A model generated the notes under the pieces. The model was not told where the DNA came from. It ran no database searches and saw only the letters and a list, made by a program, of their open reading frames with translations. Below are positions 1 through 44,782 of a stretch of DNA of 44,782 bases, one piece after another (the stretch's first letter is position 1; each line of letters opens with the position of its first letter). The DNA is from an uncultured Lachnospiraceae bacterium (GTDB taxonomy: Bacteria > Bacillota > Clostridia > Lachnospirales > Lachnospiraceae). The stretch lies in the NCBI GenBank assembly GCA_902767015.1, contig CACXFV010000005.1:1-44782 (forward strand), written 5' to 3'. The position numbers were made by a program, and so were the translations under genes.

Positions 1-1772
1 CGCCGGACTTTTAAGGATATATGCAGGGTATTCTCTACCTTGTTTTATGCAAGTACCGGATTTGGGGCATAGTTTCCCAGACCCTTCACATAATTGAAGA
101 ATTTTCGGAAATTCAATGCTGCTATTTTGGAACCGAAAAAGAACTTGCCACGCTGTTTGCCACGAGGTATCTTTTCTAAATGGTAATTCTTGCGTATATT
201 CGATGGAACAGTTTCTACACCATTACGAAGTCTCGCATAATTTTTGAATTCCTCACTGCTCATGCTCCGTTGGATTTTTGCACGTTCATGTGCCGCTTTG
301 GATGTTACTATTTTAGCAACCCGTTTAAAAATCTTCGGCTTGCATTGATTCTGATACGGACAGCCCACGCACTGCTCATGCAGAAAGGAAACGGCGCACT
401 GATTGCTTTGCTTTATATAAGAACAGTTTTTCGGTGCATGACCGGCTGGACATCGGAGGACTTTTGTTCCCTCTTCGTTGAATTCAAAATCAGCAAAGAT
501 ATCCGGAGCTGGTTTCCCTGTTAGACTTGTGGTAATCAGTTCTACGTTTTTATCGGCTGCAAGCTGTGTATTTTCTGTTCCACTATACGCACCATCCGTA
601 ACTATAACAGTCCTCTCTTCCTGTTTATCCATCTGCTCAAGATGCTCCTTGATAAACTGGCTGTCACTGTGGTTGTTTTGGTCATACTGGTACTCTGTTA
701 CAACGGAACCATTCTCTCCAACAGATTCCTCAAGGTTGGCCGTATATCCTCGATGCTCTTTTCATGCTTTGATTCGGAAAGTAGCTTCCGGCTCAGAAGG
801 ATTCTGCATCATGGTGGATTTCATGCCGTCTTGTTTTGTGCGGAGTCTTCGTGTTTCGTTTTCAACAATGGTCTGTTCTGACAGGCATCTGACAAACAAA
901 TCATACTCTGTTGAATCATTGTAATCAGACTCACACAAGGCAAGAAGTTTATCTGCATCCGTTAAGAGCTGCTTCATGCGCTCATCCGCATCGGTACTGC
1001 GCTGATGATAAATCACTCTGTTAAAATCGTTAGGATCGATATAGTGTTTTAAATCGTCAGACAGAGCAGAACCATTGATTTTATTCACATACAGCGCCAG
1101 CTTTGCGATGCAGGTGTATATCAGTTCCATTCGGCTGAGTTTGCGGATGTTGGATTCAATCATCATGGAATCCATACGCCTGACTTTACCGCTGATTCCC
1201 ATCAGTTTTGCAATGGAAGCACTTAAATCTTTCACACAATCGTGGTAGAGATCCTTATTGTGAAGTGTTTCATAATCATAACACCTCTTGCGGAAACGGC
1301 TTAAGGTCTTGTCACTCAAAGGCTGTTCTTCAAAACTTGTTGTATGCAGTGCGTACTGAATTTGAAAATCCAGCATAAGATTTTCAACCATCTCATCATC
1401 GGAATAATCAAAAAGCTCTTTGATGATGAGCGCACCAACAATCACGTTGACCGGAGTATTCGGTCCGGATGCCTTATCACTGTATAATACAGAAAAACGC
1501 TTTTCATCAATGGCAGGAAATATTTCATCTGCAAAGACTTTTGCCCAGGATTTTTCCAGTGCTTTTTGTTCTCTGGCAGTTAATCCGGAAAAACTATCTG
1601 TAAATGACATTTGCTGGTAAGCGTTTTCTTTGAATGACATAGAGACTACCTTCTTTCCCAAGCCACTCTGTGGCTTTAATACTTCTATTATACAGCAAGT
1701 AAACCATTTAGTCTTGTATTTACTACAAAATATATGAACTTTTCAAGGTACTATAGAGGGTTTTTTGACCCC
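1..1772 (-). mobile_element. IS1182-family insertion sequence, left end outside window
   Basis: The stretch is filled by one IS1182-type transposase reading leftward, plus about 130 bp of non-coding DNA on its upstream side. I place the right edge near 1770 only because coding stops there and the diguanylate cyclase gene starts at 1818. I could not confirm a terminal inverted repeat: no reverse complement of the sequence around 1745-1772 is visible near position 1, so the left end probably lies before the window. The right boundary is therefore approximate. Confidence 0.5.
45..1640 (-). pseudogene. IS1182-family transposase interrupted by an in-frame TGA
   Basis: This is a DDE transposase split into an N-terminal part (down to a TGA at 762-764) and a C-terminal part (632-45). 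The two parts are in the same frame, and the 43 codons between them (761-633) are open and read as transposase, so the lesion is a single nonsense codon and not a frameshift. The local context ..FRIKA-stop-KEHRGYTANLEE suggests that a family Gly (GGA) became TGA. The N-terminal half has the DUF772-like region (LSDKTLSRFRKR). The C-terminal half has the DDE region (VTDGAYSG) and a Cys-rich segment (CPAGH, CVGCPYQNQC). Intact length would be about 530 residues, normal for IS1182. The ATG at 1640 follows an AAGAAGG ribosome site; a TTG at 1661 is possible. Confidence 0.85.
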
Positions 1773-1817
1773 AACATCATAATATTATATATTTGAATCA
1801 TTTTCGGTGAGGCAACT

Positions 1818-4800
1818 ATGACAAAAGAAGGATTAACCTATATTTCTGAATATATAAAGAAAATTAAGAAGGAAGAGCCCATTGTCCGTGTTATCAGGCA
1901 GAATTGTAATATTAAGATTAGCACAGAAGATTTTTCTCTGCTGAATCTTTCAGAACCTTCAGACAATTTTCTTTGTTCCCTTACAGGTACCGCACTGATT
2001 GGTGCCTATGAACCTTTTTTAAGTGTCGTAAAGAGCATGATTGACAAGTACGCTTTTGACTTATCAGTACTTTTTGAAGAAGCAGATATCTACCGTCTTC
2101 ACAGGAACATCTATCAAAGCTATCTCTCCACCGGTGTCATTAAACGTGAGGAGAATTTACTTCTGAACGAGATTGAATATGAGAAAGGGAAATTTTTAAC
2201 AGGTCTTGTAAAATTACTGCTGGCAATTGCCGAGGATCACCCTTTTTTCATTCTTATTAATAATGCCGGACAGCTGTGTGATTCCACCCTTGACGTATTG
2301 AATATCCTTAAGGATGAAACAAGCGAAAATCTTCATATTCTTCTATTGACAAGCGAGACCTCGAATACAAAAGGTTATGTTGCTGACAGGTATAACCTTT
2401 TCATTGACCGGCTCGACAAGCTTGGCGCTGTCACCGTTCATACAACCAGCGAAAGCGTGGACCCGGAGGCGGATAAAACCTTCGTATTCCAAAATACTAC
2501 TGAGGAACTGACGCAGATTGAGAATATGTTTCAGTCTCTTGCCATGGAGCAGGCAAAGTATTACATAGAACTTATCTATCAGAAGATAGAAGTTGACAAG
2601 GTTTCCTGCCTGCCCGACTATAAATTCAGGCTGCTCTCTCTGTATGCTGCCATCAGCATCTATACGGAGAACTATTCTTATGCCCTTATTTTATGCGATA
2701 AATTAAAAGAATTCAATGCCGGTTCGGTGAAAGATAATGAATTAAAAAGGTACAGATACTATTACTACAAGGCACTGGCTGATATGTATATTGGCAACGA
2801 TAGTGATGCCATCGATGCCGCCACCCTGTGCGTGAAGCAGGCACAGGAGATTAAGCAGGATTACCTGCTGATGCAGGCACTGATCATCCAGAATATGTCT
2901 CATGTGGCAGGTTGGAAGGATGTGTGGATTTGCAAAAGTGACATTCCCGTATCTGACGAACTGGTAGCATTATGCCTGAAATACAACTATTTAAATCACC
3001 TTGCCCATATATTTGTCTACAGCTATCACAACTCGGCGGATATCTATCGTACCCCTGAACACATCAAGGACAGAATTCCTTATTTTACAAAGGGAATTGA
3101 GCTCGGCAGGCAGTTAGGCAATGATAAGTTTATCTTTGAAGCATACAGAAAAGGTGTGATGATGTCATCCAGCAACGGCTTTTTCACCACCTCCACTTAT
3201 TTCTATATGCTTTCTATTGATGTCGTCAAAAAGACACATAATCATTTTGAAGAGGCCAATATCTATAATGGTCTCGGCTATGATTGCTGTACCGCTGATG
3301 AATTTGAAAAAGCTAACGACTATTACAATAAAGCCCTCAAGATATTTTTTGATTTAAAATCAACCGATTATATTCTGGAAACCCTGTACAATATGGGTAC
3401 CAATGCAGTGCTTGCCGGCGATTACAAGAATACCATTGACTACCTTACCACGGTAACAGATTCTTTCAAAGTTTTGAAGAAAGACCGTCTGAGAGTATGC
3501 AACATCTCAAAGCTTTTGGGACTGATTGCCGTTGCCGCCTTCAAACTCGGCAACTATTCCCTCGCCCATTTGTATTATGAACGTGCACGACATACACTGA
3601 CTCTCGGTCATATTCTGGGCAGAAATACAGAAGATTATCAGGCTTATCTGTGGGGCGATGATATGTTTTTGTATCATTATATGTCTGCACTGACTGCCAC
3701 CAAAGAAGGCAGATATGAAGATGCCATGAAAAGCTTTGACAAGGCAGAAGGCTTTATGATTGCACGTACCGGAAGTATGTTCATTAATTATGTCCTGTTT
3801 GCAGTAGACAAAGCTGATTTATTATACAAAATGTCTCGTGACGATGAAGCTGTTGCCCTGCTGAACGAGGCAAGAGCATGGTATTTTGGACATGGCAATA
3901 CTTTGAGAGTTCACATGTTTGATGAGTATATCAGTACTGGAAAATGGAGTGCGCCTGCGCTCCGACTGGATATCAGGGATATTACCATTCCTCAGATTGT
4001 CAATTACATGAAATTAGAAGGCATTAAAAATGCCATGGTTTTAAAAGATACACAGCTTAAATTTCTCGGTGCCTTTCAGGAAGTTATTAATTATGATTAT
4101 CGCTCCTCCCACGAGGTTGTCAGTACACTTTTAACCAATTTCAAGGTGAATTTTAACCTTGATAATATCTTATTTATCGGTTGTGATGACAACGACGCCA
4201 GAATCATATTCAGTGATTTAGAGTACACCATCTCCGATGATAATGTCATGGATATTGTCAGCTACTTTAAATCAAACAGCTCTGGTTTTTCGCTTTCATG
4301 CTTCAGCAGCAACCACGAAAACTACGAGGCGTTCCATATGATATTTGCAAAGAGCAAAATCTCCTCTATGGTAGGTGTTCCTATCTATTCCGGAAACAGA
4401 CTTGGAAGTATTTTCATTACATTTTCCAAGATATCTGACAACTGTAACGCCCTTTTAGAAAGAGATACCCTGGATGACAGTGATATGTCTGTCTACATGA
4501 TTATCTTCAGACAGATATTAGGAGCTATTGAGAAGTTCAAATTAAATGATTTATTGAGAAGACAGGCAATTACAGACGAACTGACCGGTCTGTATAACAG
4601 AAATGGTTATTATAAACTGATTGAGAGATATTTAGAGGATGCCAAAGCGTTTAAGAAATCTAATGACATTACCATCATGTATATCGATTTAGATAATTTC
4701 AAATACTATAATGATACCTTTGGTCATCATTTAGGTGATGAAATCCTCAAAAAATTTGCTTACATTTATGTAAAGGCCTGTAAAAGTTATGGCTATGCTA

Positions 4801-5114
4801 TTCGTTTTGGCGGCGATGAATTTATCATTCTTTTGGATACCTCTGAAGAAGCGGTTATTAACGATGTCGTTCACAGCATCTACGCTCAGATTGAAGCTGA
4901 AAATGGTTTTATTGAATTTGTAAGTCGCTATAGCAATGAAGATATTGAGATTCCAAAGAGCCACAGAGCAACCTGCTCTATCGGCATTGAGACCGGAATA
5001 AATATCACTGACGAAGAGGGCTATGCTGTGATTGAAAAACACGCTGATGCCGCACTATACTACAGTAAAAAGCATGGCAAAGGCAAAGCTGTATGGTACC
5101 GGGAAATTGTATAA
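1818..5114 (+). CDS. Diguanylate cyclase (GGDEF) with degenerate NTPase, TPR and GAF-like regions
   Basis: This 1098-residue soluble protein ends in a GGDEF domain (about residues 910-1098) with an intact FGGDEF signature at 998-1002 and the usual DELTGLYNRNGYY entry motif. It should make cyclic di-GMP from two GTP. There is no RxxD inhibitory site just upstream of GGDEF (that stretch reads KSYG). Residues 740-905 look like a GAF-type sensor, and roughly 240-700 is helical with TPR-like units (for example FEKANDYYNKALKIF). The first 200 residues resemble the ATPase of MalT/AAA_16 regulators, but no Walker A is present and the Walker B-like strand reads FFILINNAG, so it is probably inactive. 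There is no transmembrane segment or signal peptide. The gene stands alone, starting 45-50 bp after the probable IS edge. Cyclase activity is well supported; the ligand is unknown. Confidence 0.85.
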   Translation: MTKEGLTYISEYIKKIKKEEPIVRVIRQNCNIKISTEDFSLLNLSEPSDNFLCSLTGTALIGAYEPFLSVVKSMIDKYAFDLSVLFEEADIYRLHRNIYQSYLSTGVIKREENLLLNEIEYEKGKFLTGLVKLLLAIAEDHPFFILINNAGQLCDSTLDVLNILKDETSENLHILLLTSETSNTKGYVADRYNLFIDRLDKLGAVTVHTTSESVDPEADKTFVFQNTTEELTQIENMFQSLAMEQAKYYIELIYQKIEVDKVSCLPDYKFRLLSLYAAISIYTENYSYALILCDKLKEFNAGSVKDNELKRYRYYYYKALADMYIGNDSDAIDAATLCVKQAQEIKQDYLLMQALIIQNMSHVAGWKDVWICKSDIPVSDELVALCLKYNYLNHLAHIFVYSYHNSADIYRTPEHIKDRIPYFTKGIELGRQLGNDKFIFEAYRKGVMMSSSNGFFTTSTYFYMLSIDVVKKTHNHFEEANIYNGLGYDCCTADEFEKANDYYNKALKIFFDLKSTDYILETLYNMGTNAVLAGDYKNTIDYLTTVTDSFKVLKKDRLRVCNISKLLGLIAVAAFKLGNYSLAHLYYERARHTLTLGHILGRNTEDYQAYLWGDDMFLYHYMSALTATKEGRYEDAMKSFDKAEGFMIARTGSMFINYVLFAVDKADLLYKMSRDDEAVALLNEARAWYFGHGNTLRVHMFDEYISTGKWSAPALRLDIRDITIPQIVNYMKLEGIKNAMVLKDTQLKFLGAFQEVINYDYRSSHEVVSTLLTNFKVNFNLDNILFIGCDDNDARIIFSDLEYTISDDNVMDIVSYFKSNSSGFSLSCFSSNHENYEAFHMIFAKSKISSMVGVPIYSGNRLGSIFITFSKISDNCNALLERDTLDDSDMSVYMIIFRQILGAIEKFKLNDLLRRQAITDELTGLYNRNGYYKLIERYLEDAKAFKKSNDITIMYIDLDNFKYYNDTFGHHLGDEILKKFAYIYVKACKSYGYAIRFGGDEFIILLDTSEEAVINDVVHSIYAQIEAENGFIEFVSRYSNEDIEIPKSHRATCSIGIETGINITDEEGYAVIEKHADAALYYSKKHGKGKAVWYREIV

Positions 5115-5186
5115 TATTACTCTTTTCGGATGGTACCATGACAACCATATATTTTAAATATTTTACAGAATGGAGAATTAACAGAT

Positions 5187-6053
5187 ATGAGCATTAACAT
5201 AACCGGAACAACACAACTGACAGGGCTTCTCGGAAGTCCTGTAGCTCACAGCATCTCCCCCATGATGCATAACGAAGCATTTCGCTTACTGAACCTTGAC
5301 TATGTGTATCTGTGCTTTGATGTAGATACGACCACTCTCAAGACTGCTGTAGACGGAATGAAGGCAATGGGGGTTCGTGGCTTTAACTGTACCATGCCTG
5401 ATAAAAATATGATGTGTGAGCTGGCAGACGAATTAAGTCCTGCTGCCAAAATGATTGGTGCTGTCAACACAGTCGTCAATGACAACGGTCGCTTTATCGG
5501 ACACAACACTGACGGAATCGGTTATATGCGTGCCGTACAGGATGCCGGTTTTGATATCATCGGGAAGAATATGACTTTACTGGGTGCCGGCGGTGCCGCC
5601 ACGGCTGTATGTGTGCAGGCAGCCTTAGATGGAGTCGCCTCCATTAATGTATTCAGTATTAAGGATCGCTTCTTTGAAAGAGCACAGCGTATGGTGGACA
5701 ATATCAATGCCAATACCAACTGTAAAGCCGCTCTGTATGAGCTTGCCGAGGCAGCAGCCTTAAAACAAAGCATTGAGAATAGCACTATCCTTACCAATGC
5801 TACCAGTGTAGGCATGGCACCTGATACCGATAACTGCATCATTACAGATGAATCCGTATTCCGTGAGGATTTAATTGTTTCCGATGTCATCTATAATCCA
5901 CGGGAAACAAAGCTTCTGAAATCAGCAAAAGCCCATGGATGTAAAACATTCAACGGACTTTACATGCTTCTCTATCAGGGGGCAGAAGCTTTTAAAATAT
6001 GGACCGGAGAAGAAATGCCCGTCCAAGCTGTTAAAAGCAAGTTTTTTTCCTAA
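5187..6053 (+). CDS. aroE: Shikimate dehydrogenase
   Basis: A 288-residue NADP-dependent oxidoreductase of the shikimate pathway that converts 3-dehydroshikimate to shikimate for aromatic amino acid synthesis in the cytosol. The N-terminal substrate domain has GSPVAHSISPMMHN (16-29), the catalytic lysine in MPDKNM (K73) and the catalytic aspartate in HNTDGIGY (D109). The nucleotide-binding domain has the glycine loop LGAGGAAT (132-139). The C-terminus has NGLYMLLYQGAEAF, which is typical. Length is normal. The substrate loop reads FNCTMPDKN, not the commoner FNVTxPxK, so a quinate/shikimate variant (YdiB-like) is possible. It reads on the plus strand and its stop overlaps the stop of the convergent yqeG by 2 bp. 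Confidence 0.93.
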   Translation: MSINITGTTQLTGLLGSPVAHSISPMMHNEAFRLLNLDYVYLCFDVDTTTLKTAVDGMKAMGVRGFNCTMPDKNMMCELADELSPAAKMIGAVNTVVNDNGRFIGHNTDGIGYMRAVQDAGFDIIGKNMTLLGAGGAATAVCVQAALDGVASINVFSIKDRFFERAQRMVDNINANTNCKAALYELAEAAALKQSIENSTILTNATSVGMAPDTDNCIITDESVFREDLIVSDVIYNPRETKLLKSAKAHGCKTFNGLYMLLYQGAEAFKIWTGEEMPVQAVKSKFFS

Positions 6054-6574
6054 TGTTTTTTTCTATCGGCATATTTTTTATCATGCCGATAGGTCCATAG
6101 TATAATTTTCTCAAGGTATCTCTTCAGGACAATCTGTATTTCCTCCTTTGGATGAATCGGTTTTACGAGAATGGTCAGCATGCCAACCCGATTAGCGCCA
6201 TAGACATCTGTAAAAATCTGATCCCCCACAAACATCGTATTACCTTTTTTGGTATGCATTATCTCAAATGCCTTTCTGTAACTCTTTTTGGAAGGCTTAT
6301 GAGCATTATAGATATAATCAGTTCCCACGGCATCCGCAAAGGGTTTTACTCTTGATTCCTTGTTATTAGAAATGAGACACGTTCTAAATCCCATTTCATG
6401 GAGCCTCGAAAAGAGTTCTATCGCCCTCGGACTGGCAGGTGCGCCATGGGGTACCAGTGTATTATCCACATCAAAAAGAATTCCTCTATATCCTTTATCA
6501 TAGTATTTCTTAAAATCAATCACATACGTTCCATCCATATATCCTGCCGGATAAAATCTTTTGAAAATTCTCAC
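6050..6574 (-). CDS. yqeG: YqeG-family HAD phosphatase
   Basis: A 174-residue HAD-superfamily class IIIA protein. The nucleophile motif FDVDNTLVPHG (about 35-45) holds the two catalytic aspartates. ISNN (about 74-77) is motif II, the lysine in AHKPSKKS is motif III, and GDQIFTDVYGANR is motif IV. The physiological substrate of YqeG proteins is unsettled; phosphatidylglycerophosphate phosphatase relatives exist in other lineages. The start is GTG at 6574, preceded by AAGGGA at a good distance. It lies 30 bp downstream of nrdR on the same strand and is probably co-transcribed with it. The gene ends inside the aroE stop region (convergent overlap). Confidence 0.88.
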   Translation of the reverse strand: MRIFKRFYPAGYMDGTYVIDFKKYYDKGYRGILFDVDNTLVPHGAPASPRAIELFSRLHEMGFRTCLISNNKESRVKPFADAVGTDYIYNAHKPSKKSYRKAFEIMHTKKGNTMFVGDQIFTDVYGANRVGMLTILVKPIHPKEEIQIVLKRYLEKIILWTYRHDKKYADRKKH

Positions 6575-6604
6575 TGTCTGTTCCCTTCTTCTTCGATAAG
6601 CTGT

Positions 6605-7054
6605 CTATTTATCCAACAGCTTTTTAATCTCATCCATAAATGTATTGACATCTTTAAACTCTCTGTACACGGAGGCAAATCTTACATACGCCACCGAATC
6701 AAAATCCTTCAGTTTATTCATCACAAGCTCACCAATCTGTGAGCTGCTGATTTCCTTAACATCAAGATTAAAAATGTTATTCTCTATATCATCAACAAAT
6801 GCCGTTATCTTATCCATAGAAACCGGTCGTTTATGACATGACCGCACGATACCTGCCTCTATCTTGGAACGGTTGTATGGCTCCCTGTTTAAGTCCTTTT
6901 TAATGACAATAAGCGGAACATTCTCCACTCTCTCATAGGTGGTATATCTTTTGCCGCAATTCTCACACTGGCGTCTTCTTCTGATGGAATTATTCTCAGC
7001 CGCTCTTGAATCGATTACCTTTGTACTTTCCTTATTACAATACGGACATCTCAT
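6605..7054 (-). CDS. nrdR: Transcriptional repressor NrdR
   Basis: This 149-residue repressor controls ribonucleotide reductase genes by sensing ATP/dATP. The N-terminal zinc ribbon has Cys3, Cys6, Cys30 and Cys33, with the RRRRQCENCGKRYTTYE signature. An ATP-cone domain follows from about residue 48 (LIVIKKDLNREPYNRSKI) to about 135 (DSVAYVRFASVYREF). Length and motifs are canonical. The ATG start has GAGGATAAAGGT before it. It follows the ylmC/ymxH gene by 72 bp, an arrangement seen in other Clostridia. No NrdR target boxes were recognised in this window, so its regulon lies elsewhere. Confidence 0.96.
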   Translation of the reverse strand: MRCPYCNKESTKVIDSRAAENNSIRRRRQCENCGKRYTTYERVENVPLIVIKKDLNREPYNRSKIEAGIVRSCHKRPVSMDKITAFVDDIENNIFNLDVKEISSSQIGELVMNKLKDFDSVAYVRFASVYREFKDVNTFMDEIKKLLDK

Positions 7055-7126
7055 ACCTTTATCCTCGCTTCTATGCGTATTTCAAATCTCATTCAATTAT
7101 AAATAATATCCATTATCTGGTCAAGT

Positions 7127-7387
7127 TTATAGTTTACATTTTTTCAGCACTTCATCCTCTTTTACCCTGACTAGTATGATTTCCTCTCCAATCTGCTCCA
7201 CACATTGAAACGGAATGATGTATTCTGTATCTCTGCCAAATAAACCACATAATTTAGGCTCTCCCGGAACAATCAGCTTTTCTATACAGCCGGTGCAGAT
7301 ATCAAATTCGATGTCTCCCACAAATCCCAGCCGTTTACAATCACACTGATTAATTACCTCCTTCTGTCTCAAATCGCATATCCTCAT
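7127..7387 (-). CDS. YlmC/YmxH-family PRC-barrel sporulation protein
   Basis: A small 86-residue protein of the YlmC/YmxH family. It opens with RICDLRQKEVINQCDCKRLGFVGDIEFD and has FGRDTEYIIPFQCVEQIGEEIILV, which fits a PRC-barrel fold. The exact role is unknown. In endospore formers these genes cluster with sporulation sigma factors, and here it follows sigG by 75 bp on the same strand, so a forespore-related role is an inference from context. Three cysteines near the N-terminal half (ICD, QCDCK) could bind metal, but this is not established for the family. Confidence 0.85.
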   Translation of the reverse strand: MRICDLRQKEVINQCDCKRLGFVGDIEFDICTGCIEKLIVPGEPKLCGLFGRDTEYIIPFQCVEQIGEEIILVRVKEDEVLKKCKL

Positions 7388-7462
7388 ATCTACCCATTAT
7401 CCCATATACCGTTTTCTTATCGTTATCCTATTCATAGTGATGACAAAAGGTTCCCTTATCCG

Positions 7463-8245
7463 CTACTTTTGTGTCAGATAATTTTTCATAGACTTCAACG
7501 CGTTTTTTTCCAGACGACTTACCTGTGCCTGCGATATCCCAATCTCATTGGCAACCTCCATCTGGGTGGAGCCCCTGAAAAATCTCATTTCAATGATATT
7601 TCTCTCCCGCTCACCAAGCCGTTTCAGCGCATCCTTCAATGCCAGCTTTTCCACCCAGTTCTCTTCCCTGTTATTCTTATCACTAATCTGATCCATGACA
7701 TACAGGGTATCCCCGCCTTCGGAGTAGACCGGCTCATACAAGGATACAGGACTCTGGATGGCATCCAATGCATACACTACCTCCTCCTTACTTAAACCAA
7801 TCTCTTCTGCAATCTCCGCCACCGTAGGCTCTTTCTGCGTAGTCTTTGTCATCATTTCCTTCGTATACAATGCCTTATAGGCAATATCCCGAAGGGATCT
7901 GCTCACTCTTATGGAATTATTATCCCTTAAAAACCTTCTGATTTCCCCCATAATCATCGGTACCGCATAGGTTGAGAACTTCACCCCTACACTTCTGTCA
8001 AAATTATCTATCGCTTTAATCAGACCGATACAGCCTATCTGAAATAAGTCGTCAATATTTTCATTGTTTCCCGAAAAACGTTTTGTGATGCTGAGTACAA
8101 GTCTTAGATTTCCCCTTATAAATTTTTCTCTGGCTTCTTTATCTCCCTTATCAATTTTATCCCAAAGTTCTTCTTTTTCCTTCTCACTGAGCAACGGAAG
8201 CTTTGCTGTATTCACGCCACAGATTTCCACCTTATAAAGAGACAT
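7463..8245 (-). CDS. sigG: RNA polymerase sporulation sigma factor SigG
   Basis: A 260-residue sigma-70 family factor that drives late forespore gene expression. It opens with YKVEICGVNTAKLP, the SigG-specific N-terminus. Region 2 has NLRLVLSI, DDLFQIGCIGLIKAIDNFD and VKFSTYAVPMIMGEIRRFLRDN. Region 3 has VSRSLRDIAYKAL. Region 4 has GSTQMEVANEIGISQAQVSRLEK, the helix-turn-helix for the -35. The length equals the Bacillus protein. SigG differs from SigF in the YEPVYSEGGDTLYVMDQ stretch. The start is ATG with GGAGG nine bases upstream; that ribosome site abuts a strong hairpin (see separate entry). The gene is not adjacent to sigE as it is in Bacillus: four other genes lie between the two operons. 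Confidence 0.96.
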   Translation of the reverse strand: MSLYKVEICGVNTAKLPLLSEKEKEELWDKIDKGDKEAREKFIRGNLRLVLSITKRFSGNNENIDDLFQIGCIGLIKAIDNFDRSVGVKFSTYAVPMIMGEIRRFLRDNNSIRVSRSLRDIAYKALYTKEMMTKTTQKEPTVAEIAEEIGLSKEEVVYALDAIQSPVSLYEPVYSEGGDTLYVMDQISDKNNREENWVEKLALKDALKRLGERERNIIEMRFFRGSTQMEVANEIGISQAQVSRLEKNALKSMKNYLTQK

Positions 8246-8254
8246 ATTCCCATT

Positions 8255-8291
8255 CCTCCATCATTTTAAATTTATATCCATTTAAAATGAT
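8255..8291 (-). promoter_or_regulatory. Leader hairpin abutting the sigG ribosome site
   Basis: Positions 8280-8291 and 8260-8271 are perfect 12-base inverted complements (ATTTAAAATGAT type) with an 8-base loop. In the mRNA the stem ends at 8260, and GGAGG occupies 8259-8255 directly after it. Such a stem could hinder ribosome access. A leader hairpin that lowers sigG translation has been described in Bacillus subtilis; the role here is inferred by analogy. No run of U follows, so it is unlikely to be a terminator. Confidence 0.65.
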
Positions 8292-8329
8292 TAACGAAAT
8301 GGGAATATTTTATACTCATAATGTCGGAT

Positions 8330-9127
8330 TTATATTGGAAATTGATGCCAGAGCGGACCACTTCCCGCGCCAAGATTCAGTCCCGCGCTAATGGCATCAT
8401 AGACATATTTTTTGGCATCCGTAACTGCCCTTAACAACGGCTTTCCTAAGGCAAGCTCGCAGGCAATCGCCGAAGATAACGTACAACCGGTACCATGTGT
8501 ATTATCATTTTTCACTTTCTTCGCTCTCAGCCAGTGGATTTCTCCATTGACATATAATAAATCGTCAGCGCAGTCTGTCATATGACCACCCTTAATCAGA
8601 ATCGCTGCTTTGGCAGTCTTTGAAATAACCTCTGCTGCTTTTACCATGTCCTCTTTATCCTTAATACTGATACCGCTTAACACTTCTGCTTCGTTCATAT
8701 TCGGAGTGATAACATCCGCAATCGCAAATAGTTCACTGATTAACATATCCTTCGCATCATTTTCCATCAGCATACAGCCACTGGTCGAAACCATTACCGG
8801 ATCCTCTACAATAAAGCGCGGCTGATATTTCTTTAATTTTGATGAAATTTCCCGAATGATATCTTTAGACGAGACCATCCCTATCTTCACTGCATCAGGT
8901 GCGATATCTTCAAAAACAACGTCCATCTGCTTACCCACAAATTCCGGCGACATATCGCAGACACCATACACCCCTGTGGTATTCTGTGCCGTGACAGAAG
9001 TGATGACGCTCATCCCATATATACCATGTGCCTGTATTGTTTTTAAATCCGCCTGTATTCCTGCGCCTCCGCTACAATCTGAGCCGGCGATACTCAGTAC
9101 CTTTTTGATATGCTGCAAATCTTTCAC
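8330..9127 (-). CDS. thiD: Hydroxymethylpyrimidine / phosphomethylpyrimidine kinase
   Basis: A 265-residue ribokinase-fold kinase that phosphorylates HMP to HMP-P and HMP-PP for thiamine synthesis. Seen motifs: SIAGSDCSGGAGIQADLKT near the N-terminus (substrate loop), TAQNTTGVYG, VEDPVMVSTSG, TPNMNEAEVLSG, ILIKGGH, and the anion hole with catalytic aspartate region NTHGTGCTLSSAIA. I chose the GTG at 9127 because AGGAGGTG sits seven bases before it; an upstream in-frame ATG at 9160 would overlap the preceding gene and lacks such a site. It follows the GDPD gene by 29 bp, so both are probably in one transcript. No TPP riboswitch was recognised upstream. Confidence 0.93.
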   Translation of the reverse strand: MKDLQHIKKVLSIAGSDCSGGAGIQADLKTIQAHGIYGMSVITSVTAQNTTGVYGVCDMSPEFVGKQMDVVFEDIAPDAVKIGMVSSKDIIREISSKLKKYQPRFIVEDPVMVSTSGCMLMENDAKDMLISELFAIADVITPNMNEAEVLSGISIKDKEDMVKAAEVISKTAKAAILIKGGHMTDCADDLLYVNGEIHWLRAKKVKNDNTHGTGCTLSSAIACELALGKPLLRAVTDAKKYVYDAISAGLNLGAGSGPLWHQFPI

Positions 9128-9156
9128 TCTTGCACCTCCTGCATTGTCTTTTATTG

Positions 9157-10965
9157 TCATTTCACAAATCGTTTAATCAACTCAACCACATATGGTACTG
9201 TCTCATAGGAGGTGAGGGTTTCCCTGGCAAGCACCGGATCATCCGTGATAATCATGTCTGCGCCTCGCTGTATCATTTCATTCACAGCATCCGCCGTGTT
9301 GACAGTCCACACATATACCTCTTTTCCCGTGCTGTGTGCATTATTAATAAGCGCCTGAGACGCAAAGGAATAATTAACACTCAATGCATCTGCAAATTTT
9401 ACACCGGAAAAATTACCATATGCCACATTCAGAATATATCCTGTTTTAATATTTTCATTAAAGCTTTTGACATTTTTTAATGCCTTTGACTGAAAGGAGG
9501 TAACTACACATTCATCCTCCATTTCATATTTTTCTATGAGCTCCACAACCGATTTTTCAAGATTCTGCTCATGCCCCTTCAGCTTAATCTCAATGTTAAG
9601 CTTCAACTTTCCTTTGGACATAATCATAACCTCTTCCAACGTCGGTATCGTGGTTCCCGCATACTCCTCTGAAAACCAGCCGCCTACATCATAGGTTTTA
9701 ACCTCATCATAATCTACCTTCCACACCCTCTTATTCACCCCGGCAACTCTCCTGAAATCCGAATCATGCATAACGATGACTACGCCATCTTTTGTCTCCT
9801 GGACATCAAGCTCCACATAATCAGCAAAATGATCAATCGCCGCCTCAAAGGCAGGAATAGTATTCTCCGGTGCTTCTGAAGAATAGCCTCTATGTGCAGC
9901 AATCATCGTCTTTTTAAACAATTGCACATTATAGCCGTTTCTCGAAATACCAATGTCAAAGCCTACGTATATCATATTCAATATTGCCGAAATCACAACA
10001 ACAATATAAATCGTCTTTCTAAACTTTCCCGCCTCTCTCTTCTTCTCCTCTATCACCGGCAGCACTATCTGCTCACGGATCTTTTTCTTTCTGGCATAAT
10101 AATAACCGCTTAGTATCGCTAACGATACCGGAACAATAAAGGAGGCATAAAGCTGATTCCAAAGCTTAAACAATATTCTTGCCACAATCAGCGACATATT
10201 ATACGCCCGTTTTGTTTTAAAAAACAATAGCAGTATCTTCGTGACGGCAAAAGTAATTGCAACATACGATAACACCAGTCCTGCAAAAAATAGTATCTGC
10301 CACAGAACAAAGGATATAATCAATCCCGGGTATTTTCGTCTGTTCAAATGAATACTCGCTTTTCTGGCATTCCTAAAATCCATCTTCTCAATGGTGTAGT
10401 AATTGATACTGCTAATCCATCTGATGCAGATAACAGAAAGAATGACATATACCGCCAGTATTTTAACAATTAAGCCCTGCCTTGTCTTAAGAAATTCAAT
10501 CACAAAAACCGGCACCTGCATAGACGATATATACCCGGATAATGCGACAAGGTGCGTAATCGGCATAATGACCATCACAAAACTTATCAGAAATAAATTA
10601 TTTCTCTCTAAAAGCCGAAAAGCGGATTTTATCCCCTCTCTGATCATGTCCGTTACCTTTGCCTTATATCCATGATAGGTCAGGTCATAGCAGTAGGCAA
10701 TCGCGCCTATCTCAATCAGTGAAAAAATAGCAAACATGACCAAAACAAGAAACAGAATCGCAATCGTAGTCGGCTTCATGGCAAAATCAATGACACGTGC
10801 ATTCGTCAGATAATTGATGCCCGCAAGTCTTAAGGCTATCTTTACCATTTGTACAAGCACCGGTGTATATACCGCTGTGGTAAAAAGTGTATAGATGATT
10901 TCAAATAATATGATGTTTTTTATATTTTTGAATAGAAATTTAAACGCATTGGAAAATCTGTTCAT
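9157..10965 (-). CDS. Membrane-anchored glycerophosphodiester phosphodiesterase
   Basis: A 602-residue protein. The first 340 residues form a multi-pass membrane domain (several hydrophobic helices, e.g. near 14-40, 66-95, 120-145, 165-185, 215-245), matching the membrane-domain GDPD family. The C-terminal cytosolic or extracytoplasmic TIM barrel (about 350-585) has the catalytic signature AAHRGYSSEAPENT, then ELDVQ and VIVMHD, and NIEIKLK for metal binding. It should hydrolyse glycerophosphodiesters to glycerol-3-phosphate and an alcohol; the real substrate may be lipid or teichoic acid related. A small inverted repeat, CCTGC/GCAGG at 10976-10990, overlaps the AGGAG ribosome site. Probably co-transcribed with thiD. 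Confidence 0.9.
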   Translation of the reverse strand: MNRFSNAFKFLFKNIKNIILFEIIYTLFTTAVYTPVLVQMVKIALRLAGINYLTNARVIDFAMKPTTIAILFLVLVMFAIFSLIEIGAIAYCYDLTYHGYKAKVTDMIREGIKSAFRLLERNNLFLISFVMVIMPITHLVALSGYISSMQVPVFVIEFLKTRQGLIVKILAVYVILSVICIRWISSINYYTIEKMDFRNARKASIHLNRRKYPGLIISFVLWQILFFAGLVLSYVAITFAVTKILLLFFKTKRAYNMSLIVARILFKLWNQLYASFIVPVSLAILSGYYYARKKKIREQIVLPVIEEKKREAGKFRKTIYIVVVISAILNMIYVGFDIGISRNGYNVQLFKKTMIAAHRGYSSEAPENTIPAFEAAIDHFADYVELDVQETKDGVVIVMHDSDFRRVAGVNKRVWKVDYDEVKTYDVGGWFSEEYAGTTIPTLEEVMIMSKGKLKLNIEIKLKGHEQNLEKSVVELIEKYEMEDECVVTSFQSKALKNVKSFNENIKTGYILNVAYGNFSGVKFADALSVNYSFASQALINNAHSTGKEVYVWTVNTADAVNEMIQRGADMIITDDPVLARETLTSYETVPYVVELIKRFVK

Positions 10966-11067
10966 ATTTTATTCTCCTGCCTATCGCAGGTTTTCCCCGC
11001 AATGTTTACATTGTTCGATACTGACTCCAATCAGCAGGTTTTAAAATTTAGCTTTGGGGTTCACACA

Positions 11068-11637
11068 TTAAAGCTCTCGATGAAGCAAAACTGCCCGCCT
11101 GATATAGCGAAAGGTTTCTTTTTCACCCTTTTCCTCAAGCATTCTGAGCAGTCTCTCCAATTCCTCCGCCGTCTTCTGATGAAGATTTCGCTTCTTTTTC
11201 CCTTTCAGATAATAGTTAAGAGGTTCACTGTCATTATAATTATCACCCATATAGACTTTACTTGCTGCTATCCTGTCGCAGAACATTTCCACCACATATT
11301 TTTTCGGCATACAGACCGGTGTCAGTTCTTTCGTCTCTCTATTATAATCTGTCCAATACTCAAAATGATGTTTATTCCTTCCCTTGTGATGCATCCAAGC
11401 CTTAGAGTATCCATAATTATCTCTCTCTCCCTCGTTAGGACTCCTGTCTCCCTGATAATTCATGACACCCGCAAAGAACTCCTCCGGTGAAAACTTCGAT
11501 AAGTCATGGGTAATCCCCTGCCAGATCAGACCACATAAGAAGCAATTCTTCATCACTTCCTTTTTATGTCTTATGACTGTCAGAAAATGTCCTTTTATGT
11601 TTTTTTGAAATATTTTGATATCATTGATAATCTTCAT
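11068..11637 (-). CDS. DUF5662 family protein
   Basis: A 189-residue protein of the DUF5662 family, function unknown. It is rich in conserved His and acidic residues: HLTHDLSKFSPEEF-like segment (GITHDLSKFSPEEFF), then SKAWMHHKGRNKHHFEYWTDY, which looks like a metal-binding site of an HD-like or hydrolase fold; this is an inference. There is no signal peptide or membrane helix. The start ATG has GAGG five bases before it. It lies after the terminator of the trigger-factor-like gene, so it has its own transcription unit. Widespread in Lachnospiraceae genomes, to my knowledge, without a defined pathway. Confidence 0.75.
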   Translation of the reverse strand: MKIINDIKIFQKNIKGHFLTVIRHKKEVMKNCFLCGLIWQGITHDLSKFSPEEFFAGVMNYQGDRSPNEGERDNYGYSKAWMHHKGRNKHHFEYWTDYNRETKELTPVCMPKKYVVEMFCDRIAASKVYMGDNYNDSEPLNYYLKGKKKRNLHQKTAEELERLLRMLEEKGEKETFRYIRRAVLLHREL

Positions 11638-11670
11638 ACGAACCTCATGTATTTCTCTACAATCTAAAAT

Positions 11671-11708
11671 CAGACAGCTAACAAAGGATTTTCTTTATTA
11701 GCTGTCTG
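11671..11708 (-). terminator. Rho-independent terminator after the trigger-factor-like gene
   Basis: On the minus strand, CAGACAGCTAA (11708-11698) pairs with TTAGCTGTCTG (11681-11671), an 11-bp perfect stem with a 16-base loop followed by ATTTTAG. It lies 22 bp past the stop codon at 11730. Confidence 0.75.
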
Positions 11709-11729
11709 TACCATCTGTCATTGCAATAT

Positions 11730-12815
11730 CTACTGTGTATCTGATGAAACAGTTACCTGCTTAACATTATTATTCTCATAAATATAATCAATCGCAACTT
11801 CCCGTCTCATGTCAAACAGCAGCTCTTCATGTGTCATCGCCTGTAATACAGCCTCTTTTGAGCCATAGCTTTGTGCATATTCTTCTAATTTTTCCTCAAA
11901 CTGTTCCTCTGTAATGTCGATGCCCGCATCCTTTACAATTGCCTCTATGACAAGTGTCTGCTTTGTCGCATCAACTGCCTGATTCTGTAAATCTTCGAAA
12001 GTAATACCGGCATTCACCATATATGTCTCAAGATTGCCGCCGAAATAAGAGCCATACATTGCATAATATTGAACAATGGAATTATAATTGATATTATACA
12101 CAAATGCAGGGCAACCGGACACCTCTGAATCCTCCATAATCATATCCATAAGTTCCGACTCTGCCACCTGCTTTGCACTTTCGGCATTGTTCTCTTCCAT
12201 CTCTGCTCTCTTGCCTTCCCTGTAGGCATCTATGGTCTCATAATCTGTATTCGCTGCAATAAATTCATCTGTCAGTTCAGGCACCACAGGCTCTTTGATA
12301 CTCTTTACCGTAACGGTATACATTGCATCAATCTCCGTGGTCTCATTTGTCTCGCTGTCTGTAGAGGATTCCTTGACAGTAAAAGTAATGGTGGCATTCG
12401 CTGCAAGCCCTAACATATTCTCATCAAATTCCTCTCCAAGACTTCCGTCACCTATCGTAATCTCATAATCTGTCTGATTAATATCCTCTTCTCCCTCTAC
12501 ACTTCTTGTGTAATCCATCGTAACCTTATCGCCTTCCATGACATTCCTATCTGTCACTTCCTCATAGGTAGTATTACTTGTGATCAGAGACTGAAGCGAA
12601 TCCTCAAGGTCCTGTTCTGTGACGGCAGTAATCTTCTCCTCTACGTCAAGACCGGTATACTTTCCTAATGTGACGTAATCACCCACATTATACTCCACTA
12701 CCTTTCTTGCCGATGCATTCTTTTCTTTATCTTTTCCACAGCCGGTAAACATCGTTGCCGCCATCACACCTGCAACAGACAACACAACTGCTTTCTTCAC
12801 TATATGCTTCTTCAT
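11730..12815 (-). CDS. Trigger-factor-like / FKBP-type peptidyl-prolyl isomerase lipoprotein
   Basis: A 361-residue predicted lipoprotein. The N-terminus MKKHIVKKAVVLSVAGVMAA ends in a lipobox MFTGCGKD, so it is exported and anchored on the outer face of the membrane. Residues about 45-90 (VEEKITAVTEQDLEDSLQSLI) resemble the trigger-factor linker. An FKBP-like segment follows (EGDKVTMDY, TDYEITIGDGSLGEEFDENMLG), then a trigger-factor-type helical C-terminus. It probably helps fold exported proteins, but this is unproven. It differs from cytosolic Tig by the lipobox and the missing ribosome-binding domain. I chose ATG 12815 because the GAAAGGA site before it would lie inside the longer TTG-initiated reading at 12833. 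Confidence 0.85.
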   Translation of the reverse strand: MKKHIVKKAVVLSVAGVMAATMFTGCGKDKEKNASARKVVEYNVGDYVTLGKYTGLDVEEKITAVTEQDLEDSLQSLITSNTTYEEVTDRNVMEGDKVTMDYTRSVEGEEDINQTDYEITIGDGSLGEEFDENMLGLAANATITFTVKESSTDSETNETTEIDAMYTVTVKSIKEPVVPELTDEFIAANTDYETIDAYREGKRAEMEENNAESAKQVAESELMDMIMEDSEVSGCPAFVYNINYNSIVQYYAMYGSYFGGNLETYMVNAGITFEDLQNQAVDATKQTLVIEAIVKDAGIDITEEQFEEKLEEYAQSYGSKEAVLQAMTHEELLFDMRREVAIDYIYENNNVKQVTVSSDTQ

Positions 12816-12913
12816 TTCTGTAATTCCTTTCAAAATACTTTATTTCTATAATTAGTAAAAACACTACCTTTTACTATATCACAGAATGGAATTACTGTCA
12901 AAGAATAATTTAA

Positions 12914-12937
12914 GGTTCCTCTGCTATCAGAGGAACC
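12914..12937 (-). terminator. Terminator after sigE
   Basis: GGTTCCTCTG and CAGAGGAACC form a perfect 10-bp stem with a 4-base loop. On the minus strand it is followed by TTAAATTATTCTTT. It begins nine bases after the sigE stop codon, closing the spoIIGA-sigE unit. Confidence 0.85.
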
Positions 12938-12945
12938 TGGTTTCT

Positions 12946-13686
12946 CTAATAGCACTTTACGATTTCTTTTTTGAGTCTTCCGATAATTTTTTTCTCCAGT
13001 CTAGATATATATGACTGGGAAATCCCCAGCATGTCTGCAACTTCTTTTTGTGTCAGCTCTTCGCCATTTTCGCTGTTTAAGCCGAACCTGAGCTCCACAA
13101 TCGTCCTTTCCCTCTTATTCAGTTTTGATACAGCTTTGATAAGGATTTTTTTTTCAACCTCATCTTCAATATCCTTTGAGATAACATCCTCCTCTGTTCC
13201 GAGCACATCTGATAACAGCAGTTCATTTCCATCCCAGTCTACATTCAGAGGTTCATCAATGGACACCTCCATCTTCATTTTACTGGTTCTTCTAAGATAC
13301 ATCAATATCTCATTTTCTATACATCTCGAGGCATAGGTTGCCAGCTTGATATTTTTCTCGGGATCAAATGTATTGATGGATTTGATGAGACCGATAGTAC
13401 CGATGGAAATCAAATCCTCCACCCCTACTCCTGTATTATCAAATTTCTTGGCAATATATACAACCAGTCTCAAATTACGTTCTATCAGAATTTTTTTTGC
13501 CCTCATGTCCTCATTTGTATTCAACCTGCATAACATATCCTGTTCTTCTACTGCATCTAACGGGGGCGGCAATATGTCCGCCCCGCCTATGTAATGAATT
13601 TCCCCTTTTTTCCGAAATACAAAATTTCTAATACCCGGCAGCACCTTGAACTGCAAACGGTTAGGAATCGAAATCTTTATCAACAT
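12946..13686 (-). CDS. sigE: RNA polymerase sporulation sigma factor SigE (pro-form)
   Basis: A 246-residue early mother-cell sigma factor. It starts with a basic/hydrophobic pro-sequence (about 1-31) and then [15 protein letters not shown], matching the processing region of pro-sigma-E, which SpoIIGA cleaves near the YIGG. Region 2: [57 protein letters not shown]. Region 4: [12 protein letters not shown] and [24 protein letters not shown]. Length is normal. It follows spoIIGA by 23 bp with GGGAGGT before the ATG, so the protease and its substrate are co-expressed. A strong hairpin terminator follows. Confidence 0.96.
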
Positions 13687-13709
13687 ATTAATACCTCCCA
13701 GTATTCCTT

Positions 13710-14573
13710 CTATGACAATGCCGTATCCATTGTGTCCTTATTGAGTATCATCGAATATTTTCCGTTTTTCGATAACTCTCCATAATATATGGCAATAATC
13801 GGAGAATATATAAATTTGGGTTCTCCCTCAACCAGCACCACCATCTCATCTATTCTGATTCCATATAGTAAACCATTTTCCTCCCCTACTGATTTAAATG
13901 GTATAACGCTGATTTTATCACTAATAGCCTCATCTCCTTTAAACATCGGTCTTAATATCCTGTGCTCTGCGATGTGCACCATTTTTCCACTGACCGGTTC
14001 TGTAAGACTGTTGCCCGTGTCAAACAGTGCCGTGGTTACAACTGATTTCCCTTTATAGCTTAATTTGACATCATAGATAAGTTTAACATCCTTTTTATGA
14101 TTTCTAACAAATCTTACCGCAAACACCATAATGATATATGCCATAAGCGTGGCGAGCACAAATTTCCTTGCATTCATCCCTTTATTTGAACTTCCGTGAA
14201 GAATCTCATTAACAATTGCTCCTGCTCTTGTCATATAATACAGATAATTCATCACACCGCCAAACAAAAAGGAGGTCAGCACCAGAAAAATAACATTTTT
14301 CAGATAATAAGTAATATTTTTAAAGCCAAATGCCATATAAATCATGGCAAATGCGACGATTACACTTGAAAAAGTAATGTAAGACGAGTGGTTCATCAGT
14401 GGCTTTAAGATTATTACACTATAAAGTGCACCAAATGCAGCCGCCACACCTATTCTTAATCTGTTATGATTATTTTTCATAACCAGTGATGTCAGTCTTA
14501 TCACAATATAATCCATCACAAAATTAATCATGAAAAAAACATCAATATAAACTACATATTGCTCACCCTTCAT
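13710..14573 (-). CDS. spoIIGA: Sigma-E processing peptidase SpoIIGA
   Basis: A 287-residue membrane aspartic protease that activates pro-sigma-E in the mother cell. The N-terminal half has about five hydrophobic helices starting at [20 protein letters not shown]. The soluble C-terminal half has the aspartic protease motif [16 protein letters not shown], with the DTG aspartate. The start at 14573 (ATG) has GAGGAG eight bases before it; the in-frame reading continues upstream to 14633 but runs back through the promoter, so the longer form is unlikely. It sits directly upstream of sigE. Regulation: the promoter region carries a Spo0A box and an unusually spaced -35/-10 pair (separate entry). 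Confidence 0.94.
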
Positions 14574-14600
14574 TTGTCTCTCCTCACTCTGGCAATAGGT

Positions 14601-14667
14601 AGTATACAACAAAACTGTTGCAAAATTTGTCAATTGGTGGAATGAAAAACCGAAAATTTTTCGACAA
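14601..14667 (-). promoter_or_regulatory. spoIIG-type promoter with Spo0A box
   Basis: On the minus strand: a 0A-box-like TTGTCGAA at 14667-14660 (consensus TGTCGAA), a -35-like TTGACA at 14633-14628, and a -10 TATACT at 14606-14601. The spacer is 21 bp, not the normal 17. The Bacillus subtilis spoIIG promoter is known for a similarly over-long spacer and activation by phosphorylated Spo0A, so this is probably the same arrangement. The TTGACAAA overlapping the -35 is also a weak 0A-like match. Confidence 0.7.
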
Positions 14668-14674
14668 CCACAAA

Positions 14675-14703
14675 AGCCACAGCAATGTAATATCGCTGTG
14701 GCT
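14675..14703 (-). terminator. Terminator after ftsZ
   Basis: On the minus strand AGCCACAGC (14703-14695) pairs with GCTGTGGCT (14683-14675), followed by TTTTGTGG. The 9-bp stem has an 11-base loop. It lies 60 bp downstream of the ftsZ stop and just upstream of the Spo0A box of spoIIGA. Confidence 0.75.
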
Positions 14704-14763
14704 TCGCAGAAGACTATGTATTCTATAGGTCAGACATGCTGTTTATTGCTATGCCTGTCAATG

Positions 14764-15984
14764 TTAATCTCTGTTTTTCTTTAAAAATTCCGGTATATTG
14801 ATTCCCTTATCATCATTTCTTGAAGAAATCGGTCTCTGTGACACTGTTCTGGAAGGCTGTGCTGCTCTGGCAGTGGTCTGGGAGGTAGCGGTTCTTGCTC
14901 CCACCGTCGTTCTTGGTGCTGCAGAATTTAATCTGAAATCTGACTTTGGTGCACCACCGATAGGCTTCACTGAACTTTTCTTATAGTCAAAGGACGGCTT
15001 GGCTGCCTGCGCAAATCCTGCATTACCTGCCGGTGCCTCCTCTAATCCGGTAGCAATAATGGTAATCGCACACTCATCCGGATACGAATCATCATACCGT
15101 GTACCAAAGATAATATTGGCGTCTTCGCCGGTCAGCTCCTGCACATAGCTTGCGGCCTCACTTGCCTCTGTAAGACTGATATCTCCCGTGATGTTAATGA
15201 TAACATCGGTAGCGCCCTCTATTGTCGTCTCTAACAATGGCGATGTAACAGCTATCTGAACCGCCTCATGTGCCTTATCTTCGCCCTTCGCAACACCTAT
15301 TCCGATATGTGCAATACCCTTGTCCTTCATGACAGTCTGCACATCTGCGAAGTCAAGATTAATCAATGCTTCTACATTAATCAGGTCTGTAATACCCTGC
15401 ACTGCCTGCTGTAATACTTCATCTGCCTTCTTCAATGCCTCCGGCATTGTGGTTCTTCTGTCCACTATCTCTAACAGCTTGTCATTAGGAATGACAATCA
15501 GAGTATCTACGCTCTCCTTAAGCTTCTCTATTCCCATAATGGCATTATTCATTCTTGTCTTTGCCTCAAACTTAAACGGCTTTGTAACAACACCTACGGT
15601 AAGTATGCCCTGCTCTTTGGCAACTCTCGCAACCACCGGTGCGGCACCTGTTCCGGTTCCACCACCCATACCGCATGTGACAAATATCATATCAGCGCCT
15701 CTGATAGCATCCGCAATGTCATCAATATTCTCTTCCGCTGCTTTCTCTCCTACCTCAGGAACTGCTCCACATCCCAGTCCTTTCGTAAGCTTCTCGCCCA
15801 CCTGAAGTACTGTCGGCGCCTTGCACAGTGCAAGTGCCTGCTTGTCTGTATTAATTCCTATAAACTCTACGCCACCTATATTCTCGTCTATCATTCTGTT
15901 AACGGCATTATTACCGGCACCACCTACACCTACTACTATAATCTTAGCTACTGCCTCTGCCTCATTTGTCGTAATCTCTAACAA
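14764..15984 (-). CDS. ftsZ: Cell division protein FtsZ
   Basis: A 406-residue tubulin-like GTPase that forms the Z ring. GTP-binding motifs: [14 protein letters not shown] (18-31) and the tubulin signature GGGTGTG (107-113). The T7 loop reads [11 protein letters not shown]. The linker is Ala/Thr/Ser-rich, and the C-terminal peptide [12 protein letters not shown] matches the conserved partner-binding tail. Most start sites would be too long: I chose the TTG at 15984 because AAGGAGGA lies seven bases before it and the protein then starts [11 protein letters not shown], the usual FtsZ lead-in. It has no ftsA beside it. The 244-bp gap to divIB, with a leader hairpin, suggests its own promoter; a terminator follows. 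Confidence 0.97.
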
Positions 15985-16025
15985 GGGTTTGTCCTCCTTC
16001 AATTTACTATTATTATACTTTACTA

Positions 16026-16053
16026 TGTTACTTTTAGCTACGTAAAAGTAACA
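16026..16053 (-). promoter_or_regulatory. Inverted repeat in the ftsZ leader
   Basis: TGTTACTTTTA and TAAAAGTAACA are perfect 11-base arms around a 6-base loop, 42-69 bp upstream of the TTG start of ftsZ. The symmetric shape suits either an operator for a dimeric regulator or an RNA hairpin. No U-run follows. The sequence upstream (16057-16228) is AT-rich and non-coding and probably holds the ftsZ promoter, though I cannot pick a convincing -35/-10 pair. Confidence 0.5.
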
Positions 16054-16228
16054 CACCTTATTCTATAATATATTCATTTACAAAAATAATCAATAAGAAT
16101 TTAAAATTTTTTTATAAACAGCGTTACCATTCACGGATCAGTTGCATTCATAATCTGATTCGTCGCACCTGCACGTAAGAAGCAATTTATGGATTTAACT
16201 GATTTCTGTGAATACCCCATCGTAACAA

Positions 16229-16948
16229 CTATTCTTTTTTAAATGTATACCCCTTACTGTTCTCATCATATTCTCTGATATCAAGTGTTCCCTTCAGTCC
16301 TGACAGATTCGGTGACATATCCCGCAGCGTTCTTACCTTGTCATCAATATCATTATCCCCTCCCAAAAGTACCTGGATATCTCCCATATACAGAGTAATC
16401 TGTTTTTCCTGTGACACATATATTTTATCAACAATAATAGCATATTTTTGCAGTGCCTGTGTTGTATCCAGTATCAGTGAGAATACTTCTTCCTCTTTTA
16501 CAGGAAGCTTTTCATACAAAATAATATTCTCAAATTCAAGTCCTGTGACAGGCGGAACATCAGAAAATGTATCCAGTGAGCTTTCAACAACAGTGCCATC
16601 CTTGTCAAAATACATATTCGTTCCCATATATTTCACATACCCGATTACCTTTTTCTCATAGACATCAATCTTTACATGATTAAAGCCGGTAATTTTTACC
16701 TGATACGCATCGACAAAAGGAATTTTCTGAACCTTGCCATACTTATTCTTAAAATACAGCACATAGGGATTTCTATCCCACTTGGAAACAAATATATAAT
16801 TCAGCATTTCTTCTTTTGTGTACTTATTATTACCCTCAATCTGTATATTCTTATCATCAATCCTCTGCATCGCAAGAACGATTGTCAGAATCACCAGAAT
16901 TGCCAATAACAATAATACTATTTTTAATTTCGTTTTTCCTGTATTCAT
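16229..16948 (-). CDS. divIB: Cell division protein FtsQ/DivIB
   Basis: A 239-residue bitopic membrane protein of the divisome. A single N-terminal membrane helix (LKIVLLLLAILVILTIVLA, about 8-26) is followed by an extracytoplasmic POTRA domain (IEGNNKYTKEEMLNYIF, about 37-53 onward) and the FtsQ/DivIB beta domain (VKITGFNHVKIDVYEKKVIGYV). It links FtsL/DivIC and the septal PBP. Length is typical. It lies 18 bp after ftsW/spoVE with GAGG before the ATG, in the dcw operon. Sequence divergence in this family is high, so the call rests on topology plus position. Confidence 0.85.
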   Translation of the reverse strand: MNTGKTKLKIVLLLLAILVILTIVLAMQRIDDKNIQIEGNNKYTKEEMLNYIFVSKWDRNPYVLYFKNKYGKVQKIPFVDAYQVKITGFNHVKIDVYEKKVIGYVKYMGTNMYFDKDGTVVESSLDTFSDVPPVTGLEFENIILYEKLPVKEEEVFSLILDTTQALQKYAIIVDKIYVSQEKQITLYMGDIQVLLGGDNDIDDKVRTLRDMSPNLSGLKGTLDIREYDENSKGYTFKKE

Positions 16949-16966
16949 GCAAGCCTCATCTCTGTT

Positions 16967-18211
16967 TTATTCATACCTGATTCGTCTGGATACTGCCAAT
17001 ACCATACCTATCTCAAATAGCAGGCATATGATTGACGAGCCTCCGTAACTCATAAAGGGAAGTGTTACACCGGTATTCGGCATCGAATTGGTAACGACTG
17101 CAATATTAATCACTGTCTGTACGGAAATATGTGCCAATACTCCCACTACTAACATGGAACCGAACAAGTCCGGTGCATTGTTGGCCACCACCATAAATCT
17201 CCATATCATATAGATAAACATGCAGATAACCGCAATTCCTCCAATGACACCAAGTTCCTCACAGATAACGGTAAAAATCATATCATTCTGTGCCTCTGGC
17301 ACATAGCCTAACTTCTGTATTCCTTTTCCGAGTCCTTTTCCGAAAAGTCCACCCGACCCCAGGGAATACAAACCCTGCAAAATTTGAAATCCTTTTTCAT
17401 ACTTTTCAGGATGAAGCCATATCTTTACTCTTTCGATTCTGTATGGTGCCACAATAATAGCGCCGCCAATGACAGCAATACCCAATGCTGCCATCACAAA
17501 GAAATACGAAAGTCTCGGGCATGCTATAAAAAGCATAATAACTCCGATACCACCGATGACAATGGCCGAACTCAAGTCCGAGGTGACGAAGGCAATGATA
17601 GCTGCCGGCATCACCACAAAAAACAGACTGATGAAAAATACTTTCGGCTTTTTTAACTGCCTTGCATGCTTCTCAATAAAATATGCCATAAAAATAATCA
17701 GTCCTATTTTTACAACCTCGCATACCTGAACCGACATTCCCACGTTAATCCATCTCTTCGCACCATTGGCGTTGATGCCTAACGGGGTAATAACAAGCAT
17801 TGCCACCATAAGTGAGCCAAAATACGCGGTCAGTGCGATAAGAGGCCGTTTAAAATTGTGATAGTCAGTAAAAAGTACCATCACTGCCATAATAAAAAAT
17901 CCACATGCCACTGCAAATATCTGTCCGTTTAAATAATGCCTGGCATCTCCGAATTCCATCGCCGACTCATAAGAGCTGGCACTATAAAGTATCACAAGTC
18001 CGAAACACGCCATAAAAATAGTGATAAATAAAAGACTATAATCAAAATACGTCACCTTTGACTTGTTGTTTGTATTCCGGCCTTTATAGCTGCTAATCGT
18101 TCTGCCGCTTCTTCTAACACCTTCACTGCTTCTGCCCACATTTTCCCTGAATCTGTCTCCCTGTGATGCCATTTCATGCCTTCTGCCCATCTGTATGCTA
18201 TCTCTTTCCAT
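16967..18211 (-). CDS. SEDS peptidoglycan polymerase FtsW/SpoVE
   Basis: A 414-residue multi-pass membrane protein of the SEDS family, which polymerises lipid II glycan strands with a partner class B PBP. The cytosolic N-tail (about 50 residues) is basic, Ser/Arg-rich and hydrophilic. About ten membrane helices follow. Family motifs: ARHYLNGQIFAVACG, NGAKRWINVGMSVQ, KGFQILQGLYSLGSGGLFGKGLG (catalytic loop region), EAQNDMIFTVICEELG, and NTGVTLPFMSYGGSSI. The ATG at 18211 has GAGG before it; a GTG at 18223 overlaps that site and is less likely. It lies 30 bp after murD. FtsW and the sporulation paralogue SpoVE cannot be told apart here, but there is a SpoVD-like PBP in the same operon. Confidence 0.93.
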   Translation of the reverse strand: MERDSIQMGRRHEMASQGDRFRENVGRSSEGVRRSGRTISSYKGRNTNNKSKVTYFDYSLLFITIFMACFGLVILYSASSYESAMEFGDARHYLNGQIFAVACGFFIMAVMVLFTDYHNFKRPLIALTAYFGSLMVAMLVITPLGINANGAKRWINVGMSVQVCEVVKIGLIIFMAYFIEKHARQLKKPKVFFISLFFVVMPAAIIAFVTSDLSSAIVIGGIGVIMLFIACPRLSYFFVMAALGIAVIGGAIIVAPYRIERVKIWLHPEKYEKGFQILQGLYSLGSGGLFGKGLGKGIQKLGYVPEAQNDMIFTVICEELGVIGGIAVICMFIYMIWRFMVVANNAPDLFGSMLVVGVLAHISVQTVINIAVVTNSMPNTGVTLPFMSYGGSSIICLLFEIGMVLAVSRRIRYE

Positions 18212-18241
18212 ACCAATCCTCACTCACTTATATGAATTTCA

Positions 18242-19627
18242 TTATGATAAATTGTTAACATATTCCTTAAAGAGTCTTCCCCGCTGTTCATAACTCTTAA
18301 ACATATCCCAGCTTGCACAGGCAGGAGACAAAAGCACCACATCCCCCTCCGATGCCAGCTCTGCCGACAGGGAAACTGCCTGCTCCAAGGTATCCGCAAA
18401 CACATAATCCTGATATCCGTGTGCATCGGCTGCCCTCGCAATTTTATCCTTTGTAGCGCCTAATAATACCAGTTTTTTAATTTTATCCCCAAAAGCGTCA
18501 AACCACTCATCATATTCTGAACCCTTGTCGTAACCTCCTGCAATCAGAATGGTAGGCTTTGTCATTGCCTCTATCGCCTTGATGGAGGCATCTGTATTGG
18601 TTCCCTTAGAATCATTATAATAAATGACACCTTTTTTTGTCGTCACATACTCAATCCGATGCTCTACCGCATTAAAGTTTTTGATTGTCTCTCTGATAAT
18701 CTCCACCGGCACCTGCATCTGAATGGCAATTGCCGCTGCTGCCATGACATTCTCCACATTATGAATACCTACCAGCTTCATACCGTCAATTCTGCAGACA
18801 AATGTTTCTGTACCATTTTCCCTGTACACAATTTCCTCGCCTTTAATGCAGATGCCCTCCCTCAGGTCACTCTTACTGCTGAAAAATACAACCCTGTTAT
18901 GAAGTTTTTCTGCCATTTCCCTTAAAATGGCATCCTCATAGTTGAGAACACATACCTCCGATGCCGTCTGATTTTTCGTGATACTCATCTTTACATTGGC
19001 GTAATTCTCCATGGTATAATGTCTGTTTAAATGATCCGGCGTAATGTTTAAGACTGCTGACACGACCGGATGAAAGGTATCAATGGTCTCCAGCTGAAAA
19101 CTGCTGATTTCTGCAACGGTAACCGTGTCCTCCCTTGTTTCAGGCGCGATATTGGTATATGGAATACCGATATTTCCCACTACATAGGTACTGTCAAAAT
19201 AGTTCTTCATTATCTCACCGGTAAGAGCGGTAGTGGTTGTCTTACCGTTGGTTCCCGTTATCCCGATCAGTCGTCCTTTAGACGCACGAAAAGCAAGCTC
19301 TATCTCCCCCCAGATGGTAATTCCTTTTTCTCTCACCCTATTGACAAATGGTGCATCAATGGCTATTCCCGGACTCAAAATCATAATATCTGTTCTGTCC
19401 AGTATCTCATCATTTAATTCCCCAAAGACAGTCTCCACCCCTGCAAGCAGCTGTTCCTTATCCTTCCTCTCGCCAAGTGCCTCTGCGATTTTAAGGAGTA
19501 CCTCTTCTTCTAAAAGCTTATCATTTCCGTCATACATCATCACACCCGCACCAAGCTTCAGCAATAATGCTGCTGCACCGATTCCGCTTATTCCTGTTCC
19601 GGCAACTAAATATCTTTTATCCTTCAT
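18242..19627 (-). CDS. murD: UDP-N-acetylmuramoyl-L-alanine:D-glutamate ligase
   Basis: A 461-residue Mur ligase that adds D-glutamate to UDP-MurNAc-L-Ala in the cytosol. N-terminal Rossmann part: YLVAGTGISGIGAAALLLKLG. ATP loop: GITGTNGKTTTTAL. Other motifs: EISSFQLETID, LNITPDHLNRHY, HNVENVMAAAAIA, VEHRIEYV, YYNDSKGTN (ligand-binding Ser/Lys), and LLSPACASWDMF near the C-terminus. I chose the ATG at 19627, with GGAGGT four to nine bases before it, since it starts at the usual place for MurD. The frame stays open to 19780 but passes through three hairpins, so the longer form is doubtful. Confidence 0.95.
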   Translation of the reverse strand: MKDKRYLVAGTGISGIGAAALLLKLGAGVMMYDGNDKLLEEEVLLKIAEALGERKDKEQLLAGVETVFGELNDEILDRTDIMILSPGIAIDAPFVNRVREKGITIWGEIELAFRASKGRLIGITGTNGKTTTTALTGEIMKNYFDSTYVVGNIGIPYTNIAPETREDTVTVAEISSFQLETIDTFHPVVSAVLNITPDHLNRHYTMENYANVKMSITKNQTASEVCVLNYEDAILREMAEKLHNRVVFFSSKSDLREGICIKGEEIVYRENGTETFVCRIDGMKLVGIHNVENVMAAAAIAIQMQVPVEIIRETIKNFNAVEHRIEYVTTKKGVIYYNDSKGTNTDASIKAIEAMTKPTILIAGGYDKGSEYDEWFDAFGDKIKKLVLLGATKDKIARAADAHGYQDYVFADTLEQAVSLSAELASEGDVVLLSPACASWDMFKSYEQRGRLFKEYVNNLS

Positions 19628-19722
19628 TTCTACCTCCTGCCTGTTTCTGATTGTATACTGATTACTGTTATTTTTTATTTCAATTTTTCCTGCATATTGT
19701 TTCATTCTTATACCCCGTGCAT

Positions 19723-19825
19723 ATTGCAAGCTATGCTTGCAATACTGCCACCAATAAATAGTTTGAAAGTTTACTTTCAAACTTATACCCCTGCATAGTA
19801 CTAGGGTAGTGTCAAGAACTACCCT
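19723..19825 (-). promoter_or_regulatory. Three consecutive hairpins between mraY and murD
   Basis: In transcription order on the minus strand: AGGGTAGT/ACTACCCT (19825-19803), AGTTTGAAAG/CTTTCAAACT (19783-19760), and ATTGCAAGC/GCTTGCAAT (19743-19723). All stems are perfect. A GGGGTATAAG motif follows the first two areas and recurs as the ribosome site of mraY (about 20837-20846). No clear U-tract follows any stem. The 239-bp gap is unusual in an otherwise tightly packed operon, and the stems may tune murD expression or RNA processing. Confidence 0.55.
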
Positions 19826-19866
19826 GTATTTTTCACACTTTTACTTTGGATTTGCTCTTTCACTTC

Positions 19867-20835
19867 TCAAAGGGCAAGATATGCGACCATACACATAATC
19901 GCAGTGACAGCTGCAAATACCGTTACCACTCTTGTCTCTGACCAACCGCATAATTCAAAATGATGATGTATGGGTGCCATTTTAAATATCCTTTTTCCAT
20001 TAGTTAACTTGTAATAAGCTACCTGAAGCATCACAGAGATGACCTCCACCATATAAATCAGGGCTATCATCATCAAAAACAATTCCAGCCGCAGCATATA
20101 TGCCGTTGACACTACAAATCCTCCCAATGCCAACGAACCTGTATCTCCCATAAATACTCTGGCAGGATATACATTGAACAGCAAAAATCCTAACAGACTT
20201 CCTGCGACAGCACCCGATATAATCTCCACACCGCCTCCTGTCATATAGGAAACCACCGTATAAAATACGGCAATGATAATCGTTACACCCGTCACCAGTC
20301 CGTCAAGTCCGTCTGTGAAATTGGCACCATTCACAGTGCCAAGTACGGCAAAAAACATCATCGGAATAAAGTATACTCCAAGATTCAGATATTTTCCACC
20401 GGCAATTCCTCCCGTAAAGGGAATCAGCATATCACAGCCCGGCTCATCGCTATGCATTATATAATACACAAATATCGCCGTTACCACAAGCTGCAGTGCC
20501 ATCTTCTGCCCAGGACTAAGCCCCATGGAGCGCTTCATGACAATCTTGATATAATCATCCAGAAAGCCAATCATCCCAAATCCCAGCGTAACAAAGAGAA
20601 TGGGTATCATCCTCTTATCCGTATCCAGAAAAAACATAGATGTGATTACCAGTGAAAAAATAATGACAAGTCCTCCCATAGTAGGGGTTCCCATCTTCTT
20701 TAAGTGTCCTTTCGGTCCTTCTTCCCTTATATTCTGACCAAATTTTAATCTCTTCAAAAACGGAATAATCACCGGACACAGAATTACGCTTATCCCAAAA
20801 GAGACTAAAACAGATAAAATCATTTTCGTCTGCAT
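19867..20835 (-). CDS. mraY: Phospho-N-acetylmuramoyl-pentapeptide transferase
   Basis: A 322-residue integral membrane enzyme that makes lipid I by moving phospho-MurNAc-pentapeptide to undecaprenyl phosphate. About ten membrane helices. Motifs: EGPKGHLKKMGTPTMGGL, GFLDDYIKI (Asp pair), NFTDGLDGL (catalytic Asp), VFMGDTGSLALGG, and FKMAPIHHHFE near the C-terminus. Length is normal. The ATG has AGGGGTATAAGTAA before it. It lies 35 bp after the SpoVD-like PBP and 239 bp before murD, where hairpins occur. Confidence 0.97.
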   Translation of the reverse strand: MQTKMILSVLVSFGISVILCPVIIPFLKRLKFGQNIREEGPKGHLKKMGTPTMGGLVIIFSLVITSMFFLDTDKRMIPILFVTLGFGMIGFLDDYIKIVMKRSMGLSPGQKMALQLVVTAIFVYYIMHSDEPGCDMLIPFTGGIAGGKYLNLGVYFIPMMFFAVLGTVNGANFTDGLDGLVTGVTIIIAVFYTVVSYMTGGGVEIISGAVAGSLLGFLLFNVYPARVFMGDTGSLALGGFVVSTAYMLRLELFLMMIALIYMVEVISVMLQVAYYKLTNGKRIFKMAPIHHHFELCGWSETRVVTVFAAVTAIMCMVAYLAL

Positions 20836-20870
20836 TTACTTATACCCCTAATCTAACATAATGTATTGTA

Positions 20871-22598
20871 TTACTCTGCTTTTTCAATATTTAAGTATGG
20901 CAGAATATTTTCATATAAATTGCTAATCACCGGTGCGGCAATCGTTCCGCCATAGTATACTCCCGTCGGCTCATCAATGATGCACATGGCAATTACCTGC
21001 GGCGAATCGGCAGGTGCAAAACCAATAAAAGAACCGATATACCTTCCCGAATTTCTGGGAAGCTTCTGTGATGTGGCAGTCTTACCGCCTACTCTGTATC
21101 CCTCCACCTGACCGTATTTTCCGCCTCCTTCTGCAACGACACTCTCTAAAACCATCTTCATTGTCTCACTCGTCTCTTTCGACAATGCTCCGCCTGACGC
21201 AGCATATTCAAACCGCTTTGTCACTTCTCCGTTTTCATCCGTGGCATAGACACCAAAGTGGGGAGTGATTAATGTTCCTCCGTTGATAATTGCCGAAGCA
21301 GCCCGCAACAGTTGAAGCGGTGTAATCTGAAATGACTGTCCGAAGGACATTGTTGCCAGTTCAACCTGACCTACATTTTCGAGCTTGTGTATTATTGTTC
21401 CTGCCTCACCAGGCAAGTCTACTCCCGATTTACTCATTAGTCCAAGCTGATTCATATGGAGATAAAACTTTTCCGCTCCTACTCTCATCCCTATCTCTAT
21501 AAAAGCAGGATTGCAGGAATTTTGTGTCGCCGTGACAAAGGTTTCCGCTCCATGTCCTGTGGTTTTGTGACATCTGATTCGTCTGTCCTCCACAATCTTA
21601 TAACCAGGACAGCTAAAGGTGCTGTTAACATTGACAACATTTTCCTCCAGCGCTGCTGTCGCCGTAACCATTTTAAATGTGGAGCCCGGCTCATAGGTGT
21701 CATTGATACACTGGTTTCTCCACATTTTATTCAATAATTCCTGATACTCTTTTGTCCCTTGTTTTACCTCTGTATCATAATTCAGCACAAACGGTTCATT
21801 AAGATTATATTCCGGCTCATTCACCATCGCATAAATTTCACCGTTATTTGGATTCATGACGATGATGGAAACATAATTTGCCTCTTTTTCTTTTAATGCC
21901 TTCAACGCCGCCTGCTCGGCATATTTTTGTATATTTACGTCAAGACTCGTGTGAAGCGTATTACCCGGTATCCCCTCCTCGCGAAGCTCTGCCATTCCAT
22001 CCAGTTCAATCCCCTTGGCATCTGTCTTAGTAAGTATCTTACCCGTAGTACCATTTAAGTATTCCTCATATTGTACCTCCAGACCGACAATTCCCTGATT
22101 ATCTGCTCCTGTAAACCCCAATACTTTAGAGGCAAGACTGTCATACGGATAATATCTTCTGTAGTCTTCATCCACCTTCACTCCTGCCATATGATAGTCT
22201 CTGATGGCATCTCCCGTCTGCTTCTCCACATTTGACTTAATTTTTTCTCTTACGCTGACTTTTTCTACCTTTTTTCTCACTGCCTCCTCGTCCATATCCA
22301 ATTCCTTTGCAAGCATGGCCGTAACGGCATCTGCATCCTCTATCTGACTGTGAATGACAGAGATAGTACACACCGTCTTGTTTGTGGCGATTACCTCACC
22401 ATTTCTGTCTACGATTTCACCTCTCGGTGCCTTTATCTCCCTTTCTCTTTCATGGAGATCTTTAATTACCTCTGCATATCTGTCTGAATCAATTACCATG
22501 ATGTATACCAGTCTTATTGATACATATATCATCATGAACAGGCACAATACAATATACAACATCAGATGCTTTTTCTGTATCGAATTAATCGTATCCAT
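20871..22598 (-). CDS. Class B penicillin-binding protein, SpoVD/FtsI-like, with KTA box
   Basis: A 575-residue transpeptidase that cross-links peptidoglycan outside the membrane. One N-terminal membrane anchor (about 11-36), a dimerisation/pedestal domain (PRGEIVDRNGEVIATN at 58), then the transpeptidase: catalytic STFK (306-309), SCN (361-363), and KTAT (506-509). The third box is normally KTG; here Ala replaces Gly, in GGKTATSQKLPR. I have the impression that this variant occurs in other Lachnospiraceae PBPs, so it need not mean inactivity. No PASTA domain. It follows the larger PBP by 87 bp. One of the pair is probably division-specific and the other sporulation-specific; which is which cannot be settled here. 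Confidence 0.9.
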   Translation of the reverse strand: MDTINSIQKKHLMLYIVLCLFMMIYVSIRLVYIMVIDSDRYAEVIKDLHEREREIKAPRGEIVDRNGEVIATNKTVCTISVIHSQIEDADAVTAMLAKELDMDEEAVRKKVEKVSVREKIKSNVEKQTGDAIRDYHMAGVKVDEDYRRYYPYDSLASKVLGFTGADNQGIVGLEVQYEEYLNGTTGKILTKTDAKGIELDGMAELREEGIPGNTLHTSLDVNIQKYAEQAALKALKEKEANYVSIIVMNPNNGEIYAMVNEPEYNLNEPFVLNYDTEVKQGTKEYQELLNKMWRNQCINDTYEPGSTFKMVTATAALEENVVNVNSTFSCPGYKIVEDRRIRCHKTTGHGAETFVTATQNSCNPAFIEIGMRVGAEKFYLHMNQLGLMSKSGVDLPGEAGTIIHKLENVGQVELATMSFGQSFQITPLQLLRAASAIINGGTLITPHFGVYATDENGEVTKRFEYAASGGALSKETSETMKMVLESVVAEGGGKYGQVEGYRVGGKTATSQKLPRNSGRYIGSFIGFAPADSPQVIAMCIIDEPTGVYYGGTIAAPVISNLYENILPYLNIEKAE

Positions 22599-22685
22599 TC
22601 CTGATATAATGTCCTTTTAATTCTTTTATACATATTGTATTTATCAGATAAACAAGTTATTCCAATTTTATGTTTTCTTTAGGAC

Positions 22686-25142
22686 TTATTCCTCCGCCTC
22701 TTCAGACGGATTACCGTTTGCCGGTTCGTTATCACCAAACGGCGGCTCATCAGGCTGGTAATTCTCATCATCACTCGGATAATATCCCTGTGGATTAGCC
22801 TGCGCGTTATCTCCTGCGCCTCCATCTTGTGTGCCGGTGGCTGTATTCTGTGTTCCATCCTCAGGATTTGCTGACTCTCCATTTTGCTGACTGCTATCCT
22901 GTGAATTGTCTTCCCCCTGATTCGGTGAAGCCGCACCCTGCCCATCGGTATTCTGTGATGCTTCATTTTGCGTATCACTCCCCTGTGAGCCGGCATTTTG
23001 TGAGCTACTGTCACTTCCGCCTTCTGTATCTACGGATTCTGTCGGGAAAATATTCCAATATGGAAGTGCCTCTGTCATAACTGCACTAAATAATCTGCAG
23101 GCATAAGCACTGCTTCCCCTATCCGGCACATCCGGTGCATCCACTATGGCATAGCAGACAAGCTGAGGATTCTCATACGGTGCAAAGCCAAGGAAGGACA
23201 GCAGATAACTTTTATCACTCTTATCGTGATGCTGCGCTGTTCCCGTCTTACCTCCCACTGTATAACCGGCCACTGCAGCTGTTTTACCCGTTCCTCCTAC
23301 AACTGTATTATACAATGCCTGTCTGAGAAAATCAGAGGTATCTTTAGTTACCGTCTGCTTGATTAACTGCTTATCATAGTTCTCTATGATACCGCCCTTT
23401 GCATTAAGCACCTGCCTGATGACATGTGGTTTATAATAATTCCCTCCATTAATCAGGGAAGAAAAACCCGCCACCATCTGTATGGCATTGACATTGAAAT
23501 TCTGCCCGAAGGAATTAGTCGCCAAATCCTGAAGTGTCATGGCATCCGGTGAAAATAACAAGCCCTCACAGCTTGCCTCTCCCGGCAGGTCAATACCGCT
23601 TCTCATTCCAAATCCGAAAATTGACTGGTACTTGCAAAAGATGTCTACACCCTCTAATCTTGAAATCTGCATCAGACTATCATTGCAAGAATTCATAATG
23701 GCCTGTTCCACATTCAATGTGCCGTGACCGGATCTCTTGTGACAATGTATCGTCATATCATACACTTCAAAACCATCACATAAAAATGTCATGTTTTTCG
23801 TAATCTTTCCATCCTCTAACGCGCCTGCGATGGTAAACGGCTTAATAGTAGAGCCTGCTTCAAAACTGTCGCTGACACAGAAGCTTCTCCACATCTGGTC
23901 ACAGGCATTTCTCCTCTCATCCGAAACGGTAATTCCCTTCACATTCGGATTTGCCTCTTTATTACTGATAATCGTATTCAACGCCTTTACATCATCCGAG
24001 GTAAGATGTATCAGTCTTTCATCCGTAACCTTTGTATTACTCGGATAATCTGTAAAAAGCTTCTCCACATCTTCTCTTGATACCTGTGTCAAAGAATTGG
24101 CAAGGGCATCTATGGTAGCATTTTTCGCCGTATCATCCTCGTCTTTATCGAATACCTTCGTATTAATCGTTACTTCAAATCCCATTTTATTCTGTTCTTC
24201 TTCTGAATAATAGGCAGAAATATCATTATAATTATTGAGGTCAAAAATGCTCTTGTCATCAGCCATGGCAAGTATCTCGCCGGTATTCGGATTCGCCAGT
24301 ATGACCGCCACTCTCTGGGGATGATACTCCGTCACCCATTGTTGGATATATTTCTCACATATTCTCTGAAGTCCTATATCTATCGTTGACACAAGGTTAT
24401 AACCATCTACTGCCTCCTTTACTACCTCCTCCATGGTATTATCAGCATTCACATAGCCGTATTTTCTACCATCTGTGCCATTTAGGTAATCATTATAATA
24501 CTGTTCAATTCCAATGACACCCACATTTCCGGCAGCGGTAAATCCAATGGTGGCACTGGCCAGTGAACTGTAAGGATACATTCTTTTGTACTCCTCCTCA
24601 AACCATACACCTTTGACATTAGGATGATTTTTACTGTCATTGATAATTTTATCCATCTCGGCAATCTGCTCATAGGTCAGCTTTTTCAAACGGTCATCCA
24701 CAATATATCTGCTGGTGGGTGCACTATTGATAATCGCTTTGATATCTTCTTTGTTCACCTGTTCAAAACACGCATCGAGGGCCTCGATAGTTGGTTCCAG
24801 ATAGTCTTCCTTACTGTTAATGATAAAGGCATCTATGACAACATTGTATACTTTTACGCTGGTAGCCAGTACATTTCCATTTCGATCCGTAATCTCTCCC
24901 CTCTTGTAAGGCAATGTTCTGCTAGAATAGGTCTGCTGTGACATGACAATCTGCTCATACTCCTTGCCATGTGTCTTTTCTATACGAAACAAAACACCTC
25001 CTAAACCAACCAAAGCTGCCATGATTACAACTACTAACCATGCCAGCTTTCCTTTCATTTTTCTTGTAAATATCTTTGTTTTGGAACCTTTATCGTTACT
25101 CCGCTTTCTCCGTTCTCTGTTATGCATGCTATTATTACTCAT
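22686..25142 (-). CDS. Class B penicillin-binding protein with internal duplication and acidic low-complexity tail
   Basis: An 818-residue transpeptidase. A basic cytosolic N-tail, a membrane helix (about 34-54), a pedestal domain (RGEITDRNGNVLATS), then the transpeptidase boxes STIK (431-434), SCN (485-487) and KTGT (632-635), all canonical. It is longer than usual for two reasons. A segment around residues 120-187 appears to recur at 345-412 (both contain a D-x-RL-x-x-LT stretch and PNVKG). And the last 110 residues form a Ser/Gln/Asn/Asp-rich low-complexity tail. The ATG at 25142 has GAGGAGG before it; an ATG at 25157 overlaps that site. It lies 18 bp after ftsL. It is the likely septal PBP by gene order (mraZ-rsmH-ftsL-ftsI). 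Confidence 0.9.
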   Translation of the reverse strand: MSNNSMHNRERRKRSNDKGSKTKIFTRKMKGKLAWLVVVIMAALVGLGGVLFRIEKTHGKEYEQIVMSQQTYSSRTLPYKRGEITDRNGNVLATSVKVYNVVIDAFIINSKEDYLEPTIEALDACFEQVNKEDIKAIINSAPTSRYIVDDRLKKLTYEQIAEMDKIINDSKNHPNVKGVWFEEEYKRMYPYSSLASATIGFTAAGNVGVIGIEQYYNDYLNGTDGRKYGYVNADNTMEEVVKEAVDGYNLVSTIDIGLQRICEKYIQQWVTEYHPQRVAVILANPNTGEILAMADDKSIFDLNNYNDISAYYSEEEQNKMGFEVTINTKVFDKDEDDTAKNATIDALANSLTQVSREDVEKLFTDYPSNTKVTDERLIHLTSDDVKALNTIISNKEANPNVKGITVSDERRNACDQMWRSFCVSDSFEAGSTIKPFTIAGALEDGKITKNMTFLCDGFEVYDMTIHCHKRSGHGTLNVEQAIMNSCNDSLMQISRLEGVDIFCKYQSIFGFGMRSGIDLPGEASCEGLLFSPDAMTLQDLATNSFGQNFNVNAIQMVAGFSSLINGGNYYKPHVIRQVLNAKGGIIENYDKQLIKQTVTKDTSDFLRQALYNTVVGGTGKTAAVAGYTVGGKTGTAQHHDKSDKSYLLSFLGFAPYENPQLVCYAIVDAPDVPDRGSSAYACRLFSAVMTEALPYWNIFPTESVDTEGGSDSSSQNAGSQGSDTQNEASQNTDGQGAASPNQGEDNSQDSSQQNGESANPEDGTQNTATGTQDGGAGDNAQANPQGYYPSDDENYQPDEPPFGDNEPANGNPSEEAEE

Positions 25143-25159
25143 TGCGTGCCTCCTCATGA

Positions 25160-25672
25160 CTAATCCACCGGAATATCCTTATACTGCTTCATATATTCAC
25201 TTTCCGAACTGGTATAAAATGATATCTGAGCTTGTCCTGCTCTTATCATGCCCAATTCCTCCGTCGCAATCTTTGCAATATAATCAAAGTCCTTATATCC
25301 GTTAATGGTATAATCCAGTGAATCATTCTGCGCTCTCAGGGAATCTGTCTTCATCTCCATCGCTGCTATCGCCTGAGACTTTCCCGCCACTTCATCTCTG
25401 AGTGATAAATATTTTGCACACACCAAAAGTATGGCAACACTGCAGACTGCCAATACAATCGCATATGATAAACTCATATGTAATGCTTTCTCCCTGTTTC
25501 TGTATGCTTGCTTTGATGTCCTTACTCTCTGATGATCCACATAGGTGCGTTCTGTACGCTGTGGAACTTCTACAATCTGCTCCTTCTTTACTGCATTTCC
25601 CTCAATATAATTATGATAGCCTACATAATCCTTGTCATAAGCTCTCTTATTGTATGATGTCCTGCCTGCCAT
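25160..25672 (-). CDS. ftsL: FtsL-like septum formation protein
   Basis: A 170-residue bitopic protein. The first 65 residues are basic, Tyr/Arg-rich and cytosolic. One membrane helix (MSLSYAIVLAVCSVAILLVCA, about 66-86) is followed by a short heptad-like coiled coil (SLRDEVAGKSQAIAAMEMKTDSLR, about 90-113) and KIATEELGMIRAGQAQISFY, the usual FtsL/DivIC end. It should pair with DivIC and DivIB to recruit the septal PBP and FtsW. It sits between rsmH (18 bp) and the PBP. The call rests mostly on topology, the ELGM motif and gene order because the family is weakly conserved. Confidence 0.85.
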   Translation of the reverse strand: MAGRTSYNKRAYDKDYVGYHNYIEGNAVKKEQIVEVPQRTERTYVDHQRVRTSKQAYRNREKALHMSLSYAIVLAVCSVAILLVCAKYLSLRDEVAGKSQAIAAMEMKTDSLRAQNDSLDYTINGYKDFDYIAKIATEELGMIRAGQAQISFYTSSESEYMKQYKDIPVD

Positions 25673-25690
25673 TTTGTTTCTCCTTCAATC

Positions 25691-26644
25691 TTATTTTCCT
25701 GCTTTTTCAAACACACGCAGCTTTGCACTCTTTGCCCGTTTGTTTTCTTCTATCTCGTTCTCACAAGGAAGCGTTGGTTTTCTTGTAAGAACTCTGCCCT
25801 TTGACTTTTTTCCACATACACATACCGGAAACTCCGGCGGGCAGGTACATGGTGTCTCATTATTCTTAAATCTGTTCTTAACAATTCTGTCCTCTAAGGA
25901 ATGAAAGGTAATAATGCTTAACCTTCCGCCCTCTGCCAGCAAATCAATCATTGTGTCAATCGACTCATCAAGAACTTCCAGTTCTCTGTTCAGCTCAATT
26001 CTGATTGCCTGAAAAGTTCTCTTCGCAGGATTACCGCCTGTCATTCTTACCTTTGCCGGAATCGCTGCCTTAACTATCTCCGAAAGTTCAAGGGTGGTCT
26101 CTATCTGCTTGTCCGCTCTCGCTTGGACGATATGCTTCGCAATATTCTTCGCAAACCTGTCCTCGCCATAGTCTCTTATGATTCGATAAAGCTCCGATTC
26201 ATCATAAGTATTGACAATATCCTTCGCGGTCAGTTCATTTCTCACATCCATACGCATATCAAGAGGTGCATCCGCACGATAGCTGAAGCCTCTAAGTGCC
26301 GTGTCGAGCTGATGTGAAGATACACCCAGATCAAGCATTATTCCATTCACTTCATGAATATCTAAAGACTTTAGTATCTCTTCAATCAATACATAATTGC
26401 TTCTCACGATAGTAACCATGTCGCCAAACTCAGCTAATCTCTCTGTAGCAGCATTAATTGCTTCCTCATCCTGGTCTATTCCGATGAATCGTCCCTTACC
26501 GGCGAGTCTTCTGCACACTTCATAGGCATGCCCGCCTCCGCCAAGAGTGCCGTCAACATAAATGCCGCCCGGTCTTACATTCAGACTGTCTACCGTTTCC
26601 TCAAGTAAAACGGACTTGTGTACAAACTCCAACTCTGCCTCCAT
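25691..26644 (-). CDS. rsmH: 16S rRNA (cytosine(1402)-N(4))-methyltransferase
   Basis: A 317-residue SAM-dependent methyltransferase (MraW) that modifies C1402 in the decoding region of 16S rRNA. Motifs: [13 protein letters not shown] at the N-terminus, [19 protein letters not shown] (SAM loop), [75 protein letters not shown], and a C-terminal [24 protein letters not shown]. Length is normal. A second possible start, a TTG just downstream (reading MEFVHKSV), has GGAGG at 5 bases and would remove five residues. It follows mraZ by 33 bp. Confidence 0.96.
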
Positions 26645-26677
26645 TCTGTGCCTTTAAAAAATGTCATCCTAACTTCA

Positions 26678-27115
26678 TCAGAAATCGATTCCCAAATCTG
26701 ACATTCTCTCTGCCACGTCGTCCATATCCTCATAGCTAAATGTAGCAGTTTCTTCCCACTTCTCTTTACTCCAGATTTCAATCTTTTTGCCCACTCCGGC
26801 TAGAATGACATCCTTTTCTAAAGCTGCGTACTCTCTGTGCTTCGGTGGAATGAGTATTCTTCCCTGTTTATCTACTTCTGTCTCCGCTGCCGATGATAAG
26901 AAAAAACGCACCAGTTTTCTGATATCTGCCTTTCCGGTAGGGAGGCTGCCGAGCTTATTCTCGAACGCTTCCCATTCCTTCATGGTATAAATATAGAGAC
27001 AACCATCAAGACCTTTGGTCACGATAAACTTTTCTCCCAGCTCATCTCTGAACTTCACCGGTACAATAATTCGTCCCTTTGCATCGATTGAATGATAATA
27101 TTCACCAAGAAACAA
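26678..27115 (-). CDS. mraZ: Transcriptional regulator MraZ
   Basis: A 145-residue protein with two SpoVT/AbrB-like half domains: FLGEYYHSIDAKGRIIVPVKFRDEL (2-26) and AAETEVDKQGRILIPPKHREYA (about 75-96). MraZ forms ring-shaped oligomers, binds repeats in front of its own operon and represses dcw expression. The start is a TTG at 27115, with GGAGGT seven bases before it. It is the first gene of the dcw operon, and its putative operators lie directly upstream (separate entry), which supports autoregulation. Confidence 0.95.
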   Translation of the reverse strand: MFLGEYYHSIDAKGRIIVPVKFRDELGEKFIVTKGLDGCLYIYTMKEWEAFENKLGSLPTGKADIRKLVRFFLSSAAETEVDKQGRILIPPKHREYAALEKDVILAGVGKKIEIWSKEKWEETATFSYEDMDDVAERMSDLGIDF

Positions 27116-27124
27116 TTATTGCAC

Positions 27125-27173
27125 CTCCACTTCGTACCACCTTTTGTTCTCTTAAAACCACTTTCTACCACTT
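27125..27173 (-). promoter_or_regulatory. MraZ operator repeats
   Basis: On the minus strand the leader of mraZ holds AAGTGGT (27173-27167), AAGTGGT (27163-27157), AGGTGGT (about 27141-27135) and AAGTGGA (27132-27126). The repeats step by about 10 bp, one helical turn, with one 10-bp step left degenerate. MraZ is known to bind several such TGG-containing direct repeats. The last repeat overlaps the GGAGGT ribosome site of mraZ. Confidence 0.8.
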
Positions 27174-27181
27174 GTAGAATG

Positions 27182-27210
27182 ATTTTAACTCAAGTCATGG
27201 TAATTGGCAA
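27182..27210 (-). promoter_or_regulatory. Sigma-A promoter of the dcw operon
   Basis: -35 TTGCCA (27210-27205), 17-bp spacer, -10 TAAAAT (27187-27182) on the minus strand. The predicted transcription start falls at the first MraZ repeat, so bound MraZ would block initiation. Confidence 0.75.
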
Positions 27211-27277
27211 GCATTTTTTTTATGAAAATTGCACAAAAAAAGCCCGAAAAAACTGACACTCTGTATATTTTGTGGAT

Positions 27278-27308
27278 AAAAAAAATCGACCACAAGATAT
27301 TGTGGTCG
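27278..27308 (-). terminator. Terminator after fruK
   Basis: CGACCACAA (27308-27300 on the minus strand) pairs with TTGTGGTCG, a perfect 9-bp stem with a 4-base loop, followed by ATTTTTTTT. This is a classic rho-independent terminator separating fruK from the dcw operon, about 120 bp after the fruK stop. The region between (27309-27428) is T-rich with no gene seen. Confidence 0.9.
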
Positions 27309-27428
27309 GATTTTCATGTCAAATTTTTACGTCAAATTTTATGTCCGTTTTTTTGTTGAATCTGTCTGTCAGATATTTTTTTATTACTTTTTTGATTATT
27401 TCATCGTCTTTTTCTCACTGTGTCCTGA

Positions 27429-28328
27429 TTACAGTTGTCTCAACAGCTCGTGGATTTTTTCCCTAACCGCAAGACCGTCTGAAAATGCTGTTGCACCTCC
27501 TGCAGCAGTGCCCAGTTTTAAGGCATAATCATAATCTCCCTCTATCAAACCTGCCACAAATCCTGCTACCAGGGAATCTCCTGCCCCAACAGAATTTTTC
27601 ACGGTTCCCTTACATGCCCCGCAGATATGAATCTTGCCATTCTCATCCAACAGTAATGCACCATCCCCCGCCATGGAAACCAGCACATTTCCGGCACCCA
27701 ATTTCTGAAGTTTTCCGGCATACTGTTTTATCTCCTCATGACTGGTGATAGTTACACCAAACATTTCTCCCAGCTCATGATGATTTGGTTTAATCAGAAA
27801 CGGTTTATATTCCAATACATTTCTCAAAAGATCCTTTGTGGCATCTACCACTATCCTGATTTTTTTACCTGATAACCTCTGTAGTATCCTCCCATAGATA
27901 TCCGACGGAAGACTCCCCGGTATGCTTCCGGCCAGGATAAGGATATCACCGTCGGTGAGATGAGCCAGTTTTGCAAACAAAGCATCCAGTTCACATTCAT
28001 CAATCTCCGGTCCCAGACCGTTGAGTTCGGTCTCCTCCCTTGCATTGATCTTGACATTAATTCGTGAATTTCCACTTTTCAGTCTCACAAAATCTGTCTC
28101 AATCCCCATGGCTTCCATCCCCTTTTCAATCGCATCGCCAATAAATCCTGCGACAAACCCTAATGCCTTTGACTTAATTCCCAACTCCTTCAGCACAATT
28201 GATACGTTGATGCCTTTTCCGCCGAAATACATCGTCTCTTTTGTAGAACGATTTACTTCGCCAAGCTTCATTTCGTCAGTATGTACAACGTAATCTATTG
28301 CCGGGTTCAATGTTACTGTATAGACCAC
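27429..28328 (-). CDS. fruK: 1-phosphofructokinase (PfkB family)
   Basis: A 299-residue PfkB-family sugar kinase. It starts VYTVTLNPAIDYVVH and has FGGKGINVSIVLKELG (substrate loop), the REETELNGLGPEI stretch typical of FruK, LAGSIPGSLP, and the C-terminal GAGDSLVAGFVAGLIEGDY with the catalytic Asp. It should convert fructose-1-phosphate to fructose-1,6-bisphosphate; tagatose-6-phosphate kinase (LacC) is the main alternative. The GTG start has GGAGG seven bases before it. No fructose PTS permease or DeoR-type regulator, usual partners, is beside it, so it is either solitary or its partners were lost. Confidence 0.88.
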   Translation of the reverse strand: MVYTVTLNPAIDYVVHTDEMKLGEVNRSTKETMYFGGKGINVSIVLKELGIKSKALGFVAGFIGDAIEKGMEAMGIETDFVRLKSGNSRINVKINAREETELNGLGPEIDECELDALFAKLAHLTDGDILILAGSIPGSLPSDIYGRILQRLSGKKIRIVVDATKDLLRNVLEYKPFLIKPNHHELGEMFGVTITSHEEIKQYAGKLQKLGAGNVLVSMAGDGALLLDENGKIHICGACKGTVKNSVGAGDSLVAGFVAGLIEGDYDYALKLGTAAGGATAFSDGLAVREKIHELLRQL

Positions 28329-28373
28329 TCGCTCGCCTCCATCATAAACCTCTGTATTTTACCCTTTTTCTAT

Positions 28374-28919
28374 CTAATCCTCTCCCACAAGATGCACGAC
28401 CTGATAATCATGACCTGTGGCTACCAGAAACTTCTCTATCACATCAGCCGTCCTGAGTTTTAAGCTGGATGTACATACACAAGGATGACAGCCAAGTTCT
28501 TCTCCTTTAAGGACATCTTCATCTATGAGAAGTTTAACCGCATGTTCCTTATCATTCATCAACCCCATGATACTCACCGCTCCCGGTTCAATATCCAGAT
28601 ATTTCAACATATCTTCCGGTTCTGCAAATGACAATCTTGAAGAACCAATCTGTGCTGACAACTCCTTTGTTTTAAACTTTTTGTCACCAGGCATCATAAG
28701 AAGATAAAATAAAGTCTTCTGTCTGTTGCATAGAAAAAGATTTTTGCATATTAAGACCCCAATCACCGCATCTATCTCATTACATGCTTCCATATTATTG
28801 GCAGGTTCATGATCCGTCCGCTGATAAGGTATCCCAAGGCTGTCCAAATAATCATAAGTCCTTATCTCACGTGGCAACCTCCCGTCTACATTCTCCGGTC
28901 TTCCGTTATAAATCTCCAT
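28374..28919 (-). CDS. YbaK/ProX-type aminoacyl-tRNA (prolyl-tRNA) deacylase
   Basis: A 181-residue trans-editing protein of the PrdX/ProXp-ala/YbaK superfamily, which hydrolyses mischarged tRNA (probably Ala- or Cys-tRNA-Pro). It has NLFLCNRQKTLFYLLMMPGDKKFKT-like motifs, with the Lys of ICKNLFL and the conserved GxxG region (GAVSIMGLMND), followed by HPCVCTSSLKL near the C-terminus. Length fits PrdX. I prefer the ATG at 28919, which follows AGAGGA by eight bases, over the longer frame to 28952. It lies 46 bp upstream of fruK on the same strand, so it may be co-transcribed with it; no functional link is obvious. Confidence 0.87.
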   Translation of the reverse strand: MEIYNGRPENVDGRLPREIRTYDYLDSLGIPYQRTDHEPANNMEACNEIDAVIGVLICKNLFLCNRQKTLFYLLMMPGDKKFKTKELSAQIGSSRLSFAEPEDMLKYLDIEPGAVSIMGLMNDKEHAVKLLIDEDVLKGEELGCHPCVCTSSLKLRTADVIEKFLVATGHDYQVVHLVGED

Positions 28920-29023
28920 TGTATCTATCCTCTTTCTTTTTGCAAATCTCATCCATAATCATACCTGTTTAATCGTTATTCGTCAACTATTCTACACTTC
29001 TTTTAAACTCCGGCAAATCCGGT

Positions 29024-29125
29024 TTTACAAGTGTTCTTGTACCTGTGAAACATGTATCAAATCAAATCCATCTTTTTGATAAAGTTCTTGCAATGACGCT
29101 AATTCTCTTTCTCTTCCAATAAACA
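29024..29125 (-). pseudogene. Remnant of an AAA/DUF234-type ATPase N-terminus
   Basis: Reading from an ATG at 29125 with GGTGGTG-like DNA before it, the first eight codons give MFIGRERE, then a stop. Dropping into the next frame gives ASLQELYQKDGFDLIHVSQ up to a stop near 29024. Joined, this matches the start of archaeal-type AAA ATPases with DUF234 (MFIGREKEL...LYQKDGFEL). So the fragment seems to carry a one-base deletion and to have lost everything from the Walker A onward. Too short for certainty. Confidence 0.5.
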
Positions 29126-29148
29126 TACCAAACACCACCTTTTATCCA

Positions 29149-29171
29149 AATTGATTTTATTAAAATCAATT
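29149..29171. repeat. AT-rich palindrome, possible operator
   Basis: An ATTGATTTTA half-site is followed by its reverse complement TAAAATCAAT, and a further AAAATCAAT copy lies just beyond, near 29178-29187. It lies in front of the ATPase remnant and may be an old operator. Positions are approximate by a base or two. Confidence 0.4.
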
Positions 29172-29242
29172 TCAATAAAATCAATCTGAATTGTCAAGGT
29201 CAGACTTGCCTTGAAATATGTTTATTTATTTAAAATCTTATC

Positions 29243-29356
29243 TCAGATGCATTCTGAACCTATGTCAATACCATGAAACATCAATAATATCAAAAGCAGT
29301 TCAATCAAGATATACTTCTTCTCTCCGTACCGAAACTCATTGATGGCAAATTTCAT
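29243..29356 (-). pseudogene. Truncated ABC-transporter permease (FtsX/DevC-like) N-terminus
   Basis: From an ATG at 29356, preceded by AAAAGGAGA, the reading MKFAINEFRYGEKKYILIEL then LLILLMF matches the opening of FtsX/MacB-type permeases of Firmicutes (basic segment followed by the first membrane helix). After about 30 residues it ends at a stop, so only the first helix remains of a protein normally 350-400 residues long. A further 15-codon opening lies upstream (about 29380-29425, with GGAGG). Together with the ATPase remnant nearby, the 29.0-29.45 kb stretch looks like a decayed gene cluster. Confidence 0.5.
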
Positions 29357-29500
29357 AAAAGTCTCCTTTTTGTAAATATTCCTAATCGGATGCCTCCCAC
29401 AGAGAGCAGTATCCTGAAAAATCTTCAAACATTCTTTCCTCCTTCTTCAATGACATGATAATCCTCGCTGGAAGCATCTTATCATTTGCGCACCATATAG

Positions 29501-29552
29501 GTAAAGAGCCTGCCCGCTGAAATTCCCCTTCATCGGACAGGCTCTACTTTAC
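29501..29552. terminator. Hairpin between flavin reductase and remnants
   Basis: GTAAAGAGCCTG (29501-29512) and CAGGCTCTACTTTAC (29538-29552) form a long stem with a small bulge, extended inward by CCG/CGG. It lies 127 bp past the flavin reductase stop and may be a bidirectional terminator; U-runs are short on both sides. Confidence 0.45.
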
Positions 29553-29678
29553 AATTCAGATGATTTATCAATCAAATTTTCCAAACATGCCACCGCAGTC
29601 GGCACAAACAATAAATGTGAAAACCTAATATTTCTTAAGTAACGTCTTTTGACGCCTTAGCAGTATTCTTGACACTTA

Positions 29679-30236
29679 TCACTCGAACCGCTTTCCGGCT
29701 TTCCATGCGCCACCAACATTGGCACCAATCTCTCTGTAACAAAGTGCCACAGTATCAAACATAATCGGATGGAGCTTCTCTAAATCTACCTTTCCGTCCG
29801 TCAATACACTCTCGTCTGCCTTCATACCCACGATTTCAGCAACAACCCTTGTCTCATTAAACTCTTCCTGCAGCTCAATCACCTTACACTCAATCGCTAC
29901 CGGAAGCTGATCGATCACAGGGGCGTTTATCTTATCCGACTTTGTTACGGTGAAACCGCATCTCTCCATCTTATCCGGCACCTTATCCCCTGACACGATT
30001 CCCACATAATCACACGCCTCTACCTGTTCCTTTGTTGCAAAGCTGACCGTAAACTCCCCATTGGCCTTGATATTCTTAGTCGTTCTGTGTGGAGACAGAC
30101 TCATGGAAATCTGATTTCCTCCGATCTGGCCTACCCATGCCGCATTCATGGCATCTGCCTTTCCGTTCTCATCGTATGTTGCGATGAGAAATACCGGGTG
30201 TGGTGTGATAAAACCCTTGTTAAAACTCTGCTTCAT
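29679..30236 (-). CDS. Flavin reductase family protein
   Basis: A 185-residue FMN-binding split-barrel protein. Seen: TPHPVFLIATYDENGKADAMNAAWVGQIGGNQISMSLSPHRTTKNIKANGEFTVSFA, the typical flavin reductase-like opening and SPHRxT phosphate contact, then VECKV-like strand (VAIECKVIELQEE) and a C-terminal GAWKAGKRF. It probably binds FMN and reduces flavin or a small substrate; the partner is unknown. I chose the ATG at 30236 since AAGGAGGT lies before it; the frame runs open to 30299 but lacks a ribosome site. It is monocistronic, flanked by hairpins and AT-rich gaps. Confidence 0.88.
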   Translation of the reverse strand: MKQSFNKGFITPHPVFLIATYDENGKADAMNAAWVGQIGGNQISMSLSPHRTTKNIKANGEFTVSFATKEQVEACDYVGIVSGDKVPDKMERCGFTVTKSDKINAPVIDQLPVAIECKVIELQEEFNETRVVAEIVGMKADESVLTDGKVDLEKLHPIMFDTVALCYREIGANVGGAWKAGKRFE

Positions 30237-30420
30237 TGTATTACCTCCTTGAATTTGATATATATGTAGTTGTTTGCAAAACTCAAAAAAATGATTCATA
30301 AACCTCTCTATAACTTTAATAATTATATATAAATATTGTTTTTCATTGAGAAACCCAAAAAAGAATCCCTTCTATTTTTAGAAAGTGTCCTCTTAATAGT
30401 GCTTATCTTTCATTGCCTTT

Positions 30421-30698
30421 CTAAATCTGTTCCTTCAATACATTTTGATACCACTTCGGAACACTACTTGAAATTCTCATCCATTTTCCATTCATATAAA
30501 TAGCAAATCTCCTAAATTCCTCGGTGTTATCATAAATTGCTGCTAAATCACATTGTGGCAATACGGACTTCTCTCCATTTTTAATATGACAATATTGTTC
30601 AGAAATCTGCTCTTTGCTATACTTCATTTCATAAATCAAGTAATGTCAATCTCTCGTTCCAATTCCACTATTTGGTTCAACAACTCATTTTGTTCCAT
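30421..30698 (-). pseudogene. Small hypothetical protein, probably frameshifted
   Basis: An ATG at 30698 with GTAGGAGA before it opens MEQNELLNQIVELEREIDIT and stops at 30636. The next frame starts upstream of that stop and runs on as YLIYEMKYSKEQISEQYCHIK... to 30421 (about 72 residues from its first M). The helical opening and the good ribosome site suggest one protein of about 92 residues broken by a one-base shift near 30640. I do not recognise it. The alternative is two short overlapping genes. The flanks (30300-30420 and 30699-30884) are AT-rich and show no other gene. Confidence 0.4.
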
Positions 30699-30884
30699 AA
30701 GCAACATCTCCTACATTGAATTATACCCCTTTTTATTCATTTATCAAGGGTATAATGTGTATAATTTTTATTGTTTTAATTTTTACGATATACATCTGTA
30801 TACTTTCTTTTTATACTCGGCAATATTAAAGCTCCTTCATCTAAAGAAAATAATTCCCAAGCTTCTCTTCATGATATCTGAGCA

Positions 30885-31985
30885 CTATGCCAATACATGT
30901 TCTATGATCCGCTCTACTTCAAGCTGCTTCTCATAGAGCACACAGCCACCACTATGATCGTCCTTTAAGTAATCGCCCTCTCTCAGCATTTTGAATAATC
31001 GGGAACTCATTGCCTCACGCAAAGATGTGTCACGCACATTTACATCTGAGTAGGGAGAGAATGGACAGGGTTCCGCTCCACCATGGGAATTGATATGGAA
31101 GAATCCCCTTCCTGCCGCTATACACCCTCCGGAACTCTTTTCATCCCCCGGAAATGATACAAACACCATATCGCCATACGCCAAGCGGGCATAATCTATG
31201 TATTCTTTTAGTTGCTTCCGTTCATTATCTCCCGGAGCAAGCTCCCTGCTTTCACTTGTCACCGGTACAAATTCCACAAAAACTACCAGCTTACAACCTC
31301 TCTTCCTCAGAGCATCCATAAAACTCTCGGAGGTAACCTCTTTTATATTCTCCGTAGTGACAGTCACCGACACACCAAAGATCAGTTTCCTGTCATGCAG
31401 AGCATCCATAACTGAGAGCAGCTTGTCATATACACCTTCCCCGCGCCTGTGATCTGTTACATTTCTGTCTCCTTCAATGCTTAGCACCGGCACAAGGTTT
31501 CTTCTTTTGTCAAACAGATTCAGATATGACTCGCCAATAAATGTTCCATTGGTAAATACCGGAAACAGAATATTAGACTTCTTTCCGGCAGCCTCAATAA
31601 CATCGCGCCGAAGCAGGGGTTCTCCTCCTGCAAGCAGGATAAAGCTCACACCTATCTGATCTGCCTCATCAAAGATTGCCTTCCACTCATCTCCTGTAAG
31701 CTGAGCTTCCGGTTGCGCGTCTGTCGTAGCATGATTGCACCGGGAATAGCATCCGGCGCAGTGCAGATTGCAGGAAGAGGTAATACTTGCAATCAAGAAC
31801 GGTGGAATATGCTCGCCATTTTTATCCGCATTTGCTCTCTTTACAGAAGCTTTCCCGGAAGCCGCCGCAAATTTCAACATAAAGGCACTTTCCGCCGGAT
31901 CAGACAGCGTTGCTTTCAGCGCATCCGCTACAATCCGCTCAACCCCGGCTGTCATATATTTTCCTATATCAAAACCGTTCTGCAT
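30885..31985 (-). CDS. Radical SAM protein with SPASM-like C-terminus
   Basis: A 366-residue radical SAM enzyme. The 4Fe-4S/SAM motif is CNLHCAGC (Cys72, Cys76, Cys79), followed by FILLAGGEPLLR (GGEP, SAM amino group contact), FPVFTNGTFI and VLSIEGDRNVTDHRRG. The C-terminal Cys cluster (SGGCIAAG, AEPCPFSPYSD, GGCVLYEK) fits an auxiliary SPASM/twitch cluster. Such proteins activate or modify peptides or act in cofactor synthesis (MoaA/PqqE/AlbA relatives); no peptide substrate gene is visible beside it. The ATG has AGAAGGATAA before it. A 99-bp palindrome ends 28 bp upstream of the start, so its leader or promoter carries that element. Confidence 0.85.
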   Translation of the reverse strand: MQNGFDIGKYMTAGVERIVADALKATLSDPAESAFMLKFAAASGKASVKRANADKNGEHIPPFLIASITSSCNLHCAGCYSRCNHATTDAQPEAQLTGDEWKAIFDEADQIGVSFILLAGGEPLLRRDVIEAAGKKSNILFPVFTNGTFIGESYLNLFDKRRNLVPVLSIEGDRNVTDHRRGEGVYDKLLSVMDALHDRKLIFGVSVTVTTENIKEVTSESFMDALRKRGCKLVVFVEFVPVTSESRELAPGDNERKQLKEYIDYARLAYGDMVFVSFPGDEKSSGGCIAAGRGFFHINSHGGAEPCPFSPYSDVNVRDTSLREAMSSRLFKMLREGDYLKDDHSGGCVLYEKQLEVERIIEHVLA

Positions 31986-32013
31986 TATCTTATCCTTCTT
32001 TCTTCTTGAATAA

Positions 32014-32112
32014 GGAACTGTTCATTAATAACTTAATCAATTTTTCTGCTGAAATACCATAAGCGCAAGCATTTCAGCAGAAAAATTGTAAAGTTTAATT
32101 ATGAACAGTTCC
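32014..32112. repeat. 99-bp near-perfect palindrome (MITE-like)
   Basis: Left arm 32014-32055 and right arm 32071-32112, each 42 bases, with a 15-base loop. The outer 12 bases (GGAACTGTTCAT / ATGAACAGTTCC) and inner 18 bases (CAATTTTTCTGCTGAAAT and complement) match exactly; the 12 bases between them on each side are AT-rich and only partly matched. There is no coding capacity. It resembles a small non-autonomous transposable element or a large intergenic hairpin. Confidence 0.8.
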
Positions 32113-32836
32113 TAACGGAATCAGGTTGGAAATGAGACCATAGGTCGATGTCAGAAAAGCGAAAAACCGACTCCTTCTCCCATAGTATCATCAACACAAT
32201 TTGTCCTTTATTTTAATTTTTCACAATTTAATTTTATACAATCTATTATAGATTAAATTAATTGCCTTGTCAAGGGGCAACCAGAAATTTGTAAACCGTT
32301 CTGACATACAGCTATCATCATTTAAAATCTATAAAAATACTCTTTGCGAATTTCTGCTTCCATATTTATATTTCACGTTTTTTCTCTATCAGTTTTCCCT
32401 ATCCATATAGTGAATCTCATCGCCAATACGATGAGATCCTCAAAACCATTATACCACAAAAAATGTCAAATTTTTGACTTGTAAAAATAACACTCCCAAA
32501 TGTAAAAACAACCTATTAATTTTTTATACCCCAAAGATATTTTTCCTAATGATTTCGCCAGATTCATCCAAAATCGCAGTACATGGATTCCCTAGTGAAC
32601 ACAAAGCCCGTATCTCAGCAAATAAAATCTGCAGAAATACAGGCTTTACCTAACTTTTTTCAGATTAATTTCACCTTTAAGTCTAACGATTACCGGAAAC
32701 TAATCATTATCCCCGCAGAGAAACTTATTATCCCTGTGAAGGCTTGATTTCTAGAGCTTTTAATGGCGATTATTCCGCCTCTTATCACAATTATTTTATG
32801 TTTTCAAAAATTTAGGTATCATATGGGTATCACACA
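32113..32836. other. Gene-free AT-rich stretch, probable edge of mobile element
   Basis: 724 bp without a convincing gene on either strand. It contains a perfect hairpin ATCTCATCG/CGATGAGAT with a 6-base loop at 32414-32437, a second hairpin AAAGCC...GGCTTT with a mostly paired interior at 32603-32647 followed on the plus strand by TTTTTT, and long A/T runs. Composition shifts here from the mid-GC core to the AT-rich cargo on the right, so an attachment site or element end may lie inside; no duplicated site could be identified because the other end is off-window. Confidence 0.5.
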
Positions 32837-34750
32837 TTAAACCATTTTATCATAATAATAATTACGACCTTCTCTTTTTTCTATATTAATCAATTCCTTT
32901 TTCGCTAAAACTTTACTACACCAATTTGCAACCTTTTGATAGCTACATCCAACTGCATCACCAATTTCTGCAGCCGACATTGCCTCCTCTTTACTCAATG
33001 TTGCAATTATTCCTAAGATTTTCACCTCGACTTCTGTATAATTTCCATCTGAAATTGGTACATCTTTATGTATAATTTCTTCAAGTTTCTCGTCACACTC
33101 AAAACATCTTTTAACTTTTGCTTGAGCTACTTCCATTTCATCATATATCCTGTTACAAATTGGACATTTATAACTTTTTATCCTATCTTTTAAAAAATAA
33201 CAATCATATGCCTGAAAAACAGAATCATATATAAACCTTATAGCAGTAAATTCATCTTTTTGATCAGCATATATTATACTATTGTCATTGCATATATCAT
33301 AATCTATCGCATACAAGACATAGTTTCCACCATACTTCGATGCCCTACTATCCTCCAAACAATGTACCATAAAATTTTCACAAAATATGTTTAAATATTT
33401 TTTTCTAATTGGGTCTATCATAAAATGACTAGCTGGCCTATTTGAATTTTTTGCTTTCTCATCTAAAGCTCTTTTTAAAAGACTATTCCACATATCCATA
33501 TAAAAACCTGGAATAACCTTTTTTTGAACCGCTCCCTGAAATTGCTTAAAATATATTTTTCGCGTTTCTCGTACCCCAACATTAATATCACTTATTTGAA
33601 TAAATTTTTCGTTTCTGACTTCTGCCTGCGTTAATGCATTTTGTAAAATTAATCCGATAGTTCTAGGTACTCCCATTGCTTCTCTACTTATTCTAAGTAA
33701 AATTTCATTTTTATTACCTTTAAAAACGTCATTCATTTTTAGTCCATTTGCTAAACTATTTAAACGTTTTTGTATAAGTTCTTCTGTATATATTATTAAT
33801 TCTTTACTCGCTGCTACAATGCCTCCATATCTTTCCACAAAATCACTCAAATCTAAGTATATTGGATATATATCTCTTCCTATAATTATATCCTTACCAA
33901 AGTAAAATCTATCTGTTATTGTTCCAACTTTAAAAAATACATTATTTTTTGAACCTAGTAACTTTTTAAGTAAAGTTGAAAATTTTTCTTGTTCATCATC
34001 TGTTAGATCAGAAAACTCATCTACAAATATGTATATAGCATCCAAACCACTTTTCTGTCTTATTCTACCTAAACACCCTAAAAACTGCTGTACATTATAT
34101 CCTCTTATTTCATCCAATTCATAGCTTGAATTTTCTTCATCCACTGTACTTTCAGTACCTTTAACATTAACATCTTTTGTTGAAATTAATCCTTGCAGTT
34201 TTTCTGTTGTTGAGTTTTTATTTTCTTGTACTATATTTCTTTTCTCTACTTTAAGTAAAATTCCCTCTTTAATAGTCTCTGTAAAATCATCAAATTCTTC
34301 TAGTCTTGAAAAATCTTTTTTCCCTAATTTTAATCTTGTCTCATGAAAAATTGTTTCTAATTGATTTCTTATTTCCTCAACAATTTTTGAAATAAAGCTA
34401 TGTTCTAAATTTTTATAATCCTGCGAGAACATTTCCTTACATTGGCTCAAGTCTATATATATAGGTAAAACTCTTTTATTTTGTAATAAGTAACTTTCCT
34501 CTTTAATGATTGGAGAAATTGTTTTCATACATTCATAATACGCTCTCATTAATAATGTTGTTTTACCTGTACCTCGTCTACCATTTATAAAGCTATCTTG
34601 ATTTTGCAGTATTTTGGGCAGTAAATTAAAAAAATCTACATAATAATCATTTAAATTTTCTAATTGCTTAATATCAGATATTGAAATATAATCCGCACGT
34701 AATATTGATTGAAATGTATCCCTAACCGTTTGTATTTGATCTAATTGCAT
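32837..34750 (-). CDS. ORC/Cdc6-like P-loop ATPase with zinc ribbon and winged helix
   Basis: A 637-residue protein and last gene of the five-gene operon. Walker A is GRRGTGKT (57-64), and Walker B is IYIFVDEFSDL (about 239-249) with the D-E pair, as in AAA+/STAND ATPases of the ORC/Cdc6 type. A sensor-like region includes FFKVGTITDRF, and a conserved Arg-rich region reads REAMGVPRTIGLIL. A zinc ribbon, CPICNRIYDEMEVAQAKVKRCFECDE, is near residue 535-562, and a winged helix-turn-helix (EAMSAAEIGDAVGCSYQKVANW) fills the last 60 residues. It probably binds DNA and uses ATP for assembly or remodelling. It starts 39 bp after the GHKL gene, with GGAG before the ATG. I know of no named family member with a settled function. 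Confidence 0.8.
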   Translation of the reverse strand: MQLDQIQTVRDTFQSILRADYISISDIKQLENLNDYYVDFFNLLPKILQNQDSFINGRRGTGKTTLLMRAYYECMKTISPIIKEESYLLQNKRVLPIYIDLSQCKEMFSQDYKNLEHSFISKIVEEIRNQLETIFHETRLKLGKKDFSRLEEFDDFTETIKEGILLKVEKRNIVQENKNSTTEKLQGLISTKDVNVKGTESTVDEENSSYELDEIRGYNVQQFLGCLGRIRQKSGLDAIYIFVDEFSDLTDDEQEKFSTLLKKLLGSKNNVFFKVGTITDRFYFGKDIIIGRDIYPIYLDLSDFVERYGGIVAASKELIIYTEELIQKRLNSLANGLKMNDVFKGNKNEILLRISREAMGVPRTIGLILQNALTQAEVRNEKFIQISDINVGVRETRKIYFKQFQGAVQKKVIPGFYMDMWNSLLKRALDEKAKNSNRPASHFMIDPIRKKYLNIFCENFMVHCLEDSRASKYGGNYVLYAIDYDICNDNSIIYADQKDEFTAIRFIYDSVFQAYDCYFLKDRIKSYKCPICNRIYDEMEVAQAKVKRCFECDEKLEEIIHKDVPISDGNYTEVEVKILGIIATLSKEEAMSAAEIGDAVGCSYQKVANWCSKVLAKKELINIEKREGRNYYYDKMV

Positions 34751-34789
34751 CTTTCATACTCCTTTTTTCGTTTCTGTATTTTTATATAA

Positions 34790-36787
34790 CTATACACCCA
34801 ATTTATCAAACAAAATTCTATTTCTTTTTTCTGCATCATTTAATATTTTATCAAATGACAGTATCTCTATATAAGAGTGGCTTTTTTCATGATACTTATA
34901 TAATCCCATCTTATCTGGTGTTTCTTTAAAATCATTTCTAAACGCAACCTTTTTTAGAGAAGGAGTTATATCGCAAACTGCATACAAATAAAACTGCGTA
35001 TTCTCACCTACCCTAATTATTCTCCCATTCTTATCTGAAACTTTATTTGAAGACAACTTTTCAACATACTCAAGCATTTGATCCACAGGATTCTCCGCAT
35101 ATGTATAATCATCTCTCATAGGTCTCTTTAACTCTAAAATAACAATTGTTTCATATTCTTTACCAGAATTATCTTCATCCGAAACCGCAACTGGACTATC
35201 AAGTATCATAACATCAGTTCTTTCTTCTTTAGGATTATTATCGAATGGTATATCTGAAGATATATACTCACTATACGAAAGTCTTTCGTCTATTAACCAT
35301 AAATTATGTGAAGAATATTCTATTTCATCTGATGTTCTGCGCATTGGATATATAAGATTATGGATATATGCCTCTTTATTAAATTTTCCATCTTCTTTAA
35401 TATTAATTCCTTTTTTCAGCAATTCTAATACAACTTTTCTATGTGCAACATATTCTGCTAATGCTGCCATATTAGCCTCACTTATTTTTTGAAATTGAGT
35501 TTCAAATTTATCTTTATACTCTGCTAAATTTTCAGTTCCAACATCTATTTTTTCTAAAATTTCTTTATTAGCTTTTTTTAGTTCAGTATCAAACTTCCTT
35601 TTTATCTTATATAATTCTTCATCTAACTTATTATCAGTTAAGCCCGGTTTTATTTTATTTATTGATTCCGGCATATATTTTAATAAATGTCTAAATTGCG
35701 GTGCATTATTATGTATATACTTTCTAATATGCTCATCTTTATTTTTATGGACCTCATCCAAATATTCAGACAAATATTTTTCCACTTCTGATTTGGCTGC
35801 AAGCACAATATCTTCCATTGAAACTTCTTCATCTTCCTTATTTTCTGAAATATCAAACGACGTTCTATTCATATCAACATTGTCATCCAAAAATTTTCCT
35901 GATAAAATACCAACATAATAATATCCCTTATCTTCAAATATATTTTTATCTAAATCTACAATTTCTTTATTTAAATCTATATCTTTTACCATTCTATCAT
36001 TCGCAAATAAAAACAATTTGCTTCCACCAACTAATATATCATGTACCTGAGTATGTAATATTTCAAATTTTTCTCCATTTACATCAATATTAGCACTCTC
36101 ACGTTCTCGATATATCTTCTTTTCAAACATACTATTGATACTGTATCGTTCCTCGTCTATTACACATATCTGAGGACATTTTGGAGACATTAAATAAATC
36201 ATACAATGTTGCATTATCTTCATAGCTATTGTTTCTGCATTCTTATTCACATGTTTGCGATATGTTGGCAAATAATCAATAAGCGACACACAAGTTCTAT
36301 TTTCAAATGCACCTTTTTCTTCAACAAGTCTATCATCAATATCTGATTTATCTAAAGAAAACTCAAATTCTCTTTTTACCCATACTCCATCATTTTCGTC
36401 CTTATATACGCTTTCAATATGCGTTTTTGAAAATGCTTTTAACCATGAAAATCTGCCTACGCCCTTACCACCTTTATCTGCTCGATATGTAGAATCAGAT
36501 TGCAAAAAAGATTTCATATTATTATCGTCTAATCCAACGCCATTATCAATAATCCTAAAACCTGTTATTTCATTTATACTTTTATCAATTCCTTCTATTT
36601 CTGCTACTTGTTGAGGATCTCTAATTATTTCTACTTCAATTTTTCCATCAAATTCTTCTTTTTGCTGTCTCTCTTGTATAGCATATATAGAATTTACAAT
36701 AGCTTCATATATTGGTATCAATGGCTGATTTTTGGGCAAATCAAAATTTCTTACTCTTCCTGCTAAATCAATTGTGAATCCTGCCAT
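34790..36787 (-). CDS. GHKL (Hsp90-like) ATPase with C-terminal PD-(D/E)XK-like domain
   Basis: A 665-residue protein. The N-terminal GHKL fold has an N-box (YEAIVNSIYAI, about 24-34), G1 box DNGVGLDD (about 76-83) and G2 box GGKGVGRFSWLKAF (about 105-118), as in MutL/Hsp90/MORC ATPases. A transducer-like segment and a long helical region (about 330-470, Lys/Glu-rich) follow. The last 170 residues read NLWLIDERLSYSEY, then RTDVMIL (Asp525), IVILELKRP (Glu552-x-Lys554) and PVDQMLEYVEKL (Gln570), the D...ExK...Q order of a PD-(D/E)XK nuclease resembling DUF4263/Shedu-type domains. An ATP-gated clamp coupled to a nuclease is the inferred role. The start ATG has AAGGAA before it. Confidence 0.8.
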   Translation of the reverse strand: MAGFTIDLAGRVRNFDLPKNQPLIPIYEAIVNSIYAIQERQQKEEFDGKIEVEIIRDPQQVAEIEGIDKSINEITGFRIIDNGVGLDDNNMKSFLQSDSTYRADKGGKGVGRFSWLKAFSKTHIESVYKDENDGVWVKREFEFSLDKSDIDDRLVEEKGAFENRTCVSLIDYLPTYRKHVNKNAETIAMKIMQHCMIYLMSPKCPQICVIDEERYSINSMFEKKIYRERESANIDVNGEKFEILHTQVHDILVGGSKLFLFANDRMVKDIDLNKEIVDLDKNIFEDKGYYYVGILSGKFLDDNVDMNRTSFDISENKEDEEVSMEDIVLAAKSEVEKYLSEYLDEVHKNKDEHIRKYIHNNAPQFRHLLKYMPESINKIKPGLTDNKLDEELYKIKRKFDTELKKANKEILEKIDVGTENLAEYKDKFETQFQKISEANMAALAEYVAHRKVVLELLKKGINIKEDGKFNKEAYIHNLIYPMRRTSDEIEYSSHNLWLIDERLSYSEYISSDIPFDNNPKEERTDVMILDSPVAVSDEDNSGKEYETIVILELKRPMRDDYTYAENPVDQMLEYVEKLSSNKVSDKNGRIIRVGENTQFYLYAVCDITPSLKKVAFRNDFKETPDKMGLYKYHEKSHSYIEILSFDKILNDAEKRNRILFDKLGV

Positions 36788-36828
36788 AATATTCCTTCTT
36801 TCCTTAAGACAAATTAATATAGCTTACA

Positions 36829-38454
36829 TTAACTTCTCTTCAATCTTCTTTTCTGCAACTTTTTCCAAATAGTTCTTGCATCTTTACACAATGCTTCTTC
36901 AATTCCAATACTATTAATTAAGATTTCCTTATCGACAATATCCAATGCATTTTCTATCAGTTTATCCTCTCTTACAATCCGATCTACCTTTCTAAGAACC
37001 TGCCTTACAATTTCAATAGGTATATCATCTAGTATAGGCACTAATATATTTCCTACTTCTCCCGGAAGAATTTCTAGTACGCCTCCGCCATAACTTCTGC
37101 CACACAATTCCGTGAAAGCAAAAGATATACTATTATAATATGACAATAAAATTCTTTCTGGCTCAACACCATCATTAAATTTGATTCTATGCATTGTATC
37201 CGTTGATACAGCATTGCAACAATTCAACACAAACTTAGGATAAAGATTATTTCTTCTTAGAAAAAACGCATCTGGCACCCATACAGATGGAATTCTATAC
37301 CACCTCTCTCTAATAGAACACTTATACCCTTCATTCTCTCCATTTACTTCTCCCAAATGAATGTATTCCTTGTGCTTATCTGGGTACCTCTCATACTCAA
37401 TTTCTGGAAAATCAATCAAGTACGCAGCCTTACCAGCATCAACATTTTCTTTCCAATCTTCTTCATTAAAATAAACACTATGTGCATGTGCACTTCTACC
37501 TATTAATGGACGAACAACCTTCTCTAATTCATATTGTTTAACAGTTTTATCATTAATTGAAAAATACTTATTGTTTCCAGTTGTTATTCCGACATTTATC
37601 AATGCTGTATCTGATAACATCTGAAAACGATTATCTTTACGAATCTTTGATATCAATTCATTTTCTTTGTTATTTGTGAAATATTTTGTCCACTTCTCAT
37701 GTACATGCTGTAGTTTCTGAAATCCATTTGTATCAATATCAAAATCATTCAGGTCATCTAAATTATTTAATTCTATAATTCTAATGCCTTTCTCTTCTGC
37801 CCCTTTTTCCCCAATAAAAACAACTATTTCTTGCTCTATATCTGGAAATACTAATTCTTCAAAAGTTATAAGCGTAATCTTCGATAAATGATTTGCCAAA
37901 AATAATCTTAAATCTTCAGCGTATGCAACCTGCAAAATTTCTGCCGGAATTACAAATGCTATTTTTCCATTATCTGAAAGAAGATTTACACAAGCCACCA
38001 TAAATCCAACCCAAGTATTTACAAGCTTATTAGATTTCATCCCCTGCGATACCAAAATTTCTGACATAAGTATTCTTTGATTTTCTTCAAGATACTGATA
38101 TCTTATATATGGCGGATTTCCTAGGATTAAATCAAATTTCTTTTCACATGTTTTTTCATAATAATCAAAGAAATCTCGATTAATTATCTTTATATTTTTA
38201 GCATTGGCAAATCTATGTTTTAACTTTTCTACCTCGTCTTGCTCAATCTCAATTGCTGTAGCATCATTAAGTTGATCCAGCATTTTCATATCGTCAAGAA
38301 CATCTATAAACACACCATCTCCACAGCTAGGTTCTAAAACTGTTTTTATTGATTCATCACTTGAAAACAATTTCACCATCATCTCTGCAAGCGGTAATGG
38401 TGTATAATATGCTCCTCTTAATTTCTGAGCAGAACTATTTTCTTTTAGCTTCAT
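36829..38454 (-). CDS. N6-adenine DNA methyltransferase (TaqI/Eco57I class)
   Basis: A 541-residue SAM-dependent methylase. Motif X/entry: RGAYYTPLPLAEMMVKLF (14-31). Motif I: VLEPSCGDGVFID (about 40-52). Motif IV: ILGNPPYIRYQYL (NPPY near residue 115), the catalytic motif of N6-adenine methylases of the gamma class. The C-terminal half (about 255-540) carries a target-recognition-type region with SYGGGVLEILPGEV, as in TaqI-like C-terminal specificity domains. It starts nine bases after the nuclease-methylase stop, so translation may be coupled. It probably methylates the same or the complementary strand site as its neighbour, protecting self DNA. Confidence 0.88.
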   Translation of the reverse strand: MKLKENSSAQKLRGAYYTPLPLAEMMVKLFSSDESIKTVLEPSCGDGVFIDVLDDMKMLDQLNDATAIEIEQDEVEKLKHRFANAKNIKIINRDFFDYYEKTCEKKFDLILGNPPYIRYQYLEENQRILMSEILVSQGMKSNKLVNTWVGFMVACVNLLSDNGKIAFVIPAEILQVAYAEDLRLFLANHLSKITLITFEELVFPDIEQEIVVFIGEKGAEEKGIRIIELNNLDDLNDFDIDTNGFQKLQHVHEKWTKYFTNNKENELISKIRKDNRFQMLSDTALINVGITTGNNKYFSINDKTVKQYELEKVVRPLIGRSAHAHSVYFNEEDWKENVDAGKAAYLIDFPEIEYERYPDKHKEYIHLGEVNGENEGYKCSIRERWYRIPSVWVPDAFFLRRNNLYPKFVLNCCNAVSTDTMHRIKFNDGVEPERILLSYYNSISFAFTELCGRSYGGGVLEILPGEVGNILVPILDDIPIEIVRQVLRKVDRIVREDKLIENALDIVDKEILINSIGIEEALCKDARTIWKKLQKRRLKRS

Positions 38455-38463
38455 CTAATCACC

Positions 38464-41463
38464 TTATATTTCCTGTCGATATACTTTGCCTATCAAGCCT
38501 TGTATCTCAACGATTATTCTGTTCTTTTCTTTTTCTAATACTTTAACAGATGCCTTATCAGGGCGTTTTATCATTTGCTCATTTAAAGCATATATTTTTC
38601 TTGTCTTAAGTACCACATCATCATATAGCTTTTTTTGTTTCGCATCTGAAAAATTTAATTTGATAAATGGTAACTTCTTAAGCAAAAATGTTCCTCGGGC
38701 GGTAAATCCATTTTCAAAATCGCTTCCTTGCATTTGAAAATATTTTTCTGTATATGGATGTGCTAACCATGCCTGGATGTACTCCAAATCATACTCTTTA
38801 TCTTCAAGTTCGCTAATAGCACAATATCCTGCTGTTCCTCCAGATGCAATTAACATATTGTCTTTGTCATATGCATACATTGGTTCTTTACTTAATATTC
38901 TAACAATCAGTTTAGGTGTATTAATAAATGCTGTTAATGCCTGAGTTCTTCCATATTTGTACCATGTCTCTGTTGTTGCATCTGGAACATCTCTACCCAC
39001 TCCATTATTCAAACATCTTGGGACTAGTCTGTCATAGCAATCCAGTAAATACTTCAATGCTCCTGGATACTTTTTCCTCATAGTGTCCATATCAATTAAT
39101 TTTCCTTTTGCATCATATGGAAAAATAATTTTTTTATCAGTCGATAGTACAGAATAAGTATTCATTCCCTTTTCACTTGCTTTTGTCGGCTTAAAATAAG
39201 GCTTCAAGATATCCTTTTCAATACTGTAATGTTCTCCGAATCTTTCAATATTAATACATTTTTCATCTTCCGATTCTATGCAAGAATAATCGAACCAGTA
39301 TACTTCCTTTTTATCCGAGAACTTTTCAGGTCTTTCTGCACTTGTCTGAATACCATTAAATATATTAACTACCTTAGAAAGAGGCACCGCCTTGTCACGA
39401 ATATCACTTATAAGCTGCATAAAGTTCGTATCAGTCGTAAGACTCCATGGATTTTTCGTCAAATCCGTATTTTTGACTTCTACACTTTTTACATTATATC
39501 CAGTCCACAAATCTGTTACAGATTTAACATATGAGTACTTTACATTTGAATTAGTTGTTTTTACAACAGTAACAATTGCACTATAAATTGTCTTATCTGG
39601 AAATAGCTGTGTATCTCCAAAATCTACAATTTCAGATATGTTTCCACAAATAAGATTTCTTAGTTCTTGTCCCGATGCAATTTTATAAAACTTATTTGGG
39701 ATTATGTAGCACAATACCCCCGAATCTTTCAGCAGTTCAAATGCTTGCTCTACGAACAAATAATACTTATCAAATTGTTTATATGCTGTTTTGTATTTAT
39801 TCTTATATATTGAAAATTCAGCTTCCCCTGACAACACATTCATATCTTCTGTCTTTACATAAGGCGGATTTCCAAGAATCGCATCAAATTTTCCACCATT
39901 ATTAATACTGTTCCAATCAAATGGCGACATCTTTACCAATTCATCAACTGATAATTCAATATTTTCAACATCTTTATCAGATATAAGAGAATTCCCTGAT
40001 AAAATATTTTCGTCAAGATTTGGCAAAATAGGTTCTACCTCTTTAACCGATGGCTCTGTCTCATTCTCCAATAACTTAAGCATCAAAGAAAATTTGCTAA
40101 CTTCTACTGCATGGATATCAATATCAAGACCATAAATACACTTCTTTAAAATCTCGCGCTTATCAACAATTGGCAGTTTTTTCTTACCATTTTCCATTTC
40201 AAGAAGATAATCAGGATTATTTTCCAAATACCACTTTTCACAGTAATCAATAATAAACTGGTATGCCTCTTCTAAAAAGACACCTGAACCACACGCAATA
40301 TCTGCTATTCTTAGATCAACAATATCTTTTGGACTCTTTCCTTTACATATTGGATCTAAGGTATTTTTTACCATATATTTAACAATTTCAACTGGAGTAC
40401 TGACAACAGATCTATTTTTATATTCATTTTTCTTAGCTAATAAAATCTCTCCGCCAGATATTGTTAAACTTTCAGCCAAAAATGATTCATATATTTTTCC
40501 TAAAACACTTGGTTCTATTATGTTAAATAAGTATGGTGTCTTAGGATAATATAACATTTCAATCATATCAAATATAACATCTGCGCTTAGGTCGAATATA
40601 GGATTTTCTCCCTTAAAAAGGCCTGAATTATACTTTTTATCAGCTTCCCTGAATGTTTCTGTTAATATCCTCTGTAGTTCTGTTTTATCGCTTGTCATTT
40701 CATATAATTTCTTGTACAGCGGGAGTTTTCTATCTTCACATATACGTAAAAAAATAATCTGATTGATAAATTCCTGAACCACATCATTTAATACACGTTC
40801 ATCATGATACCTAACATTATTGGAATACAAATACCTTCCTATCTCTAGCCGCCACGAATTAATCTGCTCTAAAAAAATGTTATCAATCTTTGTATGATAT
40901 TTTTCACTTTCTTGAAAATTCTCAGCTACAAAATTATCATATGCTCCACTATAGACACTTTCTTTAGAAACGAGTGCATTAATCTCATCAAATTTTTTAG
41001 CATATTCTTCAAAATAATATTTTCGATACAAAGCTGTTCTTGCATCATCCCCAGGTGCTGGTTTTATTGTTGTATCATATATCAGCATATCTTCGAAATT
41101 TGTCAGTATCACCATAGCATGATTTGCATTCCAACCATATTTTCTTGCCTGAATAGCAGGTTCTGTTTCCACAACTATATCCACACTCGGTTTTTTGGCT
41201 TCTACAAATAATTTAGATACTCCATTCAATGTTAATGTATAATCTGGTCTTTCAGAACAATTAGAAAATCTTTCCACAACTACCTCTTTGTACTGAGGTA
41301 ACTTTCCTTGTACATTTTGTACATCCCACCCAAAGCACTCCAACAATGGATTTATATATTCATCTCTACATTCGGTTTCATTATAGGCATTTTTCGTATC
41401 GTGATAATATTTCATATTTTCACGATATTTCTTTAACAAATCCTTCAATCTATCTAAATCCAT
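38464..41463 (-). CDS. Type IIG-like restriction-modification enzyme (nuclease + methylase + specificity)
   Basis: A 999-residue single-chain enzyme. N-terminal nuclease: YINPLLECFGWDV, ERPDYTL (Asp74) and FVEAKKP (Glu88-x-Lys90), the PD-(D/E)XK pattern of HsdR-N-type domains. A helical connector (about 180-330) leads to the methylase: motif X ..KNRSVVSTPVEIVKYMV, motif I IADIACGSGVFLEEAY (about 385), motif IV ILGNPPYVK (about 530). The C-terminal 400 residues hold a TaqI-like specificity region (ASGGTAGYCAISEL, GSDFENGFTARGTFLLKKLPF). It should cut unmethylated and methylate its own site. The recognition sequence cannot be read. GGAGGA precedes the ATG. It follows the small wHTH gene by 26 bp. 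Confidence 0.9.
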   Translation of the reverse strand: MDLDRLKDLLKKYRENMKYYHDTKNAYNETECRDEYINPLLECFGWDVQNVQGKLPQYKEVVVERFSNCSERPDYTLTLNGVSKLFVEAKKPSVDIVVETEPAIQARKYGWNANHAMVILTNFEDMLIYDTTIKPAPGDDARTALYRKYYFEEYAKKFDEINALVSKESVYSGAYDNFVAENFQESEKYHTKIDNIFLEQINSWRLEIGRYLYSNNVRYHDERVLNDVVQEFINQIIFLRICEDRKLPLYKKLYEMTSDKTELQRILTETFREADKKYNSGLFKGENPIFDLSADVIFDMIEMLYYPKTPYLFNIIEPSVLGKIYESFLAESLTISGGEILLAKKNEYKNRSVVSTPVEIVKYMVKNTLDPICKGKSPKDIVDLRIADIACGSGVFLEEAYQFIIDYCEKWYLENNPDYLLEMENGKKKLPIVDKREILKKCIYGLDIDIHAVEVSKFSLMLKLLENETEPSVKEVEPILPNLDENILSGNSLISDKDVENIELSVDELVKMSPFDWNSINNGGKFDAILGNPPYVKTEDMNVLSGEAEFSIYKNKYKTAYKQFDKYYLFVEQAFELLKDSGVLCYIIPNKFYKIASGQELRNLICGNISEIVDFGDTQLFPDKTIYSAIVTVVKTTNSNVKYSYVKSVTDLWTGYNVKSVEVKNTDLTKNPWSLTTDTNFMQLISDIRDKAVPLSKVVNIFNGIQTSAERPEKFSDKKEVYWFDYSCIESEDEKCINIERFGEHYSIEKDILKPYFKPTKASEKGMNTYSVLSTDKKIIFPYDAKGKLIDMDTMRKKYPGALKYLLDCYDRLVPRCLNNGVGRDVPDATTETWYKYGRTQALTAFINTPKLIVRILSKEPMYAYDKDNMLIASGGTAGYCAISELEDKEYDLEYIQAWLAHPYTEKYFQMQGSDFENGFTARGTFLLKKLPFIKLNFSDAKQKKLYDDVVLKTRKIYALNEQMIKRPDKASVKVLEKEKNRIIVEIQGLIGKVYRQEI

Positions 41464-41489
41464 ATTGTCCTCCTGTTTTTACTAACTCG

Positions 41490-41753
41490 TCAATCAGATA
41501 ATTTTTCTATGGTTTTTATTATACTCTCCGCGGTGTCCGTTAAAACGTACTTGCCCCGTGTTTTTTGTTCGACAAAACCTTCTTTTTGAAGCACACCAAA
41601 CATGCTATTAACTTTCATCTTACTATAATTTAATGTCGCTGCTATCTGTTGCTGTGTCAAAGGTATCACCTTTTCATCTAATATAATAGCTTCATTATCA
41701 TGCATTAATTTAAGCAAATCATAATAATCATTCAATAATAATTTAATACCCAT
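41490..41753 (-). CDS. Winged helix-turn-helix regulator, first gene of the defence-like operon
   Basis: An 87-residue protein, basic and helical, with LTQQQIAATLNYSKMKVNSMFGVLQKEGFVEQKTRGKYVLTDTAESII: a helix-turn-helix followed by the wing (MarR/IclR-like fold). It probably controls the downstream restriction genes, as small C-proteins do in many restriction-modification systems, although it is a winged helix and not the usual Cro-like type. GGAG precedes the ATG (AGGAGACCAGTTAA). A -10 TATAAT sits about 45 bp upstream. Ligand and operator are unknown. Confidence 0.75.
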   Translation of the reverse strand: MGIKLLLNDYYDLLKLMHDNEAIILDEKVIPLTQQQIAATLNYSKMKVNSMFGVLQKEGFVEQKTRGKYVLTDTAESIIKTIEKLSD

Positions 41754-41795
41754 TTAACTGGTCTCCTGTACTTTCAAACTCTAAGTAATGCATTA

Positions 41796-41824
41796 ATTAT
41801 ATCACACATATTTAGATTTTAAAA
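41796..41824 (-). promoter_or_regulatory. Candidate promoter of the five-gene operon
   Basis: Minus strand: -10 TATAAT (41801-41796), 17-bp spacer and a weak -35 TTTTAA (41824-41819). It lies between the MobV relaxase stop and the wHTH start, so the operon can be expressed independently of the mobilization genes. Confidence 0.55.
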
Positions 41825-41846
41825 TATTATTTTTTTGTTATCTGTT

Positions 41847-43064
41847 TCACTTATTTTTATTCTTACTAATCACCTTCCCAGTGCTCTCCAGAAACCTCTC
41901 CAGTAGATTAACCCCATCAATTACAAACTGCTTCATAAACTCATACGCCTTTTCCAGCAGTTCCTTTAATGTCGTATTTTCCTCTCTAAGCTTCTGGTTC
42001 TCATACATTACATCAATAAGCTTCTCCCTGACATCATCAGTTCCACCCTGACGAAACATATCATATACACTCTCCGCAATCTTTGTCCTCTCAATCAGTT
42101 CACTTTCCTTAGAAGAAAGAAGTTCCAGATTATTCTTTTTATCCGTAATCATATCCGCATATTTTGCATATTCCGTTTCTGCTGCATTAATATTGCTTCT
42201 GACAGTCTCCAGTCTATCCTCATCGGCAGCTATAACATCCAGATTTCTGCTATGGCATTGTTCCTGTGTAGCAATCTGATATGATATGATTGCGTTATTG
42301 CTTCTCAGTTTAGTATTTTTCTTCTGCTCTTCATTGTTCTGCTGTTTTATATCAGCAAGCTTCCTACTCTCCTGTGCTACCTTATATTCTGTCACAGACA
42401 AGTCATGGTTACGACCCTTTTTCTTCTCTGCCAGCTGTTCCTTGAAATAACATTCAAAACCATAGCTTGCCTCTTCACGCAATTTATCCTGAAGAATCAC
42501 TGATAATGTTTGTGGTGTAAACACATTTCTTTTTGATACTTTCTTGGATAAGCCACGCTTTGCTCCTTCCCATACCGGAACGCCTACTACATGCATATGC
42601 GGACTGGCTTCATCAAAGTGTATGACTGCATTTGCAATCTTGAACTCCGGCAGTAGCTTTTGCAGGCAGTCAAGAATATAATCAAATACCTCAGACATAT
42701 AATCTTTATTTTTCCAATGTTCTTCCCAGTATTTCTTGTTCCCGCATTGAAAGATAATCTCAACTGCCATATCCTGATTAAGACCTGCAACATGTTCAAA
42801 GTAATCCTTTATCTTTCTGTCTTCTCTTTTCTGTCTGCTGTTATATTCCTTTACCGCATCATCAAATTCTCTGTGATATACCTGCTTAACATCCTGAAAC
42901 AAATCTGTTGTTCCATATATCAGCCTGATGTTATCTGAGCTGTAATCTGCCGATTTATATTTACGCAGGTTATGCTTTGCGACTCCTGCAAGTGCTTTTT
43001 TACTTGTTATCGCACTCTTGCCATTGCTTATATGAGCAGAGTATGATACATTTCCCATAGGCAT
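41847..43064 (-). CDS. MobV-family relaxase (Pre/Mob)
   Basis: A 405-residue relaxase that nicks oriT for mobilization by a helper conjugation system. N-terminal: NVSYSAHISNGKS and HNLRKYKSADYSSDNI. The metal-binding HUH-type signature is IHFDEASPHMHVVGVPV (about residue 150-165). The C-terminal 200 residues are a Glu/Lys-rich coiled coil. Catalytic residue in MobV proteins is a His or Tyr in the N-terminal part; H41 in AGVAKHNLRKYK is the best candidate. I chose the ATG at 43064, with AGAAAGGA before it; the frame is open to 43112. It lies downstream of a two-hairpin candidate oriT. Confidence 0.92.
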   Translation of the reverse strand: MPMGNVSYSAHISNGKSAITSKKALAGVAKHNLRKYKSADYSSDNIRLIYGTTDLFQDVKQVYHREFDDAVKEYNSRQKREDRKIKDYFEHVAGLNQDMAVEIIFQCGNKKYWEEHWKNKDYMSEVFDYILDCLQKLLPEFKIANAVIHFDEASPHMHVVGVPVWEGAKRGLSKKVSKRNVFTPQTLSVILQDKLREEASYGFECYFKEQLAEKKKGRNHDLSVTEYKVAQESRKLADIKQQNNEEQKKNTKLRSNNAIISYQIATQEQCHSRNLDVIAADEDRLETVRSNINAAETEYAKYADMITDKKNNLELLSSKESELIERTKIAESVYDMFRQGGTDDVREKLIDVMYENQKLREENTTLKELLEKAYEFMKQFVIDGVNLLERFLESTGKVISKNKNK

Positions 43065-43104
43065 TTGTCCTTTCTTATTCGTATTTTTCTGTCGGAGCAG
43101 TGCG

Positions 43105-43174
43105 GTTATCATCTTGGCTCTGCCATAGATGATAACCCCCTAGCAGTTTCGTCATGCTGACAAAACTGCGGGGG
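43105..43174. other. Candidate oriT: two adjacent hairpins upstream of the relaxase
   Basis: GTTATCATC (43105-43113) pairs with GATGATAAC (43128-43136). Next to it, CCCCCTAGCAGTTTCGTC (43136-43153) pairs with GACAAAACTGCGGGGG (43159-43174), one mismatch and one bulge, loop ATGCT. An oriT normally lies just in front of mobV, and this pair of hairpins is the obvious candidate. The exact nick site cannot be named. Confidence 0.65.
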
Positions 43175-43208
43175 CTCTCCGAGGGTTTTTGCATCAGCCT
43201 TTTAAACC

Positions 43209-43580
43209 TCATCTGCACTTAAACACAATCTCATTTATCACAATTTCTTCTGCCATCGCTCTTGCCTGATTCCGCAAATACAGCTGCTCCATAAATGTTT
43301 TCTTTTTACCCGTCATATGCTTTTTCAACCATGCTGCTTCAATATTGTCCAATCGCTCATATGCTTCTTCATTTACTGCTTCTGCCTGCTTTCTAAGCTG
43401 TCCCATTCGTGCCATATGACGATACTCAGAAGGTTTATTTTCTTTCATATACCTAAGCCACATCCGACCATATTTCCCTATATCCGTAAGATTGTATTCT
43501 GCTTCATCTACAGATAAAAGAGGATATAAAATCCCATCCACTTCTTTATATTCAACATCTAATTCTTCAAATAATGTCAT
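43209..43580 (-). CDS. TnpV-like transposon-encoded protein
   Basis: A 123-residue protein resembling TnpV of Tn4451-type mobilizable transposons. It has YNLTDIGKYGRMWLRYMKENKPSEYRHMARMGQLRKQAEAVNEEAYERLDNIE, a helical, charged core. The function of TnpV is unknown; it is not needed for excision in some elements, as far as I recall. The ATG at 43580 has AAAGGA before it. It lies between the RepA-like ATPase and the relaxase, the usual place in Clostridia mobilizable elements. Confidence 0.85.
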   Translation of the reverse strand: MTLFEELDVEYKEVDGILYPLLSVDEAEYNLTDIGKYGRMWLRYMKENKPSEYRHMARMGQLRKQAEAVNEEAYERLDNIEAAWLKKHMTGKKKTFMEQLYLRNQARAMAEEIVINEIVFKCR

Positions 43581-43600
43581 CGTAATTGTCCTTTCTATTC

Positions 43601-43692
43601 AAGACCGCAACATCGCAAGGTCTATATATTTTGCAACCTTGCAAGCTTCAAGATTGCAAAACCTGACACTTTGCAATGTTGCGATGTTGATT
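43601..43692. repeat. TTGCAA-rich repeat cluster between RepA-like ATPase and TnpV
   Basis: CAACATCGCAA at 43608-43618 has an exact reverse complement TTGCGATGTTG at 43679-43689. Between them TTGCAA-type hexamers occur at about 43631, 43640 (shifted), 43654 and 43670. The cluster is about 90 bp, compact and non-coding. It could be a binding array for a replication or transcription factor, or a large stem. Confidence 0.6.
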
Positions 43693-43693
43693 T

Positions 43694-44659
43694 TTATGCT
43701 CTCAAATTCCAGTACCAGTTATTATTGCAACGCTCAGCCTTTATCTTTATTTCCTTCTTTGCTGTCTCAAGTGTTCTTTTCGATATTCCTTCCTGTGCTG
43801 CAAGTTCTATAATCTCTGTACTTAAAATTTTCTGTGTTCTTTCTGCCTGTTCTCTTAAAAATTGCTTTGCCATCTCAAGTTTACTTGCCTTTGGCACCAT
43901 ACCGCCCAGTACTTCATCAGCAGTAATTTCATAATCACCTAACCAATGAAATCCGTCCTCTGCCAATTCAAATGCTTTTGGATGACCAAATGCTGCAAGA
44001 TTATTCTTTATCTGTATCATTGCCCTGAGATTACTCTGCCCTTCTATTCTGCCAACAAGCATTACACTCCTTGCCACAGCAAAGAAATCAATGGAACCCA
44101 TTCCCCTGTAAGCAGCCTTTGCTCCTGAGCCTTTATTCATATGACCGATAAGAACAATGGCACAGCCTGTTCTTTCAGCAATACCTCCAAGCTTCTTCGT
44201 CATTTCTCTGGCTTCATTTGCCCGGTTCATATCAGTATCACCGCCAAGATAAGCCTGTATCGGATCAAATATGCACAATTTCGCATTTTCTCTTTTTATG
44301 GCTTCCTCTATCCTGTCATCCGTCATACTAACACTCCTATCAGACTCATCTATGATTGATATTCTGCTACAGTCTGCATTTGCTGCTTCAAGTCTTGGCT
44401 TGACTGTATCTGCAAGTCCGTCTTCTGCTGTTTGATATATTACATTTACAGGCTCAGTAATATTCATATTTTCATCTATACATTCTCCCCTTGATAGCTT
44501 TGCCGCAATATTTAGTATCAGCGTAGATTTCCCATCACCGGGGTCTCCCTGCACTATTGACAGCTTTCCATAAGGGATAAATGGATACCACAGCCATTTA
44601 ATCTGCTGTGATTCAACCTCAGAGAGGTGTATCATTTTTAATTCTGTATTTGTTTCCAC
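43694..44659 (-). CDS. RepA-like hexameric helicase-type AAA ATPase
   Basis: A 321-residue RecA-fold ATPase of the RepA/AAA_25 type. Walker A is GDPGDGKST, and Walker B is LCIFDPIQAY; IGHMNKGSGAKAAYRGMGSIDFFAVARSVMLV is the sensor/arginine region. The C-terminal part (RTLETAKKEIKIKAERCNNNWYWNLRA) has a winged helix look, for DNA binding. Such proteins, fixed in plasmids and mobilizable elements, support replication of the excised form. The GTG at 44659 has GAGG six bases before it; another GTG at 44671 is possible. The upstream part of the element lies off the right edge. Confidence 0.88.
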   Translation of the reverse strand: METNTELKMIHLSEVESQQIKWLWYPFIPYGKLSIVQGDPGDGKSTLILNIAAKLSRGECIDENMNITEPVNVIYQTAEDGLADTVKPRLEAANADCSRISIIDESDRSVSMTDDRIEEAIKRENAKLCIFDPIQAYLGGDTDMNRANEAREMTKKLGGIAERTGCAIVLIGHMNKGSGAKAAYRGMGSIDFFAVARSVMLVGRIEGQSNLRAMIQIKNNLAAFGHPKAFELAEDGFHWLGDYEITADEVLGGMVPKASKLEMAKQFLREQAERTQKILSTEIIELAAQEGISKRTLETAKKEIKIKAERCNNNWYWNLRA

Positions 44660-44681
44660 TGTCTGCCTCACTCGTAAATAA

Positions 44682-44782
44682 TCATTGTCTCAAAGGTGGG
44701 CTGCTGTTATACTTTAATTGGTGTTTTGGTAACAGAAGCCCGCTTTTGTTATCTGCCGTGGCTTTCCCGATTGCCGTCAGGA
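44682..44782 (-). CDS. Possible C-terminus of a gene cut by the window edge
   Basis: The minus-strand frame from the right edge is open for about 32 codons (..LTAIGKATADNKSGLLLPKH..) before a stop at 44682-44684. This is too short to recognise and could be chance. Position just upstream of the RepA-like gene would suit a small element-encoded DNA-binding protein. Confidence 0.2.
   Translation of the reverse strand, partial: LTAIGKATADNKSGLLLPKHQLKYNSSPPLRQ

Follow-up and report, generated by a model that had tools for sequence, protein, structure and literature searches.

A five-gene run in a Lachnospiraceae contig probably consists of separate defence modules carried by an integrative mobilizable element

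We propose that the five-gene run described here is most likely a composite of defence modules, carried as cargo by an integrative mobilizable element (IME), and not one five-part machine. This reading is built on the observed gene content, the protein families, the independence of the modules in the loci examined and the mobile neighbours of the run. The window, the whole stretch of 44,782 nucleotides that was analysed, contains the following features, given in the direction of the run after the genes of the carrier element:

43694..44671, minus strand: AAA_25 (RadA-like) ATPase of the carrier element (Pfam AAA_25, 1e-29)
43209..43580, minus strand: TnpV-family protein of the carrier element (Pfam TnpV, 2.5e-27)
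41847..43112, minus strand: Mob_Pre/MobV-like relaxase of the carrier element (Pfam Mob_Pre, 3.4e-18)
41754..41846, minus strand: upstream region with a promoter-like site at 41823-41796 (TTTAAA-16-TATAAT with TG; consensus match only)
41490..41753, minus strand: gene 1, winged-HTH (wHTH) protein, 87 aa (Pfam HTH_Crp_2, 1.4e-7)
38464..41463, minus strand: gene 2, Eco57I-type type IIG enzyme, 999 aa (HSDR_N-like nuclease, N6-adenine methylase, C-terminal specificity region)
36829..38454, minus strand: gene 3, companion N6-adenine methyltransferase of M.Eco57I type, 541 aa (PADLOC and Pfam)
34790..36787, minus strand: gene 4, GHKL ATPase of paraMORC3 type, 665 aa, ending in a PD-(D/E)XK-like nuclease (VcSduA architecture)
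32837..34750, minus strand: gene 5, P-loop ATPase of ORC/CDC6-like type, 637 aa, bearing a zinc-ribbon-like motif and a predicted C-terminal winged helix (Pfam PF24389)

An open reading frame check of the window reproduced the single co-directional run of the original prediction in coordinates, strand and gaps (26, 9, 41 and 39 bp, in order from gene 1 to gene 5); all five genes have ATG starts, and read by eye each is preceded by a purine-rich Shine-Dalgarno-like stretch. The short gaps suggest one common promoter for all five genes, and region 41754..41846 is a possible start of the transcript; promoter-like matches between 32000 and 43200 are at chance level (58 observed, 63.0 expected). 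A single transcript, which we infer, is plausible because none of the six terminator-like sites found in 32000-43200 lies on the minus strand. Rfam returned no match at the gathering threshold. PADLOC and Pfam profile searches bore out both the predicted domains and the defence character of the locus.

Judged by these profile matches, genes 2 and 3 are an Eco57I-type restriction-modification (R-M) pair, that is, a type IIG enzyme plus one separate methylase, the arrangement described for Eco57I (PMC3874165) and for a clostridial counterpart, Cac824II (PMC4736252). Gene 2 matches PADLOC REase_MTase_IIG over residues 4-988 (1e-255) as well as Pfam Eco57I (7.8e-38) and HSDR_N (1.6e-8), and carries the motifs RPDYT (72-76), FVEAKK (86-91) and GNPPY (531-535); its specificity region is called from the full-length model match, TaqI_C reaching only 15 bits, under its cut-off. 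Gene 3 matches PADLOC MTase_II over residues 1-540 (4.3e-179) and Pfam M_Eco57I_C (4.6e-37). A methylase adjoins the IIG relative in all 14 loci examined (10 from family genomes, three plasmids and one viral contig). Like Eco57I, AcuI and Cac824II, the pair combines a nuclease-methylase-specificity protein of about 1000 aa (Eco57I 997 aa, Cac824II 993 aa, gene 2 999 aa) with a separate adenine methylase (PMC3874165, PMC4736252), and the methylase gene lies directly downstream, as reported for Cac824II in C. acetobutylicum (PMC4736252). It differs from these systems in the small wHTH gene in front and the two unrelated same-direction genes behind. The original prediction had set the locus apart from the usual type IIG enzyme, which acts alone or with one methylase; its domain calls stand, but genes 2 and 3 are precisely that usual arrangement.

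By analogy with Eco57I, which recognizes CTGAAG while its methylase reads CTNNAG, the companion methylase of this first module would modify both host-DNA strands of an asymmetric site, and the IIG enzyme would methylate one strand and cut unmodified DNA at a distance. Gene 1, counted here with the pair, may be a local regulator of the R-M block, a role read from its position; a counterpart precedes the IIG gene in one of the 14 IIG loci, that of the related element L046 (74% identity over 70 aa).

The genes upstream of the run point to the carrier. The relaxase also matches NCBIfam MobV (8.3e-12; 45.6 bits, under the cut-off of 100), and relaxase matches at E <= 1e-20 occur in 44 of 299 family genomes, its own included. 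No integrase was found at this contig end, where the contig stops 111 bp past the AAA_25 gene; the element presumably has one nonetheless, as its relative L046 does. The backbone of L046 comprises an integrase, a NikA-like protein, AAA_25 (76% to the window copy), TnpV (53%) and a relaxase (37% over 164 aa). Genes for a tyrosine integrase, a NikA/MobC-like protein, an AAA_25 protein and a relaxase are found in relatives of the element, some of which adjoin rpsI or guaA; both of these are described as IME target genes in streptococci (PMC5357655). The likeness to IMEs that target these genes is that of the element's relatives; the element in the window differs in its defence cargo and in that neither an integrase nor a target site of its own is in the contig. 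A search for the empty site in a same-genus genome gave two short matches.

Comparison with L046 also bears on the cargo. Its R-M block consists of the HTH gene, an IIG gene (67%) and a methylase gene (75%), and behind the methylase stand PDC-M46A/B and LmuA-like genes instead of genes 4 and 5. By these alignments, then, L046 is a related element with the same HTH-IIG-methylase block and another defence cassette behind it, a case of cargo exchange. In a same-genus genome (G182), an IIG-methylase pair follows the last stretch of a relaxase related to the one here (59% over 80 aa). The pattern is that of a mobile cargo slot in which the R-M pair is conserved while the same-strand genes that follow it can be exchanged. 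Judged by 10 loci, defence genes seem frequent in this slot behind the relaxase, which makes it a place to look for more defence systems.

Gene 5 is the unnamed part of the locus and, by its profile matches, belongs to an uncharacterised ORC/CDC6-like family. It matches Pfam PF24389 (ORC-CDC6-like; 1.7e-12, 47.3 bits against a cut-off of 27) over residues 31-348, which covers profile positions 14-318 of 571, and a relative (L027) scores 36.9 bits; otherwise the searches of defence and family libraries gave only weak matches. Walker A (57-65) and Walker B (239-249) motifs are followed by CPIC (529-532) and CFEC (549-552). The zinc ribbon and winged helix had been predicted; the CxxC...CxxC motif is indeed present, but its fourth Cys is not kept in the three Bacteroidota relatives aligned, which have Asp. 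An AlphaFold2 model from 5 sequences is poor overall (mean pLDDT 48.6) and better in the C-terminal stretch from about residue 571 (block means 61-86). A PDB sequence search gave nothing up to E 1, and scans of viral contigs gave no relatives. The likeness to the ORC-CDC6-like ATPases lies in the P-loop ATPase region, residues 31-348, and MAD8 is matched at 5e-6; this family differs from PF24389 and MAD8 in being full-length with a zinc-ribbon-like motif and a predicted C-terminal winged helix.

Relatives of gene 5 were found in 8 loci, five of them close (49-60%). No defence genes were recognised among the listed neighbours of the five close relatives, and no MADS-, BREX- or Ssp-type genes beside the relatives in any of the 8 loci. 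In our preferred modular reading, the third module would be this ORC/CDC6-like ATPase, which has zinc-ribbon-like and winged-helix parts and stands alone in other genomes; it is most likely a single-gene ATPase for defence or DNA surveillance, as yet a candidate. A serious alternative, though an unlikely one, is that gene 5 has no part in defence and, carried along on mobile DNA, helps in maintenance, replication or transposition. ORC/CDC6-clade ATPases are described as serving replication and transposition too (PMC10853773); a distant relative (23-26% identity) is the end gene of an IME-like element (L024), and an IS200-like transposase gene lies about 5 kb from another relative (L028). All four relatives measured are richer in AT than is usual for their loci, so they are probably mobile. 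Against a helper role, no element is evident at the five close relatives, since no integrase or relaxase was recognised in the ORF lists around them, and gene 5 itself belongs to the cargo part, with about 7 kb between it and the relaxase gene. The family, full-length, apparently mobile and stand-alone, spans Bacillota and Bacteroidota and is a candidate for a single-gene test.

Gene 4 has, by architecture, a named and tested counterpart in VcSduA, an independent single-protein anti-phage system published as Shedu type I-D, in which E27A and K557A abolish protection (PMC12137116). The features shared with VcSduA and with paraMORC3, a family described in PMC2292703, are an N-terminal GHKL ATPase, a MORC-like module and C-terminal E-D-ExK residues. 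VcSduA E27 and K557 would correspond to E28 and K554 of gene 4, the ATPase Glu and nuclease Lys being 526 residues apart in gene 4 and 530 in VcSduA; this likeness is drawn from the published description and residue numbers. In gene 4, GHKL ATP-binding motifs and a MORC-like S5 domain are present, Pfam HATPase_c_3 matching at 2.2e-4 (21.7 bits, under its cut-off of 25). As to the nuclease-like tail that had been predicted, E472, D525, E552 and K554 are invariant across 31 aligned proteins and the helix-strand order fits the putative restriction-endonuclease fold with E-D-ExK. Among the matches listed in a fold look-up, coverage stops at residue 381, short of the nuclease tail, and no Shedu structure appears; in a viral fold library the matches, which are Hsp90-, topoisomerase- and RIIA-like, are confined to the ATPase part. 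A PDB sequence search gave nothing up to E 1. Points of difference are that no DUF4263 (Shedu) is recognised by HMM in gene 4 and that the gene sits behind an R-M pair; PADLOC SduA matches one of 12 aligned relatives, weakly (E 0.027), and hhalign against an annotated Shedu protein gave a weak alignment (probability 1.7%). Viral-contig scans found no relatives with the single sequence and 36 with alignment A1.

By analogy, this second module would be a GHKL-nuclease of the paraMORC3/VcSduA kind, in which a dimeric, ATP-driven clamp governs how the PD-(D/E)XK nuclease at its C-terminus acts on invading DNA, and it should work alone. Genes inside the locus may yet cooperate, the GHKL nuclease being fed by cuts that the R-M pair makes. 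In its two-module form, the R-M pair would cut unmodified phage DNA and the ends would license the GHKL nuclease, gene 5 being independent or a loading helper; we consider this improbable. Free DNA ends are reported to be sensed by some type I Shedu N-terminal domains (PMC12409362), though the literature consulted reports no such sensing for GHKL-type members, and VcSduA is described as independent (PMC12137116). Among the 22 gene 4-relative loci whose neighbours were read by annotation or ORF list, four have the relative and restriction genes of another kind in a single run: type I R-M on two Vibrionaceae plasmids (L003, L005), HKD/Snf2 helicase and another type IIG enzyme (L021), and McrBC (L023). 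These suggest a possible functional partnership between gene 4-type proteins and restriction, but in the other 18 no restriction gene is in the same run. A fuller relay is more doubtful still: Eco57I-type cuts would give ends that license the clamp-nuclease, and the ORC-like ATPase would mark or hold foreign DNA, as layered defence from one transcript. Were it true, gene 5 would represent a family of AAA+ immune ATPases, so far without a name, that stand alone and use their zinc-ribbon and winged-helix parts as sensors.

The original prediction was that the whole may be one multi-step restriction system; loading would then fall to the ORC-like ATPase, sensing or remodelling to the GHKL clamp, and degradation of DNA to the IIG enzyme and the tail nuclease. 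We now regard this as highly improbable. It draws on the tight co-directional run, with gaps of 9-41 bp and no minus-strand terminator-like site inside, and on reported precedents: GHKL proteins in R-M operons (PMC2292703) and ORC-Cdc6 ATPases as parts of the Ssp and BREX systems (PMC10853773, PMC12839542). The neighbour counts, recounted without a length filter, go against it. Neither ATPase lies near an IIG relative (0 of 14 loci), neither gene 5 nor an Eco57I-type pair near a gene 4 relative (0 of 58), and none of the other four genes near a gene 5 relative (0 of 8); these loci thus hold no second case of an ATPase beside the R-M pair, or of both ATPases together. Some of the absences are weak because little sequence lies beside the gene: in three of the 14 IIG loci (L049, L053, L117) the sequence behind the methylase is shorter than 0.7 kb, and among the 58 GHKL loci there are 17 with less than 3 kb to one side. 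In the loci examined, relatives of the two ATPases occur without these restriction genes, an outcome that the original prediction had itself named as refuting it; the R-M pair is likewise found alone, and the related R-M block of L046 is followed by a different cassette. In the loci examined, the modules are independent. Taken module by module, genes 2 and 3 and gene 4 have named relatives, and gene 5 is without a name. Among the papers listed by literature searches, no title or abstract opening deals with this set of genes. An apparent five-gene system that resolves into modules shows how such systems get over-called.

A reduced methylation-associated defence system (MADS), with the methylase as MAD2-like, the ATPase as MAD8-like and the winged helix as MAD1-like, is almost certainly not what this locus is and was rejected on scores: the PADLOC matches to mad8 (5e-6) and mad1 (0.039) for gene 5 and to mad2 (4.4e-22) for gene 3 are the only mad families, all weak, among the matches listed (best 25 families for genes 2 and 3), with no mad3-mad7, and gene 3 is far nearer MTase_II and falls well below the NCBIfam cut-offs for MADS2 (38.6 bits against 720) and MADS5 (16.3 against 400).

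Base composition changes along the run. GC3 steps down from the relaxase (38.6) through the HTH (29.5), IIG (24.3) and methylase (23.2) genes to the GHKL (18.2) and ORC (17.1) genes; the values of the last two are nearly equal, so these two genes could have come in together.

We propose that this locus is mobile, multi-module defence cargo, a reading that we consider quite likely, and not one machine, as in the original prediction of a single five-gene restriction system. The layout behind that prediction holds: on re-reading, the window carries a minus-strand run of five open reading frames, each with an ATG start and separated by gaps of 26, 9, 41 and 39 bp, and the motifs of all four large proteins are intact.

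Genes of the run, 41753 to 32837, minus strand, with motifs by residue
Gene 1: wHTH protein, 87 aa
Gene 2: type IIG enzyme, 999 aa; RPDYT 72-76, FVEAKK 86-91, GNPPY 531-535
Gene 3: methylase, 541 aa; GNPPY 112-116
Gene 4: GHKL-nuclease, 665 aa; E28/N32, DNGVG 81-85, GGKGVG 106-111, ILELKRP 550-556
Gene 5: ORC-like ATPase, 637 aa; Walker A GRRGTGKTT 57-65, Walker B IYIFVDEFSDL 239-249

A single transcript is plausible from the sequence. By eye, a purine-rich stretch lies ahead of the start of all five genes, and none of the six terminator-like sites in 32000-43200 is on the minus strand; a promoter scan of the same interval returned promoter-like sites at chance level only. Third-position GC declines along the run from the relaxase end to gene 5 (relaxase 38.6, wHTH 29.5, IIG 24.3, methylase 23.2, GHKL 18.2, ORC 17.1), in keeping with an acquisition of the restriction-modification (R-M) block separate from that of genes 4 and 5, which may have arrived jointly.

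Genes 1-3 make up an Eco57I-type R-M block. For gene 2, the match to a PADLOC type IIG model spans the entire protein (1e-255); gene 3 is picked up by a type II methylase model (4.3e-179) and by Pfam M_Eco57I_C (4.6e-37). Relatives of gene 2 at E <= 1e-50 occur in 12 of 299 family genomes, including its own. We took the surroundings from 10 of the 11 other genomes (G130, with the gene in two pieces, was omitted), from 3 of 246 matching plasmid records and from the sole viral contig found (L117). Because a methylase adjoins the IIG gene at all 14 of these loci, as it does for Cac824II, a nuclease with two methylase domains is the usual make-up of Eco57I-type R-M. In the portions of the sources consulted, Eco57I has 997 aa and, as here, a separate methylase (PMC3874165), and Cac824II, a characterised clostridial relative of 993 aa with site CTGAAG, has its methylase gene directly downstream, again as here (PMC4736252). 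The order or strand of the pair differs in the three plasmids (L016, L017, L019), and a wHTH relative occurs at one of the 14 loci (L046). Neither ATPase gene has a relative at any of the 14, with less than 0.7 kb past the methylase in L049, L053 and L117.

Gene 4 relatives were followed at 58 loci: 18 of 60 plasmid or phage records (L002-L009, L071-L080), four genome loci (L020-L023) and 36 viral loci, these last tested for the window's own genes only. By tblastn, no Eco57I-type pair lies near any of the 58, and neither does a gene 5 or wHTH relative, 17 loci having less than 3 kb on one side; the methylase domains have weak matches, to gene 3 in L074 (21% identity) and to genes 2 and 3 in L098 (25-26%). 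At the 22 loci from plasmids, phages and genomes, neighbours were read from annotation or ORF lists (L002 from ORF translations only). Restriction genes share one co-directional run with the gene 4 relative at four (L003, L005, L021, L023) and are close but in another run at L004, L073, L074 and L077; other copies are solitary or have integrases, transposases or further defence genes as neighbours, such as AbiE in L072 and SIR2 with an ATPase in L074. In two Vibrionaceae plasmids (L003 1824-12031; L005 3173-12004), HsdR, an SMC-like ATPase, a methylase, an S subunit and the GHKL-nuclease form one run, the restriction genes being of type I R-M; the ATPase, tested in L003, is SMC-like, not ORC-like, and L003 has an additional Shedu-annotated gene ahead of the GHKL gene. 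In L021 (5833-14505) a relative (49%) shares its run with genes for an HKD/Snf2 helicase and for another type IIG enzyme (PADLOC 3.8e-232), possibly a separate operon type. A relative also occurs as a single gene on a viral contig (L081 6001-8016; 50%), directly after a CHAP-domain lysin-like gene, and another lies on Ti plasmid NC_002377 (L007 10055-12085; 28%), about 6 kb from repABC.

In L023 (5131-11138), McrBC genes (McrC Pfam 2.1e-39) share a run with the gene 4 relative. This arrangement would suit a relay in which the restriction block hands DNA on to the GHKL-nuclease, as would the sensing of free ends by some Shedu N-terminal domains (PMC12409362, in part); however, the text consulted does not report end sensing for GHKL-type members, and we regard such a relay as unlikely.

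Genes 1-4 are of known kinds, and gene 5 is the one unnamed part of the cassette, worth testing. Judged by its sequence, it is an unnamed stand-alone ORC/CDC6-like ATPase, matching Pfam PF24389 over residues 31-348 (47.3 bits; cut-off 27). Matches to its full-length family in PADLOC 2.0.0 and NCBIfam are weak throughout, and the papers listed by literature searches showed no description of it. At least five full-length relatives exist (49-60% identity; one Clostridiaceae bacterium, four Bacteroidota), a lower bound because the genome-collection scan depends on exact short peptide matches. Distant ones (23-27%) occur in one of 298 other family genomes (L024), one of 390 other class genomes (L026) and one plasmid (L018); searches of phage records and viral contigs yielded none. 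Across five aligned proteins the key Walker residues do not vary, nor do three of the four ribbon cysteines; at the fourth position the three Bacteroidota proteins have Asp. An AlphaFold2 model was too low in quality for use. By tblastn, the other four genes of the run are absent from all eight loci (L030 with just 0.7 kb downstream). In all four close relatives measured, the GC content of the gene lies below that of its locus (32.8 vs 52.5, 29.3 vs 36.2, 26.3 vs 34.7 and 31.8 vs 38.2 %GC), which favours lateral arrival. Nothing in the ORF lists around the close relatives was recognisable to us as an integrase, a relaxase or a defence gene, but in L028 a gene for an IS200-like transposase lies about 5 kb from the relative. 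The L024 relative lies near guaA (Pfam-confirmed), where an L046-type integrase is also present, and that of L026 directly behind an rlmH-type SPOUT methyltransferase gene.

The run is preceded upstream by genes for a MobV-like relaxase, TnpV and an AAA_25 ATPase, after which the contig ends. In another genus, L046 has, in order, an integrase, a NikA-like gene, AAA_25 (76%), TnpV (53%), relaxase (37% over 164 aa), a small ORF, wHTH (74%), IIG (67%) and methylase (75%), followed in place of genes 4 and 5 by the PADLOC candidates PDC-M46A (8.3e-135) and PDC-M46B (1e-192), as well as an LmuA-like gene (1.3e-14) and one for a type IV enzyme (7.9e-201). This element (G099, 4179-12811 for its R-M block and the PDC-M46A/B and LmuA-like genes after it), set beside that of the window, represents a natural cargo swap. 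In the genus to which the window belongs, L049 (G182) has the final stretch of a relaxase related to that of the window (59% over 80 aa) and then an IIG-methylase pair. Past the methylase, a same-strand PADLOC-matching gene (E <= 1e-8) occurs at four of the eight family loci whose downstream sequence exceeds 6 kb: L046, L048 (PDC-S47), L055 (PDC-S46, 1.1e-209) and, weakly, L047. The following gene is without a PADLOC match in L050 and L051 and on the opposite strand in L052 and L054.

Relaxase relatives at E < 1e-50 lie in 14 other places, of which 13 were fetched (G125, at a contig end, was omitted). The sequence stops directly behind the relaxase in L060, L061 and L062; by plain count, R-M or AbiE genes follow it at eight of the remaining ten (L056-L059, L064-L067), the kinds being type I, II or IIG R-M, Vsr/C5 methylase and AbiE. 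None was recognised behind it in L063 or L068; L063 has a helicase about 8 kb past the relaxase with a weak PbeA match.

As modular cargo, the R-M block would cut DNA lacking its own methyl marks, as established for its family, and gene 4 would be a clamp-nuclease under ATP control, by analogy with the single-protein anti-phage VcSduA. For gene 5 we infer, from its mobile, single-gene character, its DNA-binding-type parts and its placement in defence cargo, that it is probably an ATP-dependent DNA-sensing defence protein, an assignment that is about evenly balanced if taken alone.

Relatives of the element adjoin rpsI in L057 and L048 (Pfam-confirmed) and, read by eye, in L058, L059, L060, L065 and L068. 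In the window the element's left end, at a guess, probably falls between about 32.3 and 32.8 kb. A Radical SAM protein is encoded at 30885-31985 (Pfam Radical_SAM 8.3e-12), and a perfect sigma-70-like promoter match lies at 32273-32245. Further away, at 14764-25157, FtsZ, an FtsW/RodA family protein, a Mur ligase and two penicillin-binding proteins form a cell-division and cell-wall cluster, which is an ordinary chromosomal neighbour.
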